A DNA stretch of 64,000 nucleotides from Ignavibacteriales bacterium (lineage in GTDB: Bacteria; Bacteroidota; Ignavibacteria; Ignavibacteriales; Melioribacteraceae): positions 1 through 64,000 of the forward strand of contig JAIOYW010000017.1 of the NCBI GenBank assembly GCA_021740915.1. The letters are read 5' to 3'. Positions 1 through 64,000 of the stretch are shown one piece after another; position 1 is the first letter of the stretch; every line of letters starts with the position of its first letter. A program made the translations under genes and the position numbers. The notes under the pieces were generated by a model. The model was given only the letters and a program-made list of their open reading frames with translations, searched no databases and was not told where the DNA came from.

Positions 1-23
1 GCAAAGGGGGTAGGAAAGGAAGC

Positions 24-183
24 TCTCGCAAAGCCGCAAGGACGCAGAGGGGATTGCGATTGAAAAAGTGGTTTCGTACATACTTGAATTTTCACAGCTA
101 CCACCAGATGCAAAGAAGGAATAATAATTCATTCTTTTCCTAGCGACTCTGCGCCCCCCGCAGTGCGAGGCAGGTTTGCGAGA
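24..183. repeat. TCTCGC-ended intergenic element, copy A
   Basis: The stretch begins TCTCGCAAA (24-32) and ends TTTGCGAGA (175-183), which are exact inverted repeats. Inside the ends lie CGCAGAG on the left and CTCTGCG on the right. The interior (around 110-140) shares the pattern caccag..caaa..ggaataataattc with copy B near 9.5 kb. No coding capacity is visible. A third element with the same kind of ends encloses a GxxExxY pseudogene at 42.2 kb, so copies A and B may be derivatives that lost their gene. Confidence 0.5.
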
Positions 184-230
184 AATATTTTGCGCAAAGC
201 CGCAAAGCCCCGCAAACGGGGCAAAGGGAG

Positions 231-303
231 GTTGATTAACCCTGACCTTCAGGTCAGTGGGAACAGAACCAACGGACACCCCATGGGCTTCAGCCCTGAT
301 TGA
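231..303. repeat. 73-bp dispersed repeat, copy 1
   Basis: A 73-bp sequence recurs at 9360-9432 with two mismatches. It contains the small hairpin CTGACC-TTCA-GGTCAG and ends in CAGCCCTGATTGA. Both copies lie next to a TCTCGC-ended element, though the order of the two is swapped. It does not look protein coding. Function is unknown. The rest of 304-587 holds no gene that I can support. Confidence 0.75.
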
Positions 304-587
304 TCTTTTTCGAGTTGCCGGATCATTTCAGGTGTTAATTTCATTTCATCTCCGTGTAAATGGTTTTCCAAATATTAGAATTATTTTTCGAAAATTCCCA
401 GTGACTCTGTTTCGCTAAGCTCCACTTCGTTTCGGGGAATTAATCCATTTAAACAAAAGTTCTTACACTACCACAGTTTATCAAAATTGGTGGTCATACC
501 TAATCTTGCCTCCTTATATAGTGGATTAATTTCTTCAAATTCTTATGTTAGTATTGGCAAAGATTTCTAATATCCCTGAGTTCTATT

Positions 588-1043
588 ATGTTTACTACTG
601 TAAGATACTTTGTGAAAACAAGCATTATTTTTCTCATTACCGGTATTTCCACCGGTCTTTTTATGAGTTTTTCAAAATATTTTATGAAGCAGGGTTATGG
701 ATATGAACTTGTATCAGCCCATACACATCTCATTCTGATAGGCTCAGTCATGATGATGATTATGGGAGTTGCTATATGGTTTTTTCCACGGGCTGCAAAA
801 GACGATAAAAAATATAACCCTGATCTAATATTAGTTACGTATATCATTATGACCGCTGCAACTGCGCTTCGCTTTACAGCACAGGTTATTTTATCGTTTA
901 CAATAATTGAGTGGCTGGAGATATTGGTTTTTATGGCTTCGATGCTCCAGACGTTGGCAATAATACTTTTCTTCTATACTATTTGGGGAAGGATCAGAGC
1001 CGTGGGCAGCCAGATTAGGGAGGCGAGGGGTGAAAAATTTTGA
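588..1043 (+). CDS. Small haem-copper-oxidase-subunit-I-like membrane protein
   Basis: This 151-residue protein has four predicted membrane helices (about 9-27, 44-67, 82-104 and 108-130). Helix 2 starts AHTHLILIG (His45, His47) and runs into MMMIMGVAIWFFPR, a pattern that resembles the histidine-bearing helices of cytochrome oxidase subunit I and NO reductase-like proteins. It is far too short to be a full oxidase. It sits 640 bp upstream of the nos genes on the same strand, so a role near nitrous oxide respiration, such as haem or copper handling or quinol-side electron transfer, is possible. That role is inferred from position only. No clear ribosome binding site precedes the start. Confidence 0.6.
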   Translation: MFTTVRYFVKTSIIFLITGISTGLFMSFSKYFMKQGYGYELVSAHTHLILIGSVMMMIMGVAIWFFPRAAKDDKKYNPDLILVTYIIMTAATALRFTAQVILSFTIIEWLEILVFMASMLQTLAIILFFYTIWGRIRAVGSQIREARGEKF

Positions 1044-1412
1044 ACAAATGCCACATTCTTGTTAATATCTGTCCATTATCGCCAGATGATATTTTCCCCA
1101 AAGTGGTTTATTAATCAATTCAACGCGCCTGGCGATAAACTTGCTTATTAAATTCACCACAGGTTACCTATTTAAAAATCTGTCGTTCCTATAGCCGGAG
1201 TTATACCGGATTCATAACCCTTTATTAAGATTCTTTTTATCGGGCATTTCACAGGCAATCGAGATTGTGCAATTTTATTGCAGGTAATAGTGCTTCACAT
1301 TCCAACATCAATTTTCAGAATTTGATTGATAACGTGCAAATACCGGAGCTATCAATCTGGCTGTTAAGTTTGAGGGTTCTTCAAAAACGGCATAAAAAAC
1401 GTAAACTAAAAT

Positions 1413-1446
1413 TTGACATCATGTCGGATTAATGTTATATTATAAT
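1413..1446 (+). promoter_or_regulatory. Candidate promoter for the nos operon
   Basis: TTGACA at 1413-1418 is followed after 17 bases by TATATT (1436-1441); an exact TATAAT overlaps at 1441-1446. This fits a housekeeping-type promoter reading into the cytochrome gene 240 bp downstream. Bacteroidota often use a different promoter grammar, so the call is tentative. A weak FNR-like half site (TTGAT, 1326-1330) lies upstream, but its partner half matches poorly. Confidence 0.35.
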
Positions 1447-1510
1447 CAGAATAAAAATTCTGTTTATAACATTCTTTGGATGGTTTTATGATCTTAAAAT
1501 AGAAATGTAG

Positions 1511-1534
1511 ATTCCAAGCCCTAAGACTTGGAAT
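1511..1534 (+). promoter_or_regulatory. Leader hairpin upstream of nosC-nosZ
   Basis: ATTCCAAG (1511-1518) and CTTGGAAT (1527-1534) form a perfect 8-bp stem around an 8-base loop, within the long leader between the candidate promoter and the first nos gene. No T-run follows, so it is not a terminator. It could influence mRNA stability. The remainder of 1044-1684 shows no gene. Confidence 0.35.
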
Positions 1535-1684
1535 TACAAGTATCAAGCGGTAATAAAAGCCCGGAAATTGTAAACACATAAAATATAATTCAAAGAAAGT
1601 ACAATCGATAAAAAGATAAGGATATCAAGAATAAATATTTATCTGTAATCAACATATTATTAACAATAAAAAACAAGGTAAAAC

Positions 1685-2155
1685 ATGAAAATAATCAAAT
1701 ATATAGTCGTTATCAGCATCATGCTTGCGGCTTGTTCTGGTAACGAAGATAACGAGAGTAGTAAGAAAGCTGCAATGAATGCAAAAATGGCTGAAAAATT
1801 TGGACTGACAGTATTCCAATATGAGAATGGAATCGGGCCCATTACGGAGAGTGTACAATTACCAACAGCAATAGATATGATCAAAGCCAAATCTGGTGAA
1901 GCGATTTTCACCGAAAAATGCTCGCAATGTCATAAACTTGATGAACGTTATACAGGACCAGAACTCAGAGATGTGACTAAGAGGCGGACACCAGAGTACA
2001 TCCTGAATATGATAATGAACCCGCAGGAAATGACACAAAAGCATCCTGAAGCTAAAAAACTGCTCGCAGTTTATGCAAATCAGATGACCTTCCAGAACGT
2101 CACCATGGAAGATGCAAAAAATATTCTCGAATATTTAAGATCAGTCAATAATTAA
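1685..2155 (+). CDS. Lipoprotein c-type cytochrome of the nos cluster (NosC-like)
   Basis: The 156-residue protein begins with a short lipoprotein signal ending LAAC (Cys17 lipidated). It carries one haem-binding motif, CSQCH, at residues 79-83. Met134 in the ANQMTF segment is the most likely axial ligand. The C-terminal half has the usual single-domain cytochrome c layout ending in EDAKNILEYLRSV. It lies 13 bp upstream of nosZ and surely shares its transcript. Clade II nos clusters often carry such cytochromes, which donate electrons to NosZ, and that is its likely job in the periplasm. An AAGG sequence about 9 bases before the ATG supports the start. Confidence 0.85.
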   Translation: MKIIKYIVVISIMLAACSGNEDNESSKKAAMNAKMAEKFGLTVFQYENGIGPITESVQLPTAIDMIKAKSGEAIFTEKCSQCHKLDERYTGPELRDVTKRRTPEYILNMIMNPQEMTQKHPEAKKLLAVYANQMTFQNVTMEDAKNILEYLRSVNN

Positions 2156-2168
2156 CCTTGGAGTTTAT

Positions 2169-4109
2169 ATGAAGACAAAACTATGGATTAGCTTTTTCTT
2201 TATTACAATTACCGTCGCCTTTCTTATGAAATGCAGCGGAGGTTCAGATAATTCCGGCTTCAGTGATGCGGCTGAAAAAGTCTATGTTGCCCCGGGACAT
2301 CAGGATGAATTTTATGCTTTTATGTCAGGTGGTTTTAGTGGCCAGGTTTCAGTTTATGGGCTGCCTTCAGGAAGATTGTTCAGGATTATTCCTGTTTTCT
2401 CGCAATGGGCTGAAACAGGATACGGATACACAGAGGAAACAAAACCTATGCTCGAAACTACTTTGGGAGAGATACCCTGGGATGATGCCCATCATCCGGA
2501 ACTCTCACAAACAGATGGTGTGCCGGACGGGAGATGGTTATTTATTAATGGGAATAACACTCCTCGTATCGCAAGAATTGATCTTCATACATTCGAGACC
2601 GCTGAAATAATCGAGATTCCGAACTCAGCCGGGAATCATGGGTCACCCTTTGTAACGATGAATACAGAATATGTAGTTGGCGCAACAAGATTCAGTGTGC
2701 CAGTTCCTCAAAAAGACGTATCAATTGCCTCCTATAAAGAAAATTTCAAAGGCACACTTTCCTTTATTAAAGTAGATCAGTCCACAGGGCATATGGATCT
2801 GGATTTCCAGATACTTGTTCCCGGATTTAACTATGATCTGGCACATGCAGGTAAGGGGCCTTCTCATGGGTGGGCGTTTTTTACGTCTTATAACAGCGAA
2901 GAAGCTAATACACTGCTTGAGATAAACGCATCAAAAAACGACAAAGATTTCATTGCGGCAGTCAATTGGAAAGCAGCTCTTGAATTTCTGAAGCAGGGGA
3001 AAGGGAAAACATTTATGGCAGATTATTATGTCAACCGCTACGATGAAGAATCCCACACTGCAACCTCTGAGGTGAAGAAAATGGTGCGTGTACTGAACCC
3101 GGCTGATTGCCCCGGACTAATTTACTACCTGCCAACGCCGAAATCTCCACATGGGGTTGATGTGGACCCATCCGGAGAATATATTGTTGCCGGTGGAAAA
3201 CTTGCCACAGTCATTCCCGTCCATTCATTTTCAAAAATGCAGCAGGCTATAAGTGACAAAAAATTTATCGGGAATATTGATGGTATTCCGATTCTCGATT
3301 ACGAAGCTATAAATGCCGGAGAGGTTCAGGATCCGGGACTTGGTCCGCTCCATACCGAATTTGACGGACAGGGGTATGCTTATACTTCTGCTTTTATTTC
3401 CTCGGAGGTTGTCAAATGGAAACTCGGCACCTGGGAAGTGGTTGACCGTATTCCCGCATACTATTCGATAGGACATCTTATGATACCAGGGGGAGATAGT
3501 AAAAAGCCTTTCGGTAAATATCTTGTTGCTCTCAATAAAATTACAAAAGACAGGTACCTTCCAACAGGTCCGGAGCTCTGTCAGTCGGCACAGTTAATTG
3601 ATATTAGCGGCGATAAAATGAAACTTCTGCTCGATTTCCCCACTGTAGGAGAGCCGCATTATGCGCAGGCAATTCCTGCCGATATGCTGATTAATAAACA
3701 GGCGAGGATTTTCGAGCTCTCAAAGAACAAACACCCCCATGGTATTAAAAGTGAAAAAGAAACTAAAATATACCGTGAAGGCAAAAATGTTCATGTCTAT
3801 ATGTCAGCTTCGAGAACTCATTTTAAGCCTGATAATATTGAGGGAATTAAAGTTGGGGATAAAGTGTTTTTCCATGTCACAAATCTCGAACAAGATTGGG
3901 ATATTCCGCACGGTTTCGCTATTAAAGGCGCTAATACGTCTGAATTGCTCATTATGCCGGGGCAGACAAAAACCCTAATCTGGGAACCGAAATATGAAGG
4001 CATTTATCCTTTTTACTGCACTGATTTCTGTTCAGCTCTGCATCAGGAAATGCAGGGATACGCTCGTGTTTCAGCCCGTAATTCGAATATAGAACTCAGT
4101 ATGAACTGA
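2169..4109 (+). CDS. nosZ: Nitrous oxide reductase, Sec-exported clade II type
   Basis: NosZ reduces N2O to N2 in the periplasm. The 646-residue product starts with a hydrophobic Sec-type leader (no twin arginine) reaching a Cys at 22; the K before that Cys makes lipidation uncertain. The seven histidines expected for the CuZ cluster are visible: H108-H109 (DAHHPE), H157 (GNHG), H328 (SPHGVDV), H395 (PLHTEFDG), H436 (IGHLMIP) and H497 (GEPHYAQ). The C-terminal cupredoxin domain has the CuA ligands H581 and the CTDFCSALHQEM motif (C617, C621, H625, M628). Length and every key residue fit an active enzyme. TGGAG precedes the start. Downstream genes supply copper maturation. Confidence 0.97.
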   Translation: MKTKLWISFFFITITVAFLMKCSGGSDNSGFSDAAEKVYVAPGHQDEFYAFMSGGFSGQVSVYGLPSGRLFRIIPVFSQWAETGYGYTEETKPMLETTLGEIPWDDAHHPELSQTDGVPDGRWLFINGNNTPRIARIDLHTFETAEIIEIPNSAGNHGSPFVTMNTEYVVGATRFSVPVPQKDVSIASYKENFKGTLSFIKVDQSTGHMDLDFQILVPGFNYDLAHAGKGPSHGWAFFTSYNSEEANTLLEINASKNDKDFIAAVNWKAALEFLKQGKGKTFMADYYVNRYDEESHTATSEVKKMVRVLNPADCPGLIYYLPTPKSPHGVDVDPSGEYIVAGGKLATVIPVHSFSKMQQAISDKKFIGNIDGIPILDYEAINAGEVQDPGLGPLHTEFDGQGYAYTSAFISSEVVKWKLGTWEVVDRIPAYYSIGHLMIPGGDSKKPFGKYLVALNKITKDRYLPTGPELCQSAQLIDISGDKMKLLLDFPTVGEPHYAQAIPADMLINKQARIFELSKNKHPHGIKSEKETKIYREGKNVHVYMSASRTHFKPDNIEGIKVGDKVFFHVTNLEQDWDIPHGFAIKGANTSELLIMPGQTKTLIWEPKYEGIYPFYCTDFCSALHQEMQGYARVSARNSNIELSMN

Positions 4110-4120
4110 TATTTTTTAGT

Positions 4121-4152
4121 CGGGGACCAAAGGTCCCCGGCATTTTTATTAT
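4121..4152 (+). terminator. Hairpin with T-rich tail between nosZ and nosBL
   Basis: CGGGGACC (4121-4128), an AAA loop and GGTCCCCG (4132-4139) form a perfect 8-bp stem followed by GCATTTTTATTATTT. It lies only 12 bases after the nosZ stop. A partial terminator here would give more nosZ message than accessory message, and it could also protect the nosZ 3' end. Confidence 0.7.
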
Positions 4153-4169
4153 TTAGAATAGAGTATCTA

Positions 4170-5195
4170 ATGAGAACGACAAACAGAGAAGCCACGATCA
4201 TTATTATTGCTTCGCTGATGCTTATCGGCGCATATTATTTCCCGATCTGGCAGATTGATCTTAATGCACCGCAGTATCCTGAGGGAATTGGGCTAAGAAT
4301 ATGGGTTGACAAGATCACCGGAACGAACGAATTCGATCTTAGCAACATTAACAAACTGAATCACTATATAGGCATGAAGGAGATTGAACCGAATTCAATT
4401 CCCGAGCTATTGTTTATGAAATATATTCTTGCCTTTTTTATTCTTACAGGTCTGCTCATTGGTACGTTTAGAATCCGGAAAGCCGTCCCAGTCTGGATGT
4501 TCTTGTTGATATTTGCACTTGCTGCAGGCATATATGACTATTATCTGTGGGGTTATGATTACGGGCACGACCTGAACCCGGATGCTCCCATAAAGGTGCC
4601 CGGAATGGCATATCAGCCTCCATTGATCGGGGGGAAACAATTGCTCAATATGAATTCAGTCTCCTTGCCGGGAATTGGCAGCTATTTTATCGGACTTAGT
4701 ATTTTATTAATGCTTTATACAATTTATACCAGGAGAAAAAGTAAAATGAAAGTAAAAAAAACTGTATTACAATCAATGCTTCTTATAGGGTTGCTTTTGT
4801 CAGGGTGCAATTCAGAGCCGGAACCAATAAGATATGGAAGCGATACTTGCGATCATTGCAATATGCAGATATCTGACCCAAGATTTGGCAGTGAACTTGT
4901 TACAGCAAAAGGAAAAATCCTCAAATTTGATTCAATCGAGTGCCTTGCAGCTTATTCAGTGCGGCATACTGATTCGGAAGGAGATTTGTTTGTAACTGAT
5001 ATCGAAACAAAGGAACTCATAAATAAAGAATCGGCATACTTTATGAAAAGTGAACAATTAAAAAGTCCGATGGGGCTTAATCTATCTGCAATCGGCAATA
5101 GTGCTGCCTTCAGCAGAAACCTGGAGCATTTTTCAGGACAAAAACTGCAATGGGATGAAATCTGCGCTTATGTAAATGAAAGGTGGTATGAGTAA
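4170..5195 (+). CDS. NosB-like membrane protein fused in frame to NosL copper chaperone
   Basis: Residues 1-190 form a NosB-like membrane protein with helices near 8-25, 84-104, 108-126 and 170-187, as found next to nosZ in clade II clusters. Residues 193-341 are a complete NosL lipoprotein: signal sequence, lipobox LLLSGC (Cys213), and the copper-site motif CDHCNM (227-232), followed by the usual FDSIECL segment. NosL delivers Cu(I) to NosZ. There is no stop between the halves, but an ATG at 4746 (residue 193) is preceded by AGGAG at 4731-4735, so NosL may be made separately by internal initiation, as a fusion, or as both. The 3' end overlaps nosD by 8 bases. Confidence 0.85.
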   Translation: MRTTNREATIIIIASLMLIGAYYFPIWQIDLNAPQYPEGIGLRIWVDKITGTNEFDLSNINKLNHYIGMKEIEPNSIPELLFMKYILAFFILTGLLIGTFRIRKAVPVWMFLLIFALAAGIYDYYLWGYDYGHDLNPDAPIKVPGMAYQPPLIGGKQLLNMNSVSLPGIGSYFIGLSILLMLYTIYTRRKSKMKVKKTVLQSMLLIGLLLSGCNSEPEPIRYGSDTCDHCNMQISDPRFGSELVTAKGKILKFDSIECLAAYSVRHTDSEGDLFVTDIETKELINKESAYFMKSEQLKSPMGLNLSAIGNSAAFSRNLEHFSGQKLQWDEICAYVNERWYE

Positions 5196-6438
5196 AACCA
5201 ACTGGATTGCGGCAGTTATCTTTATTATCCCGGTTCTGATAACAGGGAGTATTGTCAAAGTTAATCAAAAAATGGGTGCGGCATCTATTTCCGAGGCAAT
5301 AATAAAGGCTGGTTCAGGCGACACTATTTTCTTTTCTGAAGGAACGTATTTCCTGCAAGAACTTGTTATCCCCAAAAAACTGGTACTTATTGGATCGGGA
5401 AAAGCAGTTCTTGATGGAAATGGGAAAAACCAGATTCTTACAATCAGGAGTGACTCAGTTGTTATCTCAGGTTTGGTATTTAAACACTCCGGTGTAAGTT
5501 TTATTCGTGAGAATTCGGCGGTGTATCTCGATTCGGTAAAAGGGTGCATAGTCAGGGGTAATAATTTTACAGATAATTATTTCGCCGTTTATCTTGCCAG
5601 ATCTTCGGACTGTATTATTGAAAATAATAAGATTGAGGCATCATCACGAAGGGAATCACTTTCGGGGAATGGAATACATCTCTGGTACTGCAGGAATATT
5701 TCAATAAGCAATAATATTATTAACGGGCATCGCGATGGCATTTATCTTGAATTTGCAAGAGAATGCGGGATTTTCGGAAACAAAGCTGCCGGGAATCTTC
5801 GTTATGGTCTTCATTTTATGTTTTCCGATAGCTGCAGTTACAACCAGAATTCTTTTACCGACAATGGTGCTGGCGTTGCGGTAATGTACACAAAAAACGT
5901 GACCATGCAGCAGAACAAATTTATCGGGAATTGGGGCGGCGCTTCTTATGGCATATTGCTGAAAGATATTTCAAAAAGCAGTATCACACAGAATTATTTT
6001 TATAAGAATTCCTGTGGGATTTATGTCGAAGGATGCGCTGATGTCAATGTTCAAAATAATGATTTTATTGAGAACGGATGGGCTGTCCGGCTTATGGCTA
6101 ACTCAGTGAACAATTTATTCAACGCGAATAATTTTATTGGTAATACTTTCGATATATCAACCAACAATATTAGAAATTACAACTCTTTCAGCGGTAATTA
6201 TTGGTCGGAATATGCCGGCTACGACCGAAACAGGGATGGATACGGAGATGTGGGTTACCGTCCGGTCAGATTGTTTTCACTAATTGCTGAAATGAATGAG
6301 ATGAATCTCATTTTGCTCCGTTCATTTGCAGTTCATCTCCTCGATCTTGCAGAAAAGGCATTCCCCCTTCTGACCCCGGAAACATTGATTGATGATTTTC
6401 CAAAGATGCGAAAAATATTAAATGATACGAATAACTGA
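5188..6438 (+). CDS. nosD: NosD, periplasmic beta-helix copper-maturation protein
   Basis: NosD works with the NosFY transporter to assemble the CuZ centre of NosZ. After an N-terminal signal anchor (SKTNWIAAVIFIIPVLITGS), the protein shows repeated short N-rich turns typical of a right-handed parallel beta-helix (CASH/NosD repeats), for example NNxI, NxxNxI and GIYLE units over residues 60-340. The ATG at 5188 is preferred over one at 5176 because AGGTGG lies just before it and it makes an ATGAGTAA overlap with the end of nosBL. The 3' end overlaps nosF by 17 bases. Length (416 residues) is normal. Confidence 0.92.
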   Translation: MSKTNWIAAVIFIIPVLITGSIVKVNQKMGAASISEAIIKAGSGDTIFFSEGTYFLQELVIPKKLVLIGSGKAVLDGNGKNQILTIRSDSVVISGLVFKHSGVSFIRENSAVYLDSVKGCIVRGNNFTDNYFAVYLARSSDCIIENNKIEASSRRESLSGNGIHLWYCRNISISNNIINGHRDGIYLEFARECGIFGNKAAGNLRYGLHFMFSDSCSYNQNSFTDNGAGVAVMYTKNVTMQQNKFIGNWGGASYGILLKDISKSSITQNYFYKNSCGIYVEGCADVNVQNNDFIENGWAVRLMANSVNNLFNANNFIGNTFDISTNNIRNYNSFSGNYWSEYAGYDRNRDGYGDVGYRPVRLFSLIAEMNEMNLILLRSFAVHLLDLAEKAFPLLTPETLIDDFPKMRKILNDTNN

Positions 6439-7132
6439 TCTAAATAAAAGTATTGGGCGGCTTAGTATCCTTTCCGGAATGAATATTCATTTCAGGAAGG
6501 GGAGAGTAACTTTTATTATCGGTCCAAATGGTTCCGGTAAAAGTACTCTTATTAAAATAATACTCGGACTTATGAAACCTGATACTGGTGAAATAATGGT
6601 GGGAGATGCTATACTTAATGGTGATTCAGAGTATCGGCAGAAGATAGGTTATATGCCTCAGAGGATACAGTTTCCTGAGAATCTGACAGTCCGGGAGATA
6701 TTTGAACTAATAAAAAAACTTAGAAATTCCGATGGCGAACCTGAGAAGAACCTGATAAGCGATTTCAGCTTAGACAAAGAAGTAAATAAACGTCTCAGTT
6801 ATCTTTCCGGGGGAACCAGACAGAAAGTGAATGCTGTAATATCGATGATGTTTAACCCTGAGATTCTAATACTTGATGAACCGGCTACTGGTCTGGACCC
6901 GGTAAATTCTCGCATATTCAAAAATAAAATTTTAGCCGCAAAGAATGAGGGTAAAACAGTCATAATAACATCACATTTGTTTAATGATATTGAGGAACTC
7001 GCCGATGATCTGGTTGCTTTAATTGAAGGGAAAGTGGCGTATCAGGGTTCATACGAGGGTATTTTCACCGTCTCAGGCAGCGGCGATCTCGAAACAGCTC
7101 TTGCCACTCTGATGACTGGAGTACCAGTATGA
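6422..7132 (+). CDS. nosF: NosF, ABC transporter ATPase for nitrous oxide reductase maturation
   Basis: This 236-residue ATPase has the Walker A motif GPNGSGKS (34-41), Q-loop MPQ (78-80), ABC signature LSGGTRQ (128-134) and Walker B ILILDEP (148-154), followed by the switch histidine in ITSHLF. It pairs with NosY and NosD to power CuZ assembly. Its start overlaps nosD, and its stop overlaps the nosY start as ATGA, so the three are translationally coupled. Confidence 0.93.
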   Translation: MIRITDLNKSIGRLSILSGMNIHFRKGRVTFIIGPNGSGKSTLIKIILGLMKPDTGEIMVGDAILNGDSEYRQKIGYMPQRIQFPENLTVREIFELIKKLRNSDGEPEKNLISDFSLDKEVNKRLSYLSGGTRQKVNAVISMMFNPEILILDEPATGLDPVNSRIFKNKILAAKNEGKTVIITSHLFNDIEELADDLVALIEGKVAYQGSYEGIFTVSGSGDLETALATLMTGVPV

Positions 7133-7923
7133 AAGCAATGCTAAAACTGTCCGAATATCAATTGCGGGATGTAATAAGGAGCAAGTGGTTTACTTTCTAC
7201 ACATTGTTTTTTGTATTAGTCTCTTATGGCTCGGTAACTTTTTCAGGAAATGCTTCAAAGGTGATTGTCATTCTTCTGAACGTGTACATAATGTTTATCC
7301 CGTTAGCTTCCATCGTCTTTAGCAATATCTACTTCTATCACAACCGCGGAAATATTGTATTCCTTTCAACTCAACCCATTCACAGAGATACTATCTTTTC
7401 CGGGATATTTATTGGCACTCTGATACCCACCCTTCTTGGGGCTAATTTGGGGACATTGCTGCCCCTTTTGTTTTCAGATTTACTTGCCGGAGATAGTCTC
7501 TGGAATTTGATGCTTCTGCTATTATTGGGTACCGCGCTTTCAACTATTTTTATCAGCCTCGGGTTTATGCTGGCTGTTCTTTTTAAAGACAGGTTGAAAG
7601 GACTTGTAATCTCAGTATTCCTGTGGCTTTTTATGTCAGCGCTTTATGATCTGTTTATTCTCATGTTTATCAGATATTTCCAGGATTATCCGATTGAAAA
7701 TGGGGTTCTGGGTTTTACCCTCGTAAATCCGATTGATCTTGCAAGAATCTCAATGCTTTCCCGTTTGGATATTTCAGCGCTTATGGGTTACACAGGAGTA
7801 ATTTTTAACGAATTCTTCAGCGGCAGTTTCGGTCTGTATCTTACTCTGATTTGTTTGTTGCTTTGGGCTTTTATTCCTTTTCTATTAAGCATTTTCATTT
7901 TCCGAAAGCAGGATCTCACTTGA
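7129..7923 (+). CDS. nosY: NosY, membrane subunit of the NosDFY transporter
   Basis: The 264-residue protein has about six membrane helices (near 18-36, 45-67, 88-112, 116-145, 150-175 and 235-257) and matches the ABC-2 type permease form of NosY. It forms the membrane channel for NosF and contacts NosD in the periplasm. It overlaps nosF by four bases and ends the recognised nos operon. No clear terminator follows; 7924-8119 shows nothing else I can name. Confidence 0.92.
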   Translation: MKAMLKLSEYQLRDVIRSKWFTFYTLFFVLVSYGSVTFSGNASKVIVILLNVYIMFIPLASIVFSNIYFYHNRGNIVFLSTQPIHRDTIFSGIFIGTLIPTLLGANLGTLLPLLFSDLLAGDSLWNLMLLLLLGTALSTIFISLGFMLAVLFKDRLKGLVISVFLWLFMSALYDLFILMFIRYFQDYPIENGVLGFTLVNPIDLARISMLSRLDISALMGYTGVIFNEFFSGSFGLYLTLICLLLWAFIPFLLSIFIFRKQDLT

Positions 7924-8119
7924 GAAATGTGGCGCTTTCTTTATACTAGTATAAACGGAAGTAATTATTGGACACTGGAGGTATAGCTCAGAAATTTATC
8001 AGATCCTAAAATCGCAGTAGAATAAAATTACCGGACTAATTTACATTTTCGTCATTATGAACATGGAACTTTATTAAGAACGAGCAAGGATTTTATAAAT
8101 ATAAAAAGGAATTATAAGA

Positions 8120-9331
8120 ATGAAACCTTTATTATTTTATAATAGTATTAATTCAGTGTTCACACTATATTTCCCAATATTAATAATACTTGTTTTGTTC
8201 CTGTCGTGTGATAAACTTGTTGACGATGATGATAATTCTCCAGGGTTATTAGAGCAGGAAAGTCCGCTGATCATCGACAGATTCCCTGAAAGAAGCCAAA
8301 CTGGCGTCGATACTGGAATTACGGTTTGGATTCAACTTTTGGAAGCATCAGGTATTAAGAATCTATCCTGTGAAATCACTCAATACCCATATTCAGACTC
8401 AGCATGGTACACTCAGGAGGGGATAGAATTTCTAAAAGGGCCTAAAGATATCCTTTCCTTCGGAAGTGAGGCTGAGCAAGGATACGACAACTTATACGTA
8501 AATCCATTTTACGAGGGAAATAAGGTATTTTTTCCAGTCACTGGCCGCTATTCTTCAGGTATTTACTCAAATTCAATAATTGCCGGATTTAATTATCTGG
8601 TTCATGTTTATGGAGATAATGACAAACTTGATATTTATTGGACATTTTCCACAAAGAGCTCTGACAATTTTTTGGAGAGTATAATCACTAAAGAATTCGC
8701 CGCAAATAATGATGTATATGTTAAATTGGTAAACTTTAATGAAGGATTTACGAGTGAATTGAAGTATTGGGCAATTACTCAATTCTCTTGTGAAAGCGAT
8801 ACTACAATATTCAAAATAAATAATATTGATACCGGGAAATATACTGCATGGCTCTTTATTGATAGAGATAAAAACGCATCTGGAGATGTAAATGCTTTTC
8901 CATCCAGGTTTGATCTGGTTACACAAATACCTGAGCTCCGCATCGTCAATGGTAAAAATATGCTAATGGTTTCTGATAGCGGTTGGACAGGTTACGGTTC
9001 AGCTCCAAATCTTTCGGGAATCATAATAAATGATGAGGCTAAAGGTAAAATTGTCTATATTAAACTGGTATCAGCAGGGGCTGGTTATGAGGCAGAGGCA
9101 GAATATTGGACGAAAGCAGATATTGACTGTGGATATGTTTACTATTATATTCCGCAAATAACTTATCATGAGTACACACTATGGGTATTTATTGATATTA
9201 ATAATAATGCAGCGGGAAATGAAAACTCATTGCCTGATCCCGGAGATTACTATTTTACCCGAAATTCTGTTATTTCAGGCGATGATACAAAAGTGGTTAT
9301 TGACATTGATGAGTGGCTTGTATTCGAATAA
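8120..9331 (+). CDS. Unrecognised lipoprotein with two repeated extracytoplasmic modules
   Basis: I do not recognise a family for this 403-residue protein. A long hydrophobic leader ends in LFLSC (Cys30), suggesting a lipoprotein followed by an acidic linker (DDDDN). Two similar modules start near residues 199 and 311. Each opens with VYVKLV or VYIKLV, has a central xxAExYW or xxLKYW segment, and ends in a W-[LV]-FID turn followed by an Asp/Asn-rich loop (DRDKNASGD, DINNNAAGN) that could bind calcium. An internal duplication is therefore likely. A good AAGGAATTATAAG leader precedes the ATG. It lies 196 bp after nosY on the same strand, but nothing else links it to N2O reduction. Confidence 0.65.
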   Translation: MKPLLFYNSINSVFTLYFPILIILVLFLSCDKLVDDDDNSPGLLEQESPLIIDRFPERSQTGVDTGITVWIQLLEASGIKNLSCEITQYPYSDSAWYTQEGIEFLKGPKDILSFGSEAEQGYDNLYVNPFYEGNKVFFPVTGRYSSGIYSNSIIAGFNYLVHVYGDNDKLDIYWTFSTKSSDNFLESIITKEFAANNDVYVKLVNFNEGFTSELKYWAITQFSCESDTTIFKINNIDTGKYTAWLFIDRDKNASGDVNAFPSRFDLVTQIPELRIVNGKNMLMVSDSGWTGYGSAPNLSGIIINDEAKGKIVYIKLVSAGAGYEAEAEYWTKADIDCGYVYYYIPQITYHEYTLWVFIDINNNAAGNENSLPDPGDYYFTRNSVISGDDTKVVIDIDEWLVFE

Positions 9332-9359
9332 GCGGTACAGCCGCAAAATTCGGAAAGAT

Positions 9360-9432
9360 GTTGATTGACCCTGACCTTCAGGTCAGTGGGAACAGAACCA
9401 ACGTACACCCCATGGGCTTCAGCCCTGATTGA
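9360..9432. repeat. 73-bp dispersed repeat, copy 2
   Basis: Matches 231-303 in 71 of 73 positions, including the CTGACC-TTCA-GGTCAG hairpin. It sits 28 bp after the stop of the lipoprotein gene and immediately before TCTCGC-ended element B. Confidence 0.75.
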
Positions 9433-9443
9433 AGAAATGAAGT

Positions 9444-9606
9444 TCTCGCAAAGCCGCAAAGCGAGGAGGTAAAAGGTAGTAGTAATTGAATCTCAGAGAA
9501 GCGATTTAATGCGTCTAACACCAGGCACAAAAAGAGAAATAATAATTCTGTTCTTAGCGTCATTGCGTCCCCCGCAGTGCGGGGCAGGTTTGCGTCTTAG
9601 CGTGAC
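9444..9606. repeat. TCTCGC-ended intergenic element, copy B
   Basis: The left end TCTCGCAAAGCCGCAAAGCG is close to copy A. The right end carries TTCTTAGCGTCATTGCGTC and a CCCCGC-AGT-GCGGGG hairpin followed by CAGGTTTGCG. The exact terminal inverted repeat seen in copy A has decayed here (TTTGCGTCTTAGCG). The middle shares the pattern caccagg..caaa..gaaataataattc with copy A. No gene is visible. Confidence 0.45.
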
Positions 9607-9687
9607 ATTTTGTCACCAGGAGCAGCAGATATTTTTTTGTAATCCTGAAAAAACTTTTATATATTTGTTTTCTGTTTTTTTATTTAT

Positions 9688-9761
9688 GGCGGGGTAGCTC
9701 AGCAGGTTAGAGCAATGGAATCATAATCCATGTGTCGGGGGTTCGAATCCCTCCCCCGCTA
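9688..9761 (+). tRNA. tRNA-Met (CAT), elongator type
   Basis: The 74-base sequence folds as a full cloverleaf: acceptor GGCGGGG/CCCCGCT with a G-U first pair, D stem GCTC/GAGC, anticodon stem ATGGA/TCCAT with loop ATCATAA (anticodon CAT), and T stem GGGGG/CCCTC with loop TTCGAAT. CCA is not encoded. The G1-U72 pair argues against initiator tRNA. Elongator Met is most likely; a modified CAT tRNA-Ile is the alternative. It sits 23 bp before secG. Confidence 0.93.
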
Positions 9762-9784
9762 CTAAAATTCTTAGGAAAATTGAA

Positions 9785-10141
9785 ATGTATTATTTTTTAG
9801 TTTCAGTAGCTTTAGTATTATCTTTTCTCTTAATCATAATAGTTCTTATGCAGTCGTCGAAAGGCGGCGGATTATCCGGAACATTAGGCGGATCGGGTGC
9901 AGGATTGGGTACAATGTTCGGTTCCCGCAGGACAGCCGACTTCCTGAGCAGGGCAACCTGGTGGCTGGGAGCAGCTATTATTGTAATTACTCTGCTTGTT
10001 AATATTCTTTTCCTTCCTGGTAAATTGACAACTTCGCAGAGAGAAAGTATTATTCAAAGCTCACGTCAGAATCAGGTTCCAACCCAGCCTGTTCTTCCGC
10101 AGCAAAGCACTCAGACTCCTCCTGCTGCCGGCGGCAACTGA
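9785..10141 (+). CDS. secG: SecG preprotein translocase subunit
   Basis: SecG is the small membrane subunit of the SecYEG translocon. The 118-residue protein has two membrane helices (about 3-22 and 57-79) joined by the conserved Gly-rich segment QSSKGGGLSG and an FGSRR..DFLS[RK]AT motif, which is diagnostic. The C-terminus is a short Gln/Pro-rich tail. TTAGGA lies upstream of the start. It probably shares a transcript with the tRNA-Met gene, and a strong terminator follows. Confidence 0.93.
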   Translation: MYYFLVSVALVLSFLLIIIVLMQSSKGGGLSGTLGGSGAGLGTMFGSRRTADFLSRATWWLGAAIIVITLLVNILFLPGKLTTSQRESIIQSSRQNQVPTQPVLPQQSTQTPPAAGGN

Positions 10142-10165
10142 TAAACATATTTTCAAAAGGTTTGC

Positions 10166-10204
10166 AAAGGCTTTTTCCATTCCGGAAAAAGCCTTTTTTG
10201 TTTT
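10166..10204 (+). terminator. Intrinsic terminator after secG
   Basis: AAAGGCTTTTTCC (10166-10178) and GGAAAAAGCCTTT (10184-10196) form a perfect 13-bp stem with loop ATTCC, followed by further T residues. It ends the tRNA-Met/secG unit. Confidence 0.9.
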
Positions 10205-10382
10205 AAACCGGTGATAGTGCTTCAAGCCTGCCGTATATCAGGGAACCGGTTTCTTTCCATTTCGTCAAATTACAGGAAGAAAACTTTTTTTTGGAAGATT
10301 TTCTTATCTGTGATAATAATTTAAATATGTGTAAATTCATCTATAACTTTCGGTCAATCTATAACCAACAAAAAGATAAAAT

Positions 10383-13300
10383 ATGAAAAAATCTATTCTG
10401 ATATTCTTATTGCTGTTGATTGTTTTCAGCGTAAAAGAATCAATTGCAGCCGTCCCGGCTGAAAAAGACGGCGCCGACTCCCTGAAAAACATTTCACTTC
10501 AGGGGCTGAAATTCCGCCCGATAGGTCCCGCGATAACCGGGGGCAGGATAAGACACATTGCAGTAAATCCGGATGATATTTCGGAATACTATGTTGCATC
10601 AGGCAGCGGTTCACTTTGGAAAACAACTAATCGCGGGGTGACTTTCAGCCCGGTTTTTACCAGCCAGAAAACTTATGCCACTGGTTCGGTTACGATCGAC
10701 CCCGGCAACAGCAATGTGGTCTGGCTTGGGACAGGTGAAAACAGTAATCATTATAACACAGCCTATGGCGATGGTATCTATAAATCCGAAGACGGCGGGA
10801 AGTCATGGAAAAACATGGGGCTGAAAAAATCGGAACATATCGGCGCCATCGTCGTTGACCCTGAAAATTCGAATATAGTATATGCTGCTGCCATGGGTTC
10901 ACTACGCAGGGAAGGCGGAGACCGCGGGATTTACAAGTCCACAGACGGCGGCGCGACCTGGGAGCGTGTGCTTTTTGTAAGCGATTTCACCGGATTTTAC
11001 GAAGTACACATGGATCCGAGGGATAACAATCTGCTTTATGCCGTTGCACAGCAAAGGATGCGAAAACTTTATACAGGGGTCAGCGGCGGTCCTGAAAGCG
11101 GTATCCATAAATCAACAGATGCGGGTAAAACCTGGACAAAACTTTCCGGCGGACTTCCTTCAGGGGATGTCGGCAGGATCGGAATGGATATTTCGCCTGT
11201 TAATCCCGATTACCTTTATGCTGTTATCGAAGCTAAAGAAGGAGAAGGATTTTACCGGAGCACAGACAGGGGCGCAAGCTGGACAAAACAAAGCTCTTAT
11301 GCATCTTCCTATAAATTTTATTTCCAGAAAATCTTCTGCGATGTCAGCGATGTTGACCGCGTTTACAGCATGGATGTTTTTCTTCAGGTAACTGAGGATG
11401 GCGGCAAAACTTTCAACAACCTCGGCGAAAAGCACAAACACGTGGATAATCACGGAATGTGGATCAATCCCGCCGACGCTGAGCACCTTATTGTCGGTTG
11501 CGACGGCGGACTTTATGAATCTTACGATCAGGGCAAAAACTGGGATTTCAAGAGCAATATCCCCATAGCTGAAGTTTACAAAGTTGCCACCGATAACGAT
11601 GCGCCATTCTATAATGTATATATCGGCACCCAGGATAATAACAGCCTTTTCGGTCCTTCCAGAACAATCAGTTCAGGCGGGATAACAAATCAGGACTGGG
11701 AATTTACACTTTCGGGAGACGGCTTCCAGACTCAGGTTGACTGGCAGGATCCGAACATCATTTATGCGCAGTGGCAGAACGGCGGGCTTACCCGCGTGGA
11801 TAAAAAGAGCGGCGAAAAGCTGAACATCAAACCTTATGATTTTGCAGATACCGCTTACAGGTTCGATTGGGATTCTCCGCTTCTTATCTCACGCCACGAC
11901 CATAAACGCCTCTATTTCGGAGGGAACAAGCTTTTCAGGACAGACGATCAGGGCAATACCTGGCAGGAGATCAGTCCCGATCTTACCCGCGGCGTTCCGC
12001 AGAATTTTCAGAAGCTTATGGGCAGAAGCTGGAGTATTGACGAACTTGCCTCAAAGGGGAGTATGGCATATATAACTGCCGTTGCAGAGTCTCCGCTCGA
12101 TCAGAATGTACTTTTTGTCGGCTCCGGCGACGGATTGATACATTACACAATGGATGGCGGCAAGACCTGGACTAAAGCCTCATCAGTTAAGGGACTTCCG
12201 GAATATGCAAGAGTGCATCAGTTAATTGCTTCGCATTTCGATAAACTTGTTGCGTATGCGGCCTGCCATAATTTTGTTGACGGCGATTACCGTCCGCTGC
12301 TTTACAAAACCTCGGACGGCGGCAAAACATGGATTTCGATTAATGCAAATCTGCCGGAAACAGGAAGTACTTACACAATAGCGGAAGATCATGTTGACCG
12401 CGATCTGCTTTTTACCGGCACGCAGTTCGGCGCTTTTTTCTCAAATAACGGCGGCAGGGAATGGATACAGCTTAAAAACGGATTACCGACAATACAGGTT
12501 ATGAGTCTCAAAATCCAGGAAAGGGAAAACGATCTCGTCGTTTCCACATACGGCAGGTCGGTTTATATACTTGATGATTACAGTCCTCTGCGTAAACTTA
12601 AAGAAGCTGATCTTGCAAAGCCGGCATATATTTTCCCGGTTAAGGATTCATATATGTTTATTCCCTCGGTGCCTTTCGGATTCCCGGGAATCGGCTTTAT
12701 GGGCGCAAGTTTCTATTCCGAAGCGAACCCCGAAGTGGGCGCTATATTTACTTATTATGTCAAGGATGAATACAAATCGCTGAAGGAGAAACGCCGCGAA
12801 GCCGAAAAGGAAATTCAGAAAAAGGGGGGTGACCTTGAATATCCTTCATATCAGACTCTCAGGAGCGAAGAGAGTGAGCCGGATGCTTTTATGTTATTCA
12901 CAATCTCAGATGAAGCGGGGAATGTTGTAAGGAAAATAAAGACCGGCATAAGCAAAGGGGTTAACAGACTTCTCTGGGATTTCAGATACAATGTTTTCTC
13001 ACCGCTCTCACTTACACCGTTTGACGATTCTGTTCCATGGAATGAGCCGGAAAAAGGCTACATGGCTGCGCCGGGCAAATATTTTGTAAGTATGAGCAAA
13101 TTTGCTGACGGCACTTTTACGCAGCTTGCCGGACCTGAACCTTTCGTATGCAAACCGCTGAATTTCACTTCTCTTGCAGCAAAGGATAAAGCCGAACTCG
13201 ACAGGTTCAATAAAAAAGTTGCCGAAATGTCAAGGCTTATCACTGGGGCAGATGCCTACCGCGTTGAGCTGGTTAAGAAAATCGATTACCTGAAAAAAGC

Positions 13301-13658
13301 CGTATTCGAAACTGCGGGAGCGCCGGTTGAAACGTATAATTCAATACTTGCAGCCGAAATGAAGCTGAAAGAGCTTAACCGCAAATTCAACGGTGATGGT
13401 CTCCGCGCAAGGTATGAAGGCGGAGCGCCGACTGCACTCAGGGAAAGAGTTGAACTCGTTACCTCCGCGCTCTGGAGTACAACTGCCGCACCGACGACTA
13501 CTTTTATCAGATCGTATGAAACCGCAGCGGCTCAGTTCAACCAGATACTCGAAGAACTGACACAAGCCGGAAAAGATATTGAAGCTATCGAAAAGGTGCT
13601 CAAAGATAGCGGAGCGCCTTATACACCCGGGAGATTCCCGAATCTCGAAATTGAATAA
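10383..13658 (+). CDS. Secreted sortilin/VPS10-like multi-BNR beta-propeller protein
   Basis: The 1091-residue protein has a signal peptide (MKKSILIFLLLLIVFSVKES, cleaved near IAA). Roughly residues 30-740 contain many BNR/Asp-box turns (SEDGGKSW, STDGGATW, STDAGKTW, STDRGASW, TMDGGKTW, TSDGGKTW) arranged as in sortilin/VPS10-type propellers. Family members are often annotated as glycosyl hydrolase-like, but no catalytic residues can be assigned here. Residues 760-1091 form a conserved tail including MLFTISDEAGN and helical segments. There is no T9SS sorting domain, so it probably stays in the periplasm or uses another route. It is monocistronic between two terminators. Substrate is unknown. 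Confidence 0.8.
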   Translation: MKKSILIFLLLLIVFSVKESIAAVPAEKDGADSLKNISLQGLKFRPIGPAITGGRIRHIAVNPDDISEYYVASGSGSLWKTTNRGVTFSPVFTSQKTYATGSVTIDPGNSNVVWLGTGENSNHYNTAYGDGIYKSEDGGKSWKNMGLKKSEHIGAIVVDPENSNIVYAAAMGSLRREGGDRGIYKSTDGGATWERVLFVSDFTGFYEVHMDPRDNNLLYAVAQQRMRKLYTGVSGGPESGIHKSTDAGKTWTKLSGGLPSGDVGRIGMDISPVNPDYLYAVIEAKEGEGFYRSTDRGASWTKQSSYASSYKFYFQKIFCDVSDVDRVYSMDVFLQVTEDGGKTFNNLGEKHKHVDNHGMWINPADAEHLIVGCDGGLYESYDQGKNWDFKSNIPIAEVYKVATDNDAPFYNVYIGTQDNNSLFGPSRTISSGGITNQDWEFTLSGDGFQTQVDWQDPNIIYAQWQNGGLTRVDKKSGEKLNIKPYDFADTAYRFDWDSPLLISRHDHKRLYFGGNKLFRTDDQGNTWQEISPDLTRGVPQNFQKLMGRSWSIDELASKGSMAYITAVAESPLDQNVLFVGSGDGLIHYTMDGGKTWTKASSVKGLPEYARVHQLIASHFDKLVAYAACHNFVDGDYRPLLYKTSDGGKTWISINANLPETGSTYTIAEDHVDRDLLFTGTQFGAFFSNNGGREWIQLKNGLPTIQVMSLKIQERENDLVVSTYGRSVYILDDYSPLRKLKEADLAKPAYIFPVKDSYMFIPSVPFGFPGIGFMGASFYSEANPEVGAIFTYYVKDEYKSLKEKRREAEKEIQKKGGDLEYPSYQTLRSEESEPDAFMLFTISDEAGNVVRKIKTGISKGVNRLLWDFRYNVFSPLSLTPFDDSVPWNEPEKGYMAAPGKYFVSMSKFADGTFTQLAGPEPFVCKPLNFTSLAAKDKAELDRFNKKVAEMSRLITGADAYRVELVKKIDYLKKAVFETAGAPVETYNSILAAEMKLKELNRKFNGDGLRARYEGGAPTALRERVELVTSALWSTTAAPTTTFIRSYETAAAQFNQILEELTQAGKDIEAIEKVLKDSGAPYTPGRFPNLEIE

Positions 13659-13673
13659 TTAATTTGCTTTTCT

Positions 13674-13716
13674 CTTCCTCCCCGGCGGATATGCGGGGAG
13701 GAAGGGTTGTTTAATT
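13674..13716 (+). terminator. Terminator after the propeller gene
   Basis: CTTCCTCCCCG (13674-13684) and CGGGGAGGAAG (13694-13704) form an 11-bp perfect stem with a 9-base loop, followed by GGTTGTTTAATTT. It lies 15 bp after the stop codon. Confidence 0.75.
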
Positions 13717-13782
13717 TAAATATGATTTATAACCTGATATTTTTGCCGGTCAATTACGGCGTTTATTATTAATTCTTCCCAT

Positions 13783-14305
13783 TGAATTTATCCAGGTCTC
13801 ATTTCTCCGGTTTTCTGATAATGTAATTTTTTATACCTTGATAGGATTCATCGTTACGGATAATGTGATCATGAAATCGGGGCTGCCATGCAAAACCGTG
13901 ATTGATTGTACGGGTATTTGTCGTATTGCCGATTTTATACCCTCGTATTATGGATGCCAGATTTTTTGATTTCGGACCAAATTGGTTTTTGTATTTGGAT
14001 GGGAATGGTTCGGTATCACGGAAAACGTGTTCGGTATTTTGTATTTGTTTCGTATCCGTTTCGTATTCATATTCGTAGAGACGTTGTATGCAACGTCTCT
14101 ACAATAACCATTCAATAACCATCCAATTTCAACGGCAAATCCGGACAATACCGATTAACAAAAAAATACCCGTTTACGAATCCATATTGCCCAAATAATG
14201 TTTGCCGTTTTGGGTGCAAATGGAAATATAATGCATTCCATTGCAGAATAATCCCGCGTTTGCAGGCGCGCTGATGATATGCGGCATTTTTCCTGAATTT
14301 ATCCG
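13783..14305 (-). pseudogene. Decayed RAYT (REP-associated tyrosine) transposase
   Basis: Read on the minus strand, the first part gives ISARLQTRDYS, then after a frameshift NALYFHLHPKRQTLFGQY, which line up with the N-terminus of the intact RAYT at 62.2-62.9 kb (SSARLQNWDYNSN, then APYFITICTAHKKHYFG). Further on, the same strand reads FGPKSKNLASIIRGYKIG and FAWQPRFHDHIIRNDES, then NYIIRKPEK followed by a TGA where the family has Trp. The central part with the HUH motif is missing and is replaced by AT-rich sequence containing a perfect palindrome. It is a non-functional remnant with at least one frameshift, a deletion and a stop. It abuts the 3' end of the T9SS protein gene. Confidence 0.75.
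14075..14102. repeat. REP-like palindrome inside the RAYT remnant
   Basis: GTAGAGACGTTG (14075-14086) and CAACGTCTCTAC (14091-14102) are perfect inverted repeats around TATG. The GTAGAGACG core is shared with the palindrome at 62144-62171 beside the intact RAYT gene. Confidence 0.75.
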
Positions 14306-14311
14306 TCAAAA

Positions 14312-16297
14312 TTATTTCATCAGAATCATCTTCCTGACGCTTACGAAAGAACCGCTTTCAATCCTGTAGAAATAAATTCCTGAGGATAATCCGTATGCAC
14401 CGGTATTAAAATTAACCTGATGATATCCGGCTTCCATTTCTTTATTAATGAGGTTTGCCACTTCCTCGCCGAGCGCGTTAAATACTCTGAGAGAAACATT
14501 CGAATTTTCAGGCAGACTGAATTTTATCGTTGTCGCCGGGTTAAACGGGTTCGGATAATTCTGTGCAAGGGAATATTCGACCGGGGATAATGATTCAACT
14601 TTCAAAGGCTCAGAATATTCTGAACTTCCGTCAAAATCTATCTGATGCAGCCTGTAAAATGAATTACCCGGCAGTGGATTATAATCTGTATAGCTGTAGC
14701 TCTGTTTCTCAGTTGTTGTTCCTTTACCTTCGACGTATCCGATTACACCCCAGCCTTCGGCTCCGCTAAGGCTTCGCTCTATCTGAAATCCCTGATTGTT
14801 TGTCTCTGTTGCGGTTTCCCATTGCAATGTGATGATTCCATCATTTACGAATGCCGTAAAGGAAGTGAGTTCGACTGGTATTTCGGGGTCGCCGAGAAAT
14901 CCGGCGGGATTAATATTCTGTGCATAAATGCCGCGGTCGCTCAGACGCTTATCGCCCCAGACAAGCTCAACATTTCCGAAAATATCAACTGTTGATTCCA
15001 TCTGAAGCTTCTCCTGCGAAAGATCGGATACAAGCACAAAATCGCCGGTCCAGAGGAAATTGCCTGCACCATCCACAGCAAAAGCATTGACTTTCGAATT
15101 TATTCCGGAAGCAGCACTTTCAATATATGCAAGTACAGATTTGCCTGCGGCAAATTCAGAATTCAGTGAAGAGATAGAAAGTGCAAAGGGTGAACTAAGG
15201 GGTTTAAGGGTCTTTCCGTTATCGCCCCACATTTTATCGCCGAATGAATTCAGCTTCTGACCGGAAATCCCGTTCTGATTCTGATTGGGCTCAGTTGCAA
15301 GCCAGTATGAATAAATTTCTTCGGTTACCGGATCAAATGAAACTACCGGGTTGAATTTATGGCTGTTCGGCAGCGATGAAAGTTCAACGCCATTCTCAGG
15401 AAATGCGATTTCACCGTTAGGGTGAATTCTCTGAACAAAGCCGCTTTGAAGATTATTTGCATCACGGTCATCGTGCCAGGCAACAATTGCGCCGTGGTTA
15501 TGATCCGAATATACAAGAGGGACAGTGAATGCAGCGATAGTCCCGATATTCTGAATATTTTTTCTCCAGCTCACACTTCCGGAGGCGCTGAGTTTTGAGG
15601 CGCGGATCTTAACTGTTTGCGCCGGGAAATTGCCGGTCACACCGGTATGGACAATAAGTACTCCGTTGCTATCAGTAGGAACCGGGTAAGGGTGATTATA
15701 GCCCTCCGCTGAAGACTGCACCAGAACCGGCATTTCTCCCCAGAGTTTTACACCTTCGGGTGATAGTTTTTGAACTGCCGTTACATAACCGCTTGACGCA
15801 ATTATCCACGCAACAGTGATATTGCCGTCGTCAAGGATTGCAATTTTGGGATTAGCCTGGAAATCTGTTGTAGTCGAAAGACCGATACCGTTCTCACCCC
15901 AGAGAAATGTGCCTGAAGGACTGATCTTATAAACAAAAACATTGAGAGCGCCGGAATTCCTTGTATCGGTAAAAGTAACAATTGCATTATCGTTGTTATC
16001 GGTTTTGAGGTCGTAATCAACAAGTGATGAGGACTGCGGATTACCGCTGACGAGGAGTCCGTTCTCATCCCACATTTTGTTGCCCAGTTTATCGAGCCTC
16101 TGCAGGTAAACCGCATAACTGCCGTTCCTGTTATCGAACCACGAAATGTAATTGCCGCCGTCAGACGTAACCGATATTTTCGCTAAAGCCTGTTCGCCGG
16201 AAAAATCGCAGATTTTGAGATTTTGGGCAGGATCACTTATCCATTGCGCCGAGCTTATCATTGTGAATATCAAAGAGAGCAGTAAGATTTTTTTCAT
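14312..16297 (-). CDS. T9SS-exported repeat protein
   Basis: The 661-residue protein has an N-terminal signal peptide (MKKILLLSLIFTMISSA). Residues 30-470 contain repeated segments of the form LDKxGxxxWxxNG (for example LDKLGNKMWDENG, ISPSGTFLWGENG, LSPEGVKLWGE, NSFGDKMWGDNG), probably propeller blades. A segment beginning PVELTSFTAF (about residue 475) is a fibronectin-like/Ig-like domain common in this group. The last 80 residues are a type A sorting domain: NYPNPFNPATTI, ALGEEVA, GxxxxxFN and a final GIYFYRIESGSF..RKMILMK. It should cross the outer membrane by the type IX system and be surface-attached or released. GGAG precedes the start. Activity is not predictable. Confidence 0.85.
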   Translation of the reverse strand: MKKILLLSLIFTMISSAQWISDPAQNLKICDFSGEQALAKISVTSDGGNYISWFDNRNGSYAVYLQRLDKLGNKMWDENGLLVSGNPQSSSLVDYDLKTDNNDNAIVTFTDTRNSGALNVFVYKISPSGTFLWGENGIGLSTTTDFQANPKIAILDDGNITVAWIIASSGYVTAVQKLSPEGVKLWGEMPVLVQSSAEGYNHPYPVPTDSNGVLIVHTGVTGNFPAQTVKIRASKLSASGSVSWRKNIQNIGTIAAFTVPLVYSDHNHGAIVAWHDDRDANNLQSGFVQRIHPNGEIAFPENGVELSSLPNSHKFNPVVSFDPVTEEIYSYWLATEPNQNQNGISGQKLNSFGDKMWGDNGKTLKPLSSPFALSISSLNSEFAAGKSVLAYIESAASGINSKVNAFAVDGAGNFLWTGDFVLVSDLSQEKLQMESTVDIFGNVELVWGDKRLSDRGIYAQNINPAGFLGDPEIPVELTSFTAFVNDGIITLQWETATETNNQGFQIERSLSGAEGWGVIGYVEGKGTTTEKQSYSYTDYNPLPGNSFYRLHQIDFDGSSEYSEPLKVESLSPVEYSLAQNYPNPFNPATTIKFSLPENSNVSLRVFNALGEEVANLINKEMEAGYHQVNFNTGAYGLSSGIYFYRIESGSFVSVRKMILMK

Positions 16298-16795
16298 TTA
16301 TATCTCCGTGAGAAAGTTTGATTTTGTTGAAAACATTTTAAGAAAATTTGGGCATTACTCAAAACTTTTTATCGAATAAAATAATTATTATGGGGTAGGG
16401 AGCTGGGGTGTTATTCGCAATATCAATGTTCTGCAAACATTCGATGCTTCACTCGCCAAGCCCCGCTTTGCGGGTCAAACGGGGCAGGCAGGGTCGAACA
16501 AAATTCCGTATATATTCCTGCAAACATTCTACACCTTCGGCATCGGGAGAAGGGACAACCGAACTTAGCGCCAGTGATTGTATTTATTGCTGTTGACTTC
16601 AGTACCTGCAATACTGTAAACAAAACAGGAAAAGGACTTCAGCTCACTTACCCTGCATTTATTCCCGGCTGAATTTTTGATCCTTCAATCAACTCTGCCT
16701 GCCTTCTATAGCAAGATCATCTGCCTGTATTAACAATTTCTTAACATTGATAAGTCATTGAAAATTCATATAATTACAGATTGTAATAAATTTAT
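16298..16795. other. Gene-free interval with a short GC-rich insert
   Basis: No gene is supported in these 498 bases between divergently transcribed genes, so promoters for both should lie here. Positions 16450-16500 hold a GC-rich patch (CCCCGC-TTT-GCGGG, then GGGGCAGGCAG) resembling patches in the TCTCGC-ended elements. CTGCAAACATTC occurs twice (near 16431 and 16518). Confidence 0.4.
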
Positions 16796-19099
16796 ATGGC
16801 GTTTATGGAAATCTATCTGGTAATTGTCATCATACTATTTGTTCTGGCAGCATCTGATCTTGTAGTAGGGGTGGCGAATGATGCAGTTAACTTTCTGAAT
16901 TCAGCAATAGGGTCGAAGGTTGCCCCGCGGCATATAATTATGATCGTGGCAAGCGCGGGTATCTTTACGGGGACTTTATTCTCGAGCGGCTTGATGGAAG
17001 TCGCACGGAAGGGAATTTTTAATCCTGATCAATTCATTTTTCCTGAAGTAATGGTGATTTTCCTCGCAGTAATGCTGACAGATGTTCTGCTGCTCGATCT
17101 TTTTAATACTTACGGACTTCCAACATCCACTACAGTTTCACTGATCTTCGGATTGCTCGGTTCTGCTGTTGCAGTTTCAATTTTCAAGATCATCAACCAG
17201 GGCGAGGGACTTGGAGAACTTGTTCGTTATATCAACACAGCGAAAGCTCTCGCTATTATTACAGGAATACTCTCATCCGTGGTTATTGCTTTTACTGCCG
17301 GCGCCGTTATTCAATATTTTACTCGCCTTGTCTTCACATTTGATTATGAAAAAAGGATCAGGCGTTATGGTTCGATATGGGGATCGTTAGCGCTAACAGC
17401 AATTACTTTTTTTATCCTTTTTAAAGGAGCTAAGGGTTCTTCGATAATCTCACCGGAGAATGCTGAATGGATTAAAAATAATACCGGAATGGTATTTCTT
17501 TACAGTTTTATTTTCTGGGCTGTACTTCTTCAATTAATGCTTTGGTTTACAAAAATCAATATCCTTAAACCAATAGTGCTGATGGGTACATTCGGACTTG
17601 CTCTTGCTTTTGCCGCGAATGACCTTGTGAATTTTATTGGGGTTCCGCTTGCCGGTTTTGCCAGCTTTCAATTAGCAAGTGAAAGTCCCGATTTCATGAA
17701 TTTTAATATGGTTGGTTTGCTCGATCCGGTCATAACGAGTTCGTATTTCCTTGTTATTTCAGGAATTATTATGGTTACCACACTTTGGTTTTCTTCAAAA
17801 GCAAGATCGGTAACCAAGACAGAAGTGAATCTGGGCAGACAATCCGATGGTTATGAAAGATTTGAATCGAGCATACTTTCCAGAAGACTTGTCGGTTTAT
17901 CACGCTCGATGGGTGATGTTGCCAAAAAAGTACTTTCTGAAAAACTCATCACAAAAATGAATGACAGGTTTGAGCAGATCAAACCAATTGAGAAGGATAA
18001 AAAAGACAGACCGGCATTCGATCTCCTGAGAGCAGCCGTAAATCTTATGGTAGCCAGCGCGCTTATTTCACTTGCTACATCATTAAAATTACCGCTTTCT
18101 ACCACATACGTTACCTTTATGGTCGCAATGGGGTCTTCGCTTTCTGACCGCGCCTGGGGAAGGGAAAGCGCTGTTTACCGTATTAACGGAGTGCTTACTG
18201 TTATCGCCGGATGGTTTATTACTGCTCTGATGGCATTCACAAGCGCAGCAATTTTTGCAACGGGCATTTATTACGGTGGAATTGTAGTCTCCTTGTTATT
18301 TGTGCTTATGGCAGGGTTTATAATCTTTAAAACTCATGTTTTCCACAGTAAAAAAGTTAAAGATGAAGAAGAAATTGAGAACAGATATTTCACCGAAGTT
18401 AATGAGAAAAGAGATATTGTAACCACATTTATGAAAGATTCCGTGGTTGTTCTTAATTCAATTACTAATATTATCCCGGAAGTTTTGAAAGGACTTCTTG
18501 AAGATAACAGGCTGAAACTGAAAGACCAGAAAAAAGAGATCAAAAAAATGATCAAAAATTCCAATAAACTGGTCTCTAATCTGTTTCAGTCAATCCAGAT
18601 TCTTGAAATAAAGGATATTAGAAAAGGAAGCAGGTTCGGCAAACTTATTGCATCAGTTGAGGGAGTCGGCAATAATTTCCGCAGCCTTCATGACAAAATT
18701 TTCGAGCATATAGATAATAATCATCACATTCCGCAGGATAATCAGGCCGCTGATCTTATCAAAATATCTGATCTTCTCACCGCTCAGGTTAATACTGTTT
18801 CAGGCATTTTTGAAAAAACGGATTTCAGCAATTTCAGCGATGTTAAATTGCAGAGTGATAATCTCCGTGAATTTTTGAGAGAAGCCGATGAAAATCAGAT
18901 AGTCAGGATAAAATCTGAGGAATCGAGTCCCAGAACCAGCCTTCTTTTCCTCGGAATACTGACCGATGTTGAAAAAATAAGCGACCATATTAACGATATG
19001 GTAGATATCTGTTACAGGACTTACGAAAATATTTCCAAAAAGCAGAAAGAGCCGAAAGTTCAGGATACTGCTGTTCAGGATACCAAAACAGGGGACTGA
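16796..19099 (+). CDS. PiT-family inorganic phosphate transporter with C-terminal PhoU-like domain
   Basis: PiT permeases carry phosphate with a cation across the inner membrane. The two signature repeats are present: VGVANDAVNFLNSAIGS near residue 25 and LAFAANDLVNFIGVPLAG near residue 275, with ten or more membrane helices over residues 5-520. The polytopic half also has the GLPTSTT and KLPLSTTYVTFMVAMG motifs. Residues 540-750 form a soluble all-helical region ending in LLFLGILTDVEKISDHINDMVDICYR, which resembles PhoU. At 767 residues it is much longer than a bare PiT protein because of this tail, which may gate the transporter. The start could also be the ATG at 16805. A strong terminator follows. 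Confidence 0.9.
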   Translation: MAFMEIYLVIVIILFVLAASDLVVGVANDAVNFLNSAIGSKVAPRHIIMIVASAGIFTGTLFSSGLMEVARKGIFNPDQFIFPEVMVIFLAVMLTDVLLLDLFNTYGLPTSTTVSLIFGLLGSAVAVSIFKIINQGEGLGELVRYINTAKALAIITGILSSVVIAFTAGAVIQYFTRLVFTFDYEKRIRRYGSIWGSLALTAITFFILFKGAKGSSIISPENAEWIKNNTGMVFLYSFIFWAVLLQLMLWFTKINILKPIVLMGTFGLALAFAANDLVNFIGVPLAGFASFQLASESPDFMNFNMVGLLDPVITSSYFLVISGIIMVTTLWFSSKARSVTKTEVNLGRQSDGYERFESSILSRRLVGLSRSMGDVAKKVLSEKLITKMNDRFEQIKPIEKDKKDRPAFDLLRAAVNLMVASALISLATSLKLPLSTTYVTFMVAMGSSLSDRAWGRESAVYRINGVLTVIAGWFITALMAFTSAAIFATGIYYGGIVVSLLFVLMAGFIIFKTHVFHSKKVKDEEEIENRYFTEVNEKRDIVTTFMKDSVVVLNSITNIIPEVLKGLLEDNRLKLKDQKKEIKKMIKNSNKLVSNLFQSIQILEIKDIRKGSRFGKLIASVEGVGNNFRSLHDKIFEHIDNNHHIPQDNQAADLIKISDLLTAQVNTVSGIFEKTDFSNFSDVKLQSDNLREFLREADENQIVRIKSEESSPRTSLLFLGILTDVEKISDHINDMVDICYRTYENISKKQKEPKVQDTAVQDTKTGD

Positions 19100-19122
19100 G
19101 TTTTTCCCTGATGTGATTTAAT

Positions 19123-19172
19123 AAAAAGCCCTGTCCGCTTGCATATATAAGCAGACAGGGTTTTTTGTTTTT
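19123..19172 (+). terminator. Intrinsic terminator after the phosphate transporter
   Basis: AAAGCCCTGTC-C-GCTT (ending 19140) pairs with AAGC-A-GACAGGG (19149-19160) with a single internal mismatch, and TTTTTTGTTTTT follows. Confidence 0.88.
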
Positions 19173-19334
19173 GAAGATTGAATATGCAGATTAACGCAGC
19201 CCTTATGAACATTAAGAAATATCAGCCGAATAAAAATGAATATTCGGAACCTGAAATACCTCACATTTACAAACCGGACTTTTAAGGATTTTGAATTAGG
19301 GCAGCCGTCATTTTAGATGAATTCCTCATAACTA

Positions 19335-19924
19335 ATGAAAGATAATAAGAACTTAATACGTTCGTCTTCTGCCGAATACTTAACTTTTATAACGGCAACC
19401 GGCGAAGCAGGAGCAGATGCCATATATTCAGATGAAAATATATGGTTGACATAAAAAATGCTTGGATTGCTTTACAATATAGAAACAAATACTGTGAATT
19501 ATCATTAAAAAAATATTTTGTGATAGTGAACTGGAAAAAAAGTCAGTTATTCGAAATTTTCGAATAACTGCCAGCGATGGCAAGGCTTAACAAACCAGGC
19601 ATTATAATTTGTCTGCTATCATTGCCTTAGGCTATAAAGTTAATTCCGGACGGGCAATACAATTTCGTATATGGACCACACAAATTGTTGAGGAATCCAG
19701 TATCAAAGGGTTTGCCATTGAATAAATTTATTGAAGCCACCGATAGAAAAATATTACAGGATGCAGGCAAAGTGACTACCGAAATAGCTAAAGCCTATGC
19801 AGAAACCGAATTTGAAAAATACAGAATTATACAAGACAGATTATTTGTAAGTGACTTTGATAGATTAGTTAATAATCAAATTACACTAAACGATTCTTCA
19901 AAAAAAGATATTGAAAATGAATAA
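19335..19924 (+). pseudogene. Virulence RhuM-family protein, degraded
   Basis: Translation from the ATG at 19335 gives MKDNKNLIRSSSAEYLTF, then TGEAGADAIYSDENIWLT, a good RhuM N-terminus, but a TAA at 19452 replaces the expected Gln. The same frame continues KMLGLLYNIETNTVNYH, then needs a one-base shift to read KKIFCDSELEKKSVIRNF and RITASDGKA, meets a second stop, and resumes with HYNLSAIIALGYKVNSGRA and IQFRIWTTQIVEESSIKGF. The central part of the family is deleted near 19715, after which NKFIEATDRKILQDAGKVT and a family-typical C-terminus ending RLFVSDFDRLVNN follow. Two nonsense codons, a frameshift and an internal deletion make it non-functional. RhuM genes are often found in accessory and defence regions. 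Confidence 0.85.
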
Positions 19925-20303
19925 ACATGAATTTATAATCTAAGGCTTTTCCGTTTCCGGTACTGAAAACCGATAATACAAATTACCTGGTTTTGTGAAA
20001 CAGAACCCCTAAATGTAATCCGTGACACCGGAATAAAGATAGAGGAACTGAAAGTCGTTTTGCTTTGGCTCATCGGCGCAAAAGTAAATGTGAATGGATT
20101 GAATTTTGTCAGGAGAAACTTTGCAGGGCATTTCGGCTCCGCTCAATGCCCAATCTATTTTTCAGTACCCAACCAGCCTCTTAATGTCCAATCTAATCAT
20201 CCATTTCTTAATCAGATCGTTCGCTGAGCGAAACTCAAACGAACACTAAGTGATGCTTTTAACCCAAAGTTCATAGAATATCATCTTCTCCTGGCGGGAC
20301 TTT
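19925..20303. other. Gene-free interval
   Basis: No gene, strong hairpin with T-tail or RNA gene could be supported here. A short palindrome TTCGCTGAGCGAA lies near 20219. It may include further debris from the RhuM locus, but I cannot match it. Confidence 0.3.
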
Positions 20304-21176
20304 TCACTTCAAATCCTTTGCACAACGGAATCCTATCTCATTGGAGTTAGTTTTCAGAGAGAAGCCCTTTCTTTCGGTCACTCTTATCATCACAGGATTA
20401 GGTGAATTCCAGTTGCCTCCTCTTATTATTTTACGTTCTTTTCCTTCGTCTTTATACTCAAAAGCATCAGTGTCATTTTTCCAGGAAAGCTTTTCATATC
20501 CGGGGTAGGGAGCGTAATCGGCGGAAGTCCATTCCCCGGCGTTTCCGGTCATATCATAAAGCCCGAAATCATTCGGCGGAAAAGAGCCGACCGGAACAGT
20601 ATCAATCGCCCTGCCGAAAATAAGCCTGACAACGCCGTCAAAAAATGATTCACCGCCATAACGCCATTTTGCTTTTGAGATATCTTTTCTATCCCCCCAG
20701 GAAAAACGTTTGTGCTTGCCGCCGGAAGAAGCGGCGTATTCCCATTCTTCTTCGGTAGGCAGTCTTTTCCCTGCCCATTTCGCATAGGAAACAGCATCTT
20801 GATATGTAACGCACACAACGGGATGCTCTTTTCTTTCCTCATCAAAATATTCTTTCCATTTGCCTTCCGCCTTGTAGCCGGTTGCTTCAACAAATTCACT
20901 GAACTGGCGGTTTGTCACTTCATGCTTATCAATATAGAATGAATTGACCTCAACGCTATGCCGCGGACACTCGTCCCCATACCAGAACTCAGCATGAGAA
21001 GGACTCATATGCGGCACATCTTTACCGATTTTCATAATTTCGGGAAGCTCGGACTGATCGATTCCCATTTCGTATTTTCCACCCTGAATCATTATCATAT
21101 CTCCGCCGGAATTCTGGGCAATTGCAGCCGAAAGCAGCCCGAAATAAACAAACAGATTGATAAACGATTTTCTCAT
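20304..21176 (-). CDS. FGE/SUMF1-fold secreted protein lacking the catalytic cysteines
   Basis: The 290-residue protein has a signal peptide (MRKSFINLFVYFGLLSAAIA). The rest is an FGE-sulfatase (formylglycine-generating enzyme) fold: MIMIQGGKYEMG, FYIDKHEVTNRQFSEF, RLPTEEEWEYAA, FGLYDMTGNAGEWT, RGGNW and the final IGFRCAKD. Active FGE has a Cys pair in the segment after RGG[SN]W; here that segment reads NSPNPVMIRVTERKG and has no Cys, so enzyme activity of the SUMF1 kind is unlikely. A binding or structural role, as in many FGE-like lectin-type proteins, fits better. Its ATG overlaps the stop of the upstream T9SS gene (ATGA), so the two are co-translated. Confidence 0.85.
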   Translation of the reverse strand: MRKSFINLFVYFGLLSAAIAQNSGGDMIMIQGGKYEMGIDQSELPEIMKIGKDVPHMSPSHAEFWYGDECPRHSVEVNSFYIDKHEVTNRQFSEFVEATGYKAEGKWKEYFDEERKEHPVVCVTYQDAVSYAKWAGKRLPTEEEWEYAASSGGKHKRFSWGDRKDISKAKWRYGGESFFDGVVRLIFGRAIDTVPVGSFPPNDFGLYDMTGNAGEWTSADYAPYPGYEKLSWKNDTDAFEYKDEGKERKIIRGGNWNSPNPVMIRVTERKGFSLKTNSNEIGFRCAKDLK

Positions 21177-24100
21177 TTTAACACCATCATCTTTTTAACA
21201 GAACCAAATCTTTCGCCGCCCCTGGTCAGAGCAGTTATCTTATAAAAATACACGCCCGAACTGAGATTTTCTGCTGAAAATTCAGTTTCGTAATTTCCCG
21301 CCTGGAGAGTTTTATTAACAAGGGTTTTAATATTTTCGCCCATTATGTTAAAAATTTCAATCTGAACCTGTGCTTCTGAAGGAATACTGTAATTAATTTT
21401 TGTCTGAGGATTAAACGGATTCGGGAAATTCTGCGATAAACTGAATACAGAGGGCATTTCCACCGAAGATATTTTTATCCATTCCGGCTGCTTTTTAATA
21501 ATAATTTCAGGATCAGTTTCACCAATGATCTCAACCGTGCCATCCGAAAGTTTAACTTCAACTGTCGTTCCGGATGCAGAAATGCTCAGAGGGAAATCAG
21601 CTCCGGAAAGCAATATCTCGCTTTCCTCATACATGTTTGCGGCGGACATGTCTCCTGAAAACCGTATATCAAAATTTCCAGCCGGAGGCAATGGTGGCAG
21701 TTCATAATAACTATCGGGTACTCCTTCGGTAAGCAGCAGTTTTACGCTTCTTCCCGAAGCATCAGTTAATGTGAGAACAGCGGCTTTTGCGGATTGTGAA
21801 TCGTCCGTTCGGGATTTCCGCTCTATTTTTTCTGAAAAAATCAGTGAGCCGGATTGAGAAGTTTTAAGCCAGTATCCTTTTCCCGGCTCAAGCGCCGCTG
21901 ATGATACGTAACCTGATGAATATGAATAGAAAGGAGTCTGGATTATACCAGGAGGATCGGAACTTACATTCGAAGCGCTTAGCGAAGAATTAAACGGACC
22001 GACTATATTCCAGCCCTGCTGAACGCTGACCGGGAAACTTACTGCACTCCCCGTAATATTAATTATTCCGCCGGAATTAAATTTCAGCCAGTACCCGGCG
22101 CCGTTTTCGAGTGTTGAGACCGGGATATAATTATTGTTAAAAAGAAATGCCGAAGAAGCGGCACCCGGAAATAGAGAAGAAACGCTCATATCATTTGCCT
22201 TTAACGGGACTGAAATAATATTCCAGCCGGCACTCACAGAAAAAGAGGAATTTTCAGGGCTGTCATCGAGAAGCATTTTATACGCTGACCTTCCATGAGT
22301 TGCAGCGAACAGCACTCTTCTGTTTCCGTCATAAACATGGTAATCAAAATCGATTGCAGGAACAACAGGCATTCCGGTTCCGGCACGTTCCCAGAAGCCG
22401 CCGCCATCAGTGGTATGATATACCCCAAGATCGTTCGCAGCATAAATGTGCGAGGCATCGTTCGGGTCAATGAAAATATCTGAAGCCGGGACATCCGGGA
22501 GATTTCCGCTGATATCCTGCCAGGTTGTTCCGAGGTTCCCGGAGCGGAATATTTTTCCTGTGCCGAATGAAGTTTTAACAAGATACAGGGTATAGGGATC
22601 AGTCCACGAGAATTTTACACGGGAAAGCGGTGAAGAAGGAGAAGGCAGCGAGGAACTTTTATTCTGCCATGTAACGCCGCCGTCTGTCGAAATCCAGAAG
22701 CCTGATGAAGAAACAACTGCGGACATATTAGCTGCCTGCACGGGGCTTATATCCAGCGAAGTAATGGCGCTTCCGCTCAGGGAAGGAGATATTGCCGTCC
22801 AAGCAGAGCCTGAGTTTGTTGAACGCCATATCCTGTCGCTTGCACAATACAAAGTTGAGTTTATTGAGGGGTGCATCATAAATGGGGCAGTCCAGGCAAC
22901 CGGCTGACTACCGAATGAAGGGGAGATATAATTGAAGGAGCCGTATCCGCCGCCATTAGTACTTTTATAAAAAGCGCCGTTCTGTGTTGACATATAAATG
23001 ATATTCGGATAAATATAGTCAACAAAACATTCCATGCCGTCGCCGGTGGTTACGAGCGTCCAGTTCGAAGAACCGCCGTTGGTGGTTCTGAAATTGCCGT
23101 TATCCTGGGCGCCGCCGAAAACAATGTTTTCATCGAGGGGATTGGATGCAATACGATAATATTGCAGTGTGCGGAGTCCCCTGTTAATATTAACCCAGGT
23201 AGCGCCTCCATCGGAACTGCGGTAGATGCCTCCGTCACAGCCGGCATACCGGACAGAATTATTGGAGGGTGCAAAGCGCATTATATGAAAATCCACGTGC
23301 ATCGACTGGCTCCAGTATTCTCCTCCGACATAGCTGAATGTTGATCCTGTTGTTGTGCGGTAAAGGTTAGCTTCACCGGCGTATATTTCATTCTGGTCTG
23401 AGGGATTTACCGAGATCAGAAGGTCGTACCAGCCCTGTCCGCTGGAAAAATTCTGCCCGACCTGTGTCCATGAAGCGGCTTTATTTGTCGATTTGAAAAC
23501 CTTCATCGAGGAATCGGTGAAATAAATAACACAGAACAATTGTCCTGTATTAGTTATATCGAAATGGACTCTTCCGATTGCAGAACTGTTTGATATGCCC
23601 GTAACAGCCTGCGACCAGTTGCCGCCGCCATTCGATGAAACGTATATTGAGTTATTGGTTGCAGCATATATATATGAACTGCTGATCGGATCGAAAACAA
23701 TATCGAAGCCATTATCGCTGCCAAGGATCCGGGCCCAGGTAAATCCTTTATCCGTACTGCGCCAGATCCCTTCATTTCCGGGACCGCCGAGATAGGAATA
23801 TCCGCTTGCAAGAGCAGCATAAAGGATGTCAGTGTTATGTGGGCTTACCCGTATCTGGGAGAAATGAGTAAAATTCCCGAAGCCTGAATTGATTTTAGTC
23901 CAGGTATTTCCGGCATCAGTTGAGCGGAAAAGCCCGCGTCCGTCAAATGTAACGTGATTAAAATATAGTATTGCTTCGCCTGAGCCGGCATAAATTATGG
24001 AAGGATTTTGCGGATCGATTGCAATAGCCCCGAAAGAGAGCGATTCCATGCCTCTGCCGATATCCTGCCAGCTTGCTCCGCCGTCTGTCGATTTCCAGAT

Positions 24101-24502
24101 GCCCCCGGCTGACGCTCCCACATATACAGTGTTCGGGTCGGCTGGATGAACGGCAATGGCTCTTACACGTCCGCTGACGATACCCCATTGCTGGGGAAAA
24201 CTTGAGACAATTCCGTCCGGACCGATATTTTCCCATAGCCTTGGATCTGCCGATTCCAATGAATTGAGTTTATTATTCTCAGATTCGACCAGATGCTGAT
24301 ATTTTGCAAGATTGACTGTATCTCCGGCAGGGAAACGCTGATCATAGAATTCAGCAAGTCGTTTATACTGGTTTCGGGACCGGGCATTCTGAAGAATAAT
24401 TTGTTCGCTGCTGAGTTTCGTCTGCGGGAAAATCATAATATTCGCAGCAAAAATAGTTAGCAGAATAAGACGGGATAGGATTGAATTCATGTTCTGATCC
24501 AT
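21173..24502 (-). CDS. T9SS-exported multi-BNR beta-propeller protein
   Basis: The ATG at 24502 (or 24490) is preferred over one at 24547 because it puts the signal peptide (MNSILSRLILLTIFAANIMI) at the N-terminus. Residues about 75-730 carry many Asp-box turns (STDGGASW, STDAGNTW, STDKGFTW, SSDGGATW, STDGGVTW, TTDGGGFW), so one or two sortilin-like propellers are likely. Residues 735-880 hold two copies of a module with GWNI[IV]xxPxxxxxxS[VA]S. The C-terminus is a type A sorting domain with NFPNPFNPQTKI, IMGENIKTL and SGVYFYKITAL. The predicted site of action is the cell surface. It is translationally coupled to the FGE-like gene. A 108-bp repeat lies 77 bp upstream of the start. Confidence 0.82.
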   Translation of the reverse strand: MDQNMNSILSRLILLTIFAANIMIFPQTKLSSEQIILQNARSRNQYKRLAEFYDQRFPAGDTVNLAKYQHLVESENNKLNSLESADPRLWENIGPDGIVSSFPQQWGIVSGRVRAIAVHPADPNTVYVGASAGGIWKSTDGGASWQDIGRGMESLSFGAIAIDPQNPSIIYAGSGEAILYFNHVTFDGRGLFRSTDAGNTWTKINSGFGNFTHFSQIRVSPHNTDILYAALASGYSYLGGPGNEGIWRSTDKGFTWARILGSDNGFDIVFDPISSSYIYAATNNSIYVSSNGGGNWSQAVTGISNSSAIGRVHFDITNTGQLFCVIYFTDSSMKVFKSTNKAASWTQVGQNFSSGQGWYDLLISVNPSDQNEIYAGEANLYRTTTGSTFSYVGGEYWSQSMHVDFHIMRFAPSNNSVRYAGCDGGIYRSSDGGATWVNINRGLRTLQYYRIASNPLDENIVFGGAQDNGNFRTTNGGSSNWTLVTTGDGMECFVDYIYPNIIYMSTQNGAFYKSTNGGGYGSFNYISPSFGSQPVAWTAPFMMHPSINSTLYCASDRIWRSTNSGSAWTAISPSLSGSAITSLDISPVQAANMSAVVSSSGFWISTDGGVTWQNKSSSLPSPSSPLSRVKFSWTDPYTLYLVKTSFGTGKIFRSGNLGTTWQDISGNLPDVPASDIFIDPNDASHIYAANDLGVYHTTDGGGFWERAGTGMPVVPAIDFDYHVYDGNRRVLFAATHGRSAYKMLLDDSPENSSFSVSAGWNIISVPLKANDMSVSSLFPGAASSAFLFNNNYIPVSTLENGAGYWLKFNSGGIINITGSAVSFPVSVQQGWNIVGPFNSSLSASNVSSDPPGIIQTPFYSYSSGYVSSAALEPGKGYWLKTSQSGSLIFSEKIERKSRTDDSQSAKAAVLTLTDASGRSVKLLLTEGVPDSYYELPPLPPAGNFDIRFSGDMSAANMYEESEILLSGADFPLSISASGTTVEVKLSDGTVEIIGETDPEIIIKKQPEWIKISSVEMPSVFSLSQNFPNPFNPQTKINYSIPSEAQVQIEIFNIMGENIKTLVNKTLQAGNYETEFSAENLSSGVYFYKITALTRGGERFGSVKKMMVLK

Positions 24503-24578
24503 GTTTTTGTGATCAAATTCCGGAGGATAATAGAAGTAAATATACAACTTGCAGCGAAAATATTAGTGCTTTATTGGG

Positions 24579-24686
24579 GTATCTTCCTCCTCCCGGACTT
24601 AAGCCCGGGGTTTAGAAATGATGGCTTTACTGAATCCCGGAAAATAAAATGATGTGAAAACTGAAGCATAGGAATTGGTGCAGATA
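24579..24686. repeat. 108-bp direct repeat, left boundary of the helicase-methylase island
   Basis: The sequence from GTATCTTCCTCC to GGTGCAGATA is repeated at 33573-33680 in the same orientation with one mismatch in 108 positions (24680). It contains a small hairpin (CCCGG-ACTTAAGC-CCGGG). The two copies enclose an 8.9-kb, four-gene block. Confidence 0.92.
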
Positions 24687-25220
24687 CTTCAAATAGCAAA
24701 ATTGGCAAAAATGACCCTCTTGAGAGGAGATGTCATATAATAACATCATTTCAGCAAGAATCCTATCGGCGACAGGATAAGATTTAAGCTTTTTCTGCTG
24801 AAAAACATGATACTAAAATCCTGGTCAATTCTTAATATTTATAAACGGATATCATATCCGGAAATAGTTTAGTTAAAATATTCCTTGTTGCTTTATTGAT
24901 TATCAAATAATTAAGAATTATTTTAGGAAATAATGGAAACAGAGGGATTTAGACTGATATCCAAGAAAAATTCCATATTTTGAAACAACCATGGAATTTA
25001 AAAAATAGCCTGGTAATGAAAATACAAAATCAACTAATAACCCGACACGCATTTCATATACTCTTTTGTAAAAGTATGTTGAATTCTTGCAGAAAAATTA
25101 TTTTTATTTTGAAATTGTTGCAGAAAAGCATCGTTAAATACAGAAATAACAATACGGGCAGTAATTATTTGACTGCTTTTTGGCTAAATCATTATTGTTT
25201 CATTCCCGAAGAGTTGATAC
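24687..25220. other. AT-rich leader region of the island
   Basis: These 534 bases lie between the left repeat and the helicase start. I see no convincing gene: an 85-codon open frame at 24980-25237 has no ribosome site and no recognisable composition. A TATAAT (near 24736) and AT-rich stretches around 24830-24960 could hold the island promoter, but no clear -35 partner is visible. Confidence 0.3.
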
Positions 25221-28200
25221 ATGCCAAAGATTTTTGATAACATTAACCTCCATCTGAAAACAGGATTATTGGAAACCCTTGAAGGCTCATACCGGGCTGA
25301 TTTCTGTGTGGGATACTTCAACCTTCGCGGTTGGAGATTATTGATGAACCAGATAGATAATTTCGAGGGGCAGGATAATTGCTGCAGGCTGCTGATAGGT
25401 ATGCAAATGCCTGACGAAGATCAGTTGCGAAAGGCCCTGAGTGAATCGGCAACCGGATTAATGGATAACCCCACTGCTAATATCCTGAAAAAAGAAGTAG
25501 CCCGATCTTTCGCCAAACAGCTCACATTTGGGATGCCTACCGATGATGATGAAAACGCTCTGAGGAAATTGAAGTTTCAAATTTCACAATCAAAACTGAA
25601 AGTCAGACTATTTCTTGCTTATCCATTGCATGCCAAGCTTTATCTGTGTCACAAAAATGATAACGATGCTCCGCTTATTGGTTACGTTGGGAGCAGTAAC
25701 CTGACAATGGCAGGATTAGCAAAGCAGGGGGAACTAAACGTAAATATTGTCGAGCAGGATGCAGCAGAAAAGCTGGATAAATGGTTTGAAGAAAGATGGA
25801 ATGACCGCTGGTGTGTAGAAGTATCTGATGAACTTATTCAAATAATAGAAAATAGCTGGGCGGGAGAGAAAAGCATTCTTCCTTACTATATATACTTAAA
25901 AATAGCTTACCATTTATCGCAGGAAGCCAGGAGCGGCATTGGCAATTATATCATTCCAAAAGTATTAAAAACTGACCTGCTTCCTTTTCAAATGAATGCT
26001 GTCAGTGTTGCAGCCAGGCATCTTGATAAAAGGGGCGGAGTACTTATTAGCGATGTTGTCGGCCTTGGAAAGACTATGACAGCAACGGCTGTCGCCAAAT
26101 TATTTGAAGAGACATTTTTTACAGAGACACTAATTATCTGTCCAAAAAATCTTGTAGAAATGTGGGAAGGCTATGTTCACAATTATCAGTTAAGGGCCAA
26201 AGTACAAAGTTCCTCTAAAATTGACTGGAACTTCCTGGAAAAAACGAGGCGCTACAGAGTGGTGATTATCGACGAAAGCCATAATCTTAGAAACCGTGAA
26301 GCGAAACGTTATGCGATACTAAAGGATTATCTTGATACCAATGAGAGTAAAGTGATCCTTTTAACAGCAACTCCTTACAATAAAAGCTATACCGATATTT
26401 CAAATCAACTCCGCCTGTTCATTCCTGAGGACAAAGACATTGGGATCTCCCCAGATAATCTTATCAAACAGGTAGGAGGTGTTGTTGAGTTTATTGCAAA
26501 ATACCAGTATATGCCCTCGACGTTACTTGCATTTGAGAAAAGTGAATTTGCCGAGGATTGGCAGGAATTACTTAAACATTATATGATACGGCGTACAAGA
26601 ACTTTTATCAAAGAAAATTATGCGGGGTTCGATACTGAGAAAAAGCAACACTTCATTACATTTAACGATGACAGGATTGAATACTTCCCGGATAGAATCC
26701 CAAAGAAAGTGGAATATTCATTTAATCCGAAGGATGAAAAGGATATTTATGTAAAGCTTTATGATGATGATACTGTGAACACTATAAACAGCCTTTATCT
26801 TGCGCGATACGGATTAGGCAACTACATTAATAAACAGGCGGAAGTATCTGCAACTGAAGCCGAAAGAAAGATAATAACGAACCTAAGCCGCGCCGGTAAA
26901 AGGCTGATGGGGTTCTGCAGAACAAATCTTTATAAACGCCTTGAAAGTTCGGGTTTTTCTTTTCTTATCTCGCTTGCGCGCCATGTTTTGCGCAATGAGG
27001 TTTTTATCTATGCAATAGAGAGCGGTTTGCCATTTCCTATCGGGCAGCAGGAAAAAGCTGAAATGGATGAATTTCTTGAAGAAAACGATAATGATGATAA
27101 CGAAGAATTAAAAATATTAACGGAAAAATCAGAATATAAACGACTTGGCAAGAAATTCTATGAAAAATGTGCAGTTGAAAAGAATAGATTCGATTGGATT
27201 TCAGCAGATCTCTTCACTAAAGAATTGAGGACACAAATTGAAAGCGACAATGAACAGATTCTGACAATACTTGAAACAGGTAAAAACTGGAATTCAGACA
27301 ATGATAAAAAACTTGATGCACTCGAAGAACTTTGCCGGAAAACTCATAGTGTGGAAAAAATTCTGATTTTCACGCAGTTTGCTGATACAGCGCTTTATCT
27401 CTTCGATAAATTGCAGAAAAGGGGCGTAAGGAACATTGCCTGTGCAACCGGTGATGCAGAAAACCCTTCAGAATTAGCTAAGCGCTTTAGTCCGGTAAGT
27501 AATAAGTGTGCAAATATTAATGATGAGATACACGTGCTGATAAGCACCGATGTACTGAGCGAAGGACAAAATCTGCAGGATGCTCATATAATAGTGAATT
27601 TTGATTTACCCTGGGCGATTATAAGGCTAATACAGAGAGCGGGAAGAGTTGACAGGATAGGCCAAACTTCAGACAAAATTCTTTGTTATTCATTTTTACC
27701 GCATGATGGGCTCGATCAGATAATCAGATTGAGAAGCAGACTTAGAAAAAGGATAAAAGAGAATGCAGAAGCCGTAGGTGCCGATGAAGTATTTTTTGAT
27801 GGCGATCCTGTAAATATCAATGACCTCTACAGCGAAAAAGCAGGTATTCTCGATGATGATGAAGATGATGTAGATCTTACTTCTCAGGCATATGAGATAT
27901 GGAATAAGGCTGTCAGATCAAACCCTGCGCTGAAGAATAGAGTTATACAGCTCGCTGATGTTGTTTATTCAACAAAAGAAAAAACGGATGAAATATTTCC
28001 GGCTGAGGGGGTTATAACTTATCACAGGAACAGACAGGGTTTCGAGTTGCTTTCTTTGATAAATGACGAAGGAAATATTATTTCAACAAGTCAGACGAAA
28101 ATACTGAAAATCGCCGAATGTTCCCCTGATACGCCCGCACGGGAAAAATTACCTGATCATCATAAACTGGTGAAGAAGACTGTGCAGAATGCTGAGAAAG

Positions 28201-28535
28201 AAGCCTCCGGAACAGGCGGCCAGCTTGGTAATAAATCCAATGCCCGGTATAAGGCTTATGGAATGCTTACACGCTATTATGAATCTGTGAAAAGTACTCT
28301 GTTTGATGTTGATGCCCTGAAAAAAACAATTGATGATATTTACCATTATCCTCTTAGAGAGCCGGCAAGAGAATTAATTAACCGCCGCATAAAATTTGGC
28401 TGCACAGACGATGAAATGGCATCTCTATGTATGCAGCTCCGTGATGAAGGAAGACTGTGCGTCATTGAGCAGAAAGATCAGGATAATTTCAAAGCGCCGC
28501 AAATTATTTGTTCACTTGGTATAAAAAAATTGTGA
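25221..28535 (+). CDS. PLD-nuclease/SNF2-family helicase fusion
   Basis: The 1104-residue protein starts with a phospholipase D-like domain: HAK at 137-139 followed by GYVGSSNLT (GSSN 157-160) is the HxK...G-S-x-N nuclease motif. A SNF2/HepA-type helicase follows: DVVGLGKT (Walker A, 278-285), DESH (351-354), LLTATPYNKS (motif III), STDVLSEGQNLQDA (motif V) and QRAGRVDRIGQ (motif VI, near residue 805-815). The order PLD-SNF2 is seen in helicases of restriction and DISARM-like loci. It probably translocates on foreign DNA and cuts or remodels it. The methyltransferase gene begins 4 bases after its stop, so they form one operon. Helicase motifs appear intact; a single HKD motif implies a dimeric PLD site. 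Confidence 0.88.
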   Translation: MPKIFDNINLHLKTGLLETLEGSYRADFCVGYFNLRGWRLLMNQIDNFEGQDNCCRLLIGMQMPDEDQLRKALSESATGLMDNPTANILKKEVARSFAKQLTFGMPTDDDENALRKLKFQISQSKLKVRLFLAYPLHAKLYLCHKNDNDAPLIGYVGSSNLTMAGLAKQGELNVNIVEQDAAEKLDKWFEERWNDRWCVEVSDELIQIIENSWAGEKSILPYYIYLKIAYHLSQEARSGIGNYIIPKVLKTDLLPFQMNAVSVAARHLDKRGGVLISDVVGLGKTMTATAVAKLFEETFFTETLIICPKNLVEMWEGYVHNYQLRAKVQSSSKIDWNFLEKTRRYRVVIIDESHNLRNREAKRYAILKDYLDTNESKVILLTATPYNKSYTDISNQLRLFIPEDKDIGISPDNLIKQVGGVVEFIAKYQYMPSTLLAFEKSEFAEDWQELLKHYMIRRTRTFIKENYAGFDTEKKQHFITFNDDRIEYFPDRIPKKVEYSFNPKDEKDIYVKLYDDDTVNTINSLYLARYGLGNYINKQAEVSATEAERKIITNLSRAGKRLMGFCRTNLYKRLESSGFSFLISLARHVLRNEVFIYAIESGLPFPIGQQEKAEMDEFLEENDNDDNEELKILTEKSEYKRLGKKFYEKCAVEKNRFDWISADLFTKELRTQIESDNEQILTILETGKNWNSDNDKKLDALEELCRKTHSVEKILIFTQFADTALYLFDKLQKRGVRNIACATGDAENPSELAKRFSPVSNKCANINDEIHVLISTDVLSEGQNLQDAHIIVNFDLPWAIIRLIQRAGRVDRIGQTSDKILCYSFLPHDGLDQIIRLRSRLRKRIKENAEAVGADEVFFDGDPVNINDLYSEKAGILDDDEDDVDLTSQAYEIWNKAVRSNPALKNRVIQLADVVYSTKEKTDEIFPAEGVITYHRNRQGFELLSLINDEGNIISTSQTKILKIAECSPDTPAREKLPDHHKLVKKTVQNAEKEASGTGGQLGNKSNARYKAYGMLTRYYESVKSTLFDVDALKKTIDDIYHYPLREPARELINRRIKFGCTDDEMASLCMQLRDEGRLCVIEQKDQDNFKAPQIICSLGIKKL

Positions 28536-28538
28536 TTT

Positions 28539-31500
28539 ATGGAAACTATTAGTAAAAGATTATTCAGGCAGTACATCGAGGATTTCGATTTCATAAATCT
28601 TTTTAATTATTTAGGCTGGTCATTTCTTGATGAGAGAACCCTTGTTAAATTAGGCGAGGATAATCATTATTTCAATTCAGTAGCTGAAAAACGCGGGTTT
28701 CGGATCTTCGTTTATTACCCGGATAATGATGATAAACTGCCCGATTATGCTACCCGTCTTAAACTTGACCGCGAACTTGGTAAAAAATTTCATGAACACC
28801 TTATTATTTTTTGTGACAAAAACCTTACAACACAGGTCTGGCAATTATTTATAAAACAGACGGGTAAACCTTCAAGACTTAGTGAAACACGGTGGCATAA
28901 AGGACAGGAACCTGAACTGCTTTACCAGAAAACTTCCAGCCTGTTTTTCACACTCGATCAGGAAGAAAACATAACGATTGCTGATGTAGTTGGTGTTGTA
29001 AATGAAAACTTCAATAAAAATATTGAGCAGGTAACTAAGAAATTTTACGAAAGTTTCCGCAAAGAGCATAAACAATTTCTTGGGTTTATTGAAGGTATTT
29101 CATCTATCACCGATAGAGAGTGGTATGCTTCACTTATGCTTAACCGCCTGATGTTCTGTTATTTTATTCAGAAAAAAGGTTTCCTCGATAATAATATTAA
29201 TTACTTAAAGGACAAACTGACTTATTCTCAGCAGAAAAAAGGCAGGGATAAGTTTTACGTGAGTTTTTACAAAAACTTTCTTTTGGCTTTATTTCATCAG
29301 GGTTTGGGTTCACCAAATCAGCCGGAAGAATTAATAAAAGAGATTGGAAAAATCCCTTACTTAAACGGCGGCTTATTTGATGTCCACGAACTTGAAAACC
29401 AGTACAATAGCATAAAGATAAATGATGAAGCATTTGAAAGAATTTTTGATTTTTTCGACCAATATACATGGCATTTGGACACAGGAATTAATGCCACCGG
29501 CAGAGACATTAACCCAGATGTAATCGGTTATATATTCGAAAAATATATTAACGACCGCTCGCAGATGGGCGCTTATTACACTAAGGAAGATATTACAGAT
29601 TACATTGGTAAAAACACTGTCATTCCCTTTTTATTCGATGAAACTGGTAGAAAATACCCAAAAGCATTTCAGCCGGGCGCTGAAATATGGCAGATGTTTC
29701 AAGAGTCAGGGGACAGATATATTTATGATGCTGTGAAAAAAGGGATTGATACTGAAAACCTCGATTTTAATACCTCCGGGGATATCGACAGCCCCGGCCA
29801 CCAGCTCTGGGCTGATCTTCCCGCTGAAATTCTTGCCGGCTTCAGACCTGATCTAAAAGATAATATTGTTTCCGATAGCAATGAAGAGCATCTCTGGCAG
29901 CTTCGCAAAGCCTGGAATAAACAGGCGCCTGATAATATTTCCCTGCCTGCTGAAATTTACCGCGAACTTATTGAACGGAGGAAACGCTATTTCGGGCTGC
30001 GTAAAAAAATTGATAATGGCGAAATTTCAAGTATCAACGATTTTATAACATATAATCTTAATATAAGGCAATTTGTCCAGGATATAGTTGAGACACACAG
30101 CGATCCCTATTTCATAAAACATTTCTATAATGCTCTGACGAATGTTACAATCCTCGATCCGACCTGCGGATCAGGCGCTTTTCTTTTTGCTGCAATGAAC
30201 ATACTTGAACCGCTTTATGAAAGCTGCATTATGCGTATGCGCGCTTTTGTTGAAGACGAGGATATGACTAACAATGAGAATAAAAAGCAATTCAGCAACA
30301 GTTATAAGGGTTTCCGTGAAATATTGCAGCAAATCCAGCACCCGCAGCACCCGAATCTCAGGTATTTTGTTTTCAAAAGTATTATTCTGAAGAATCTCTA
30401 CGGCGTCGATATAATGAAAGAAGCGGTTGAAATTGCAAAACTCCGGCTCTTCCTTAAACTGGTTGCCACAGTTGATGCCGATCACCGCAAGCCTAATCTT
30501 GGTCTTGAACCTCTCCCCGATATTGATTTTAATATAAGAGCAGGAAACACACTTGTTGGTATTGCAGCCGAGAAGGAATTGGATAATGCTTTTGAAGGGC
30601 ATCTGGATCTGGATGGTGATCTCGGAAAAATTAAAGAAAAATGTGATGTTGTTGCCCGTGCTTTTCAGCGTTATAAAGAAATTCAACTTGCCGATGGGGA
30701 TAATTTTAAGGATTTTAAGAAGGTAAAAGAAGAAATTAATAATCTTTTATCCAGTCTCAAAGACGAACTTGACCACCTGATTGCAAAAACCCAATATGGA
30801 ATCGACCTTACTGATAAAAATCAATATCATGACTGGCAAATTACTCATCAGCCCTTTCATTGGTTTGCCGAATTTTATGAAATTATTAATGACCGAGACG
30901 GCTTTGATGTGGTAATTGGAAATCCGCCTTACGTTAATTTTAAGAAGATTGATTACAGCATTATTTCGTCTTGTTATAAAAGTTTTGATTGCAAAGATTT
31001 GTTTGCATTAACAATTGAAAGAAGTCAAAACATAATTACTGAAAAAGGGAGAAGCGGGTTTATTATTCCATTAAGTGGGCTCTCAACAGAAACAATGAAA
31101 TCGCTTAAAAACTTAATTTTCAGCTTGAACTCTAATTCTTGGAATAGTTATTATTCTGCTTCAGATCAACCAGCATCTTTATTTACTTGTGTAAGGCACA
31201 GACTGCTAATTACACTCAATGAATATTCAAAACTTGCTTTAATAAAGAGAAGGTATTCTACTAATTTTATAAAATGGTTTTCTAATGAAAGAGAACAACT
31301 TTTTTCAAAATTCCTAAAATATGCGGAGTTGTCTGATGATATTCCTGCTAATTCTAAATTATCAAATGGAATAGAAAAAAGTATTCTCTCAAAACTTAAT
31401 ACAAATAAAACCTTAAATAATTATATAGTGCAAACAGGGTCAATTGTTTACTATCATAATGCACCAGTCCATTGGGGAAAAGTAGTTGATTTCATTCCTT

Positions 31501-31955
31501 ATTTTTCTGTTGGTGATAATGTTCAGCAATCTTCACATTTAAAAGAGCTATATTTTGACTCAAAAGAAAATTCAGAAGTAGTAATTTGCTTACTAAATAG
31601 TTCTCTTTTTTATTGGTTTAATTGGCAATACTCTAATTGTCGTGATTTGTCACAAAAAGACATTTTTAGAATGCCGTTATCTATGTGCAAAGTCAGTGTA
31701 TTGATTAAAAAGAAACTTTGTTCATTGAAGACAGAATTAATGAAAGATCTTAAAGAAAACAGCAAAATATACCAACGATATTCTGGAGGAATTTTAACTG
31801 AATTTGATTCTTTTTATCCTGCTTTTTCTAAACCCATCATTGACAAAATCGACACATTATTAGCCGAGCATTACGGCTTCACAGAGGAAGAATTGGATTT
31901 TATAATCAATTATGATATAAAGTACAGGATGGGTAAAGAGCTGGAGGAAGACTGA
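28539..31955 (+). CDS. Large N6-adenine DNA methyltransferase (Eco57I/PglX-like)
   Basis: The 1138-residue protein contains SAM-binding motif I DPTCGSGAF (540-548) and catalytic motif IV NPPY (795-798, in DVVIGNPPYVNF), which are N6-adenine methyltransferase signatures of the Eco57I/COG1002 type. Residues 1-500 form a long N-terminal region as in type IIG and BREX PglX proteins, but I see no certain nuclease motif in it. Residues 830-1090 are the likely target recognition domain; the DNA there (about 30960-31800) is clearly more AT-rich than the first part of the gene, suggesting domain exchange. It presumably marks self DNA so that the helicase-nuclease ignores it. It is coupled to the helicase gene (4-bp gap). 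Confidence 0.88.
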   Translation: METISKRLFRQYIEDFDFINLFNYLGWSFLDERTLVKLGEDNHYFNSVAEKRGFRIFVYYPDNDDKLPDYATRLKLDRELGKKFHEHLIIFCDKNLTTQVWQLFIKQTGKPSRLSETRWHKGQEPELLYQKTSSLFFTLDQEENITIADVVGVVNENFNKNIEQVTKKFYESFRKEHKQFLGFIEGISSITDREWYASLMLNRLMFCYFIQKKGFLDNNINYLKDKLTYSQQKKGRDKFYVSFYKNFLLALFHQGLGSPNQPEELIKEIGKIPYLNGGLFDVHELENQYNSIKINDEAFERIFDFFDQYTWHLDTGINATGRDINPDVIGYIFEKYINDRSQMGAYYTKEDITDYIGKNTVIPFLFDETGRKYPKAFQPGAEIWQMFQESGDRYIYDAVKKGIDTENLDFNTSGDIDSPGHQLWADLPAEILAGFRPDLKDNIVSDSNEEHLWQLRKAWNKQAPDNISLPAEIYRELIERRKRYFGLRKKIDNGEISSINDFITYNLNIRQFVQDIVETHSDPYFIKHFYNALTNVTILDPTCGSGAFLFAAMNILEPLYESCIMRMRAFVEDEDMTNNENKKQFSNSYKGFREILQQIQHPQHPNLRYFVFKSIILKNLYGVDIMKEAVEIAKLRLFLKLVATVDADHRKPNLGLEPLPDIDFNIRAGNTLVGIAAEKELDNAFEGHLDLDGDLGKIKEKCDVVARAFQRYKEIQLADGDNFKDFKKVKEEINNLLSSLKDELDHLIAKTQYGIDLTDKNQYHDWQITHQPFHWFAEFYEIINDRDGFDVVIGNPPYVNFKKIDYSIISSCYKSFDCKDLFALTIERSQNIITEKGRSGFIIPLSGLSTETMKSLKNLIFSLNSNSWNSYYSASDQPASLFTCVRHRLLITLNEYSKLALIKRRYSTNFIKWFSNEREQLFSKFLKYAELSDDIPANSKLSNGIEKSILSKLNTNKTLNNYIVQTGSIVYYHNAPVHWGKVVDFIPYFSVGDNVQQSSHLKELYFDSKENSEVVICLLNSSLFYWFNWQYSNCRDLSQKDIFRMPLSMCKVSVLIKKKLCSLKTELMKDLKENSKIYQRYSGGILTEFDSFYPAFSKPIIDKIDTLLAEHYGFTEEELDFIINYDIKYRMGKELEED

Positions 31956-32043
31956 CCACCCTCCCTGGGGAACCGGGAAATATTTAACGGCAGTCAGCGT
32001 AATTATTACTACTGCCTATCAGCAGTTAAAAACTAATATTAAT

Positions 32044-33066
32044 ATGGAAAACCGATTAGAAGCAAAGAATGAGCAATTTGAGGGCTTAATAACAGAAATA
32101 ACCCGCCTTATTGAGCAAAGCCGCGCTCAGGTGATAATTTACTCCAACAGCGCTTTGACAATGCTTTTCTGGCAGGCAGGTAAAAAAATAAACGACCACA
32201 TACTACGGAATCAAAGGGCTGAATACGGGCTGCAGATTGTCGTTACACTGTCACGGGAATTGGCGGGCAGTTACGGCAGAAATTTTGAGGAAAAAAATCT
32301 GCGCCGGATGATGCAGTTCGCCGGGCAATTCCCTGAAGAGGAAATTGTCGTTACATTGTCACGACAATTGAGCTGGTCTCATATTATAACCCTGCTGCCG
32401 TTAAAAAAACATGATGCAAAAATGTTTTATGCTTTGCAGACTGCAGAACAGGGCTGGAGTGTGCGCGAGCTCAGGAATAAAATAGCGACAAAAACATTTG
32501 AAAGAACAGAAATTGCCAACACACAAGTTAAACTTAATAATCCTGCTCTTTTAAATACATTCAAAGACCCTTATCTTCTTGACTTTTTACAGCTTCAGAA
32601 TGCGTATATGGAAAAAGATCTGGAACAGGCAATTTTAAGAGAATTGGAGAATTTTATTCTTGAAGTAGGCAAAGGATTTGCATTTATTGAACGCCAGAAA
32701 CGAATGATAATAGATGGCGAGGACTTTCATATTGATCTGCTTTTTTATCATCGTAAACTAAAAAGGCTCGTTGCAATTGAGCTTAAAATGGGGAAATTCC
32801 AGTCGAGCGATAAAGGGCAGATGGAGTTATACCTTAAATGGCTAAATAAATATGAACGGCAGGAAGGGGAAGAAAAGCCGGTTGGTCTGATTCTTTGTGC
32901 TGAAACCAGCCGTGAGCAGGTCGAACTTCTGGAAATGGAGAAAGACGGAATAGTAGTGGCAGAATACTGGACCGAATTGCCGCCCAAAAAAGAGCTTGAG
33001 AAAAAATTACATGAGGCGTTAATAGAAGCAAAAGAGAAAATTGAAAAAAGAAAACTGATGAATTAA
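32044..33066 (+). CDS. YhcG-type DUF1016 PD-(D/E)xK nuclease
   Basis: The 340-residue protein matches the YhcG/DUF1016 family. The N-terminal DUF1016_N part covers residues 10-150 (SNSALTMLFWQAGKKI, SYGRNFEEKNLRRMMQF, LSWSHIITLLPLK). The C-terminal nuclease domain has FHIDLLFYH (Asp231) and AIELKMGKF (Glu246, Lys248), a good PD-(D/E)xK site, followed by the family's GQMELYLKWL. The family is repeatedly associated with restriction and defence loci. It begins 88 bp after the methyltransferase stop on the same strand and probably shares the transcript. Its exact substrate is unknown; DNA cleavage is inferred from the motif. Confidence 0.9.
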   Translation: MENRLEAKNEQFEGLITEITRLIEQSRAQVIIYSNSALTMLFWQAGKKINDHILRNQRAEYGLQIVVTLSRELAGSYGRNFEEKNLRRMMQFAGQFPEEEIVVTLSRQLSWSHIITLLPLKKHDAKMFYALQTAEQGWSVRELRNKIATKTFERTEIANTQVKLNNPALLNTFKDPYLLDFLQLQNAYMEKDLEQAILRELENFILEVGKGFAFIERQKRMIIDGEDFHIDLLFYHRKLKRLVAIELKMGKFQSSDKGQMELYLKWLNKYERQEGEEKPVGLILCAETSREQVELLEMEKDGIVVAEYWTELPPKKELEKKLHEALIEAKEKIEKRKLMN

Positions 33067-33116
33067 TTCCGGTAAAAAAAACTCTTTGAGCAAATTTTGT
33101 GAAAATCAACTGAACA

Positions 33117-33572
33117 ATGGAATTTTTAGGTAACGAGAATATTTTAACCCTTTCCAAAACAGCTTTTTTATGCAGCCGTAAAGTTCCTGCATCCGCTGTA
33201 TTAAGGTGCTACGCCTGGGCTATTGGAGAGAGGGATGCCGGTAATTGTATTATAGGCGGCTTTCATAGTCAGTTGGAAAAGGATGTGCTGCATTATCTTC
33301 TTAATGGCACTCAGCCGATAATAGTTGCACTTGCGCGCGGATTAAAAGAAAGAATAGAAAAAGAATTAATAAAACCTTTAGATGAAGGAAGGCTTTTAAT
33401 AATAACGCCTTTTGATAAAAACGTAAAAAGGGTAAATCAATACTCGGCAAATCGAAGAAATAAAATGATGATCGAAATCGCGGAATTTATTACGGTTGGT
33501 TTTGCGAGCGAAGGTGGAAACCTGGAATCGTTATTACAACAGACTTCTAAACCCGTAACACGTTTAGTTTAA
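33117..33572 (+). CDS. Short DprA/Smf-like Rossmann-fold protein
   Basis: The 151-residue protein resembles the Rossmann core of DprA/Smf DNA-processing proteins but is much shorter. Recognisable features are CIIGGFHSQLEKDVLHYLL (the DprA position of the GxDxxAH loop), QPIIVALARGL, LLIITPF and the closing FASEGGNLESLL. It lacks the extra N- and C-terminal domains of DprA. It is the last gene of the island, and the right 108-bp repeat begins at the first base after its TAA. Small DprA-like proteins of this kind also occur beside restriction-type genes, so a nucleic-acid or nucleotide-sensing role in the system is likely but unproven. Confidence 0.7.
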   Translation: MEFLGNENILTLSKTAFLCSRKVPASAVLRCYAWAIGERDAGNCIIGGFHSQLEKDVLHYLLNGTQPIIVALARGLKERIEKELIKPLDEGRLLIITPFDKNVKRVNQYSANRRNKMMIEIAEFITVGFASEGGNLESLLQQTSKPVTRLV

Positions 33573-33680
33573 GTATCTTCCTCCTCCCGGACTTAAGCCC
33601 GGGGTTTAGAAATGATGGCTTTACTGAATCCCGGAAAATAAAATGATGTGAAAACTGAAGCATAGGAATTGGTACAGATA
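33573..33680. repeat. 108-bp direct repeat, right boundary of the island
   Basis: Matches 24579-24686 at 107 of 108 positions, same orientation. Its first base follows directly on the stop codon of the DprA-like gene. The following 160 bp to the next gene contain only a terminator. Confidence 0.92.
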
Positions 33681-33781
33681 AGAGGAAATGTAACCCCGGC
33701 AGGATTTCGGGTATAACAATGGGAAACGTCCTGAGCATTAATATATTTGCGGCATTCAGGAGTTGCAAAGTGAATTCACAG

Positions 33782-33822
33782 AAAAAAAAAGGCTGCCCCA
33801 ATAAAGGGACAGCCTCAAAAAA
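33782..33822 (-). terminator. Terminator for the giant T9SS gene (minus strand)
   Basis: Read on the minus strand, AGGCTGTCCC and GGGGCAGCCT pair with one mismatch around TTTATT and are followed by a long run of T. It lies 20-60 bp after the stop of the 33841-37791 gene. On the + strand the same hairpin also follows the island. Confidence 0.85.
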
Positions 33823-33840
33823 CTCACTCTCAGGTCGAGA

Positions 33841-36800
33841 TTATTTTACAAGCATCATTTTCTTTGCGATATTAATACCCTGTCCGCTGAATCGGTAAAT
33901 ATAAATACCCGAAGAGAGTCCGGCGGCATTAAAGGCATAAGTGTATGTTCCGGCCTGGAATTCACCGTCAACAAGTGTTCTTACTTCTTGCCCTAAAATA
34001 TTGTAGATCTTCAGGCTGTAATTTCCTGCGGAAGGAATACTGAACTGTATTCTTGTTGCCGGGTTAAATGGATTAGGATAATTCTGCGATAAATCAAAAG
34101 ATGAAGGAATATCCGTCTGCTCGCGTTTTAATCCAAGCACAATATCCTGCCTGTAAAGCAGACCATCTCTTGTACCGGCATACATCATACCGTCTGTATC
34201 GTTATAAAGAACGGAGCTGACTCCGAAGCCGCCCATTCCGTATGGCTGCCAGCTAAAGGATTTGTTTACGAAACTGAGCATATAAACACCGCCTGCCCAA
34301 CTGCTAACGTAAATGCTGTTATCGGGATCGACAAGCACAGAATAGACAAAAGGTGCATTGAGACCGGCATTCAGATTCTGCCAGGAGGCGCCAAGATCGA
34401 ACGATGCAAAAACTCCGCCGCCATATGTAGCCGCAATAAGTTTATCATCGGATGTAATATCCATTGCCCAGATATAATCGTAACCGACACTTAGCTGAGT
34501 CCAGTTATCAGGCTCGTATTTATAAACTCCGCCGCCCATCGTTCCGGCATAAAGATTGCCGTGCGAGTCCGCAGTGAGAGCGTGTACGGCAAGATTATTC
34601 AGGCCGTTATTGATCGGCACTGCATTGGGGCTGCCGTACTGGAGTCTGTAAACTCCGCCGCCCCACACGCCCATATAAACGCTGTTATCCGATTTGGCAA
34701 GAGCTCTCACGTCCATTCCGGAGAGTACCTGAGTCCATGCACTCTGTGAGGTATTGGACTTGAACACGCCCAATTCGGTCGCCGCAAAAATAGCGCCGTC
34801 ATCTTCAACGTGAAGATCCCAAACCCATGCGACACCCATTCCATCGTTGATATGTGTTCTCTGATTATTCAGATCGATTTTATATATTTTTCCTCCGGCA
34901 GTACCGATGTAATTATTACCATCAATATCAACAGCCATTGCCCATACGATTTCAGTGGGTTCGAAACTGCTTATAAGCTGCCAGTTATTATTCTGTCCGC
35001 TGCCGTTGCCATTACCGTTTCCGGGATCGTTCGAGCTTACTGTAAGATTGACCGACGCAGAATTATTATCGCCGTTTATATCTTCCTGATCAACATTGAG
35101 CAGAGCCGCAGTATTAACAACAGCCTGATCGACAGGCACGTTTCCAACAAAAGGTGAGAAATTGAACTGAGCCTGTCCTTCGAGTGATTTTGCGATCATC
35201 TGTCCATTCTGCTGCCCGGTGTGGAACTTAACATGGGCTTTCGGCGCAAGGATCGATCCCTCAACAGCAATGCCGAATACCTCAAATTCTGTTGCTTCAA
35301 AGAAATTGTAGATAACCTGCTGGCGCGATGCCCCGATAACGGAGAGTCCGCCTGTCAAAACCAGGTTATTTCCGGGAATATTAATAATAACGACTGAACC
35401 GTTCGGAGCGCTTATAACCTTTGTATGTGTTGTGTTAAATTCAGTCTCAGTTACATCAAATACGTTTATTATCGGATCATCTCCTGTAAGGTTGAGCTGA
35501 CCTTCGAAAACACTGACGGAACCATCGGCAGGCAATGCTGCAAGCTGTGCTGAAACTGATTTCAGATGAATTTCAGCAGCTTCAAAGTCGATTGGATTTC
35601 CTTTAATTATATCTCCATCAATATAAAGCGGATTCACTGTAACGCTGTTTCCATAAACTGCGTTTCCGAATACCCTTCCCGTTACAAATTCGAGATCACC
35701 ATCAACAATAAGTACGTCTTCGTACTCGTTTCCGTGCACTATTTTATCGCCGACACTGTATTCAGAGAGGTATGCGTCTCCGCCTACGGCCATTTTGCCC
35801 TCGGTATCCGAGGAAGGCTGTGAAATATTTCGGAATATAAATACATTATATGGAGCAGCAATTCCGAAATCAACAAGAGTAGCATTTGCAAAATCTACGT
35901 CAACCGTTGTAGTAATATCAAGGGTTGCTGCCTGATCCGGAGCAAGAGTCCCGATATTCCATATTCCTGTTACATTATTATAATTTGCTGATGAAGAGGA
36001 AACAAATACAAGGCTTTCAGGCAGAAGATCGCCAACTCTTACGTTTGAGGCTTCGGCAGTCCCGATATTTTTAGCAGTAACCGTAAACAGAACAGTTGCA
36101 CCGTCCTGCACATTCTGTGTTGCAGTGGTTTTTTCAATTTTAATGTCAACATCTCCGACCGGCAGCATATAAATTCCGGCATCCCAGGTCAAATCATTCT
36201 CACCTGATTCTAATTGTTCACATAATGTATAACCATTGGCGGGATTTGCATCTGAATCTGTGGCATCATTTCCTTCATTCCGGAGTGTGAAAACGTAACC
36301 TTCGGGGAGATGAAACCTTACCTTATAGTTTCCGGCAGTAAGTTCGCTGAATCCGTATATTCCGCTTGCATTTGTAGTGGTTGTTGCGACAAAACCACCC
36401 TGGCAGTTATACAGATCGACAACTACACCCTGAACGCCCGTTTCACCGCCATCCTGCTGCCCGTTTTTATTTGCATCGTTCCAGACTTTATCGCCGACTG
36501 AAGCTTTAAGCGCAGGTGCAAGGAACATAATTCCGGCATCCCAGCTCATGTCATTTTCGCCCATTGCCAGCCATGTGCAGGGAGTGTAGCCTGTAGAAGT
36601 GTGAGCATCAGAATCCTTGTTATCGTCCTCTCCTTCGTTCTGTCCGGTAAATACATAATTTTCCGGCAGAGTAAATTTCACTTTATAACTTCCGGATTCA
36701 AGGTTTTCAAAAATATATTTGCCCGAATTATCTGTTGAAGAGGTGGAGAGCAGTTCACCATTGCAGTCGTATAACTGAACCGTTATTCCGGATTTTCCCG

Positions 36801-37791
36801 GCTCGCCTTCATCCTGGATACCATTTTCGTTTGTATCCTCCCATACAAAATTTCCTATCGATGATTTTTCACCAACCAGGCCGGCATCCCAGCTCATGTC
36901 ATTTTCACCTTTGCTCAGATAGGTGCAGGTAGTGCGTCCCGTTTCCGGATCGGCATCAGAATCAAGATCATTGTCGCCGGCATCCTTCGTAGTAAAAACA
37001 TAACCCGAAGGGGCTGTAAACTTAACGTAGTAGGATCCTTTCTGAAGATTTGAAAAAGTATAATTACCGTTTGCATCGGTAGTGGTTGTTGCTTTCAACT
37101 CATTGTCGCAGTCATATAATCTTACCGTAACACCCTGCATACCCGGCTCGCCGTTATTCTGTATCCCGTTTCCGTTCTGATCAGTCCAGACCAGATCGCC
37201 GATGGAAGGATTATCGCTGCAGGTGAGGAATCCTTTGTTTACGGTGCCATTGTCGAAGTTCTCGTTGAATTTTGTTGCGGCATCGTTAATGTCGGAATAA
37301 GAATAACCGCCGGTATTTCCGCCGCAAAGGGCACTTTGGGCAAGAGCAAGAAAATCGGCAACAGTCCATCCTTCAAAGTCGCCATCTTCTATTATCAGAT
37401 CACGCACAGGAGTCGGATTGGTTCTTGTGTAACCATTAGCATCAAAAGTTACATTCAATGTCATTGCCACGACTTGTCCGGCAAGCACAGACAATTTTGA
37501 AGTGGGATCAACATAATTTCCGGAAATTTTCTTAGCCTTGCCGCCCTGAGGCAAAAATCCTCTGATTGCGTCCGGGGTGGTAAAGGTAAGCGATGCTCCT
37601 GGTCCGCTTATTACGAGTCCGGCAGGGAAAGCCTGACTGAAATAAGTATCCAGGGTCTGACCGGGAGTACTGTTCGATGGACTTCCCCATCCTCCCTGAG
37701 TGTAAGTCAGATAGCCGCTGAGATCGCAAATGCTCGCGGAAAGAGTTCCGGCTGTCAGAAACACTGCAATCAGTAAAAATAATTTCTTCAT
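33841..37791 (-). CDS. Giant T9SS adhesin-like protein (SdrD-B, DUF11, choice-of-anchor A, propeller)
   Basis: This 1316-residue mosaic has a signal peptide (MKKLFLLIAVFLTAGTLSAS) and an N-terminal region to about 190. Three SdrD-B-like modules follow (about 196-305, 310-420 and 430-545), each opening with [SA][SV]G[DN].VW and a calcium-type loop (DQNGNGIQ, DTNENGIQ, DANKNGQQ) and ending SWDAG or TWDAG. A DUF11-like domain lies at about 550-640. A choice-of-anchor A-type domain starts near YNVFIFRNISQ (about 645-880). A Gly/Asn linker leads to a propeller (about 985-1230) with VYKYEP and GTRDGLLYR turns. It ends in a type A sorting domain (NYPNPFNPATRI...SSGIYIYRF). It should be a surface or released adhesin. 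A perfect AGGAGG precedes the start. Confidence 0.85.
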   Translation of the reverse strand: MKKLFLLIAVFLTAGTLSASICDLSGYLTYTQGGWGSPSNSTPGQTLDTYFSQAFPAGLVISGPGASLTFTTPDAIRGFLPQGGKAKKISGNYVDPTSKLSVLAGQVVAMTLNVTFDANGYTRTNPTPVRDLIIEDGDFEGWTVADFLALAQSALCGGNTGGYSYSDINDAATKFNENFDNGTVNKGFLTCSDNPSIGDLVWTDQNGNGIQNNGEPGMQGVTVRLYDCDNELKATTTTDANGNYTFSNLQKGSYYVKFTAPSGYVFTTKDAGDNDLDSDADPETGRTTCTYLSKGENDMSWDAGLVGEKSSIGNFVWEDTNENGIQDEGEPGKSGITVQLYDCNGELLSTSSTDNSGKYIFENLESGSYKVKFTLPENYVFTGQNEGEDDNKDSDAHTSTGYTPCTWLAMGENDMSWDAGIMFLAPALKASVGDKVWNDANKNGQQDGGETGVQGVVVDLYNCQGGFVATTTTNASGIYGFSELTAGNYKVRFHLPEGYVFTLRNEGNDATDSDANPANGYTLCEQLESGENDLTWDAGIYMLPVGDVDIKIEKTTATQNVQDGATVLFTVTAKNIGTAEASNVRVGDLLPESLVFVSSSSANYNNVTGIWNIGTLAPDQAATLDITTTVDVDFANATLVDFGIAAPYNVFIFRNISQPSSDTEGKMAVGGDAYLSEYSVGDKIVHGNEYEDVLIVDGDLEFVTGRVFGNAVYGNSVTVNPLYIDGDIIKGNPIDFEAAEIHLKSVSAQLAALPADGSVSVFEGQLNLTGDDPIINVFDVTETEFNTTHTKVISAPNGSVVIINIPGNNLVLTGGLSVIGASRQQVIYNFFEATEFEVFGIAVEGSILAPKAHVKFHTGQQNGQMIAKSLEGQAQFNFSPFVGNVPVDQAVVNTAALLNVDQEDINGDNNSASVNLTVSSNDPGNGNGNGSGQNNNWQLISSFEPTEIVWAMAVDIDGNNYIGTAGGKIYKIDLNNQRTHINDGMGVAWVWDLHVEDDGAIFAATELGVFKSNTSQSAWTQVLSGMDVRALAKSDNSVYMGVWGGGVYRLQYGSPNAVPINNGLNNLAVHALTADSHGNLYAGTMGGGVYKYEPDNWTQLSVGYDYIWAMDITSDDKLIAATYGGGVFASFDLGASWQNLNAGLNAPFVYSVLVDPDNSIYVSSWAGGVYMLSFVNKSFSWQPYGMGGFGVSSVLYNDTDGMMYAGTRDGLLYRQDIVLGLKREQTDIPSSFDLSQNYPNPFNPATRIQFSIPSAGNYSLKIYNILGQEVRTLVDGEFQAGTYTYAFNAAGLSSGIYIYRFSGQGINIAKKMMLVK

Positions 37792-38130
37792 ATATCCTCC
37801 TGATATAAACTTAAAAACTTTATTAAGAGTAAGATGTTATTTGCAAATTCTTAAAACATAAAATAAGATTTAAAAATTTTCGACGATCAGGTTTATATGC
37901 AGGATAAATTGACAAGAATACACGATAAATGAGATTCGCCGAAAATCCGATGGTCAAATCAATTGACTAAATATACAGTAATTAACTTCTCAAATCAATG
38001 ATCTGTATCAGCTTGATGAAACCGTGAAAAAAAGGAAACTTTGCCGGGCAATGAAGAAATGAAAGGAAAGTTGATATCGGGAAATTTTTCTGACAGGTTA
38101 AAGAAAAATTAAACTGAACTCCCCGCTTTA
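37792..38130. other. Promoter-side interval, AT-rich
   Basis: These 339 bases contain the promoter and leader of the giant T9SS gene (minus strand). No further gene is seen, and I could not pick out a reliable -10/-33 pair. Confidence 0.3.
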
Positions 38131-38162
38131 TAAAAAACACCCCGGGCTTTAACCCGGGGAGA
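38131..38162 (-). terminator. Terminator after mscL (minus strand)
   Basis: On the minus strand CCCCGGG-TTAAAG-CCCGGGG forms a 7-bp GC stem (38140-38159) followed by TGTTTTTTATA. It lies about 70 bp after the mscL stop. The stem resembles the hairpin inside the 108-bp repeat. Confidence 0.75.
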
Positions 38163-38227
38163 TATAAATATTTTTATTAAAACGATGCAGATCAGCGGCA
38201 TGTCTGATCAGATCTGAATGCTGAAAG

Positions 38228-38668
38228 CTATTCGAGAGTGGAAGTGCAATTCGGACAGCGTGACGCTTTGATCGGGATCTGAGTAAAGCAATGAGGGCAC
38301 TCTTTTGTGGTAGGCGCCGGAGCAGGTGCGGTAGCCTCAGCTTTTTTGAGCTTTGTCGAAGCTTTGATAAGCATAAATATTGCAAATGCAACGATAAGGA
38401 AATCCAGTACGAACGTAAGGAAAACCCCGTAATTGAGTGTTGCAGCGCCAGCCGCTTTAGCTTCGGCTAATGTAGCGAATTCGCCCCCGGAAAGCACAAT
38501 GAAAAGATTTGCAAAGTCCATATTGCCCATGAGCAGACCGAGAGGGGGCATAATAATGTCAGCGACGAAAGAACTGACGATTTTACCGAATGCGCCTCCG
38601 ATTATGACCGCAACCGCCAGGTCGAGCACATTCCCGCGCATTATGAATTTTTTGAATTCCTGAATCAT
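38228..38668 (-). CDS. mscL: MscL large-conductance mechanosensitive channel with C-terminal zinc ribbon
   Basis: MscL forms a tension-gated pentameric pore that releases solutes on osmotic downshock. Residues 1-105 are a normal Msc[29 protein letters not shown] (N-terminal helix and pore-lining TM1), the periplasmic loop, and [19 protein letters not shown] (TM2). Instead of ending with the usual short helical bundle, the protein continues through an Ala/Pro linker (111-121) into ECPHC...RCPNC (Cys124, 127, 138, 141), a rubredoxin-like zinc ribbon in the cytoplasm. AAGGGG precedes the ATG. It is monocistronic with its own terminator. Confidence 0.95.
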
Positions 38669-39250
38669 AAAACCCCTTGATTTAATTGTTAATTGTTAAT
38701 TGACCGGGACCGGTCAGCCGCTCAGAGAATATGCGGTTTTTTTATTGCATTAAAACGGAATTGAATCTAATAAAATATTTTTTTAGTCTCAATATGATGC
38801 AATCAATTTTTGCCGGAAATATTTTGGTAATTCGGAATAGAAATGTCGAAATCAGGCTTTGTTCGACTAAAGGATAAATAATATCATGGAAAAGAATCGT
38901 TTCTTTGTGTAATGTGTCTGGATCGTATATCACTCGGATAACATATCTGATCGAGGTTCGCTGCCTTCTTCTTCCACTGAAGCGGGCTGCGATTTTTTTT
39001 TAGTCTTAGGGAAAAGCAGCCTTAAATTTCACTTTCAGATTGGATTTTAATTAATTATCGTTCACATTACTGGACTGATATAATAAATAAAATCAAGACG
39101 AATTCGTGGTTTCTCTATCGGGCAGATTTATTTACCTGCGTCTGATCGGGTTTATTTTTCTGCCTTTGATGAGGCACAGAACAGTCGTAAGTTTTTAATT
39201 TATCGCAGATTAGTTAAATTTATAAGTTTAGAAAAACGGATTATTTGTAA
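38669..39250. other. Gene-free divergent interval
   Basis: These 582 bases separate mscL from the ruvB-kds-lpt operon and should carry promoters for both. TTAATTG is repeated near 38685-38702. A weak hairpin (CCGC..GCGG) followed by TTTTTTT lies near 38719-38742. No gene is supported. Confidence 0.3.
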
Positions 39251-40351
39251 ATGAAAAAAGAAAGACTGATCTTTTTGGATCTGATGCGGGCATTCGCAGT
39301 AATGATGATGGTGCAGGGACATACCACTGATGTCGTTCTTGCGCAGGAATACCGTACTTTCGAGTCTTTCGGTTATTTTATCTGGCTCACAGTGAGAGGT
39401 TTCACAGCACCGATTTTTATGTTTACTTCAGGCGTTGTTTTTACTTACCTGCTTATCCGCAACGGACAGAAATTTTCCGAAAATCCGAGGATCAAAAAAG
39501 GATTCAAAAGGTTTTTGCTTTTAGTCGGGGTTGGTTATCTGCTTCGGTATCCCACGTTCACTTTAATAGATTTTTCTTCAGTAACAGATCAGCAGTGGAG
39601 AATATTTTTCACGGTGGATGCTCTGCATCTTATCGGGTTCGGATTACTTTTTGTAATAATTACTTATTATCTTTCTGAAAAACTAAGGCTGCCTTTTTAT
39701 CTGACTTCAGGACTCGCCGCACTCACCTTTATTGCCGGATTCCCTTTCACTGAAAAAATTGAGTGGATAAACTATCTGCATATGGGGCTTGCCGGATATA
39801 TGTATAAAGGCACCGGCTCGTATTTTCCCTTTTTCCCGTGGGCGGGATATGTGCTTGCAGGTTCAATGTTCGGGTATTTCCTCGGAAACCATGCAGAATT
39901 GGTGAAGAAACCCAAATTCAGTTTCGGTCTCTTTTCTTCAGGGCTGGGATTTTTGCTCCTCTCATTTATCATTTTCGAGATTGCAGTTTATGCAGGAATC
40001 AGGCAAAGCTTCTGGAATTCCGATTATTCGCTCGTATTTTTCAGGCTGGGAGTTGTGCTGCTATTATATGCTGTATTCCATTTATTCAGCCGTTATCTTA
40101 AAAATATCCCGAAACTGATATTCGATATCGGGAAGAATACATTGCCGGTTTATGCAGCGCATCTGATTCTCCTTTATGGAAGCGCATGGAACCCGGGTTT
40201 TTATCTTCTTATAAATAAGCATTTCAGTCTTACAGGAACTATATTCGCTGTATTAATTATGTGGGCGCTTATGGTTACTCTTGTTTATTATATCGAAAAA
40301 TTCAAAGAGAAGCGGAAACTGAAAAACGCTCTTGCACCGGCAGAAGTTTAA
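39251..40351 (+). CDS. Multi-pass acyltransferase-family membrane protein
   Basis: The 366-residue protein has about ten membrane helices and opens with [19 protein letters not shown], the D-x-x-R-A...H motif of acyltransferase-3/DUF1624-type (heparan glucosaminide N-acetyltransferase-like) proteins. The His in this motif is the expected catalytic residue. Such enzymes move acyl groups across the inner membrane onto glycans. It is the first gene of the operon, and its stop overlaps the ruvB start (TAATG). Acylation of an envelope glycan would suit the downstream Kdo/LPS genes, but the acceptor is not known. Confidence 0.75.
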
Positions 40352-41394
40352 TGGAAAGGAAGGAAAGCAATATTGATTCGAGGATAAAGGAAGATGAAAA
40401 GGCGCTCGAACAGAGTCTGAGACCAAAAGCCTTCAAAGAGTTTGCAGGACAGAAAAAGATCACTGATAATCTGAAAGTATTTATTGGTGCTGCCAGAAAA
40501 AGGGAAGAAGGGCTTGATCATGTACTGCTTACAGGACCGCCCGGGCTGGGTAAAACCACTCTTGCAAATATAGTTGCCGCAGAAATGGGTGTGAAGATTA
40601 AGATTACATCGGGTCCTGTGATTGAAAAGCCAGGCGATCTTGCCGGAATTCTCACCAATATGGAAGAGAACATGGTTCTTTTTATCGATGAAATTCATCG
40701 GTTAAGCCCTGTTGTCGAAGAATACCTTTACAGCGCAATGGAAGATTTCCGGATTGACATAATGATCGATTCGGGTCCGAGCGCAAGAACAGTGCAGATA
40801 AAACTCCCCAGATACACACTGATTGGAGCGACAACACGCGCAGGTTTGCTTACGGCTCCGCTGCGCGACAGGTTTGGCATCAAGTTCCGCCTCGATTATT
40901 ATGAGCCGGAATTACTCGCATCTATAATCAAACGATCTGCACATATCCTGAATATGAAAATTGACGATACCGCAGCTCTGGAACTCGCAAAACGATCCAG
41001 AGGAACTCCGAGGATTGCAAACAGACTTCTGCGCCGGACAAGAGATTTCGCCGATTTCGAAGGGCTTAAAGCTGTTGATCTTAAGATAACACAAAAGGCG
41101 CTTGCAGCTCTCGAAGTGGATGAGGACGGGCTTGATGAAATGGATAAAGAAATTCTGCTTACAATCATTGAGAAATTCGGCGGTGGTCCGGTCGGGCTTA
41201 ATACTATATCAGTTGCGGTAAATGAAGATCCCGGGACAATTGAAGAAGTTTACGAACCGTTTCTGATACAGAAGGGACTTATACAGAGAACGCCGAGGGG
41301 CAGAGAAGCTACCAGGTTAGCATACGACCGTTTCGGGAAAACATCGCACAAATTTATCCGGGAGGATGACCTTTTTGGAAGTGGTAATGAATAA
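40351..41394 (+). CDS. ruvB: RuvB Holliday junction branch-migration ATPase
   Basis: RuvB drives branch migration with RuvA. The 347-residue protein starts at 40351 (TAATG overlap with the upstream stop); an in-frame ATG at 40261 would lie inside the previous gene. It has [12 protein letters not shown], Walker [10 protein letters not shown], Walker B FIDEIHRL, sensor 1 IGATTRAG with LRDRFG, and the winged-helix end ending [16 protein letters not shown]. Length and motifs are typical. It overlaps kdsA by 8 bases. Confidence 0.97.
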
Positions 41395-42238
41395 AACAAT
41401 TACAATCGGGAAACTGAAAATCAGCAATGATCTTCCTTTCACACTTATTGCAGGACCATGTGTTGTGGAAAGCCGCGATCTGGTTTTCAAGGTGGCTGAA
41501 ACGGTCAGGAGAATAAGTGATAATCTTGGAATACCTTGCATATTTAAGGCAAGCTATAAAAAAGCCAACAGGACAAGCATTTCTTCTTTTATGGGAATAG
41601 GTGATGATGAGGCTCTGCAGGCGCTTGCCGATGTCAAAAAAGAATTCGGTCTTCCGGTTATTACTGATATTCATTCAGCCGAAGAAGCCGCTTTTGCAGC
41701 CGAAGTAGCTGATATTCTTCAGATACCTGCATTTCTCTGCCGGCAGACTGAATTGCTTCTTGCAGCGGGAAAAACCGGAAAAGTTGTAAATATTAAAAAG
41801 GGGCAATTCCTTTCTCCTTATAAAATCAGCGAAGCAGTTGAAAAAGTGGAATCGACAGGTAATACAAATATTATGCTTACCGAAAGAGGCAGCACTTTTG
41901 GATATTCTGATCTTGTGGTTGATATGAGAGGACTCGTGGTTATGGCGAAGACCGGTTACCCGGTGGTAATGGACTCCACACATTCAGTTCAGGCTCCCGG
42001 TTCGGGTAAAGTTACTGGCGGCAACCCCGAATTTATTTACCCGCTCGCCAAAGCGGCAGCGGCAGTCGGGATCAGCGCGCTATTTCTCGAAGTACATCCC
42101 GATCCTAAGAATGCACTTAGCGATGCAGCAAGTCAGCTCCCGCTCGGAAGCCTTGAAGATCTCCTGCGGACGGTGAAAAGTATAGACGAAATTGTGAAAT
42201 CCGGGGAAGAATTTCTCGCAGAGACGCAATTGATATGA
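41387..42238 (+). CDS. kdsA: KdsA, Kdo-8-phosphate synthase
   Basis: KdsA joins phosphoenolpyruvate and arabinose-5-phosphate to give Kdo-8-phosphate for LPS inner core. Motifs include [75 protein letters not shown] and FLEVHPDP. The start at 41387 gives an ATGAATAA overlap with ruvB and 283 residues; an upstream ATG at 41366 would add seven residues. The last codons (FLAETQLI) are encoded by sequence that also forms the left end of a TCTCGC-ended element, so the C-terminus may have been altered by insertion. kdsD, which makes its substrate, lies downstream. Confidence 0.95.
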
Positions 42239-42677
42239 CAGAAAATGAAATTTCTAAATTAGTTATTGATACGGCTTATTAAATTCATTATAAACTTGGG
42301 CCAGGTCTTTTAGAATCGGTTTATGAAGAAATCATGTATTATGAATTAAAGAATTCAGGATTAGAAATTGAAAGACAAAAAGCAATACCGGTGATTTGGA
42401 ATGAGATGAAAATGGAAGCGGGATTCAGAGCTGATTTGATTGTTGAAAATAAAGTCATTATTGAACTTAAATCTGTTGAGACAATCACTCCTGTTTATCC
42501 CAAACAGCTCCTTACATACTTAAAAATATCAGGTCTAAAATTAGGCTTGCTTATAAACTTTAACGAGCCTTTAGTTAAAAATGGAATAACCAGAATTGTG
42601 AACAATCTATAAACTTAGCGTCTCTGCGTCCCTGCCTGCGCCTGCCTGCTGCAGGCAGGGCAGGCAGGTTAGCGAGA
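42214..42677. repeat. TCTCGC-ended element C, enclosing the GxxExxY pseudogene
   Basis: The left end TCTCGCAGAGACGCAATTG (from 42214) lies in the last codons of kdsA. The right part reads TTAGCGTCTCTGCGTC and ends TTAGCGAGA (42669-42677). The ends are imperfect inverted repeats like those of elements A and B. A CCTGCCTG-CTG-CAGGCAGG palindrome sits inside the right end. The enclosed gene is a disrupted GxxExxY protein. Transposition by an external enzyme is inferred. Confidence 0.5.
42235..42612 (+). pseudogene. GxxExxY-family protein, interrupted by a stop codon
   Basis: Reading from the ATG at 42235 (overlapping the kdsA stop) gives [15 protein letters not shown], then TAA at 42280 where the family has Lys, and then IHYKLGPGLLESVYEEIMYY, the hallmark G-x-x-E-x-x-Y segment. 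The rest is intact: IERQKAIPVIW, FRADLIVENKVIIELKSVE, PKQLLTYLKISGLKLGLLIN and a normal end. The [FR]ADLIV...ELK pattern is PD-(D/E)xK nuclease-like. Only one nonsense codon separates it from a full 125-residue protein. An internal start at 42334 would yield 92 residues. Function of the family is not established. Confidence 0.85.
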
Positions 42678-42694
42678 TTAAAGAAAGAAATAAC

Positions 42695-43699
42695 ATGGCA
42701 GATATACGGAAAGAAAAATTAAATGGCGATGATCAGATAATACGCAAGGGGAAAGAAGTTCTTGCGATTGAAGGAAATGCCGTGCTCGGTCTTGTTGATA
42801 AAGTAAATGGCGATTTCGCCAGGGCAGTAAAATCAATCGGCAAGTCCAGAGGCAGAGTAGTATTTACCGGAATGGGAAAGTCCGGTCTGATTGCAAGGAA
42901 AATAGTTGCAACATTAAATTCCACAGGCACGGGATCAATTTTTCTGCATCCTACAGATGCTTTCCACGGTGATCTCGGAATGGTACGCAAGGATGATATC
43001 GTTATCATTCTCTCGAAAAGCGGCGCCACTCAGGAACTTCTCGATCTTATTCCAATGATAAGAAGGCTGGGAGTGCTTGTTATCGGATTCTTAGGCAAAA
43101 TGATATCCCCATTGGCGGAACTCTGCGATATCGTTCTTGATGTCAGTGTTCCGGAAGAAGCATGTCCGCACGACCTCGCACCAACCGCGTCAACAACAGC
43201 GGCTCTTGCGATGGGTGATGCACTGGCTGTGGCGCTTATCCAGATAAAAGGATTTACCGCAGAGGATTTCGCGCTTCTGCATCCCGGCGGTTCTCTTGGG
43301 AAAAGGCTAAGCCTTAAAATATCGGAGATAATGTATAAAGGAGAATTTTTTCCTAAAGTAAACTTAAATGCTCCGTTAAATGAAGTTATCTATGAGATTA
43401 CCTCAAAAAGACTCGGAACCACATCAGTTTTGAATGATGACGGTTCACTTTGCGGAATTATTACAGATGGCGATCTTCGAAGGGCATTGGAAAAGTACCA
43501 GGATATCAGAAATCTCCGGGCGGAAAATATTATGTCGCCCAATCCTAAAACCATAAGCCAGGAATTTCTCGCTTCTTTTGCGCTCACACAGATGGAGGCA
43601 CACAGCATCACATCGCTTATTGTTTCTGATGAATCAGGGAAGCCTGTGGGACTCGTGCATCTACATGATCTGGTTAAACTCGGACTTCAGAAAAGATGA
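42695..43699 (+). CDS. kdsD: KdsD/KpsF-type arabinose-5-phosphate isomerase
   Basis: The enzyme converts ribulose-5-phosphate to arabinose-5-phosphate, the substrate of KdsA. Residues 40-175 are a SIS sugar isomerase domain (VFTGMGKSGLIARKI, HPTDAFHGDLGMV, LSKSGATQELLDL, LAPTASTTAALAMGDALA, HPGGSLGKRL). Residues 210-330 are two CBS domains (LNDDGSLCGIITDGDLRR, VSDESGKPVGLVHLHDL). Length (334) is typical. lptC begins within its last four bases (ATGA). AAAGAAAG precedes the start. Confidence 0.95.
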   Translation: MADIRKEKLNGDDQIIRKGKEVLAIEGNAVLGLVDKVNGDFARAVKSIGKSRGRVVFTGMGKSGLIARKIVATLNSTGTGSIFLHPTDAFHGDLGMVRKDDIVIILSKSGATQELLDLIPMIRRLGVLVIGFLGKMISPLAELCDIVLDVSVPEEACPHDLAPTASTTAALAMGDALAVALIQIKGFTAEDFALLHPGGSLGKRLSLKISEIMYKGEFFPKVNLNAPLNEVIYEITSKRLGTTSVLNDDGSLCGIITDGDLRRALEKYQDIRNLRAENIMSPNPKTISQEFLASFALTQMEAHSITSLIVSDESGKPVGLVHLHDLVKLGLQKR

Positions 43700-44238
43700 G
43701 AAAAATCCTGCTTTTAATGATTTTGGTGCTTGCCGCTTCATGTGAAGAAATAAAAGTAAAGCCGGCAGTGATAGAAGCTTCGAGCGAAGAAAATCCGCCA
43801 TCACAGGAAAGCTGGGATTCCAAAGTACTTTTTACAGAACGAAGCAGGCTTAAGGCAATTCTATATTCCGACCATATCAGAATGTATGAAGAGGAAAGAT
43901 ACAAACTGCTCGACGGGGTAAGAATTGAATTTTTTGACGGCGACGGTAACAGGACTTCGGTACTTACCTCGAAACGCGGAAAAACTGATGACATAACGCA
44001 GGATATGTTTGCGATCGATTCTGTGGTTGTTGTATCGGACAGCGGAACTGTTGTAAGGACGGATGAACTTGTCTGGCGGAATAAAGACGAGAAAATAGTC
44101 TCGGATAAGTTTGTGTCAATTGTATCTCCAAAAGAAAAAATGGAAGGTATCGGGTTCGAATCCGATGCAGCCCTAAAGAATTACACTATCTTTAATATCA
44201 CATATCACTCAATAATGGAAGACAAAAAACCGAAATGA
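43696..44238 (+). CDS. lptC: LptC-like LPS export protein
   Basis: The 180-residue protein begins with a lipoprotein-type signal (MRKILLLMILVLAASCEE) and continues as a single LptC/OstA-type beta-jellyroll (RSRLKAILYSDHIRMYEEE, LTSKRGKTDDITQDMFAI, VVVSDSGTVVRTDELVWR). In the Lpt system it receives LPS from the LptBFG extractor. Lipidation instead of a transmembrane anchor fits Bacteroidota. The position between kdsD and the lptA/lptB homologues supports the call. It overlaps both neighbours by four bases. Confidence 0.85.
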   Translation: MRKILLLMILVLAASCEEIKVKPAVIEASSEENPPSQESWDSKVLFTERSRLKAILYSDHIRMYEEERYKLLDGVRIEFFDGDGNRTSVLTSKRGKTDDITQDMFAIDSVVVVSDSGTVVRTDELVWRNKDEKIVSDKFVSIVSPKEKMEGIGFESDAALKNYTIFNITYHSIMEDKKPK

Positions 44239-45605
44239 GGAAAATCCTGCTGCTGCTGCTGATACTATTTTCCTTTCAGCCGATATTCGGACAGGGAAAA
44301 GAAATTGTTGTAACCGGAAAAACTCTCAGGGGTTACGTGGTGGAGAACGAGGATTTCAGGGAAGTAACCGGCAACGTGGTGATGGTACAGGGTGATGTTG
44401 TTATTACTTGTGACAGAGCGATTCAGAATATGACCAAAAATTCTGCTGAATTGATCGGGAATGTCATCGTGACGAGTGATACTGTCAAAATTTATGCTCC
44501 GCGAGGGTTTTATTTCGGAAATGAAGAAATGGCTTTTTCTAATAGCGGAGTCAGGCTTATAGACGGCATTATGGAACTGACAGCGAAAAACGGCTACTAT
44601 TATTTTGAAGAAGATAAAGCTCATTTTTACGATAAAGTGAAATTGATTGACACTTCGAGAACGCTTTATTCTTCTGAGCTTTACCATTATCATAAAGAAA
44701 ACCGCACTCTTGCAACCGGTAAAGCTTTGGTGAGCGACTCGGTATCGACTTTAAGAGCTGATACCGTTATCAATTTCCGCGACAAAAAAGAGACTTTCGC
44801 ATACGGGCGGGTATCAATTCAGGGTATTGAGGATAATGTTATTATTTTCGGCGATTCTCTTTCAGACAAGAGCGAAAATGAATATACCAGGATCACGGGA
44901 AATCCTTTCCTGATGAAAGAGGACACAACTGAAAGCGGTGAGATAGATACACTTTTTATTTCCTCGGTGGTAATGGAATCAATTAAAGACAGCCAGCAGA
45001 CCCTGATAATGACTGACAGTGTTAAGATTCTGCGGCAGGATCTGGCTTCAGTTAATGACATAACATATTTTTACAGAAGTCAGGACCGGATAGAGACGTA
45101 CAAAGTTTCTGAAGATGAGGATCAGCCCGTTGTCTGGAACGAGAATACGCAGCTTCTTGGAGACTCGATGAGCATTTTTCTTGATGGGAACAGACTCGAT
45201 CACGTTGAAGTTTTCCGGAATACAAGCATAATTTCAGACGTGGAGAATTACCCGGAAAGGCACGATCAGATATCAGGCGATTACGTGCTGATGAATTTTG
45301 AAGAGGGCAGGCTGAGCAATACATACGTAAAAGGCTCGGTGCTCAGTATTTATTTTCTTTTTGAAGAGGAGCAGCCGAACGGCATACTCAAATCCAGCTC
45401 CGAGGAGGCGAAAATCCTTTTTGAAGAAAATAAAGTGACAGACGTAAAACTCTACGGTTCACCGATTACTGAGTACCATCCTGAAAATCTGGTGGTTGAT
45501 AAAATATACGATTTCCTTATTCCAACTTACAGTATTAAAACTAATAAACCGGAAAAGAACAGATTCCTGGAAAAATTGTCTAAATTTGAATTGTATGGAT
45601 ACTAA
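44235..45605 (+). CDS. lptA: LptA/OstA-like periplasmic LPS-bridge protein, long form
   Basis: After a signal peptide (MRKILLLLLILFSFQPIFGQ) the 456-residue protein consists of repeated OstA-type strands: VTGNVVMVQGDVVITCDRA, ELIGNVIVTSDTVKIYAPRG, NGYYYFEEDKAHFYDKVKL, LYSSELYHYH, TRITGNPFLMKEDTTESG, VEVFRNTSIISDVENY and ISGDYVLMNFEEGRLSNTYV. It is more than twice the length of proteobacterial LptA, as is common for OstA-like proteins in Bacteroidota, so one molecule could span more of the periplasm. It overlaps lptC and lptB. Confidence 0.8.
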   Translation: MRKILLLLLILFSFQPIFGQGKEIVVTGKTLRGYVVENEDFREVTGNVVMVQGDVVITCDRAIQNMTKNSAELIGNVIVTSDTVKIYAPRGFYFGNEEMAFSNSGVRLIDGIMELTAKNGYYYFEEDKAHFYDKVKLIDTSRTLYSSELYHYHKENRTLATGKALVSDSVSTLRADTVINFRDKKETFAYGRVSIQGIEDNVIIFGDSLSDKSENEYTRITGNPFLMKEDTTESGEIDTLFISSVVMESIKDSQQTLIMTDSVKILRQDLASVNDITYFYRSQDRIETYKVSEDEDQPVVWNENTQLLGDSMSIFLDGNRLDHVEVFRNTSIISDVENYPERHDQISGDYVLMNFEEGRLSNTYVKGSVLSIYFLFEEEQPNGILKSSSEEAKILFEENKVTDVKLYGSPITEYHPENLVVDKIYDFLIPTYSIKTNKPEKNRFLEKLSKFELYGY

Positions 45606-46341
45606 AAGACTTGTACTCAGAAGCGAAAGCTTAATAAAAATTTATAAAAAACGAACTGTTGTGAACAATGTTTCTGTCGGAGTGAAACAGGGCGAAGTTG
45701 TTGGTCTGCTTGGTCCCAACGGGGCAGGAAAAACCACAACATTTTATATGATTGTGGGAATGATAAAACCCGATGGCGGCAAAGTTTTTCTTGATGAAAA
45801 AGAGATCACATCGGAACCTATGTATAAGAGGGCGAAAAAAGGCGTTGGTTATCTGCCGCAGGAAGCATCAGTTTTCAGACGGCTTAGCGTAGAAGATAAT
45901 ATAATGGCAATCCTGCAGATGATGGATCTTACAAAAGCGCAGCGAAAAGAAAGGATGGAGCGGCTGCTCGAAGAACTGAGCATCACGCATATCCGGAAAA
46001 GCCTCGGATTTCAGCTAAGCGGCGGTGAACGCCGGCGTACTGAGATTGCGCGCGGACTTGCGACCGATCCCAGTTTTATCCTTCTCGATGAACCCTTTGC
46101 CGGAGTTGATCCGATTGCAGTCGAAGATATTATGAATATAGTTGCCAATCTCAAACATAAAGGTATTGGGATTCTGGTCACAGATCATAACGTACACGAG
46201 ACTTTGAGCATAGTTGATAAAGCATATATTCTTATTAACGGGACAATATTCAAAGACGGCACCGCCGAGCACTTAGCCGATGACGAAGAAGTCCGCAAAC
46301 TCTACCTCGGCGAAAAGTTCAAGCTTGAGAGGTATATGTAA
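45595..46341 (+). CDS. lptB: LptB, LPS export ABC transporter ATPase
   Basis: The 248-residue ATPase energises LPS extraction from the inner membrane. It shows Walker A GPNGAGKTT, Q-loop YLPQEASVFRRL (typical of LptB), signature LSGGERRR, Walker B FILLDEPFAGVDP and the switch His in ILVTDHNVHETL. The ATG at 45595 is chosen because the alignment with LptB starts there and it overlaps the lptA stop by 11 bases; an in-frame ATG at 45496 lies well inside lptA. It ends 30 bp from the convergent CHAT gene. Confidence 0.95.
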   Translation: MDTKRLVLRSESLIKIYKKRTVVNNVSVGVKQGEVVGLLGPNGAGKTTTFYMIVGMIKPDGGKVFLDEKEITSEPMYKRAKKGVGYLPQEASVFRRLSVEDNIMAILQMMDLTKAQRKERMERLLEELSITHIRKSLGFQLSGGERRRTEIARGLATDPSFILLDEPFAGVDPIAVEDIMNIVANLKHKGIGILVTDHNVHETLSIVDKAYILINGTIFKDGTAEHLADDEEVRKLYLGEKFKLERYM

Positions 46342-46371
46342 AGCGGGATGCTTACTTTACGATATTTGCCT

Positions 46372-49300
46372 TTAATTACCCTTGCCATTCAAGACAAATG
46401 CTGCCCAGTAGAAAGGGTGCCTAAAACTGGGGGAATTTATCAGGTCTGTCTGGGCTTTCCTTAATGATTCCGAAAAAGGGAATCCCTGTGAAAAATACAG
46501 GTAAAAATTATTCATAAGCATCGAAGTTGCTTCATCATCCACTTTCCACAAACTCGCAATCACTTCAGGAACGCCGGCAAATAAAAATCCTCTTACAAGA
46601 CCAACCATGTCGTCGTTTTTTTTGATCTGCGCCAGTCCCGTTTCGCAGGCTGAGAGGACAACCAGCCGGGTTTTTGGCAGATAAATATTATAGAGCTCGT
46701 GAACTTCCAGTTTGCCGTCATCATACTGATCGGGTGAAAGCGCAAGCGCTGAGAACAGGGGATAATCCATGTTAAAAAGACCATGACAGGCAAAATGCAC
46801 TATGTTATATTTCGGCAGGTGGCTCTTTATCAAAGCCTCGCTTGCTTCCTCTCCGATAAGAATTTTGATATCCGGGAAATATGTTTTGAGTTCTTTCACC
46901 TCATTTTCTGCACCGGGCAGCGGATTTGTAAAATCATTTGAGGGATTTCCCACAGCCAGAATGCTTGTCGTCTGCTCTCTGATATCGCTGTTTTTGTCAA
47001 CGAGAAACTGGATACTACTTGCATTCGGCATAATCGAGAAATTATAGATCTCAGTCATGAATTTTGCCCCTCTCATAAGCGCCCCGAACGGCAGGTTATG
47101 GAGTTTGCCTGAGGGAATTATCAGCACTTTTTTGCCGTCAATAAATGACTCGAGAGGTCCGATAAACAGGGCGTATAACTGCCTTGCGATGGTCTGATAG
47201 GATTCAGATTCCTGGCTTAGCAGTTCCTGCCTGAATTTCTCGACGAGATTCTCAACTTCACCTTTTTCGATTTCGATAGTTTTACCCTGAAAATCATTCT
47301 TCGATATAAGGAATGCATAAGTCTGTGATGGATTAACGAAGTAATTTATGATGACTTCGTTCTCTTTCAGGAAACTCTGTATGGAGGAAAGGCTGAGAGT
47401 GTTAACGGATATCAGTTCTGTTGTTTTGCTTTTATTCTCATTCAGCTCGTCAAGAACTTTATCATATGCATCCTGAATGCGGTTGTAATTCTTGAGGGTG
47501 TCTTTCGTGACTTTAAGTCCCCTGGTAAGATTCGAATAGTTTTCATCTGAGGATGCAAGTTCAAATGTGTTTATTTTGTCTTCCGGCTGCTGCAGGAATT
47601 TTTTTGTCATATCGGATACCGGCTTCATTGAAGAATCTTTCAGCCTTGATGCAAGTTGAGTCCCGAGTTCTTCCACAAATTGCTGCGCCCTGGATTTTTC
47701 GCTGAAATTAAATGCCTCCCGCACGTATTTTATATCTTTGGTCTGCGCGCTGAGATACATTGCAATGTCAATGAATAACTGAAATGATTCCAGATTCTTT
47801 GATATCTCATTGGTTTTATCTTTTTGGAGCAGACTGGTGAAATAATTCTGCGTGAGCAGGTCAATTGCATATTTTACGTGTTCATAGGACTGGAATATTT
47901 TGCCGAAATCGTTATTTAACTGCCCTTCGGCAAAAAGGATATATGAATATTCAGTGAGGCACTGAGTGTAAAGAAAAATATTTGAAATGTTTTTCTCCTT
48001 CGGTGCTGTAATGTTTTTTTCATTTTCCGGCAGGAATTCTTTAAATGTCGCAAGCAGAATGTTTTTTGCATTATCATATTCACCCAATATAAAACGGCAT
48101 TTTGCCTGTTTTATCATCAGCATCATCTTATCGCTTAAATCCGATGAATTAAGTATTTTTTCCGAAGCGAGCGTGTAGTATTCCAGGGCTTTTGAAGCAC
48201 TGTCGCTCAGGAAATAGAGGTCGGCAATGGATAGAGCAAGAGAATAAAGAGAATTTTTGATGTTATTGCTGTCCGCAAGTTCGTAGGCATCCCGCAGATA
48301 AGCCAGTGCATCGCCGATACGCTGATTCATTCTTTCGTTATTAGCTATAGAGGAGAGCGCGGAAATTTTCTGATATGGATTATTGATCTTATTATAATTC
48401 CTTTTAATTTCGGCAAAAACCGCATCAGCAGCCTTCGTGAATCCCTGAATCTGATAAACTTCCCCCGATCTTATAGAACAGATCAATTCGAGTTCATAGA
48501 GTGAATTGTTTTTTGCTAAACCGGCAGCAGAGCGGAATTTATCGATCGCTTTATCAAATTGCTCCTGCTTAAAATCAACAATTCCGGAATTAATTTTTGC
48601 CTGTATCGCATAGAAAAAATCCCTGCGCTCCATGGCTTCAGAAAGGAGCTGTTCGAAAACGGCGTTTGATTCTCCGTAATTGCCGCTCCTATAATAAGCA
48701 AGACCGAGATTGTTCAGGATCGCCATTTCTTCGGCTTCCCTGAAAACACCCCGGCTTTTAAGCGCACGGTTATAATACTCTATCGCCAGATCATAGTCCG
48801 CAACAAGATAAGAGAAATCACCCCGCAGATAGAGGAAATAAGGAAGGTAATTCTCTACGACAACGCTGTCATAGATAGATTGCTCCATTCTCGTAATTTC
48901 ATCAATTGCGCTTCTGAGGTTTCCAGAGTTAAGATTTGCGAGGATATATAGCTTCTGAAGTTCGAGAAATTTAAGATCAAGTTTTTCCGCTTTTGTCCTT
49001 TCGGTTTCGAGAAAAGCAAAAACCGAATCAGTCATCCTGTCTGATTCTCCGAGGCGCGCCGTAAGATCATAACGTTTTTTCATTATGTCCACCGCAAGCG
49101 CAAAATCATTTTCCCCGTATACCGACTGCTGAAGATTATCGAACAATTTAAGCGACTGCCTCAAATTGCCAGCGGCTTCTTCGTCGAGGGCAACTTTAAG
49201 TGCAACCTGAAAATATGATGAAGACGTATCGGCGAAATCCTGCAGCGATTCCGATCCTGAAGTGAGTGCAAGTTCAGTAAGAATATTGTTCAGGCTTTTT

Positions 49301-49875
49301 TCGAGTGCGTCATTCTTAGTCCCCGAGGCTGCAAGGGCATCTCTTGAGTTCTGGTAACAGCTTATTGCAAGACCGGGATTATCCGCCTGCCTGTAGTATT
49401 CGCCTGCCTGATAATATGCCACCGCGCGGAGTTCCTGATTTTTCAGTACATCAATAATACCGGTGAAACGCGACAACAGATAATTCAGGAATGACCTGTC
49501 ACCATTCTGCGATTCTTTTATCTTTTTGTTATAGAGGGCGACCTGCGAAGAAGCTACCTCGTCATAATTGCGGATCAGTCCGAGCTCCTCAGCCAGATAT
49601 TTCGCTTTTGTAAAAAATGAATCGGCAGATACAAAGCTGTTCGTTCTGAAAAGAGAAACAGCCATATAATAATATGCAACCAAAAGATTTGATTTGTTTT
49701 CCGAATCTTTAAGTTCGGAGATGAAGCCGGGTAAGCTGTCAATAACTGAGCGGAATTCTTCCGCAGAAAAATTATTCTGTATATTCTGCCATTTCTCATT
49801 AAGATCCTGAGCAAAAAAAGCAGAAGAGATAAGAAAAAATACTACGAAAACGAGTTTACCCGGCATCTTTTTCAT
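46372..49875 (-). CDS. Secreted TPR-CHAT caspase-like protease
   Basis: The 1167-residue protein has a signal peptide (MPGKLVFVVFFLISSAFFA, from residue 4). Residues 30-720 are helical repeats of TPR type (for example AILNNLGLAYYRSGNYGESNAVF). A coiled-coil-rich linker covers about 730-850. The C-terminal CHAT domain (about 860-1165) has VLIIPSGKLHNLPFGAL, the catalytic His in HFACHG (His1031) and the catalytic Cys in LSACETG (Cys1077), then GFLFAGVPEVIASLWKVDD. Both catalytic residues are present, so it should be an active caspase-clan peptidase in the periplasm or at the surface. It is the last gene of a six-gene operon. Its substrate is unknown. Confidence 0.88.
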   Translation of the reverse strand: MKKMPGKLVFVVFFLISSAFFAQDLNEKWQNIQNNFSAEEFRSVIDSLPGFISELKDSENKSNLLVAYYYMAVSLFRTNSFVSADSFFTKAKYLAEELGLIRNYDEVASSQVALYNKKIKESQNGDRSFLNYLLSRFTGIIDVLKNQELRAVAYYQAGEYYRQADNPGLAISCYQNSRDALAASGTKNDALEKSLNNILTELALTSGSESLQDFADTSSSYFQVALKVALDEEAAGNLRQSLKLFDNLQQSVYGENDFALAVDIMKKRYDLTARLGESDRMTDSVFAFLETERTKAEKLDLKFLELQKLYILANLNSGNLRSAIDEITRMEQSIYDSVVVENYLPYFLYLRGDFSYLVADYDLAIEYYNRALKSRGVFREAEEMAILNNLGLAYYRSGNYGESNAVFEQLLSEAMERRDFFYAIQAKINSGIVDFKQEQFDKAIDKFRSAAGLAKNNSLYELELICSIRSGEVYQIQGFTKAADAVFAEIKRNYNKINNPYQKISALSSIANNERMNQRIGDALAYLRDAYELADSNNIKNSLYSLALSIADLYFLSDSASKALEYYTLASEKILNSSDLSDKMMLMIKQAKCRFILGEYDNAKNILLATFKEFLPENEKNITAPKEKNISNIFLYTQCLTEYSYILFAEGQLNNDFGKIFQSYEHVKYAIDLLTQNYFTSLLQKDKTNEISKNLESFQLFIDIAMYLSAQTKDIKYVREAFNFSEKSRAQQFVEELGTQLASRLKDSSMKPVSDMTKKFLQQPEDKINTFELASSDENYSNLTRGLKVTKDTLKNYNRIQDAYDKVLDELNENKSKTTELISVNTLSLSSIQSFLKENEVIINYFVNPSQTYAFLISKNDFQGKTIEIEKGEVENLVEKFRQELLSQESESYQTIARQLYALFIGPLESFIDGKKVLIIPSGKLHNLPFGALMRGAKFMTEIYNFSIMPNASSIQFLVDKNSDIREQTTSILAVGNPSNDFTNPLPGAENEVKELKTYFPDIKILIGEEASEALIKSHLPKYNIVHFACHGLFNMDYPLFSALALSPDQYDDGKLEVHELYNIYLPKTRLVVLSACETGLAQIKKNDDMVGLVRGFLFAGVPEVIASLWKVDDEATSMLMNNFYLYFSQGFPFSESLRKAQTDLINSPSFRHPFYWAAFVLNGKGN

Positions 49876-49883
49876 CTTGTTCT

Positions 49884-52697
49884 CTAATATTTTTTTACTT
49901 CTGTTGTAATATTAGTGAATTCCTCATTGAATTTCTGTGCTTCCGATTCAGCTTTTTCACGGGTATCAAAGAAGCCCAGTATCAGCTCATATTCCGAAGT
50001 TCCGCCGCTCGGTTTGGTAAGGACTGAAGCATCCCATCCCCTTGCTTTGAAAAATGTTTTTCTGTCAAAAGCCTCTTTGGAAGAGTTCAGTTTTTCAATA
50101 AGTACACCGTATTTTTCACGGAGAGATTCATTTTCGCTCTGCTTGGCGTCCGATCCGCTTTTAATAATGAACTCAGTCCTTCTGTTTTTCTGTCTGTTAA
50201 GCTCATCGGTGTTCGGCGCAACAGGGTACTGACTTCCGAATCCTATAGCAGTCAGGCGGGATTCATTTATTCCGTTGAAAGCGAGGAAATTCTTTATTGA
50301 ATTTGCACGGTCAATCGAAAGTCTGAAATTTATTTCGTCGGAGCCGGTTGAATCGCAATGTCCCGCGATTTCAATTTCAAGTGCCGGATTCAACTTCAGG
50401 TAATCGACCATTTCATAAAGATTTTTTTCGGCATCCTTACGGATAGATGATTTACCTAAATCGAAATAAATATCATAAAGAGTAAACACTTGTGGAGCTT
50501 TTGTAAGAACAGCATATAATCCGTTGGCAGGATATGCGGCTTCATAAGCTAAGTCATCTGGGTCAGGCTTATTATCCACAGATATCCATTTGTTCTCATT
50601 GAAATAATAAAGGCCGGCCTCCGGATCATCAAGCTGACCTGAACTGATCCAGGCTGGCGAAACCGGAATTGATACAATTGAAATGCGTCCGGCACCCTGC
50701 GGGCTGGTTACATTCCAAACAGGCCCTATGATTGGATATTTTTCCCTCAGAGCCTGATTATTTGAAGCAGATACAGGAGAACCAATATCGGTGATTCCGT
50801 TCCCTCCTATAAGAACTGTGTTCATCTGTCCATAATTCAAACCAGATACCGGATTTGCGAGAGGGAAAGCTCCTGTGGAATTTTCAAGTGAGGAACGGAC
50901 ATCGGGGTCAGAACTGAAATAAGCCTTCCGGGCAGCGCCCGGATCACCGTTTTGAAGGTTTGCTTTAATAAGCGATTCCTGCGAGCCCCTCCGTATATCG
51001 GGTGAAGTTGAATTTTGTGCAAGATCGGAAAATACACCGATGGCTGCGGGGTAGTCGGGGATTTTCATCATTGCCCCGCCCATCTGAAATTTCGTCTGTT
51101 CGGCAAATTCAGGATCGGGACCCGCGGCAAGAACCTCCTCATACAGGCTGACGGCGTCTTTGTTGTTCCCTTTGTTCTCTTCAATGTTTGCGAGTTCAAA
51201 TTTAGCGTAAGCGGCATTCTTGCTTTCCGGATAATTCTCAACTATCTCGGTAAAATTCGTTTTTGCCGCATCAAAATTTCCCATCTGCAGACTCAGGGTA
51301 GCGCTCTGGAGCAGAGCATCGGATGCAAATTCCGTTCCCTGATAGGAGGATGCAAGATCGGAATACATATCAAGAGCCGAAACGTAATTGCCCTCGGCGG
51401 AATAAGATTTGGCGAGTTCGAGCATTGCCCTCGGTTTTGAACCTGATCTCTGCTCGGATTCCAGCACTTTTTCATAAGCCTTTTTAGCAGCCACGTAATT
51501 TTTTGATTCACGCATCAGTTCTGCTTTTTTCAGCAGTGCATCGTTATAGACGGGATCCAGCGGATTACGGAGCAGTTTGTCGTAAACACCAAGCGCTTTT
51601 TCGAATTTGCCTTTCATAAACCAGTGATCTGCCAGGTGAAGTTCTGACTGTGAATACCATTTTGATTTCGGGAATGAACTCAGGTAATCGAAATAGTTCT
51701 TTTCACCTGCTTTACCGATGCTCTCGTTATAGAGAAGCGAATAAAAACCGATTTTCTCTCCGTTCACTGCAAATTCTTTGAGCGATTTGTGATTATAGGG
51801 CGAACCTATATCGAGTGCTATCTTATAGCTTACTTTATCTATTATCTCGTCAGGTGATGAATAAGTGAGCCGGTACTGGCTTTTAAGCAGTTTAACGAGC
51901 GATTCATACAGCGGGAGCAGGTCTTCGGGTTTTTTAACGAGATAGTATTCACCGTTGGATGCGGTGGCAAGTTCCCTTAGCGCAGGATTTTCGCGTGTGT
52001 TCAGGTCAATGGCATAAATGGGTATATCATATATATTAGAATAATACTCCACTGTTTTCAGATCGCAGACAGAGCCGATATTAACGCCGTCCGAGAAGAA
52101 AACGATCACTTTTTTACCCAGAGCATCCGCCTGATTCAGCACGGACAAACCATAAAGCAGGGCATCATACATATAAGTTTTATTGCTCAGACCCTTATTC
52201 GGGATGGCTTTGCCCAGGAATATTTTTGAATTACTGAAGCCTATTTTTTCGCGGGCATATATTTTTTCAGGGTATTCAGGTATCATTTTTTTGATTCTAT
52301 CATCACCGAAATCGATGATGGATGCGTAATCTCCGGGATTTAGTCCGTCAACAAATTTTTGAGCTGCTTTTTCAAGCAGTTCTGTCCTGCCCCTCATAGA
52401 AAATGAATTATCAAATATCATCGCAATATAAAGTTCTGACTCGCCTTTGGATTTCAGGTCATAAACCGACTTGATGTCAATTGGGGGGAGAGTTGTGCCG
52501 TTATGCCTGAGACCGATTTTATCAAGTTCATTCTCACTGATCTTAGCTGGTTCACCGTCGGAATTAGTTGCGCTGAAATAAAGATCAACCAATGGGAACC
52601 GGGTAAAATCGAGAGTGTTTTGTTTAATGACATATCTTTGTGCGCTAACAGATATGGAGAGCAATAAAATAGTCAGTATAATTTTTGTCGTCTTCAT
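49884..52697 (-). CDS. VWA-TPR-OmpA-SPOR envelope protein
   Basis: The 937-residue protein has a signal peptide (MKTTKIILTILLLSISVSAQ), then a von Willebrand A domain (about 88-290) with MIDAS DNSFS (96-100) and FFSDG. TPR repeats follow at about 350-600 (SKWYSQSELHLADHWFMKG onward). A linker leads to an OmpA-type peptidoglycan-binding domain (about 745-860: YFDLGKSSIRKDA, AGHCDSTGSDEINFRLSIDR, GFGSQYPVAPN, NRRTEFII). The last 80 residues resemble a SPOR domain (ELILGFFDTREKAESEAQKF). It probably anchors a complex to peptidoglycan and binds partners through VWA and TPR. GAGGGATT precedes the ATG. It is 8 bp upstream of the CHAT gene. Confidence 0.85.
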   Translation of the reverse strand: MKTTKIILTILLLSISVSAQRYVIKQNTLDFTRFPLVDLYFSATNSDGEPAKISENELDKIGLRHNGTTLPPIDIKSVYDLKSKGESELYIAMIFDNSFSMRGRTELLEKAAQKFVDGLNPGDYASIIDFGDDRIKKMIPEYPEKIYAREKIGFSNSKIFLGKAIPNKGLSNKTYMYDALLYGLSVLNQADALGKKVIVFFSDGVNIGSVCDLKTVEYYSNIYDIPIYAIDLNTRENPALRELATASNGEYYLVKKPEDLLPLYESLVKLLKSQYRLTYSSPDEIIDKVSYKIALDIGSPYNHKSLKEFAVNGEKIGFYSLLYNESIGKAGEKNYFDYLSSFPKSKWYSQSELHLADHWFMKGKFEKALGVYDKLLRNPLDPVYNDALLKKAELMRESKNYVAAKKAYEKVLESEQRSGSKPRAMLELAKSYSAEGNYVSALDMYSDLASSYQGTEFASDALLQSATLSLQMGNFDAAKTNFTEIVENYPESKNAAYAKFELANIEENKGNNKDAVSLYEEVLAAGPDPEFAEQTKFQMGGAMMKIPDYPAAIGVFSDLAQNSTSPDIRRGSQESLIKANLQNGDPGAARKAYFSSDPDVRSSLENSTGAFPLANPVSGLNYGQMNTVLIGGNGITDIGSPVSASNNQALREKYPIIGPVWNVTSPQGAGRISIVSIPVSPAWISSGQLDDPEAGLYYFNENKWISVDNKPDPDDLAYEAAYPANGLYAVLTKAPQVFTLYDIYFDLGKSSIRKDAEKNLYEMVDYLKLNPALEIEIAGHCDSTGSDEINFRLSIDRANSIKNFLAFNGINESRLTAIGFGSQYPVAPNTDELNRQKNRRTEFIIKSGSDAKQSENESLREKYGVLIEKLNSSKEAFDRKTFFKARGWDASVLTKPSGGTSEYELILGFFDTREKAESEAQKFNEEFTNITTEVKKY

Positions 52698-52698
52698 T

Positions 52699-53436
52699 TT
52701 AATCCCTCAGCCAGAATAATTTGTAGTCTTCCGCCTTTCCATAAGAAAAATAAAAAGGCTCAATATTTAATATTCGCAAGGTGTTATCAATTTTTAACAT
52801 CAGTTCTGATATTGACACGGCTCTATCATTGTTTTTATCATTCGTTTTTGTTACATCAGAGCCATCGAACAAGTCGGCTAATTCCTCTACGGCATCCGGA
52901 AAATTTTCTCCAGACTTAAATTTCGGCACAATAATCATTTTACCGTTTGCAAATTTGAATCCGGCATTTTTCAGAGCACCTGTGGGGAACTGACATTCGC
53001 CCGGGCTTAGCAGGAAGATATAAACGTTGCTTTCCGGCATAAATTGCACCAGGTTTTCAAGATATCTGAGGCTCAGTTTTTCTTCCTGGCCTGACTTAAA
53101 CTCATAATTCTTATCATCCGTTCTGTCAGCTTCCCAGCATCCCAGCATAAATATTATTGCGAGATCATCGGGTTTCTGCAGCTCAAAGAAACTATTAATA
53201 ACCGAAAACGGCTTTTGACTAAGTGCGTTCAGATTAATGTGATTTCTGAATTTTAATTTAACATTCAGATATTCGGGAAGATTATCAGCCAGATATTCAC
53301 CGGCATCTTTTGTCCCTTCGGCGTTTACTCCGTTTCCTTCAGAACTTATAACGAGAAGATTCAATCCCTGAAGATTTTGAGCCTGAAGAGAAGTTGCAAG
53401 GAACAATAATAGAAATAAAATCGAGTACTTATTCAT
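52699..53436 (-). CDS. Secreted caspase-fold-like protein, probably inactive
   Basis: The 245-residue protein has a signal peptide (MNKYSILFLLLFLATSLQAQ) and matches no family I can name with certainty. Its layout recalls a caspase-like domain: GLNLLVISSEG (first strand), a Gly/Asp-rich helix start, DDLAIIFMLGCWEADR where active enzymes have the His-Gly strand, and SNVYIFLLSPGECQF where they have the catalytic Cys strand. The catalytic His is absent, and the Cys is not in the usual D-x-C-x-S-G setting. It overlaps the upstream pseudo-caspase gene by 8 bases and ends one base before the VWA-OmpA gene starts. A regulatory role in the same complex is an inference. Confidence 0.55.
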   Translation of the reverse strand: MNKYSILFLLLFLATSLQAQNLQGLNLLVISSEGNGVNAEGTKDAGEYLADNLPEYLNVKLKFRNHINLNALSQKPFSVINSFFELQKPDDLAIIFMLGCWEADRTDDKNYEFKSGQEEKLSLRYLENLVQFMPESNVYIFLLSPGECQFPTGALKNAGFKFANGKMIIVPKFKSGENFPDAVEELADLFDGSDVTKTNDKNNDRAVSISELMLKIDNTLRILNIEPFYFSYGKAEDYKLFWLRD

Positions 53437-55210
53437 TTGATCCTCCGGCGTTTCGGTAATTGTATTCGTCTATTCTGACGATAAGGTCATCGAGAGAGAT
53501 CACTCCGGAAATATATCTGTTGATGTCGAAAGAATTTTTCCAGGAAGCGGCGTAGGTCCTGATCTTTTCCTGGTTCCTCACCGGCACTTTATCCGAGCTG
53601 AGTTTTGTATTCATTTCCTTAATAATTTCGGAATGTTTTTTTATTGCCGCAAAAGCAGTATTCTCAATCGGCTCCTGTCCGGAGCGACTGTTGTAATAAC
53701 AATATCCGCCTTCGGAAATCTTTCCGATATCGTTCGTAAGATCGAAATTATCTGCCGGATTGATTTCATGGAAGAAATCAGGATCGGAGAAGAATTTTAC
53801 GAACTGATTATAAGAGAACCGCGGAGTGAGGTAGAATATCCTCAGATTATTTGGCACTGCGGCTAAGCATTCTTTAATACTTTCAACGGGCGGCGGGACA
53901 TCATATTTTTTCTGGTCCAGAATTACGGTGTAGTTTATCGCCGATATCCTGCAAATATTTTTCAGCTCAGCCGAGAGATTGAAATTACGTCCATCAGCCG
54001 TCGTAAACTGCCAGTCATTACCGTCAACATTCAGTTCTCCTGAATAATAAATTATTACTTCGCTCTGAGCGTTGATATTCTGTGAGAGCCAGTTTCTCAG
54101 GAGTGAGCCGGTGTTCGTATAGTCCGCATTCTTTGCAATAATCGGGCGCAGATTTGCAGAAGGGAGATTTCTTTCAAGTATTTTCGATATAAAAACTGCC
54201 CGGTTATATGATTCAGTCTCAGGCATATCGTTCCCTATAACCAGCGCCAGAACGTTTTCCCCCGTTTCAAGACCAAGATCTTTTTCGGGCAGGTACGAAA
54301 ACAATGCCTTAAGATTTTTACTGTAAAAGTCGGAATAGGGTGATTTCCAGAGCGATGAAGTTCTGAAATTAACGGATGTAATCCTGAGTTCACTTTTTGC
54401 ATTGAAGCCGTAAATATCATCGGCTGCGAGCGAAATTAGGTTCTCGCCCTCTTTTAACCTGACACTCTGCGAGAATGGTTTGGAAAAGGAGTTTTGCGAG
54501 GTTAGAACTCCGTCAGGTTCATTTAGCAATGAAATACCGTTGACCTGAACGTTCTTAACGGGTTTACCGTGAGTTACGGTAAACGTAACCGTGATCTCGT
54601 CACCATCGGCGGTCTGATTATTTTCGGGTGAAAAAACATTAATAAGGGGTTTCGGGAAATACTTAACGTATCCTTCCTGGTGAAATTCCGAGAGGAAAAG
54701 TGGGATACGCCCCGCAATACTTTCTTTCCCGGCGCTGAACATCCTCCGGTAAAGAGTAGCCAGTTCCATATCGGTATCCCAGTTGTTTTTGAGCTGGTTA
54801 TAAAGGAATCCTGCTTTGGATTTATTGCCGGAGGCATATTCGCAAAGCATAATGTACATTAATTTTTCATTATCGGGTTCCAGGAGATAGGAACTGATAA
54901 AATTTGTTTCCGCCTTTTGATTGTTATCCTCCCAGAAAAATATCTGGGCTTTTTGCATCAGATCGCCGGCATTAAGAAAATTGCGTTTTTCAAAATCCAT
55001 TAATTCAATCAGCGCCAGTTCGGGCTGCGAATTTTTGACGTATTCTTTGATCAGCATTTTCTGGGCGGCAGAATTGTTCGGCTGATCTAAGAGCAATTTT
55101 GTTAGTGAATCTGCAGCAGAGCTTATTATGAGCTGGTTTTCCTGAGCGAGCGGTGCTTCAGGCAGCAATACAAAAAAAAGCAGCAGAAGACAGAAGAACT
55201 TATGTACCAT
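53429..55210 (-). CDS. Secreted TPR/pseudo-caspase (C14-like) protein
   Basis: The 593-residue protein has a signal peptide (MVHKFFCLLLLFFVLLPEAPLA), TPR-like helices over 30-170, an Ig-like strand region over 190-290 (VTFTVTHGKPVKNVQVNG, RLKEGENLISLAADDIYGF) and a C14-type caspase fold from about 315. NVLALVIGND is the usual opening strand. The catalytic His position (YSGHG in active enzymes) reads YYSGELNVDG, and the Cys strand (DxCxSG) reads VILDQKKYD, so both catalytic residues are missing. It is therefore a pseudo-peptidase. It lies 18 bp after the cyclase gene. Similar Ig/caspase combinations occur in cyanobacteria and Bacteroidota. Confidence 0.75.
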   Translation of the reverse strand: MVHKFFCLLLLFFVLLPEAPLAQENQLIISSAADSLTKLLLDQPNNSAAQKMLIKEYVKNSQPELALIELMDFEKRNFLNAGDLMQKAQIFFWEDNNQKAETNFISSYLLEPDNEKLMYIMLCEYASGNKSKAGFLYNQLKNNWDTDMELATLYRRMFSAGKESIAGRIPLFLSEFHQEGYVKYFPKPLINVFSPENNQTADGDEITVTFTVTHGKPVKNVQVNGISLLNEPDGVLTSQNSFSKPFSQSVRLKEGENLISLAADDIYGFNAKSELRITSVNFRTSSLWKSPYSDFYSKNLKALFSYLPEKDLGLETGENVLALVIGNDMPETESYNRAVFISKILERNLPSANLRPIIAKNADYTNTGSLLRNWLSQNINAQSEVIIYYSGELNVDGNDWQFTTADGRNFNLSAELKNICRISAINYTVILDQKKYDVPPPVESIKECLAAVPNNLRIFYLTPRFSYNQFVKFFSDPDFFHEINPADNFDLTNDIGKISEGGYCYYNSRSGQEPIENTAFAAIKKHSEIIKEMNTKLSSDKVPVRNQEKIRTYAASWKNSFDINRYISGVISLDDLIVRIDEYNYRNAGGSNE

Positions 55211-55228
55211 AATACATACCTTATTATT

Positions 55229-57370
55229 TTAAAGAAGATCTTTGGATTTATTTAAAAGAAGATTTAGCTGTATATCATCTGGATAAATTACCAGCGCCGA
55301 AGCGAGCTTCCCTATGGCGATTTCGTTTTTTCCGGTTTGGAACGCATCATAAATTTCATCGGAGACCTCGAAGAGCGGCAGGAGGCTTTTTAATGCCGGG
55401 TCATTCCTGTAACCGGCTACCTGATAAACGAGTACCGGCTCAGTCTTTCCCTTTACCTTGAGATTATCCAGTTTCCTGCACAGGAAAGTGTCCGGGTTCA
55501 GTCTCTCATATGTAAATTCCGAGATCAAAATATCCGAGCCGTACATTTTGTTAGCACCTTCAAGACGTGCGGCAAGATTTACAGGGTCGCCGAGCACAGT
55601 ATAATCGAAAACCTGATCGGAACCAAGATTGCCGGAAATGACTCTGCCGGTATTTATTCCCACACGGCAGATCAATTCAGGCAAATCGTCCTTTTTCCAT
55701 AGCGCATTCAGTTTTTTTAATTCCGCTATCATCTCGATCGCTGCTTTTATGGCAAGTTCAGCGTGGTTTGTATAGAATATCGGTGTGCCGAATTCCGCCA
55801 TTATCCCGTCGCCTATATACTTATCAATAATACCGTCATTACGGATCACAATCTCGGTCATCGCTGTTAGATAACGGTTTATCAGATTCACAAGCGGCGC
55901 CGGTTTTATTCTTTCGGAGATAGTTGTGAAATCCTTTAAATCGCTGAAAAGGATAGTTATTTCTCTTTCTTCCCCTCTTAATTTTAGCAGGTCAGGGTTT
56001 TCCATAAGTTGATCTACGAATTTCGGAGGCACATATTTTGAGAATGCCTCTCTGATGAAAGCCTGATCGCGTAAGGTTATTATCTGAAGTCTGATGATCA
56101 TATATGTTATCAGCAGTGAAAACGCGATAAATACGGAAATCACCGGGAAAAGCTGATTATTGAGAAACTGCTGATATCCGAGGACAGGTATTGCCAAAAG
56201 CGTGAGTGCCATTCCCGAGTACAACAGAAAAGTCTGCCTGAAGATCAGCGCTATATTTACGATAACCGCAAGAATGAAGAGGACAGACAGGTACTGAAAG
56301 GCAGTCCACTGATGGTAAAAAGTGCCGGTGAGGAAAGCCTCCATAAGATTTGCATGGATTGAAACCAGCGGCAGGTCGTTCTCAAGGGGGCTGGGTCCCA
56401 GATCGGAAGCGCCGACAGAGATGTCCGATATAAAAACAAAATTGCCTTCTATAAAATCGAGCAGATTTCCAAATGTTTCCTCAGATCCCGCCATTGATAT
56501 AAGATTCTGCGCCTGTATCATTGCCGGGGTATCCTGCCATTTCCAGAAATAGGGGATGAATACCCGTCCGAGATCATCCACCGGAATTCTCATGGTTTTC
56601 TCCAGACTGCTTTCCGGAAGGGCAGGAATTTCCACATAGAACCCAGGTACAATCCTGAGACTATCGAACGGCACTTCGATATAGTCAAGGAATATTGCCA
56701 GGCTTACTGCCGGGAAATATATCGAATCGACTTTTATTATAAGCGGGAAATGCCTGTAGATACCATCTGCGTCAGGAGGCGCACTTATGTGGCCGGTTTT
56801 AATATTCTGCCCGGCAAACCTGTCGTTTTGGACCTCTGCCCAGGCGGCGGACATGAGCCCGATTTTTTGCTGTCCAAGTAATCGTGACGGGAAATTATCC
56901 CGGAGCTGATCGAGAAAAACGGATTCTTCCCAGCGGAATTTTGCCTGACCTTCGCTCAAAGAAAAACCGGCAGGCAGGTAAATATTTTCTATTTCATTTA
57001 GTGATCCTGCAAATAACGAATCTGAAAGCGCATCGCTCGGGCGGGCGAATATTATGTCGTACATTACTGCCTGAGGAGATAGTTCGGCAAGTTTTTTATT
57101 CAGACCAGCAAGTTCTGTCCGGGGGAGGTAATTGCTGCGGAAGGCTTCGTATGTTTCACCGGTTATATTAAGAAGGACAACCCTTCCGGAATTCTTTCCG
57201 CCGGTGTCCTTTTCGTAGGATAATCTGCTGAATAAATCGAGGATTTTATGATCGTAGGTATTAAAAGGCAGATCAAATAGTATAAGTAAAAATATCAGCA
57301 ATAAAAGAACAAAAACATTTCCCGGCAGAAGTTTGAATAAAACTGACCTACTTCTTAATCTGAATATCAT
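55229..57370 (-). CDS. CHASE2-containing class III adenylate cyclase
   Basis: The 713-residue protein has an N-terminal membrane helix (about 15-33), a periplasmic CHASE2 sensor domain (about 40-355: VVLLNITGETYEAF, AVMYDIIFARPSDALSD, NFVFISDISVGASDLGPSP), three membrane helices (about 358-435) and a cytoplasmic cyclase domain. Catalytic residues are complete: metal Asp477 (FSDLKDFT) and Asp521 (IGDGIMAEF), adenine-selecting Lys517 and Thr591, and transition-state Asn598 and Arg602 (NLAARLEG). It should make cAMP in response to a periplasmic signal. A short helical tail follows. It overlaps the DUF4384 gene by 23 bases and heads the pseudo-caspase genes. Confidence 0.93.
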   Translation of the reverse strand: MIFRLRSRSVLFKLLPGNVFVLLLLIFLLILFDLPFNTYDHKILDLFSRLSYEKDTGGKNSGRVVLLNITGETYEAFRSNYLPRTELAGLNKKLAELSPQAVMYDIIFARPSDALSDSLFAGSLNEIENIYLPAGFSLSEGQAKFRWEESVFLDQLRDNFPSRLLGQQKIGLMSAAWAEVQNDRFAGQNIKTGHISAPPDADGIYRHFPLIIKVDSIYFPAVSLAIFLDYIEVPFDSLRIVPGFYVEIPALPESSLEKTMRIPVDDLGRVFIPYFWKWQDTPAMIQAQNLISMAGSEETFGNLLDFIEGNFVFISDISVGASDLGPSPLENDLPLVSIHANLMEAFLTGTFYHQWTAFQYLSVLFILAVIVNIALIFRQTFLLYSGMALTLLAIPVLGYQQFLNNQLFPVISVFIAFSLLITYMIIRLQIITLRDQAFIREAFSKYVPPKFVDQLMENPDLLKLRGEEREITILFSDLKDFTTISERIKPAPLVNLINRYLTAMTEIVIRNDGIIDKYIGDGIMAEFGTPIFYTNHAELAIKAAIEMIAELKKLNALWKKDDLPELICRVGINTGRVISGNLGSDQVFDYTVLGDPVNLAARLEGANKMYGSDILISEFTYERLNPDTFLCRKLDNLKVKGKTEPVLVYQVAGYRNDPALKSLLPLFEVSDEIYDAFQTGKNEIAIGKLASALVIYPDDIQLNLLLNKSKDLL

Positions 57371-57959
57371 AAGTCTTCAGCAGAATATCTTTTCCTGAGA
57401 GCATATACATTTTGTTCATGAAGTCATCATTTGCAGCGCGGACATTGCCTGCTATTACAAACGGTTTGTCCGATTTCTCATCCAGATCCTGCTTTTCGGT
57501 CTCAAGTTTGGTTTCGAATGCCTGCCATTTGGAGCTCTCGATTGATGTTCCCGACGCAAATAGCTTTTCGATCTGTGTGTTTCTCTTTCCTGAACAGATT
57601 ATTGCTATACCCGGATTTTTGCTCTTGTTGTCGAAGGAATAATATTCGGCTTCCGAAGGCAGATAAACCATTTTGTTCGCTTTGAATGACTGCTTCTGAA
57701 CCGTAGGCGTAAGGAGAGTGGATTCATTTTCATCGGTGATAATGACGTAGAGATATGCATCCTGAAGCGGCTGTAAAAATATTCTGAATTCATCTCCCGG
57801 AGCTAATTTATCCTTGCTTTTAAGTCTTTCGAACTTATTACCCGAGTGCACCATTACACCCATTTTAACTTTTATTTTATCGGTGATTTCCTGAGCCGAG
57901 ATTGTTTTTAATGAGATTGCCAAAATTAAAAGCAGACAGATAATAGTTAGTCGTTTCAT
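57348..57959 (-). CDS. DUF4384-domain secreted protein, first gene of the caspase/cyclase operon
   Basis: The 203-residue protein has a signal peptide (MKRLTIICLLLILAISLKTI) and one DUF4384-type domain: a strand with LAPGDEFRIFLQPLQDAYLYVIITDENESTLLTPTV and then MVYLPSEAEYYSFDN. DUF4384 domains are often fused or adjacent to caspase-like proteins. The C-terminal part (130-203) is helical. GGAAGCGGAG precedes the ATG. It is the first gene of the six-gene operon and a candidate ligand-binding or scaffold component outside the inner membrane. Confidence 0.8.
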   Translation of the reverse strand: MKRLTIICLLLILAISLKTISAQEITDKIKVKMGVMVHSGNKFERLKSKDKLAPGDEFRIFLQPLQDAYLYVIITDENESTLLTPTVQKQSFKANKMVYLPSEAEYYSFDNKSKNPGIAIICSGKRNTQIEKLFASGTSIESSKWQAFETKLETEKQDLDEKSDKPFVIAGNVRAANDDFMNKMYMLSGKDILLKTYDIQIKK

Positions 57960-58245
57960 AATTCTCCGCTTCCTTATATACTTTTATTTAATAAACTTCA
58001 AAAGAATATTATAAAAAATAAATTATTAATAAAATCACAATTATACAAACGAGCGGTGAAAACTTATTCTTAAAGTCTTTTATCCGAATAATTTATAGTT
58101 TACACTCAATTATATTAATTCGCGTCAGTAAAACTTACCCGGTTTCGCTGTGCCGGAGCGATAGAGCTAAATAGTGAAAAGTGAATGAGGAGAATGGAAC
58201 AAATTCATAACAGAGTGAAGGTATTCAACACAGATCAGCTTAAAA
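57960..58245. promoter_or_regulatory. Promoter region of the caspase/cyclase operon
   Basis: This AT-rich interval must hold the promoter for the minus-strand operon. On that strand a TATAAT is present at 58045-58040, about 80 bp before the start codon, but no convincing -35 partner is visible. No gene is seen here. Confidence 0.3.
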
Positions 58246-58274
58246 CCGGGGAGCGCAGAAAATCCGCTCCCCGG
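58246..58274 (-). terminator. Terminator after the SDR gene (minus strand)
   Basis: CCGGGGAGCG and CGCTCCCCGG form a perfect 10-bp stem with a 9-base loop; on the minus strand TTTTAAG follows. The T-run is short. It lies just after the stop of the SDR gene and ends that operon. Confidence 0.75.
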
Positions 58275-58287
58275 AAAGATCGAAAAG

Positions 58288-59082
58288 TTAATTGTCTTCG
58301 GCGGGCAGCTCTTCTTTGCGGTAAACCTGAGTAGCGGATGCCTGAACTGAAGGCATTATCACCATCTGATTGACGTTTGCGTGCGGCGGACGCGTTGCAC
58401 AGAAAAGCACTCCTTCTGCAACATCTTTTGCCGAAAGCGGATGCATATTTCTGTAAACATTGGCAGCTTTTTCTTTATCACCATGAAAGCGCACCTGGCT
58501 GAATTCAGTTTCAACCATTCCCGGATCGACAGTACTCACTCTAATCCTTCTATCAAGCAGGTCCATACGCAGCCCTTTGGTTATTGCATCAACCGCGTGT
58601 TTAGTTGAACAATACACCGCTCCTTTCGGATAGACCTCATGTCCTGCAATCGAGCCGATATTTATAACATGTCCTTCACCTTTTTCGAGCATTAGCGGCA
58701 GGACTTCCTTGGTCACGTATAAGAGCCCTTTCACATTGGTATCAATCATTTCTTCCCAGCCATCAGTGTCGTCCTCATGGAATTTATTCAGACCACGTCC
58801 AAGACCCGCATTATTGATCAGGATATCAATCTTTTTCCAGTCATCCGGAAGCGACCTTATTGCGTATTCCACATTCTTTTTGTTTCTGACATCGAGTTTG
58901 AATGAATAAACATTCACGCCATATGTCTTTTTAATATTATTTGCGATTTTGCTGAGTTTTGATGCGCGCCTACCGCAAAGAATAAGGTCGGAACCAGATT
59001 CGGCGAAAATCTCAGCACATGCAAGTCCTATACCGGCTGTAGCGCCGGTTATCAGCACGATTTTTTCCTGTAATGAAAACAT
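58288..59082 (-). CDS. Short-chain dehydrogenase/reductase (YdfG-like)
   Basis: The 264-residue enzyme is a classical SDR: cofactor motif TGATAGIG (12-19), NNAG (90-93), catalytic Ser144, Tyr157 and Lys161, and the DPGMVETEF segment. GRR near 37-39 suggests NADP(H). YdfG-type enzymes oxidise 3-hydroxy acids such as serine and threonine, and the overall pattern (RGLNKFHEDDTDGWEEMIDTNVKG) fits that branch, but the substrate is not certain. It follows the membrane-protein gene by 6 bp. Confidence 0.88.
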   Translation of the reverse strand: MFSLQEKIVLITGATAGIGLACAEIFAESGSDLILCGRRASKLSKIANNIKKTYGVNVYSFKLDVRNKKNVEYAIRSLPDDWKKIDILINNAGLGRGLNKFHEDDTDGWEEMIDTNVKGLLYVTKEVLPLMLEKGEGHVINIGSIAGHEVYPKGAVYCSTKHAVDAITKGLRMDLLDRRIRVSTVDPGMVETEFSQVRFHGDKEKAANVYRNMHPLSAKDVAEGVLFCATRPPHANVNQMVIMPSVQASATQVYRKEELPAEDN

Positions 59083-59088
59083 AGATCC

Positions 59089-59613
59089 TCAAGCGTTTAT
59101 GTACAATCTGATCCTTCCGGTTACCAGACTGACGTAAGTGAAAAAAATAATTATAATAAAAAATGCGAAAAAAATTTTCATTGTTTCTTCTAATTGCAAA
59201 AAATTAACGAGAATATTAAAATCAGTTTCTGATCCGGAACTCATTACCACCGAGAAAGAGCCGTAAAAAGCCCGAAGAAGCAAAAACCCAATTGTTGAAA
59301 CCTGAAACATGATGGCTGTGAATCGCTTAAATCCCCAGGAAGTGGCTCTCAGAACGACAGTCCCAATTTCCAGGCAGAGAATATGAAAAATAAAAGGTGA
59401 AAGACAGATAACCGTAACCGCCATCGAAGACGACAAACCCTCAATTGAATATCCGGATGAAAAATAAACAATGCTGAAATTTATCTGCACTGAATCAGCT
59501 CCGAGAATCCATGCAATAAAAGCCTGGAAGAGTTCGGCGAGATACATCCCTCCGGCAAAGGCAATCGATAGCCCGGCTATCACAGAATCTTTATTTCTTA
59601 TCTTATCTTTCAA
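59089..59613 (-). CDS. Unrecognised four-helix membrane protein
   Basis: I do not recognise a family. The 174-residue protein has membrane helices near 12-35, 63-87, 97-115 and 145-165, and a short basic C-terminus. No metal or catalytic motif stands out. Its start overlaps the end of the GH20 gene by 11 bases and the SDR gene follows 6 bp after its stop, so it is translationally coupled within a three-gene operon. Confidence 0.65.
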   Translation of the reverse strand: MKDKIRNKDSVIAGLSIAFAGGMYLAELFQAFIAWILGADSVQINFSIVYFSSGYSIEGLSSSMAVTVICLSPFIFHILCLEIGTVVLRATSWGFKRFTAIMFQVSTIGFLLLRAFYGSFSVVMSSGSETDFNILVNFLQLEETMKIFFAFFIIIIFFTYVSLVTGRIRLYINA

Positions 59614-62035
59614 TCCAGCTTGTCCTTCCGGTTTTAAAATTAGGGGCGATCACGGTGAACCGGTATTCTCCTTTAACAGGTTCAATCCAAACTTCAGAAC
59701 TTTGGGGAGCAGTTTCCCAGGAGGTATCGCTGAGAATTTCCTGTTCTTTTCCTCCGGAATTAACAATTGCAATAACATTTATTCCTGCTGCGGGCCGGTC
59801 GTAGGATGCCGCTTCAACAGTGATGGTGTTCTCTCCTTCAACAAGCATTGAAGAGATATCATAATAGCCGATGCAGAGATAATCGACAAGAAGTGAGAGA
59901 GAACGTCTTGCATACAGATGCCCGATAGAATTTCCGTTAACTGAAATCATAACCTCAGTTTCACCGATAGCCTGCAGGAATGCTGATTCAACCTTTCCTT
60001 CCACTTTGAACCTCTTGCGGAATTTGACTGATTTCCGGTTAACTTCTGAATCTTCAGGGTAAAATATCCAATCAGATTTTATTTCCGGACTGCGCAGTCT
60101 TCCATTATTCAGAGATTCACGCGTCTCAAGGAAATATTCTTTTAGCCGGTTGAATTTATCAGCTATCATATTAAGATTATCGTTTTTGTAATATCTCAGC
60201 CATAATTCCCTGTACTGATCATTAAGTTTTTCGAGATTCAGAAGGAAAGTATCAATCTGCGGAATAAGGCTATTTATATCCGCATCTTCTTTTTTCAGAA
60301 TTTTATGCAGGGCAAACTGGATATTTATTTTGTCACGGTAAAGCATCGCGAGATCAAGCGAATATTCAAGCAGATCGGCGTGATCATTATTACGTGTTGC
60401 GTTTTTTTTCAACTCTCTGATTTTCGGTTTCAGGTTGCCGAGAGTCCAGTCCATCCAGGAAATTTTTCCGGTCTGCGAAAACTTTGCATCCGGTCCCCAC
60501 CATGGCGGAAGCCTGAACTCGAGCAGAGGATGCCTCCATAATTCGTGCCATTGCATCTGATTTAGGGGATTGCTCAGATTCTGATAAATCAGCGAAGCAT
60601 CATCGCCGCTGCTTCCGAAAAAGTCGTTAAAATAATTCACCGAAAAATCAGCAGGACCGGCTGCCTGTGAATTCCACGAAGCCTGTGCCCCGAATGCATA
60701 CCCGAACAGCACGAGCTCCTTAAATGTCTCGGCTCCGTAATCGCCCCAGTTCGAATTTATAAATCCCGTAGCATTGTTTTCGATTCCCGCTTTTACGAAA
60801 TAAGAAATATTTGGAATAGCAAGAAGATTTGTCGGGAAAGTTGTAAGGAAATTCCATACCGCAGGGGAAACGAAATAGCGGAATCCGTTATCGTTGAATG
60901 TTTTTGCGGAAGGATAATCCTCCGAAGCACGGTAATGCCAGTCAACAATTAGAATATCTTTCGGAAGTTCAGGAAGAATTTCAGGATGATTAAGCAGAAT
61001 ATCACTGTACATCATAACTTTTTTATTGTACTTTTTGCAGATGTCCAGCACCCGTTTATAGTGTTTAAGGTGAATAAAACCCAGCCCTTCATCTTCAACC
61101 CTGTATGCCGATGCGCCTTTGCCAACATCCCAGCTTTCATCTGCTCCCATGTGGAAATATTCCGACGGGAAAATTTCGAACACTTCTTTAAGCAGGTTTT
61201 CGAGGAAAACGTAAGTATCCTCCGATGAAACATTAAGCGACGCCGCACCCGGGAATTCCGCATATTTCAGGAATTCAGGCTGGCTGAGGATATTTTCATA
61301 ATGTCCGAGAGTCTGAAAAACAGGGATCACATCAATAAAATGTTCACGGGCGAAAGCAACAAGCTCTTTCACTTCGGATTTTGTAAGTGCGCCCCTATCC
61401 TTACCGATGGAAGGATACATGTCGAATTCCAGCACATCCTCGATATATGGCATATACGTGTTCATTTTGTAACGAGCCATAAAACTGATTATCCGTTTGA
61501 AATTCTCCAGGGTGGAAACCTGTCCGCGGCTGATGTCGTCTGATATTCCGCGGTACTGCATATCGGGAAAATCGAAAATTTTACATTCTGGTATAGGAGT
61601 TCCGGGATTGTTTTCAAGAGCCTGAATAAGTGTTATTCCCCCATGATATAATCCGGCGGGAGAAGAAGCGCTGACATTAATGCCATTGCCGCTAATTTCC
61701 AACATGTAAGCCTGCGACTGAATTCCCGCGGGAACGGTTGAGATGCCGGGGAAATCATCCGAAAGCCTGAATGCGATTCTGAAATTAACTTTCGCAGCGT
61801 TATCCATAGTGATATCGCCGTATTTCCGCAGAGCGCCTTTCAGCAATTGCGGCAGATTACCCATATCCTTTTCTGCAGGAAATACGATTCCCAGGGCGGA
61901 AGGGAGTGTTACAGTCTTTTCAGTCTGATCAATTCTTTTTGGTGTGGGAATAACTTCATGAAACATAGTTTGCGCCTTTAGCATTGTGAAGGATAACAAT
62001 ATCAAGAGACCCGGTGGTATTAATTTCTTTATCAT
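59603..62035 (-). CDS. GH20 beta-N-acetylhexosaminidase
   Basis: The enzyme removes terminal N-acetylhexosamine residues from glycans such as chitin fragments, glycoproteins or peptidoglycan. The ATG at 62035 is chosen because it gives a standard signal peptide (MIKKLIPPGLLILLSFTMLKAQ); an in-frame ATG at 62077 would add 14 residues. An N-terminal GH20b-like domain (25-140) precedes the catalytic barrel. The catalytic pair is Asp299-Glu300 in FHMGADESWD. The substrate His/Trp elements (VFQTLGHYENIL, VDWHYRASEDYP) are also visible. A C-terminal jelly-roll-like segment follows (KFRKRFKVEGKVESAFLQ). At 810 residues it is long for the family. It heads a three-gene operon. Confidence 0.9.
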   Translation of the reverse strand: MIKKLIPPGLLILLSFTMLKAQTMFHEVIPTPKRIDQTEKTVTLPSALGIVFPAEKDMGNLPQLLKGALRKYGDITMDNAAKVNFRIAFRLSDDFPGISTVPAGIQSQAYMLEISGNGINVSASSPAGLYHGGITLIQALENNPGTPIPECKIFDFPDMQYRGISDDISRGQVSTLENFKRIISFMARYKMNTYMPYIEDVLEFDMYPSIGKDRGALTKSEVKELVAFAREHFIDVIPVFQTLGHYENILSQPEFLKYAEFPGAASLNVSSEDTYVFLENLLKEVFEIFPSEYFHMGADESWDVGKGASAYRVEDEGLGFIHLKHYKRVLDICKKYNKKVMMYSDILLNHPEILPELPKDILIVDWHYRASEDYPSAKTFNDNGFRYFVSPAVWNFLTTFPTNLLAIPNISYFVKAGIENNATGFINSNWGDYGAETFKELVLFGYAFGAQASWNSQAAGPADFSVNYFNDFFGSSGDDASLIYQNLSNPLNQMQWHELWRHPLLEFRLPPWWGPDAKFSQTGKISWMDWTLGNLKPKIRELKKNATRNNDHADLLEYSLDLAMLYRDKINIQFALHKILKKEDADINSLIPQIDTFLLNLEKLNDQYRELWLRYYKNDNLNMIADKFNRLKEYFLETRESLNNGRLRSPEIKSDWIFYPEDSEVNRKSVKFRKRFKVEGKVESAFLQAIGETEVMISVNGNSIGHLYARRSLSLLVDYLCIGYYDISSMLVEGENTITVEAASYDRPAAGINVIAIVNSGGKEQEILSDTSWETAPQSSEVWIEPVKGEYRFTVIAPNFKTGRTSWIER

Positions 62036-62143
62036 CAAAAACCCGTAATTATTGAAGCCAATATTCAAATTTAGCAAATATTTTTTCGAAATCCGGCAGG
62101 GGATAAATTATCGATGCGGAAAAACATAATAATTATTGTGGTC

Positions 62144-62171
62144 GTAGAGACGCGATTAATCGCGTCTCTAC
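62144..62171. repeat. Perfect 28-bp REP-like palindrome beside the RAYT gene
   Basis: GTAGAGACGCGATT followed directly by its exact reverse complement. It lies 31 bp after the RAYT stop. Related GAGACGCGAT[AT]AATCG sequences are embedded several times inside the RAYT gene, and a related palindrome sits in the RAYT remnant at 14075-14102. Confidence 0.85.
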
Positions 62172-62202
62172 AAATCCCATCCCCATCACACGAAATGCGC
62201 AA

Positions 62203-62931
62203 TCATTGGCGGAATTTATCCACCGCCCAATTTGCCGGATTATTCGTAATGTATTCGGAAATTCTGAAAAATGATTTTTCGTCACGGATGATATGATCGT
62301 AAAAACGGGATTGCCACTCAAACCCGGGATCAATTTTATGCGCTTCAAATGAAACACGTCCTTTATACCATCGTATGATCCGCGATAAATTATCATTCAC
62401 CATCGGGTTTTTATTTCTCGCAAACCCGCCGGATTCACCTACCGGCACATTTGATGACGCGCGATTTATCGCGTCTGCATTTGCCGGAACGCCAGGATTA
62501 CCCGGCACAATCGTCGTACATTCGGGTTTGCTGATTATTATGATGCCGTGAACGTGATTGGGCATTACAACGAAATTACCCAATTCCGTGAATGGGAATT
62601 GGATGGGTATTTCATTCCAGATTTGTTCTGCGATCATGCCTGTGGGAGACGCGATAAATCGTCCTTCAACTTGTGCGGTGGTTGAATTATTCTTTTCGTT
62701 TTCGTTTGTGGGAGACGCGATAAATCGTCCTTCAACTTGTGCGGTGGTTAAATTATTCTTTTCGTTTTCGTTTGTGGGAGACGCGATAAATCGCGTCTCT
62801 ACGATATTCCCGAAATAATGTTTTTTGTGGGCGGTACATATGGTAATGAAATAGGGTGCGTTGGAATTGTAATCCCAATTTTGCAGGCGCGCTGATGAAA
62901 TCCGGTATTTATTCAGATATTTTCCTGGCAT
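62203..62931 (-). CDS. RAYT-type (REP-associated, IS200-like Y1) transposase with internal repeat insert
   Basis: The 242-residue protein begins MPGKYLNKYRISSARLQNWDY, then YFITICTAHKKHYFG. It has the HUH motif in MPNHVHG (His126, His128) and a C-terminal WQSRFYDHIIRDEKSFFRI with nucleophile Tyr227 in EYITNNPANW, so all catalytic residues are present. The coding region also carries an insert (about residues 42-98) made of VE[TG]RFIASPTNENEKNN units encoded by tandem 66-bp repeats, and a second short insert containing DAINRASSN. Both derive from REP-like palindromes. RAYTs mobilise REP palindromes. Whether the enlarged protein is active is unclear. Confidence 0.85.
   Translation of the reverse strand: MPGKYLNKYRISSARLQNWDYNSNAPYFITICTAHKKHYFGNIVETRFIASPTNENEKNNLTTAQVEGRFIASPTNENEKNNSTTAQVEGRFIASPTGMIAEQIWNEIPIQFPFTELGNFVVMPNHVHGIIIISKPECTTIVPGNPGVPANADAINRASSNVPVGESGGFARNKNPMVNDNLSRIIRWYKGRVSFEAHKIDPGFEWQSRFYDHIIRDEKSFFRISEYITNNPANWAVDKFRQ
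62641..62802. repeat. Tandem 66-bp repeats inside the RAYT gene
   Basis: A 66-bp unit beginning TGTGGGAGACGCGATAAATC starts at 62641 and again at 62707, with a partial third copy at 62773 ending in the full palindrome arm CGCGTCTCTAC. The two full units differ at one base. The period is a multiple of three, so the frame stays open and adds a 22-residue repeat to the protein. Confidence 0.9.
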
Positions 62932-63044
62932 ATTTTTATCGTGATTAAACGTAATGAAATTATTCAGTCTGCAATAAAAGGCCGCACCGGGGATATTTCC
63001 GGTTAATAAAGGGAATTATGCCCCCCGGCGGGTTTTAATCCGCA

Positions 63045-63959
63045 TCAAACTTTATTATGCTGCCATTTATTATAGAGAAGCGCTGGGATAATAAATATCC
63101 CGACAAGAATTTTCAGAAGAATCCGGTTCTGCGAATTGATTATCTGTATAATACTCTGGTCCGCGACAAATCCGAAAACTATAGTGCTCATAATAAATTT
63201 AAGAAGGTTTACCGGGCTGTGTCTCAGCATATATTCAAAGTTCTCATTCTGATGCCAGCAGCCGTAATGATAGTGCACAAAAGCAGAGCCTTTGGAAATA
63301 TTATGATTGGCTGCGCTTATGGAATCCTTTTCCGGGTAATAATTGCGAAGGATTTCATTAAAGCAGATGACTTTATATTTTCTGGAAAATTTATACCACA
63401 TATAAGAGAGGATATAACTGCCTCTGCCGGTTATTTCGGGATATTTATTTCTTTTAAGCAGATCGGTTCTTATGCAGCCCCATTTTTCACCCTGGATTTT
63501 GTATTTATAAGACAATTCGAGATTGGTTGTTACCATTGGGCTCTCAGGATATTCATCCCCTATTACGCTGCCCGTCTCCGGGTCTCCGCAAAGTACATTC
63601 ATCCCGGAGAACTTTTTTCTCTCCCTGGCAGGGATTCCGTCCCATTTACAGGCAAAAAATTCAAGGGTCCGGGGGATAAAACTGTCGTCGGAATCTGCCG
63701 GCACGAATAATTCGCCCTGTGCAATTTCAGCTGCGCGGTTCCACGCAAAATGTTTTCCCTTGTTTTCCTGGCGGAGTATTGTAACAGGAAAGTCAGCCTC
63801 ATTTTTGTAGATACCGAGAATATCCATAACGTTATCCTTGGAGCCGTCGTCAACAACAATCCACTCAAAATCGCGGAAAGTCTGACTTCTGAGGCTATCC
63901 CATACTCTGTGAATTTTATCTCCTCTGTTGTAAACCGGGGTAAAAACCGTAAATTTCAT
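63045..63959 (-). CDS. Family 2 glycosyltransferase
   Basis: The 304-residue protein has an N-terminal GT-A domain: FTVFTPVYNRGDKIHRVWDSL, DFEWIVVDDGSKDN (nucleotide-binding Asp pair), NKGKHFAWNRAAEIAQGE and the D-x-D site in PADSDDSF. The C-terminal part (200-304) is less conserved and has a hydrophobic segment near 262-294 that may associate with the membrane. GT2 enzymes of this form add sugars to LPS, capsule or other glycans; the donor and acceptor cannot be read from the sequence. A GC-rich, gene-free stretch of about 110 bp separates it from the RAYT gene. Confidence 0.88.
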   Translation of the reverse strand: MKFTVFTPVYNRGDKIHRVWDSLRSQTFRDFEWIVVDDGSKDNVMDILGIYKNEADFPVTILRQENKGKHFAWNRAAEIAQGELFVPADSDDSFIPRTLEFFACKWDGIPARERKKFSGMNVLCGDPETGSVIGDEYPESPMVTTNLELSYKYKIQGEKWGCIRTDLLKRNKYPEITGRGSYILSYMWYKFSRKYKVICFNEILRNYYPEKDSISAANHNISKGSAFVHYHYGCWHQNENFEYMLRHSPVNLLKFIMSTIVFGFVADQSIIQIINSQNRILLKILVGIFIIPALLYNKWQHNKV

Positions 63960-64000
63960 GAAAACTTCTAACCTGTTGTATTTATATTATTCAGATAAGT

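Follow-up and report, generated by a model that had tools for sequence, protein, structure and literature searches.

A conserved, restriction-like helicase–methyltransferase–DprA operon, probably mobile, between 108-bp direct repeats in an Ignavibacteriales genome

A four-gene island in the genome of an Ignavibacteriales bacterium contains a conserved three-gene unit, helicase–methyltransferase–DprA in that order, together with an exchangeable cargo gene, and is enclosed by two 108-bp direct repeats. We interpret it as a split, ATP-dependent defence operon of restriction-modification type that is mobile and inserts with a long target duplication, and we assign this reading a probability of about 0.62. 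The island occupies positions 24579–33680 of the window, by which we mean the whole stretch of 64,000 nucleotides that was analysed (contig JAIOYW010000017.1, positions 1–64,000).

The preliminary description of this DNA had reported two 108-bp direct repeats with one mismatch around four co-directional genes, the right-hand repeat starting directly after the last stop codon, and both statements are confirmed by the coordinates and the alignment. The left copy (24579–24686) lies in the upstream region of a minus-strand gene (21173–24547) and the right copy (33573–33680) begins at the base after the stop codon of the DprA-like gene, which ends at 33572; neither copy is assigned to a strand. The copies align without gaps over 108 bp, differ only at position 102 (G/A) and lie 8994 bp apart from start to start. 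Between them are four intact plus-strand genes, preceded by an AT-rich leader of 29% GC that separates the left repeat from the helicase gene (24687–25220, unstranded). The island has a GC content of 37.3% as against 42.0% in the remaining window, and the repeat, at 42.6%, resembles the flanks (44%), unlike the island (37%) or its leader. On the left the island abuts the 5' side of the secreted-type gene 21173–24547, and on the right the 3' side of another secreted-type gene (33841–37791, minus strand), to which an intrinsic terminator-like hairpin with a T run just outside the island belongs (33789–33816, minus strand). The domain assignments made earlier for the four products (PLD-SNF2 helicase, N6-adenine methyltransferase, DUF1016 nuclease and DprA-like protein) hold up in both domain and fold matches. 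Consistent with the earlier statement that no integrase is present, a scan of the window ORFs other than 52699–53436 revealed neither an integrase nor a transposase. A phage origin was rejected, with zero matches at E≤1e-40 to 50,697 phage records.

The wide scattering of the repeat that the preliminary description had considered as evidence against a link with the island is not seen in the 4.35-Mb genome: a search of all 4,348,092 bases returned these two copies only (E=5e-51 and 1.5e-49), and the repeats are therefore neither a chance match nor a dispersed element. Several known kinds of element were also rejected. A REP/BIME element does not fit, as an 18-bp palindrome inside the repeat has no perfect genomic copy beyond the two repeats and the 108 bp fold no better than shuffled sequences (z=-0.55). 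Judged from the sequence, an integron attC site is excluded by the lack of recognisable core sites and of a hairpin-type fold, a known RNA element by the lack of any Rfam match, and a tRNA-associated island by the lack of a nearby tRNA, the sole tRNA being at 9688. An empty site with a single copy of the repeat was not found among 79 genomes of the family, where the genus is represented by no further listed genome; nearly all matches in this search fell in the part of a flanking gene that encodes its T9SS sorting domain.

The first gene (25221–28535, plus strand) encodes a PLD(HKD)-SNF2 helicase of 1104 residues with PLDc_2, SNF2-rel_dom and Helicase_C domains, whose top PADLOC model is C3a139 'HKD+Snf2' (E=1.6e-54). 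The motor carries a Walker A motif, GLGKT, at residues 281–285 and DESH at 351–354, and only one HKD half-site was found (H137, K139, G157-S158-S159-N160 and E171). The HxK, GSSN, GLGKT and DESH residues are all conserved across aligned helicase relatives (n=69). BfiI-type enzymes are a precedent for cutting by two molecules with one HKD half-site each. With a single half-site seen in the helicase, its cutting would probably also take two molecules.

The second gene (28539–31955, plus strand) encodes an N6-adenine DNA methyltransferase of 1138 residues with an Eco57I/MmeI methylase domain and the motifs DPTCGSGAF and GNPPY, of the gamma-class N6-adenine type. It matches the PADLOC model REase_MTase_IIG (PDLC03628) at E=1e-288, best over residues 433–1137. 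In the predicted structure (pLDDT 86), residues 162–1138 align with BrxX/PglX, CamA, MmeI, LlaGI and LlaBIII, an MmeI/DrdV-like fold spans residues 160–1126, and HsdM can be aligned as well. The PDLC03628 match and the MmeI/DrdV-like fold place methyltransferase and target recognition in one polypeptide, a feature of Type IIG enzymes. Residues 1–125 form an N-terminal alpha-beta domain, which contains no conserved D...(D/E)xK nuclease motif in the expected strands across 58 homologues, and the cutter is therefore more likely to be the helicase than the methyltransferase.

A scan of species-level genomes yielded 80 loci from many phyla. In 50 of 72 loci the helicase lies immediately 5' of the methyltransferase (absolute gap ≤60 nt). 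Of 56 evaluable loci, 40 have a DprA-like gene further 3' in the same orientation, and none has one on the opposite strand. Phylum-wide, the strongest DprA-like matches (E≤1e-59) come from eight genomes, every one of which contains the helicase and/or the methyltransferase; in two of these eight the DprA-like match is at a contig edge, and in one it is beside a truncated methyltransferase. Gene order across loci and the strongest DprA-like matches in system-carrying genomes together establish helicase–methyltransferase–DprA, in that order, as the conserved unit. The DprA-like gene may nonetheless be accessory, because it is absent or unseen in 16 of the 56 loci. The four-gene set in conserved order, which the preliminary description had suggested looking for elsewhere, is borne out for the order, which is kept across genomes, but not for the set, since the unit comprises three genes and DUF1016 is interchangeable. 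The four-gene order itself recurs in L035, L057 and L102, with extra genes in the slot that DUF1016 occupies, and in L070, where the helicase is off the contig.

The helicase was detected in 13 of 395 sampled genomes of the phylum (about 3%) and in 10 of 393 (2.5%) sampled from the order of L102, a Prevotella. The nearest relative found, L033, has a methyltransferase 59% identical to that of the window. Ten plasmid records match, including Synechocystis pSYSX and Pelobacter pPRO1; a DprA-like gene was found in none of the three plasmid relatives examined, and no functional paper on the pSYSX homologue was found. In a partial coverage of the literature we found no published description of a named system uniting SNF2, PLD, methylase and DprA, and the PADLOC matches at the window locus are to models of single components.

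The third gene of the island (32044–33066, plus strand) encodes a DUF1016/YhcG PD-(D/E)xK nuclease of 340 residues with DUF1016_N and YhcG_C domains (PADLOC candidate PDC-S02). The slot that it fills, between the methyltransferase and DprA, holds from zero to six genes and is empty in 15 of 46 loci. Its contents among relatives include GajA and GajB (Gabija; E=6e-170 and 1e-127, respectively), OLD-like ATPases, DUF1016, RhuM, DarT, PDC-S05, PDC-S19, Schlafen/AlbA and a Y1 transposase. When cargo classes are mapped onto the methyltransferase tree (n=79), they change 22 times, no fewer than with shuffled labels (mean 21.3), so that turnover in the slot outpaces divergence of the core and leaves no phylogenetic signal. 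DUF1016 is exchangeable cargo and not part of the core, because the content of the slot varies, with Gabija in L033 where the window has DUF1016, and because the same genome contains two further DUF1016 genes elsewhere.

The last gene of the conserved unit (33117–33572, plus strand) encodes a single-domain DprA/ShosA-like protein of 151 residues, for which the AlphaFold model has a pLDDT of 96.8. Foldseek ranks ShosA first (E=4e-8) with DprA next, and the only family match is to PsyrA (E=1e-7). Both matches would suit an arrangement like that of PsyrTA/ShosTA, in which the protein keeps the cargo or the helicase in check as an antitoxin or repressor and the locus acts via abortive infection. 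However, 15 loci without any cargo have kept the gene, and its partner here is neither a RecQ nor a phosphoribosyltransferase toxin, which makes this arrangement rather unlikely.

In the restriction-modification reading that we prefer, the methyltransferase would carry its own target recognition as a site-recognition module and mark an adenine at a particular site in host DNA. On unmarked DNA it would instead engage the PLD-SNF2 protein, the SNF2 motor would travel along duplex DNA, and the HKD half-sites would cut where two copies meet. The DprA-fold protein, probably a sensor of nucleic acids or nucleotides, may license or restrain the nuclease or the cargo, and DUF1016 would form an embedded second, independent layer of defence in the exchangeable slot. 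A mechanism of the BREX/DISARM type, with the methyltransferase marking self and the helicase blocking phage replication without cutting, has some similarities behind it: the top Foldseek match of the methyltransferase model is BrxX/PglX, with an alignment over nearly its whole length, the helicase resembles the DrmD and BrxH models below cut-off (140 bits for DrmD, with a cut-off of 610), and Type-2 BREX-related systems use a protein combining HKD with Swi2/Snf2 (PMC12839542). It is nevertheless unlikely, given a locus without PglZ, BrxC/DUF499 or DrmA/B and HKD residues that are conserved across 69 helicases.

The clearest view of how the unit may insert comes from a Treponema contig (L109), on which two copies of the gyrA promoter with the first codons (123–135 bp, 90%) enclose the helicase–methyltransferase pair. 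The right copy runs into GyrA (E=3e-159) and the left copy is a 22-codon stub. The repeated DNA at L109 is plainly target DNA, and the gene beside the insertion stays intact. Most of the comparison loci, here and below, are draft or metagenome contigs, in which assembly error is possible. At 24579–33680, too, an R-M-type unit is bordered exactly by direct repeats of ~100 bp, as expected of R-M units inserted with a long target duplication. Two papers (PMC3874152; PMC3031569) describe R-M units as inserting with long, variable target duplications of ~100 bp, and credit the original work on such insertion in H. pylori to Nobusato 2000 and Furuta 2010. On the strength of the gyrA case and this published behaviour, we favour target duplication over excision sites as the probable origin of the 108-bp repeats. 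The unit would then have entered the chromosome upstream of gene 21173–24547 by an insertion with a 108-bp target duplication, which would leave the upstream region of that gene intact on one side.

The repeats might instead be attL and attR of a site-specific island, the integrase having been lost or acting in trans, so that excision would be reversible. Att-like duplications at gene ends are classic, the long, near-identical direct repeats lie precisely at the island edge, and a recombinase gene adjoins the helicase in a plasmid relative. Against this, no integrase or recombinase is encoded among the window ORFs scanned (with the one omission given above), the site is without a tRNA and, unlike a single att site, the repeats of relatives vary in length and target (108 bp and intergenic here; 123–135 bp at the gyrA 5' end in L109). 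We regard an att origin as improbable.

Long flanking repeats as a general trait of the family are unsupported: they were counted on the direct strand in 6 of 75 loci and on the opposite strand in 2 of 75, an earlier count having given 5 of 49. The flanking repeat of L073 proved to be an overlap artefact, and those of L071, L074, L090 and L100 look dispersed, low-complexity or MITE-like. Two weaker cases were seen in L056 (79 bp, apparently the 3' end of a gene) and L107 (59 bp, apparently the 5' region of a type IIG gene), and in L094 a flanking repeat extends over 813 bp at 67%.

Duplicated DNA is also found within the loci. Extra copies of the methyltransferase 3' end (motif ELDFIINYDIKYRMG) number 17, in 14 of 98 loci; they lie on the same strand and ≤9 kb downstream (550 kb scanned), often 3' of cargo genes, and the other sequence or strand scanned, 2.53 Mb in all, contains none. 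The copy in L059, a near-complete second methyltransferase, is to be set apart from these. L125 has a duplicate of the first 32 DprA codons ahead of its cargo. The slot of the window contains no methyltransferase 3'-end copy. Two readings could account for the 3'-end copies: either an insertion duplicated its target, or the conserved ends served as anchors for homologous recombination. That they are functional docking tags on the cargo rather than insertion scars is very unlikely, for although the DUF1016 proteins of L035 and L070 end in-frame with a methyltransferase tail (RYRMGKELDSGEDEE and RYRMGRELDSGEEE), the copies in L074, L080 and L089 are frameshifted or interrupted by stops, that of L066 lies outside any called cargo ORF, and the DUF1016 protein of the window has no tail. 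We tentatively suggest, with less than even confidence, that the methyltransferase 3' end and the DprA 5' end are dedicated seams between which cargo enters, leaving a seam copy behind, and that whole units enter new sites in like manner, via one uncharacterised process that inserts DNA with a long target duplication and leaves essential genes, gyrA among them, unharmed.

The locus was earlier placed as a restriction-like, defence-type system of non-canonical composition, a placement that is supported; DUF499, PglZ, DrmA/B and HsdS genes are absent from it. BREX is excluded by the lack of PglZ and of a BrxC/DUF499-type ATPase; genome-wide, DUF499 has zero matches over cut-off and PglZ has a single one, to a 523-aa frame that lies on a different contig. 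DISARM is excluded because none of the four proteins matches the DrmA helicase or DrmB (DUF1998) over cut-off, Hma and DUF499-centred BREX-related systems by the missing DUF499 ATPase (HmaC), and Type I R-M by the lack of HsdS among the four proteins. For PsyrTA/ShosTA the DprA fold is present but the cognate RecQ or phosphoribosyltransferase toxin is missing.

What emerges is a restriction-like operon that is conserved in many phyla and has a DprA-fold protein as its third component; we found no published description of it. Within it is a slot where defence genes turn over so fast that phylogenetic signal is lost. Repeats of target DNA recur in this system: they are 108 bp long in the window, consist of the gyrA 5' end in Treponema and lie by the cargo as copies of the methyltransferase 3' end. 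R-M insertion with long target duplication, an old open question, can therefore now be tested in a defined system. Such scars at relatives or at their cargo hint at how bacterial defence genes move and are exchanged.

The operon would work most like Type ISP (LlaBIII, LlaGI) or Type I restriction, and it resembles BREX-related systems. With Type ISP and Type I it shares a methyltransferase that recognises its target itself, together with a nuclease and an SF2 motor driven by ATP, but here motor and methyltransferase are separate polypeptides, an HKD/PLD nuclease takes the place of PD-(D/E)xK, there is no HsdS, and a conserved DprA-like third gene is present. The REase_MTase_IIG match (E=1e-288) points to Type IIG, from which the operon differs in pairing its methyltransferase with a helicase-nuclease and in an N-terminal domain without a recognisable nuclease motif (58 homologues). 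Type 2 Hma likewise combines an N6-methyltransferase with an HKD and Swi2/Snf2 protein (PMC12839542), whereas the island lacks the DUF499 ATPase and matches HmaA at just 74 bits. BREX, DISARM and ARMADA share the pairing of a PglX-like methyltransferase with an SNF2-type helicase, but the island has no PglZ, BrxC, DrmA/B or YprA-type gene. Hma loci are known for embedded candidate genes (PADLOC 'HEC'). PsyrTA/ShosTA (DprA-PRTase) also includes a DprA-fold protein, which in the island consists of one domain of 151 aa and is accompanied by neither a PRTase nor a RecQ. Finally, the H. pylori R-M units that insert with long target duplication resemble the island in having R-M-type genes between ~100-bp target repeats; the island differs from them as an operon of helicase type that carries nested cargo and occurs in other phyla. 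On these comparisons it is probably an R-M-type defence operon, with an unusual, testable mobility signature.

Copies of core-gene ends are found within the slot, the site between the methyltransferase and DprA-like genes where defence cargo is exchanged. In two relatives (L035:6564-8302 and L070:2646-3683; coordinates within each locus), the C-terminal tail of the methyltransferase is copied in frame at the end of cargo proteins, among them a Y1 transposase-like protein and DUF1016. In a third (L125:12503-14719), codons 1-32 of the DprA-like gene occur twice, with the extra copy lying immediately 3' of the methyltransferase and preceding a cargo gene that contains a deaminase. In each of two further loci (L072:13327-19696 and L062:13279-20084), fragments of the methyltransferase 3' end lie between a pair of DprA-like genes; these are tandem slot modules of divergent sequence.

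In a Treponema MAG, gyrA has the helicase-methyltransferase pair inserted at its 5' end, and the gyrA promoter and first codons are duplicated (L109:1438-1572 and 8297-8419), the left copy being a 22-codon stub and the right the GyrA frame. The Thermaurantimonas unit is flanked by MITE-like 505-bp direct repeats (86%; L090:4692-5194 and 14099-14603) with ends GTTGCACAAC/GTTGTGCAAC.

Within the window, a palindrome immediately 3' of mscL, CCCGGGCTTTAACCCGGG (38141-38158), resembles that inside the 108-bp repeat and is probably a hairpin in the mscL transcript. Genes for CHAT+TPR, OmpA+TPR+VWA and CHASE2+guanylate cyclase proteins (46372-57959) form a possible signalling cluster. The same genome has two further DUF1016/YhcG genes (C18:111385-111837 and C27:85961-86416).

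The pair is also plasmid-borne, on Synechocystis pSYSX (L118, 43696-51129) and in L120; in both, a VapC-type toxin gene pair separates helicase from methyltransferase and DUF2513 follows, and on pSYSX a multiubiquitin/E2/ThiF cluster adjoins the pair.
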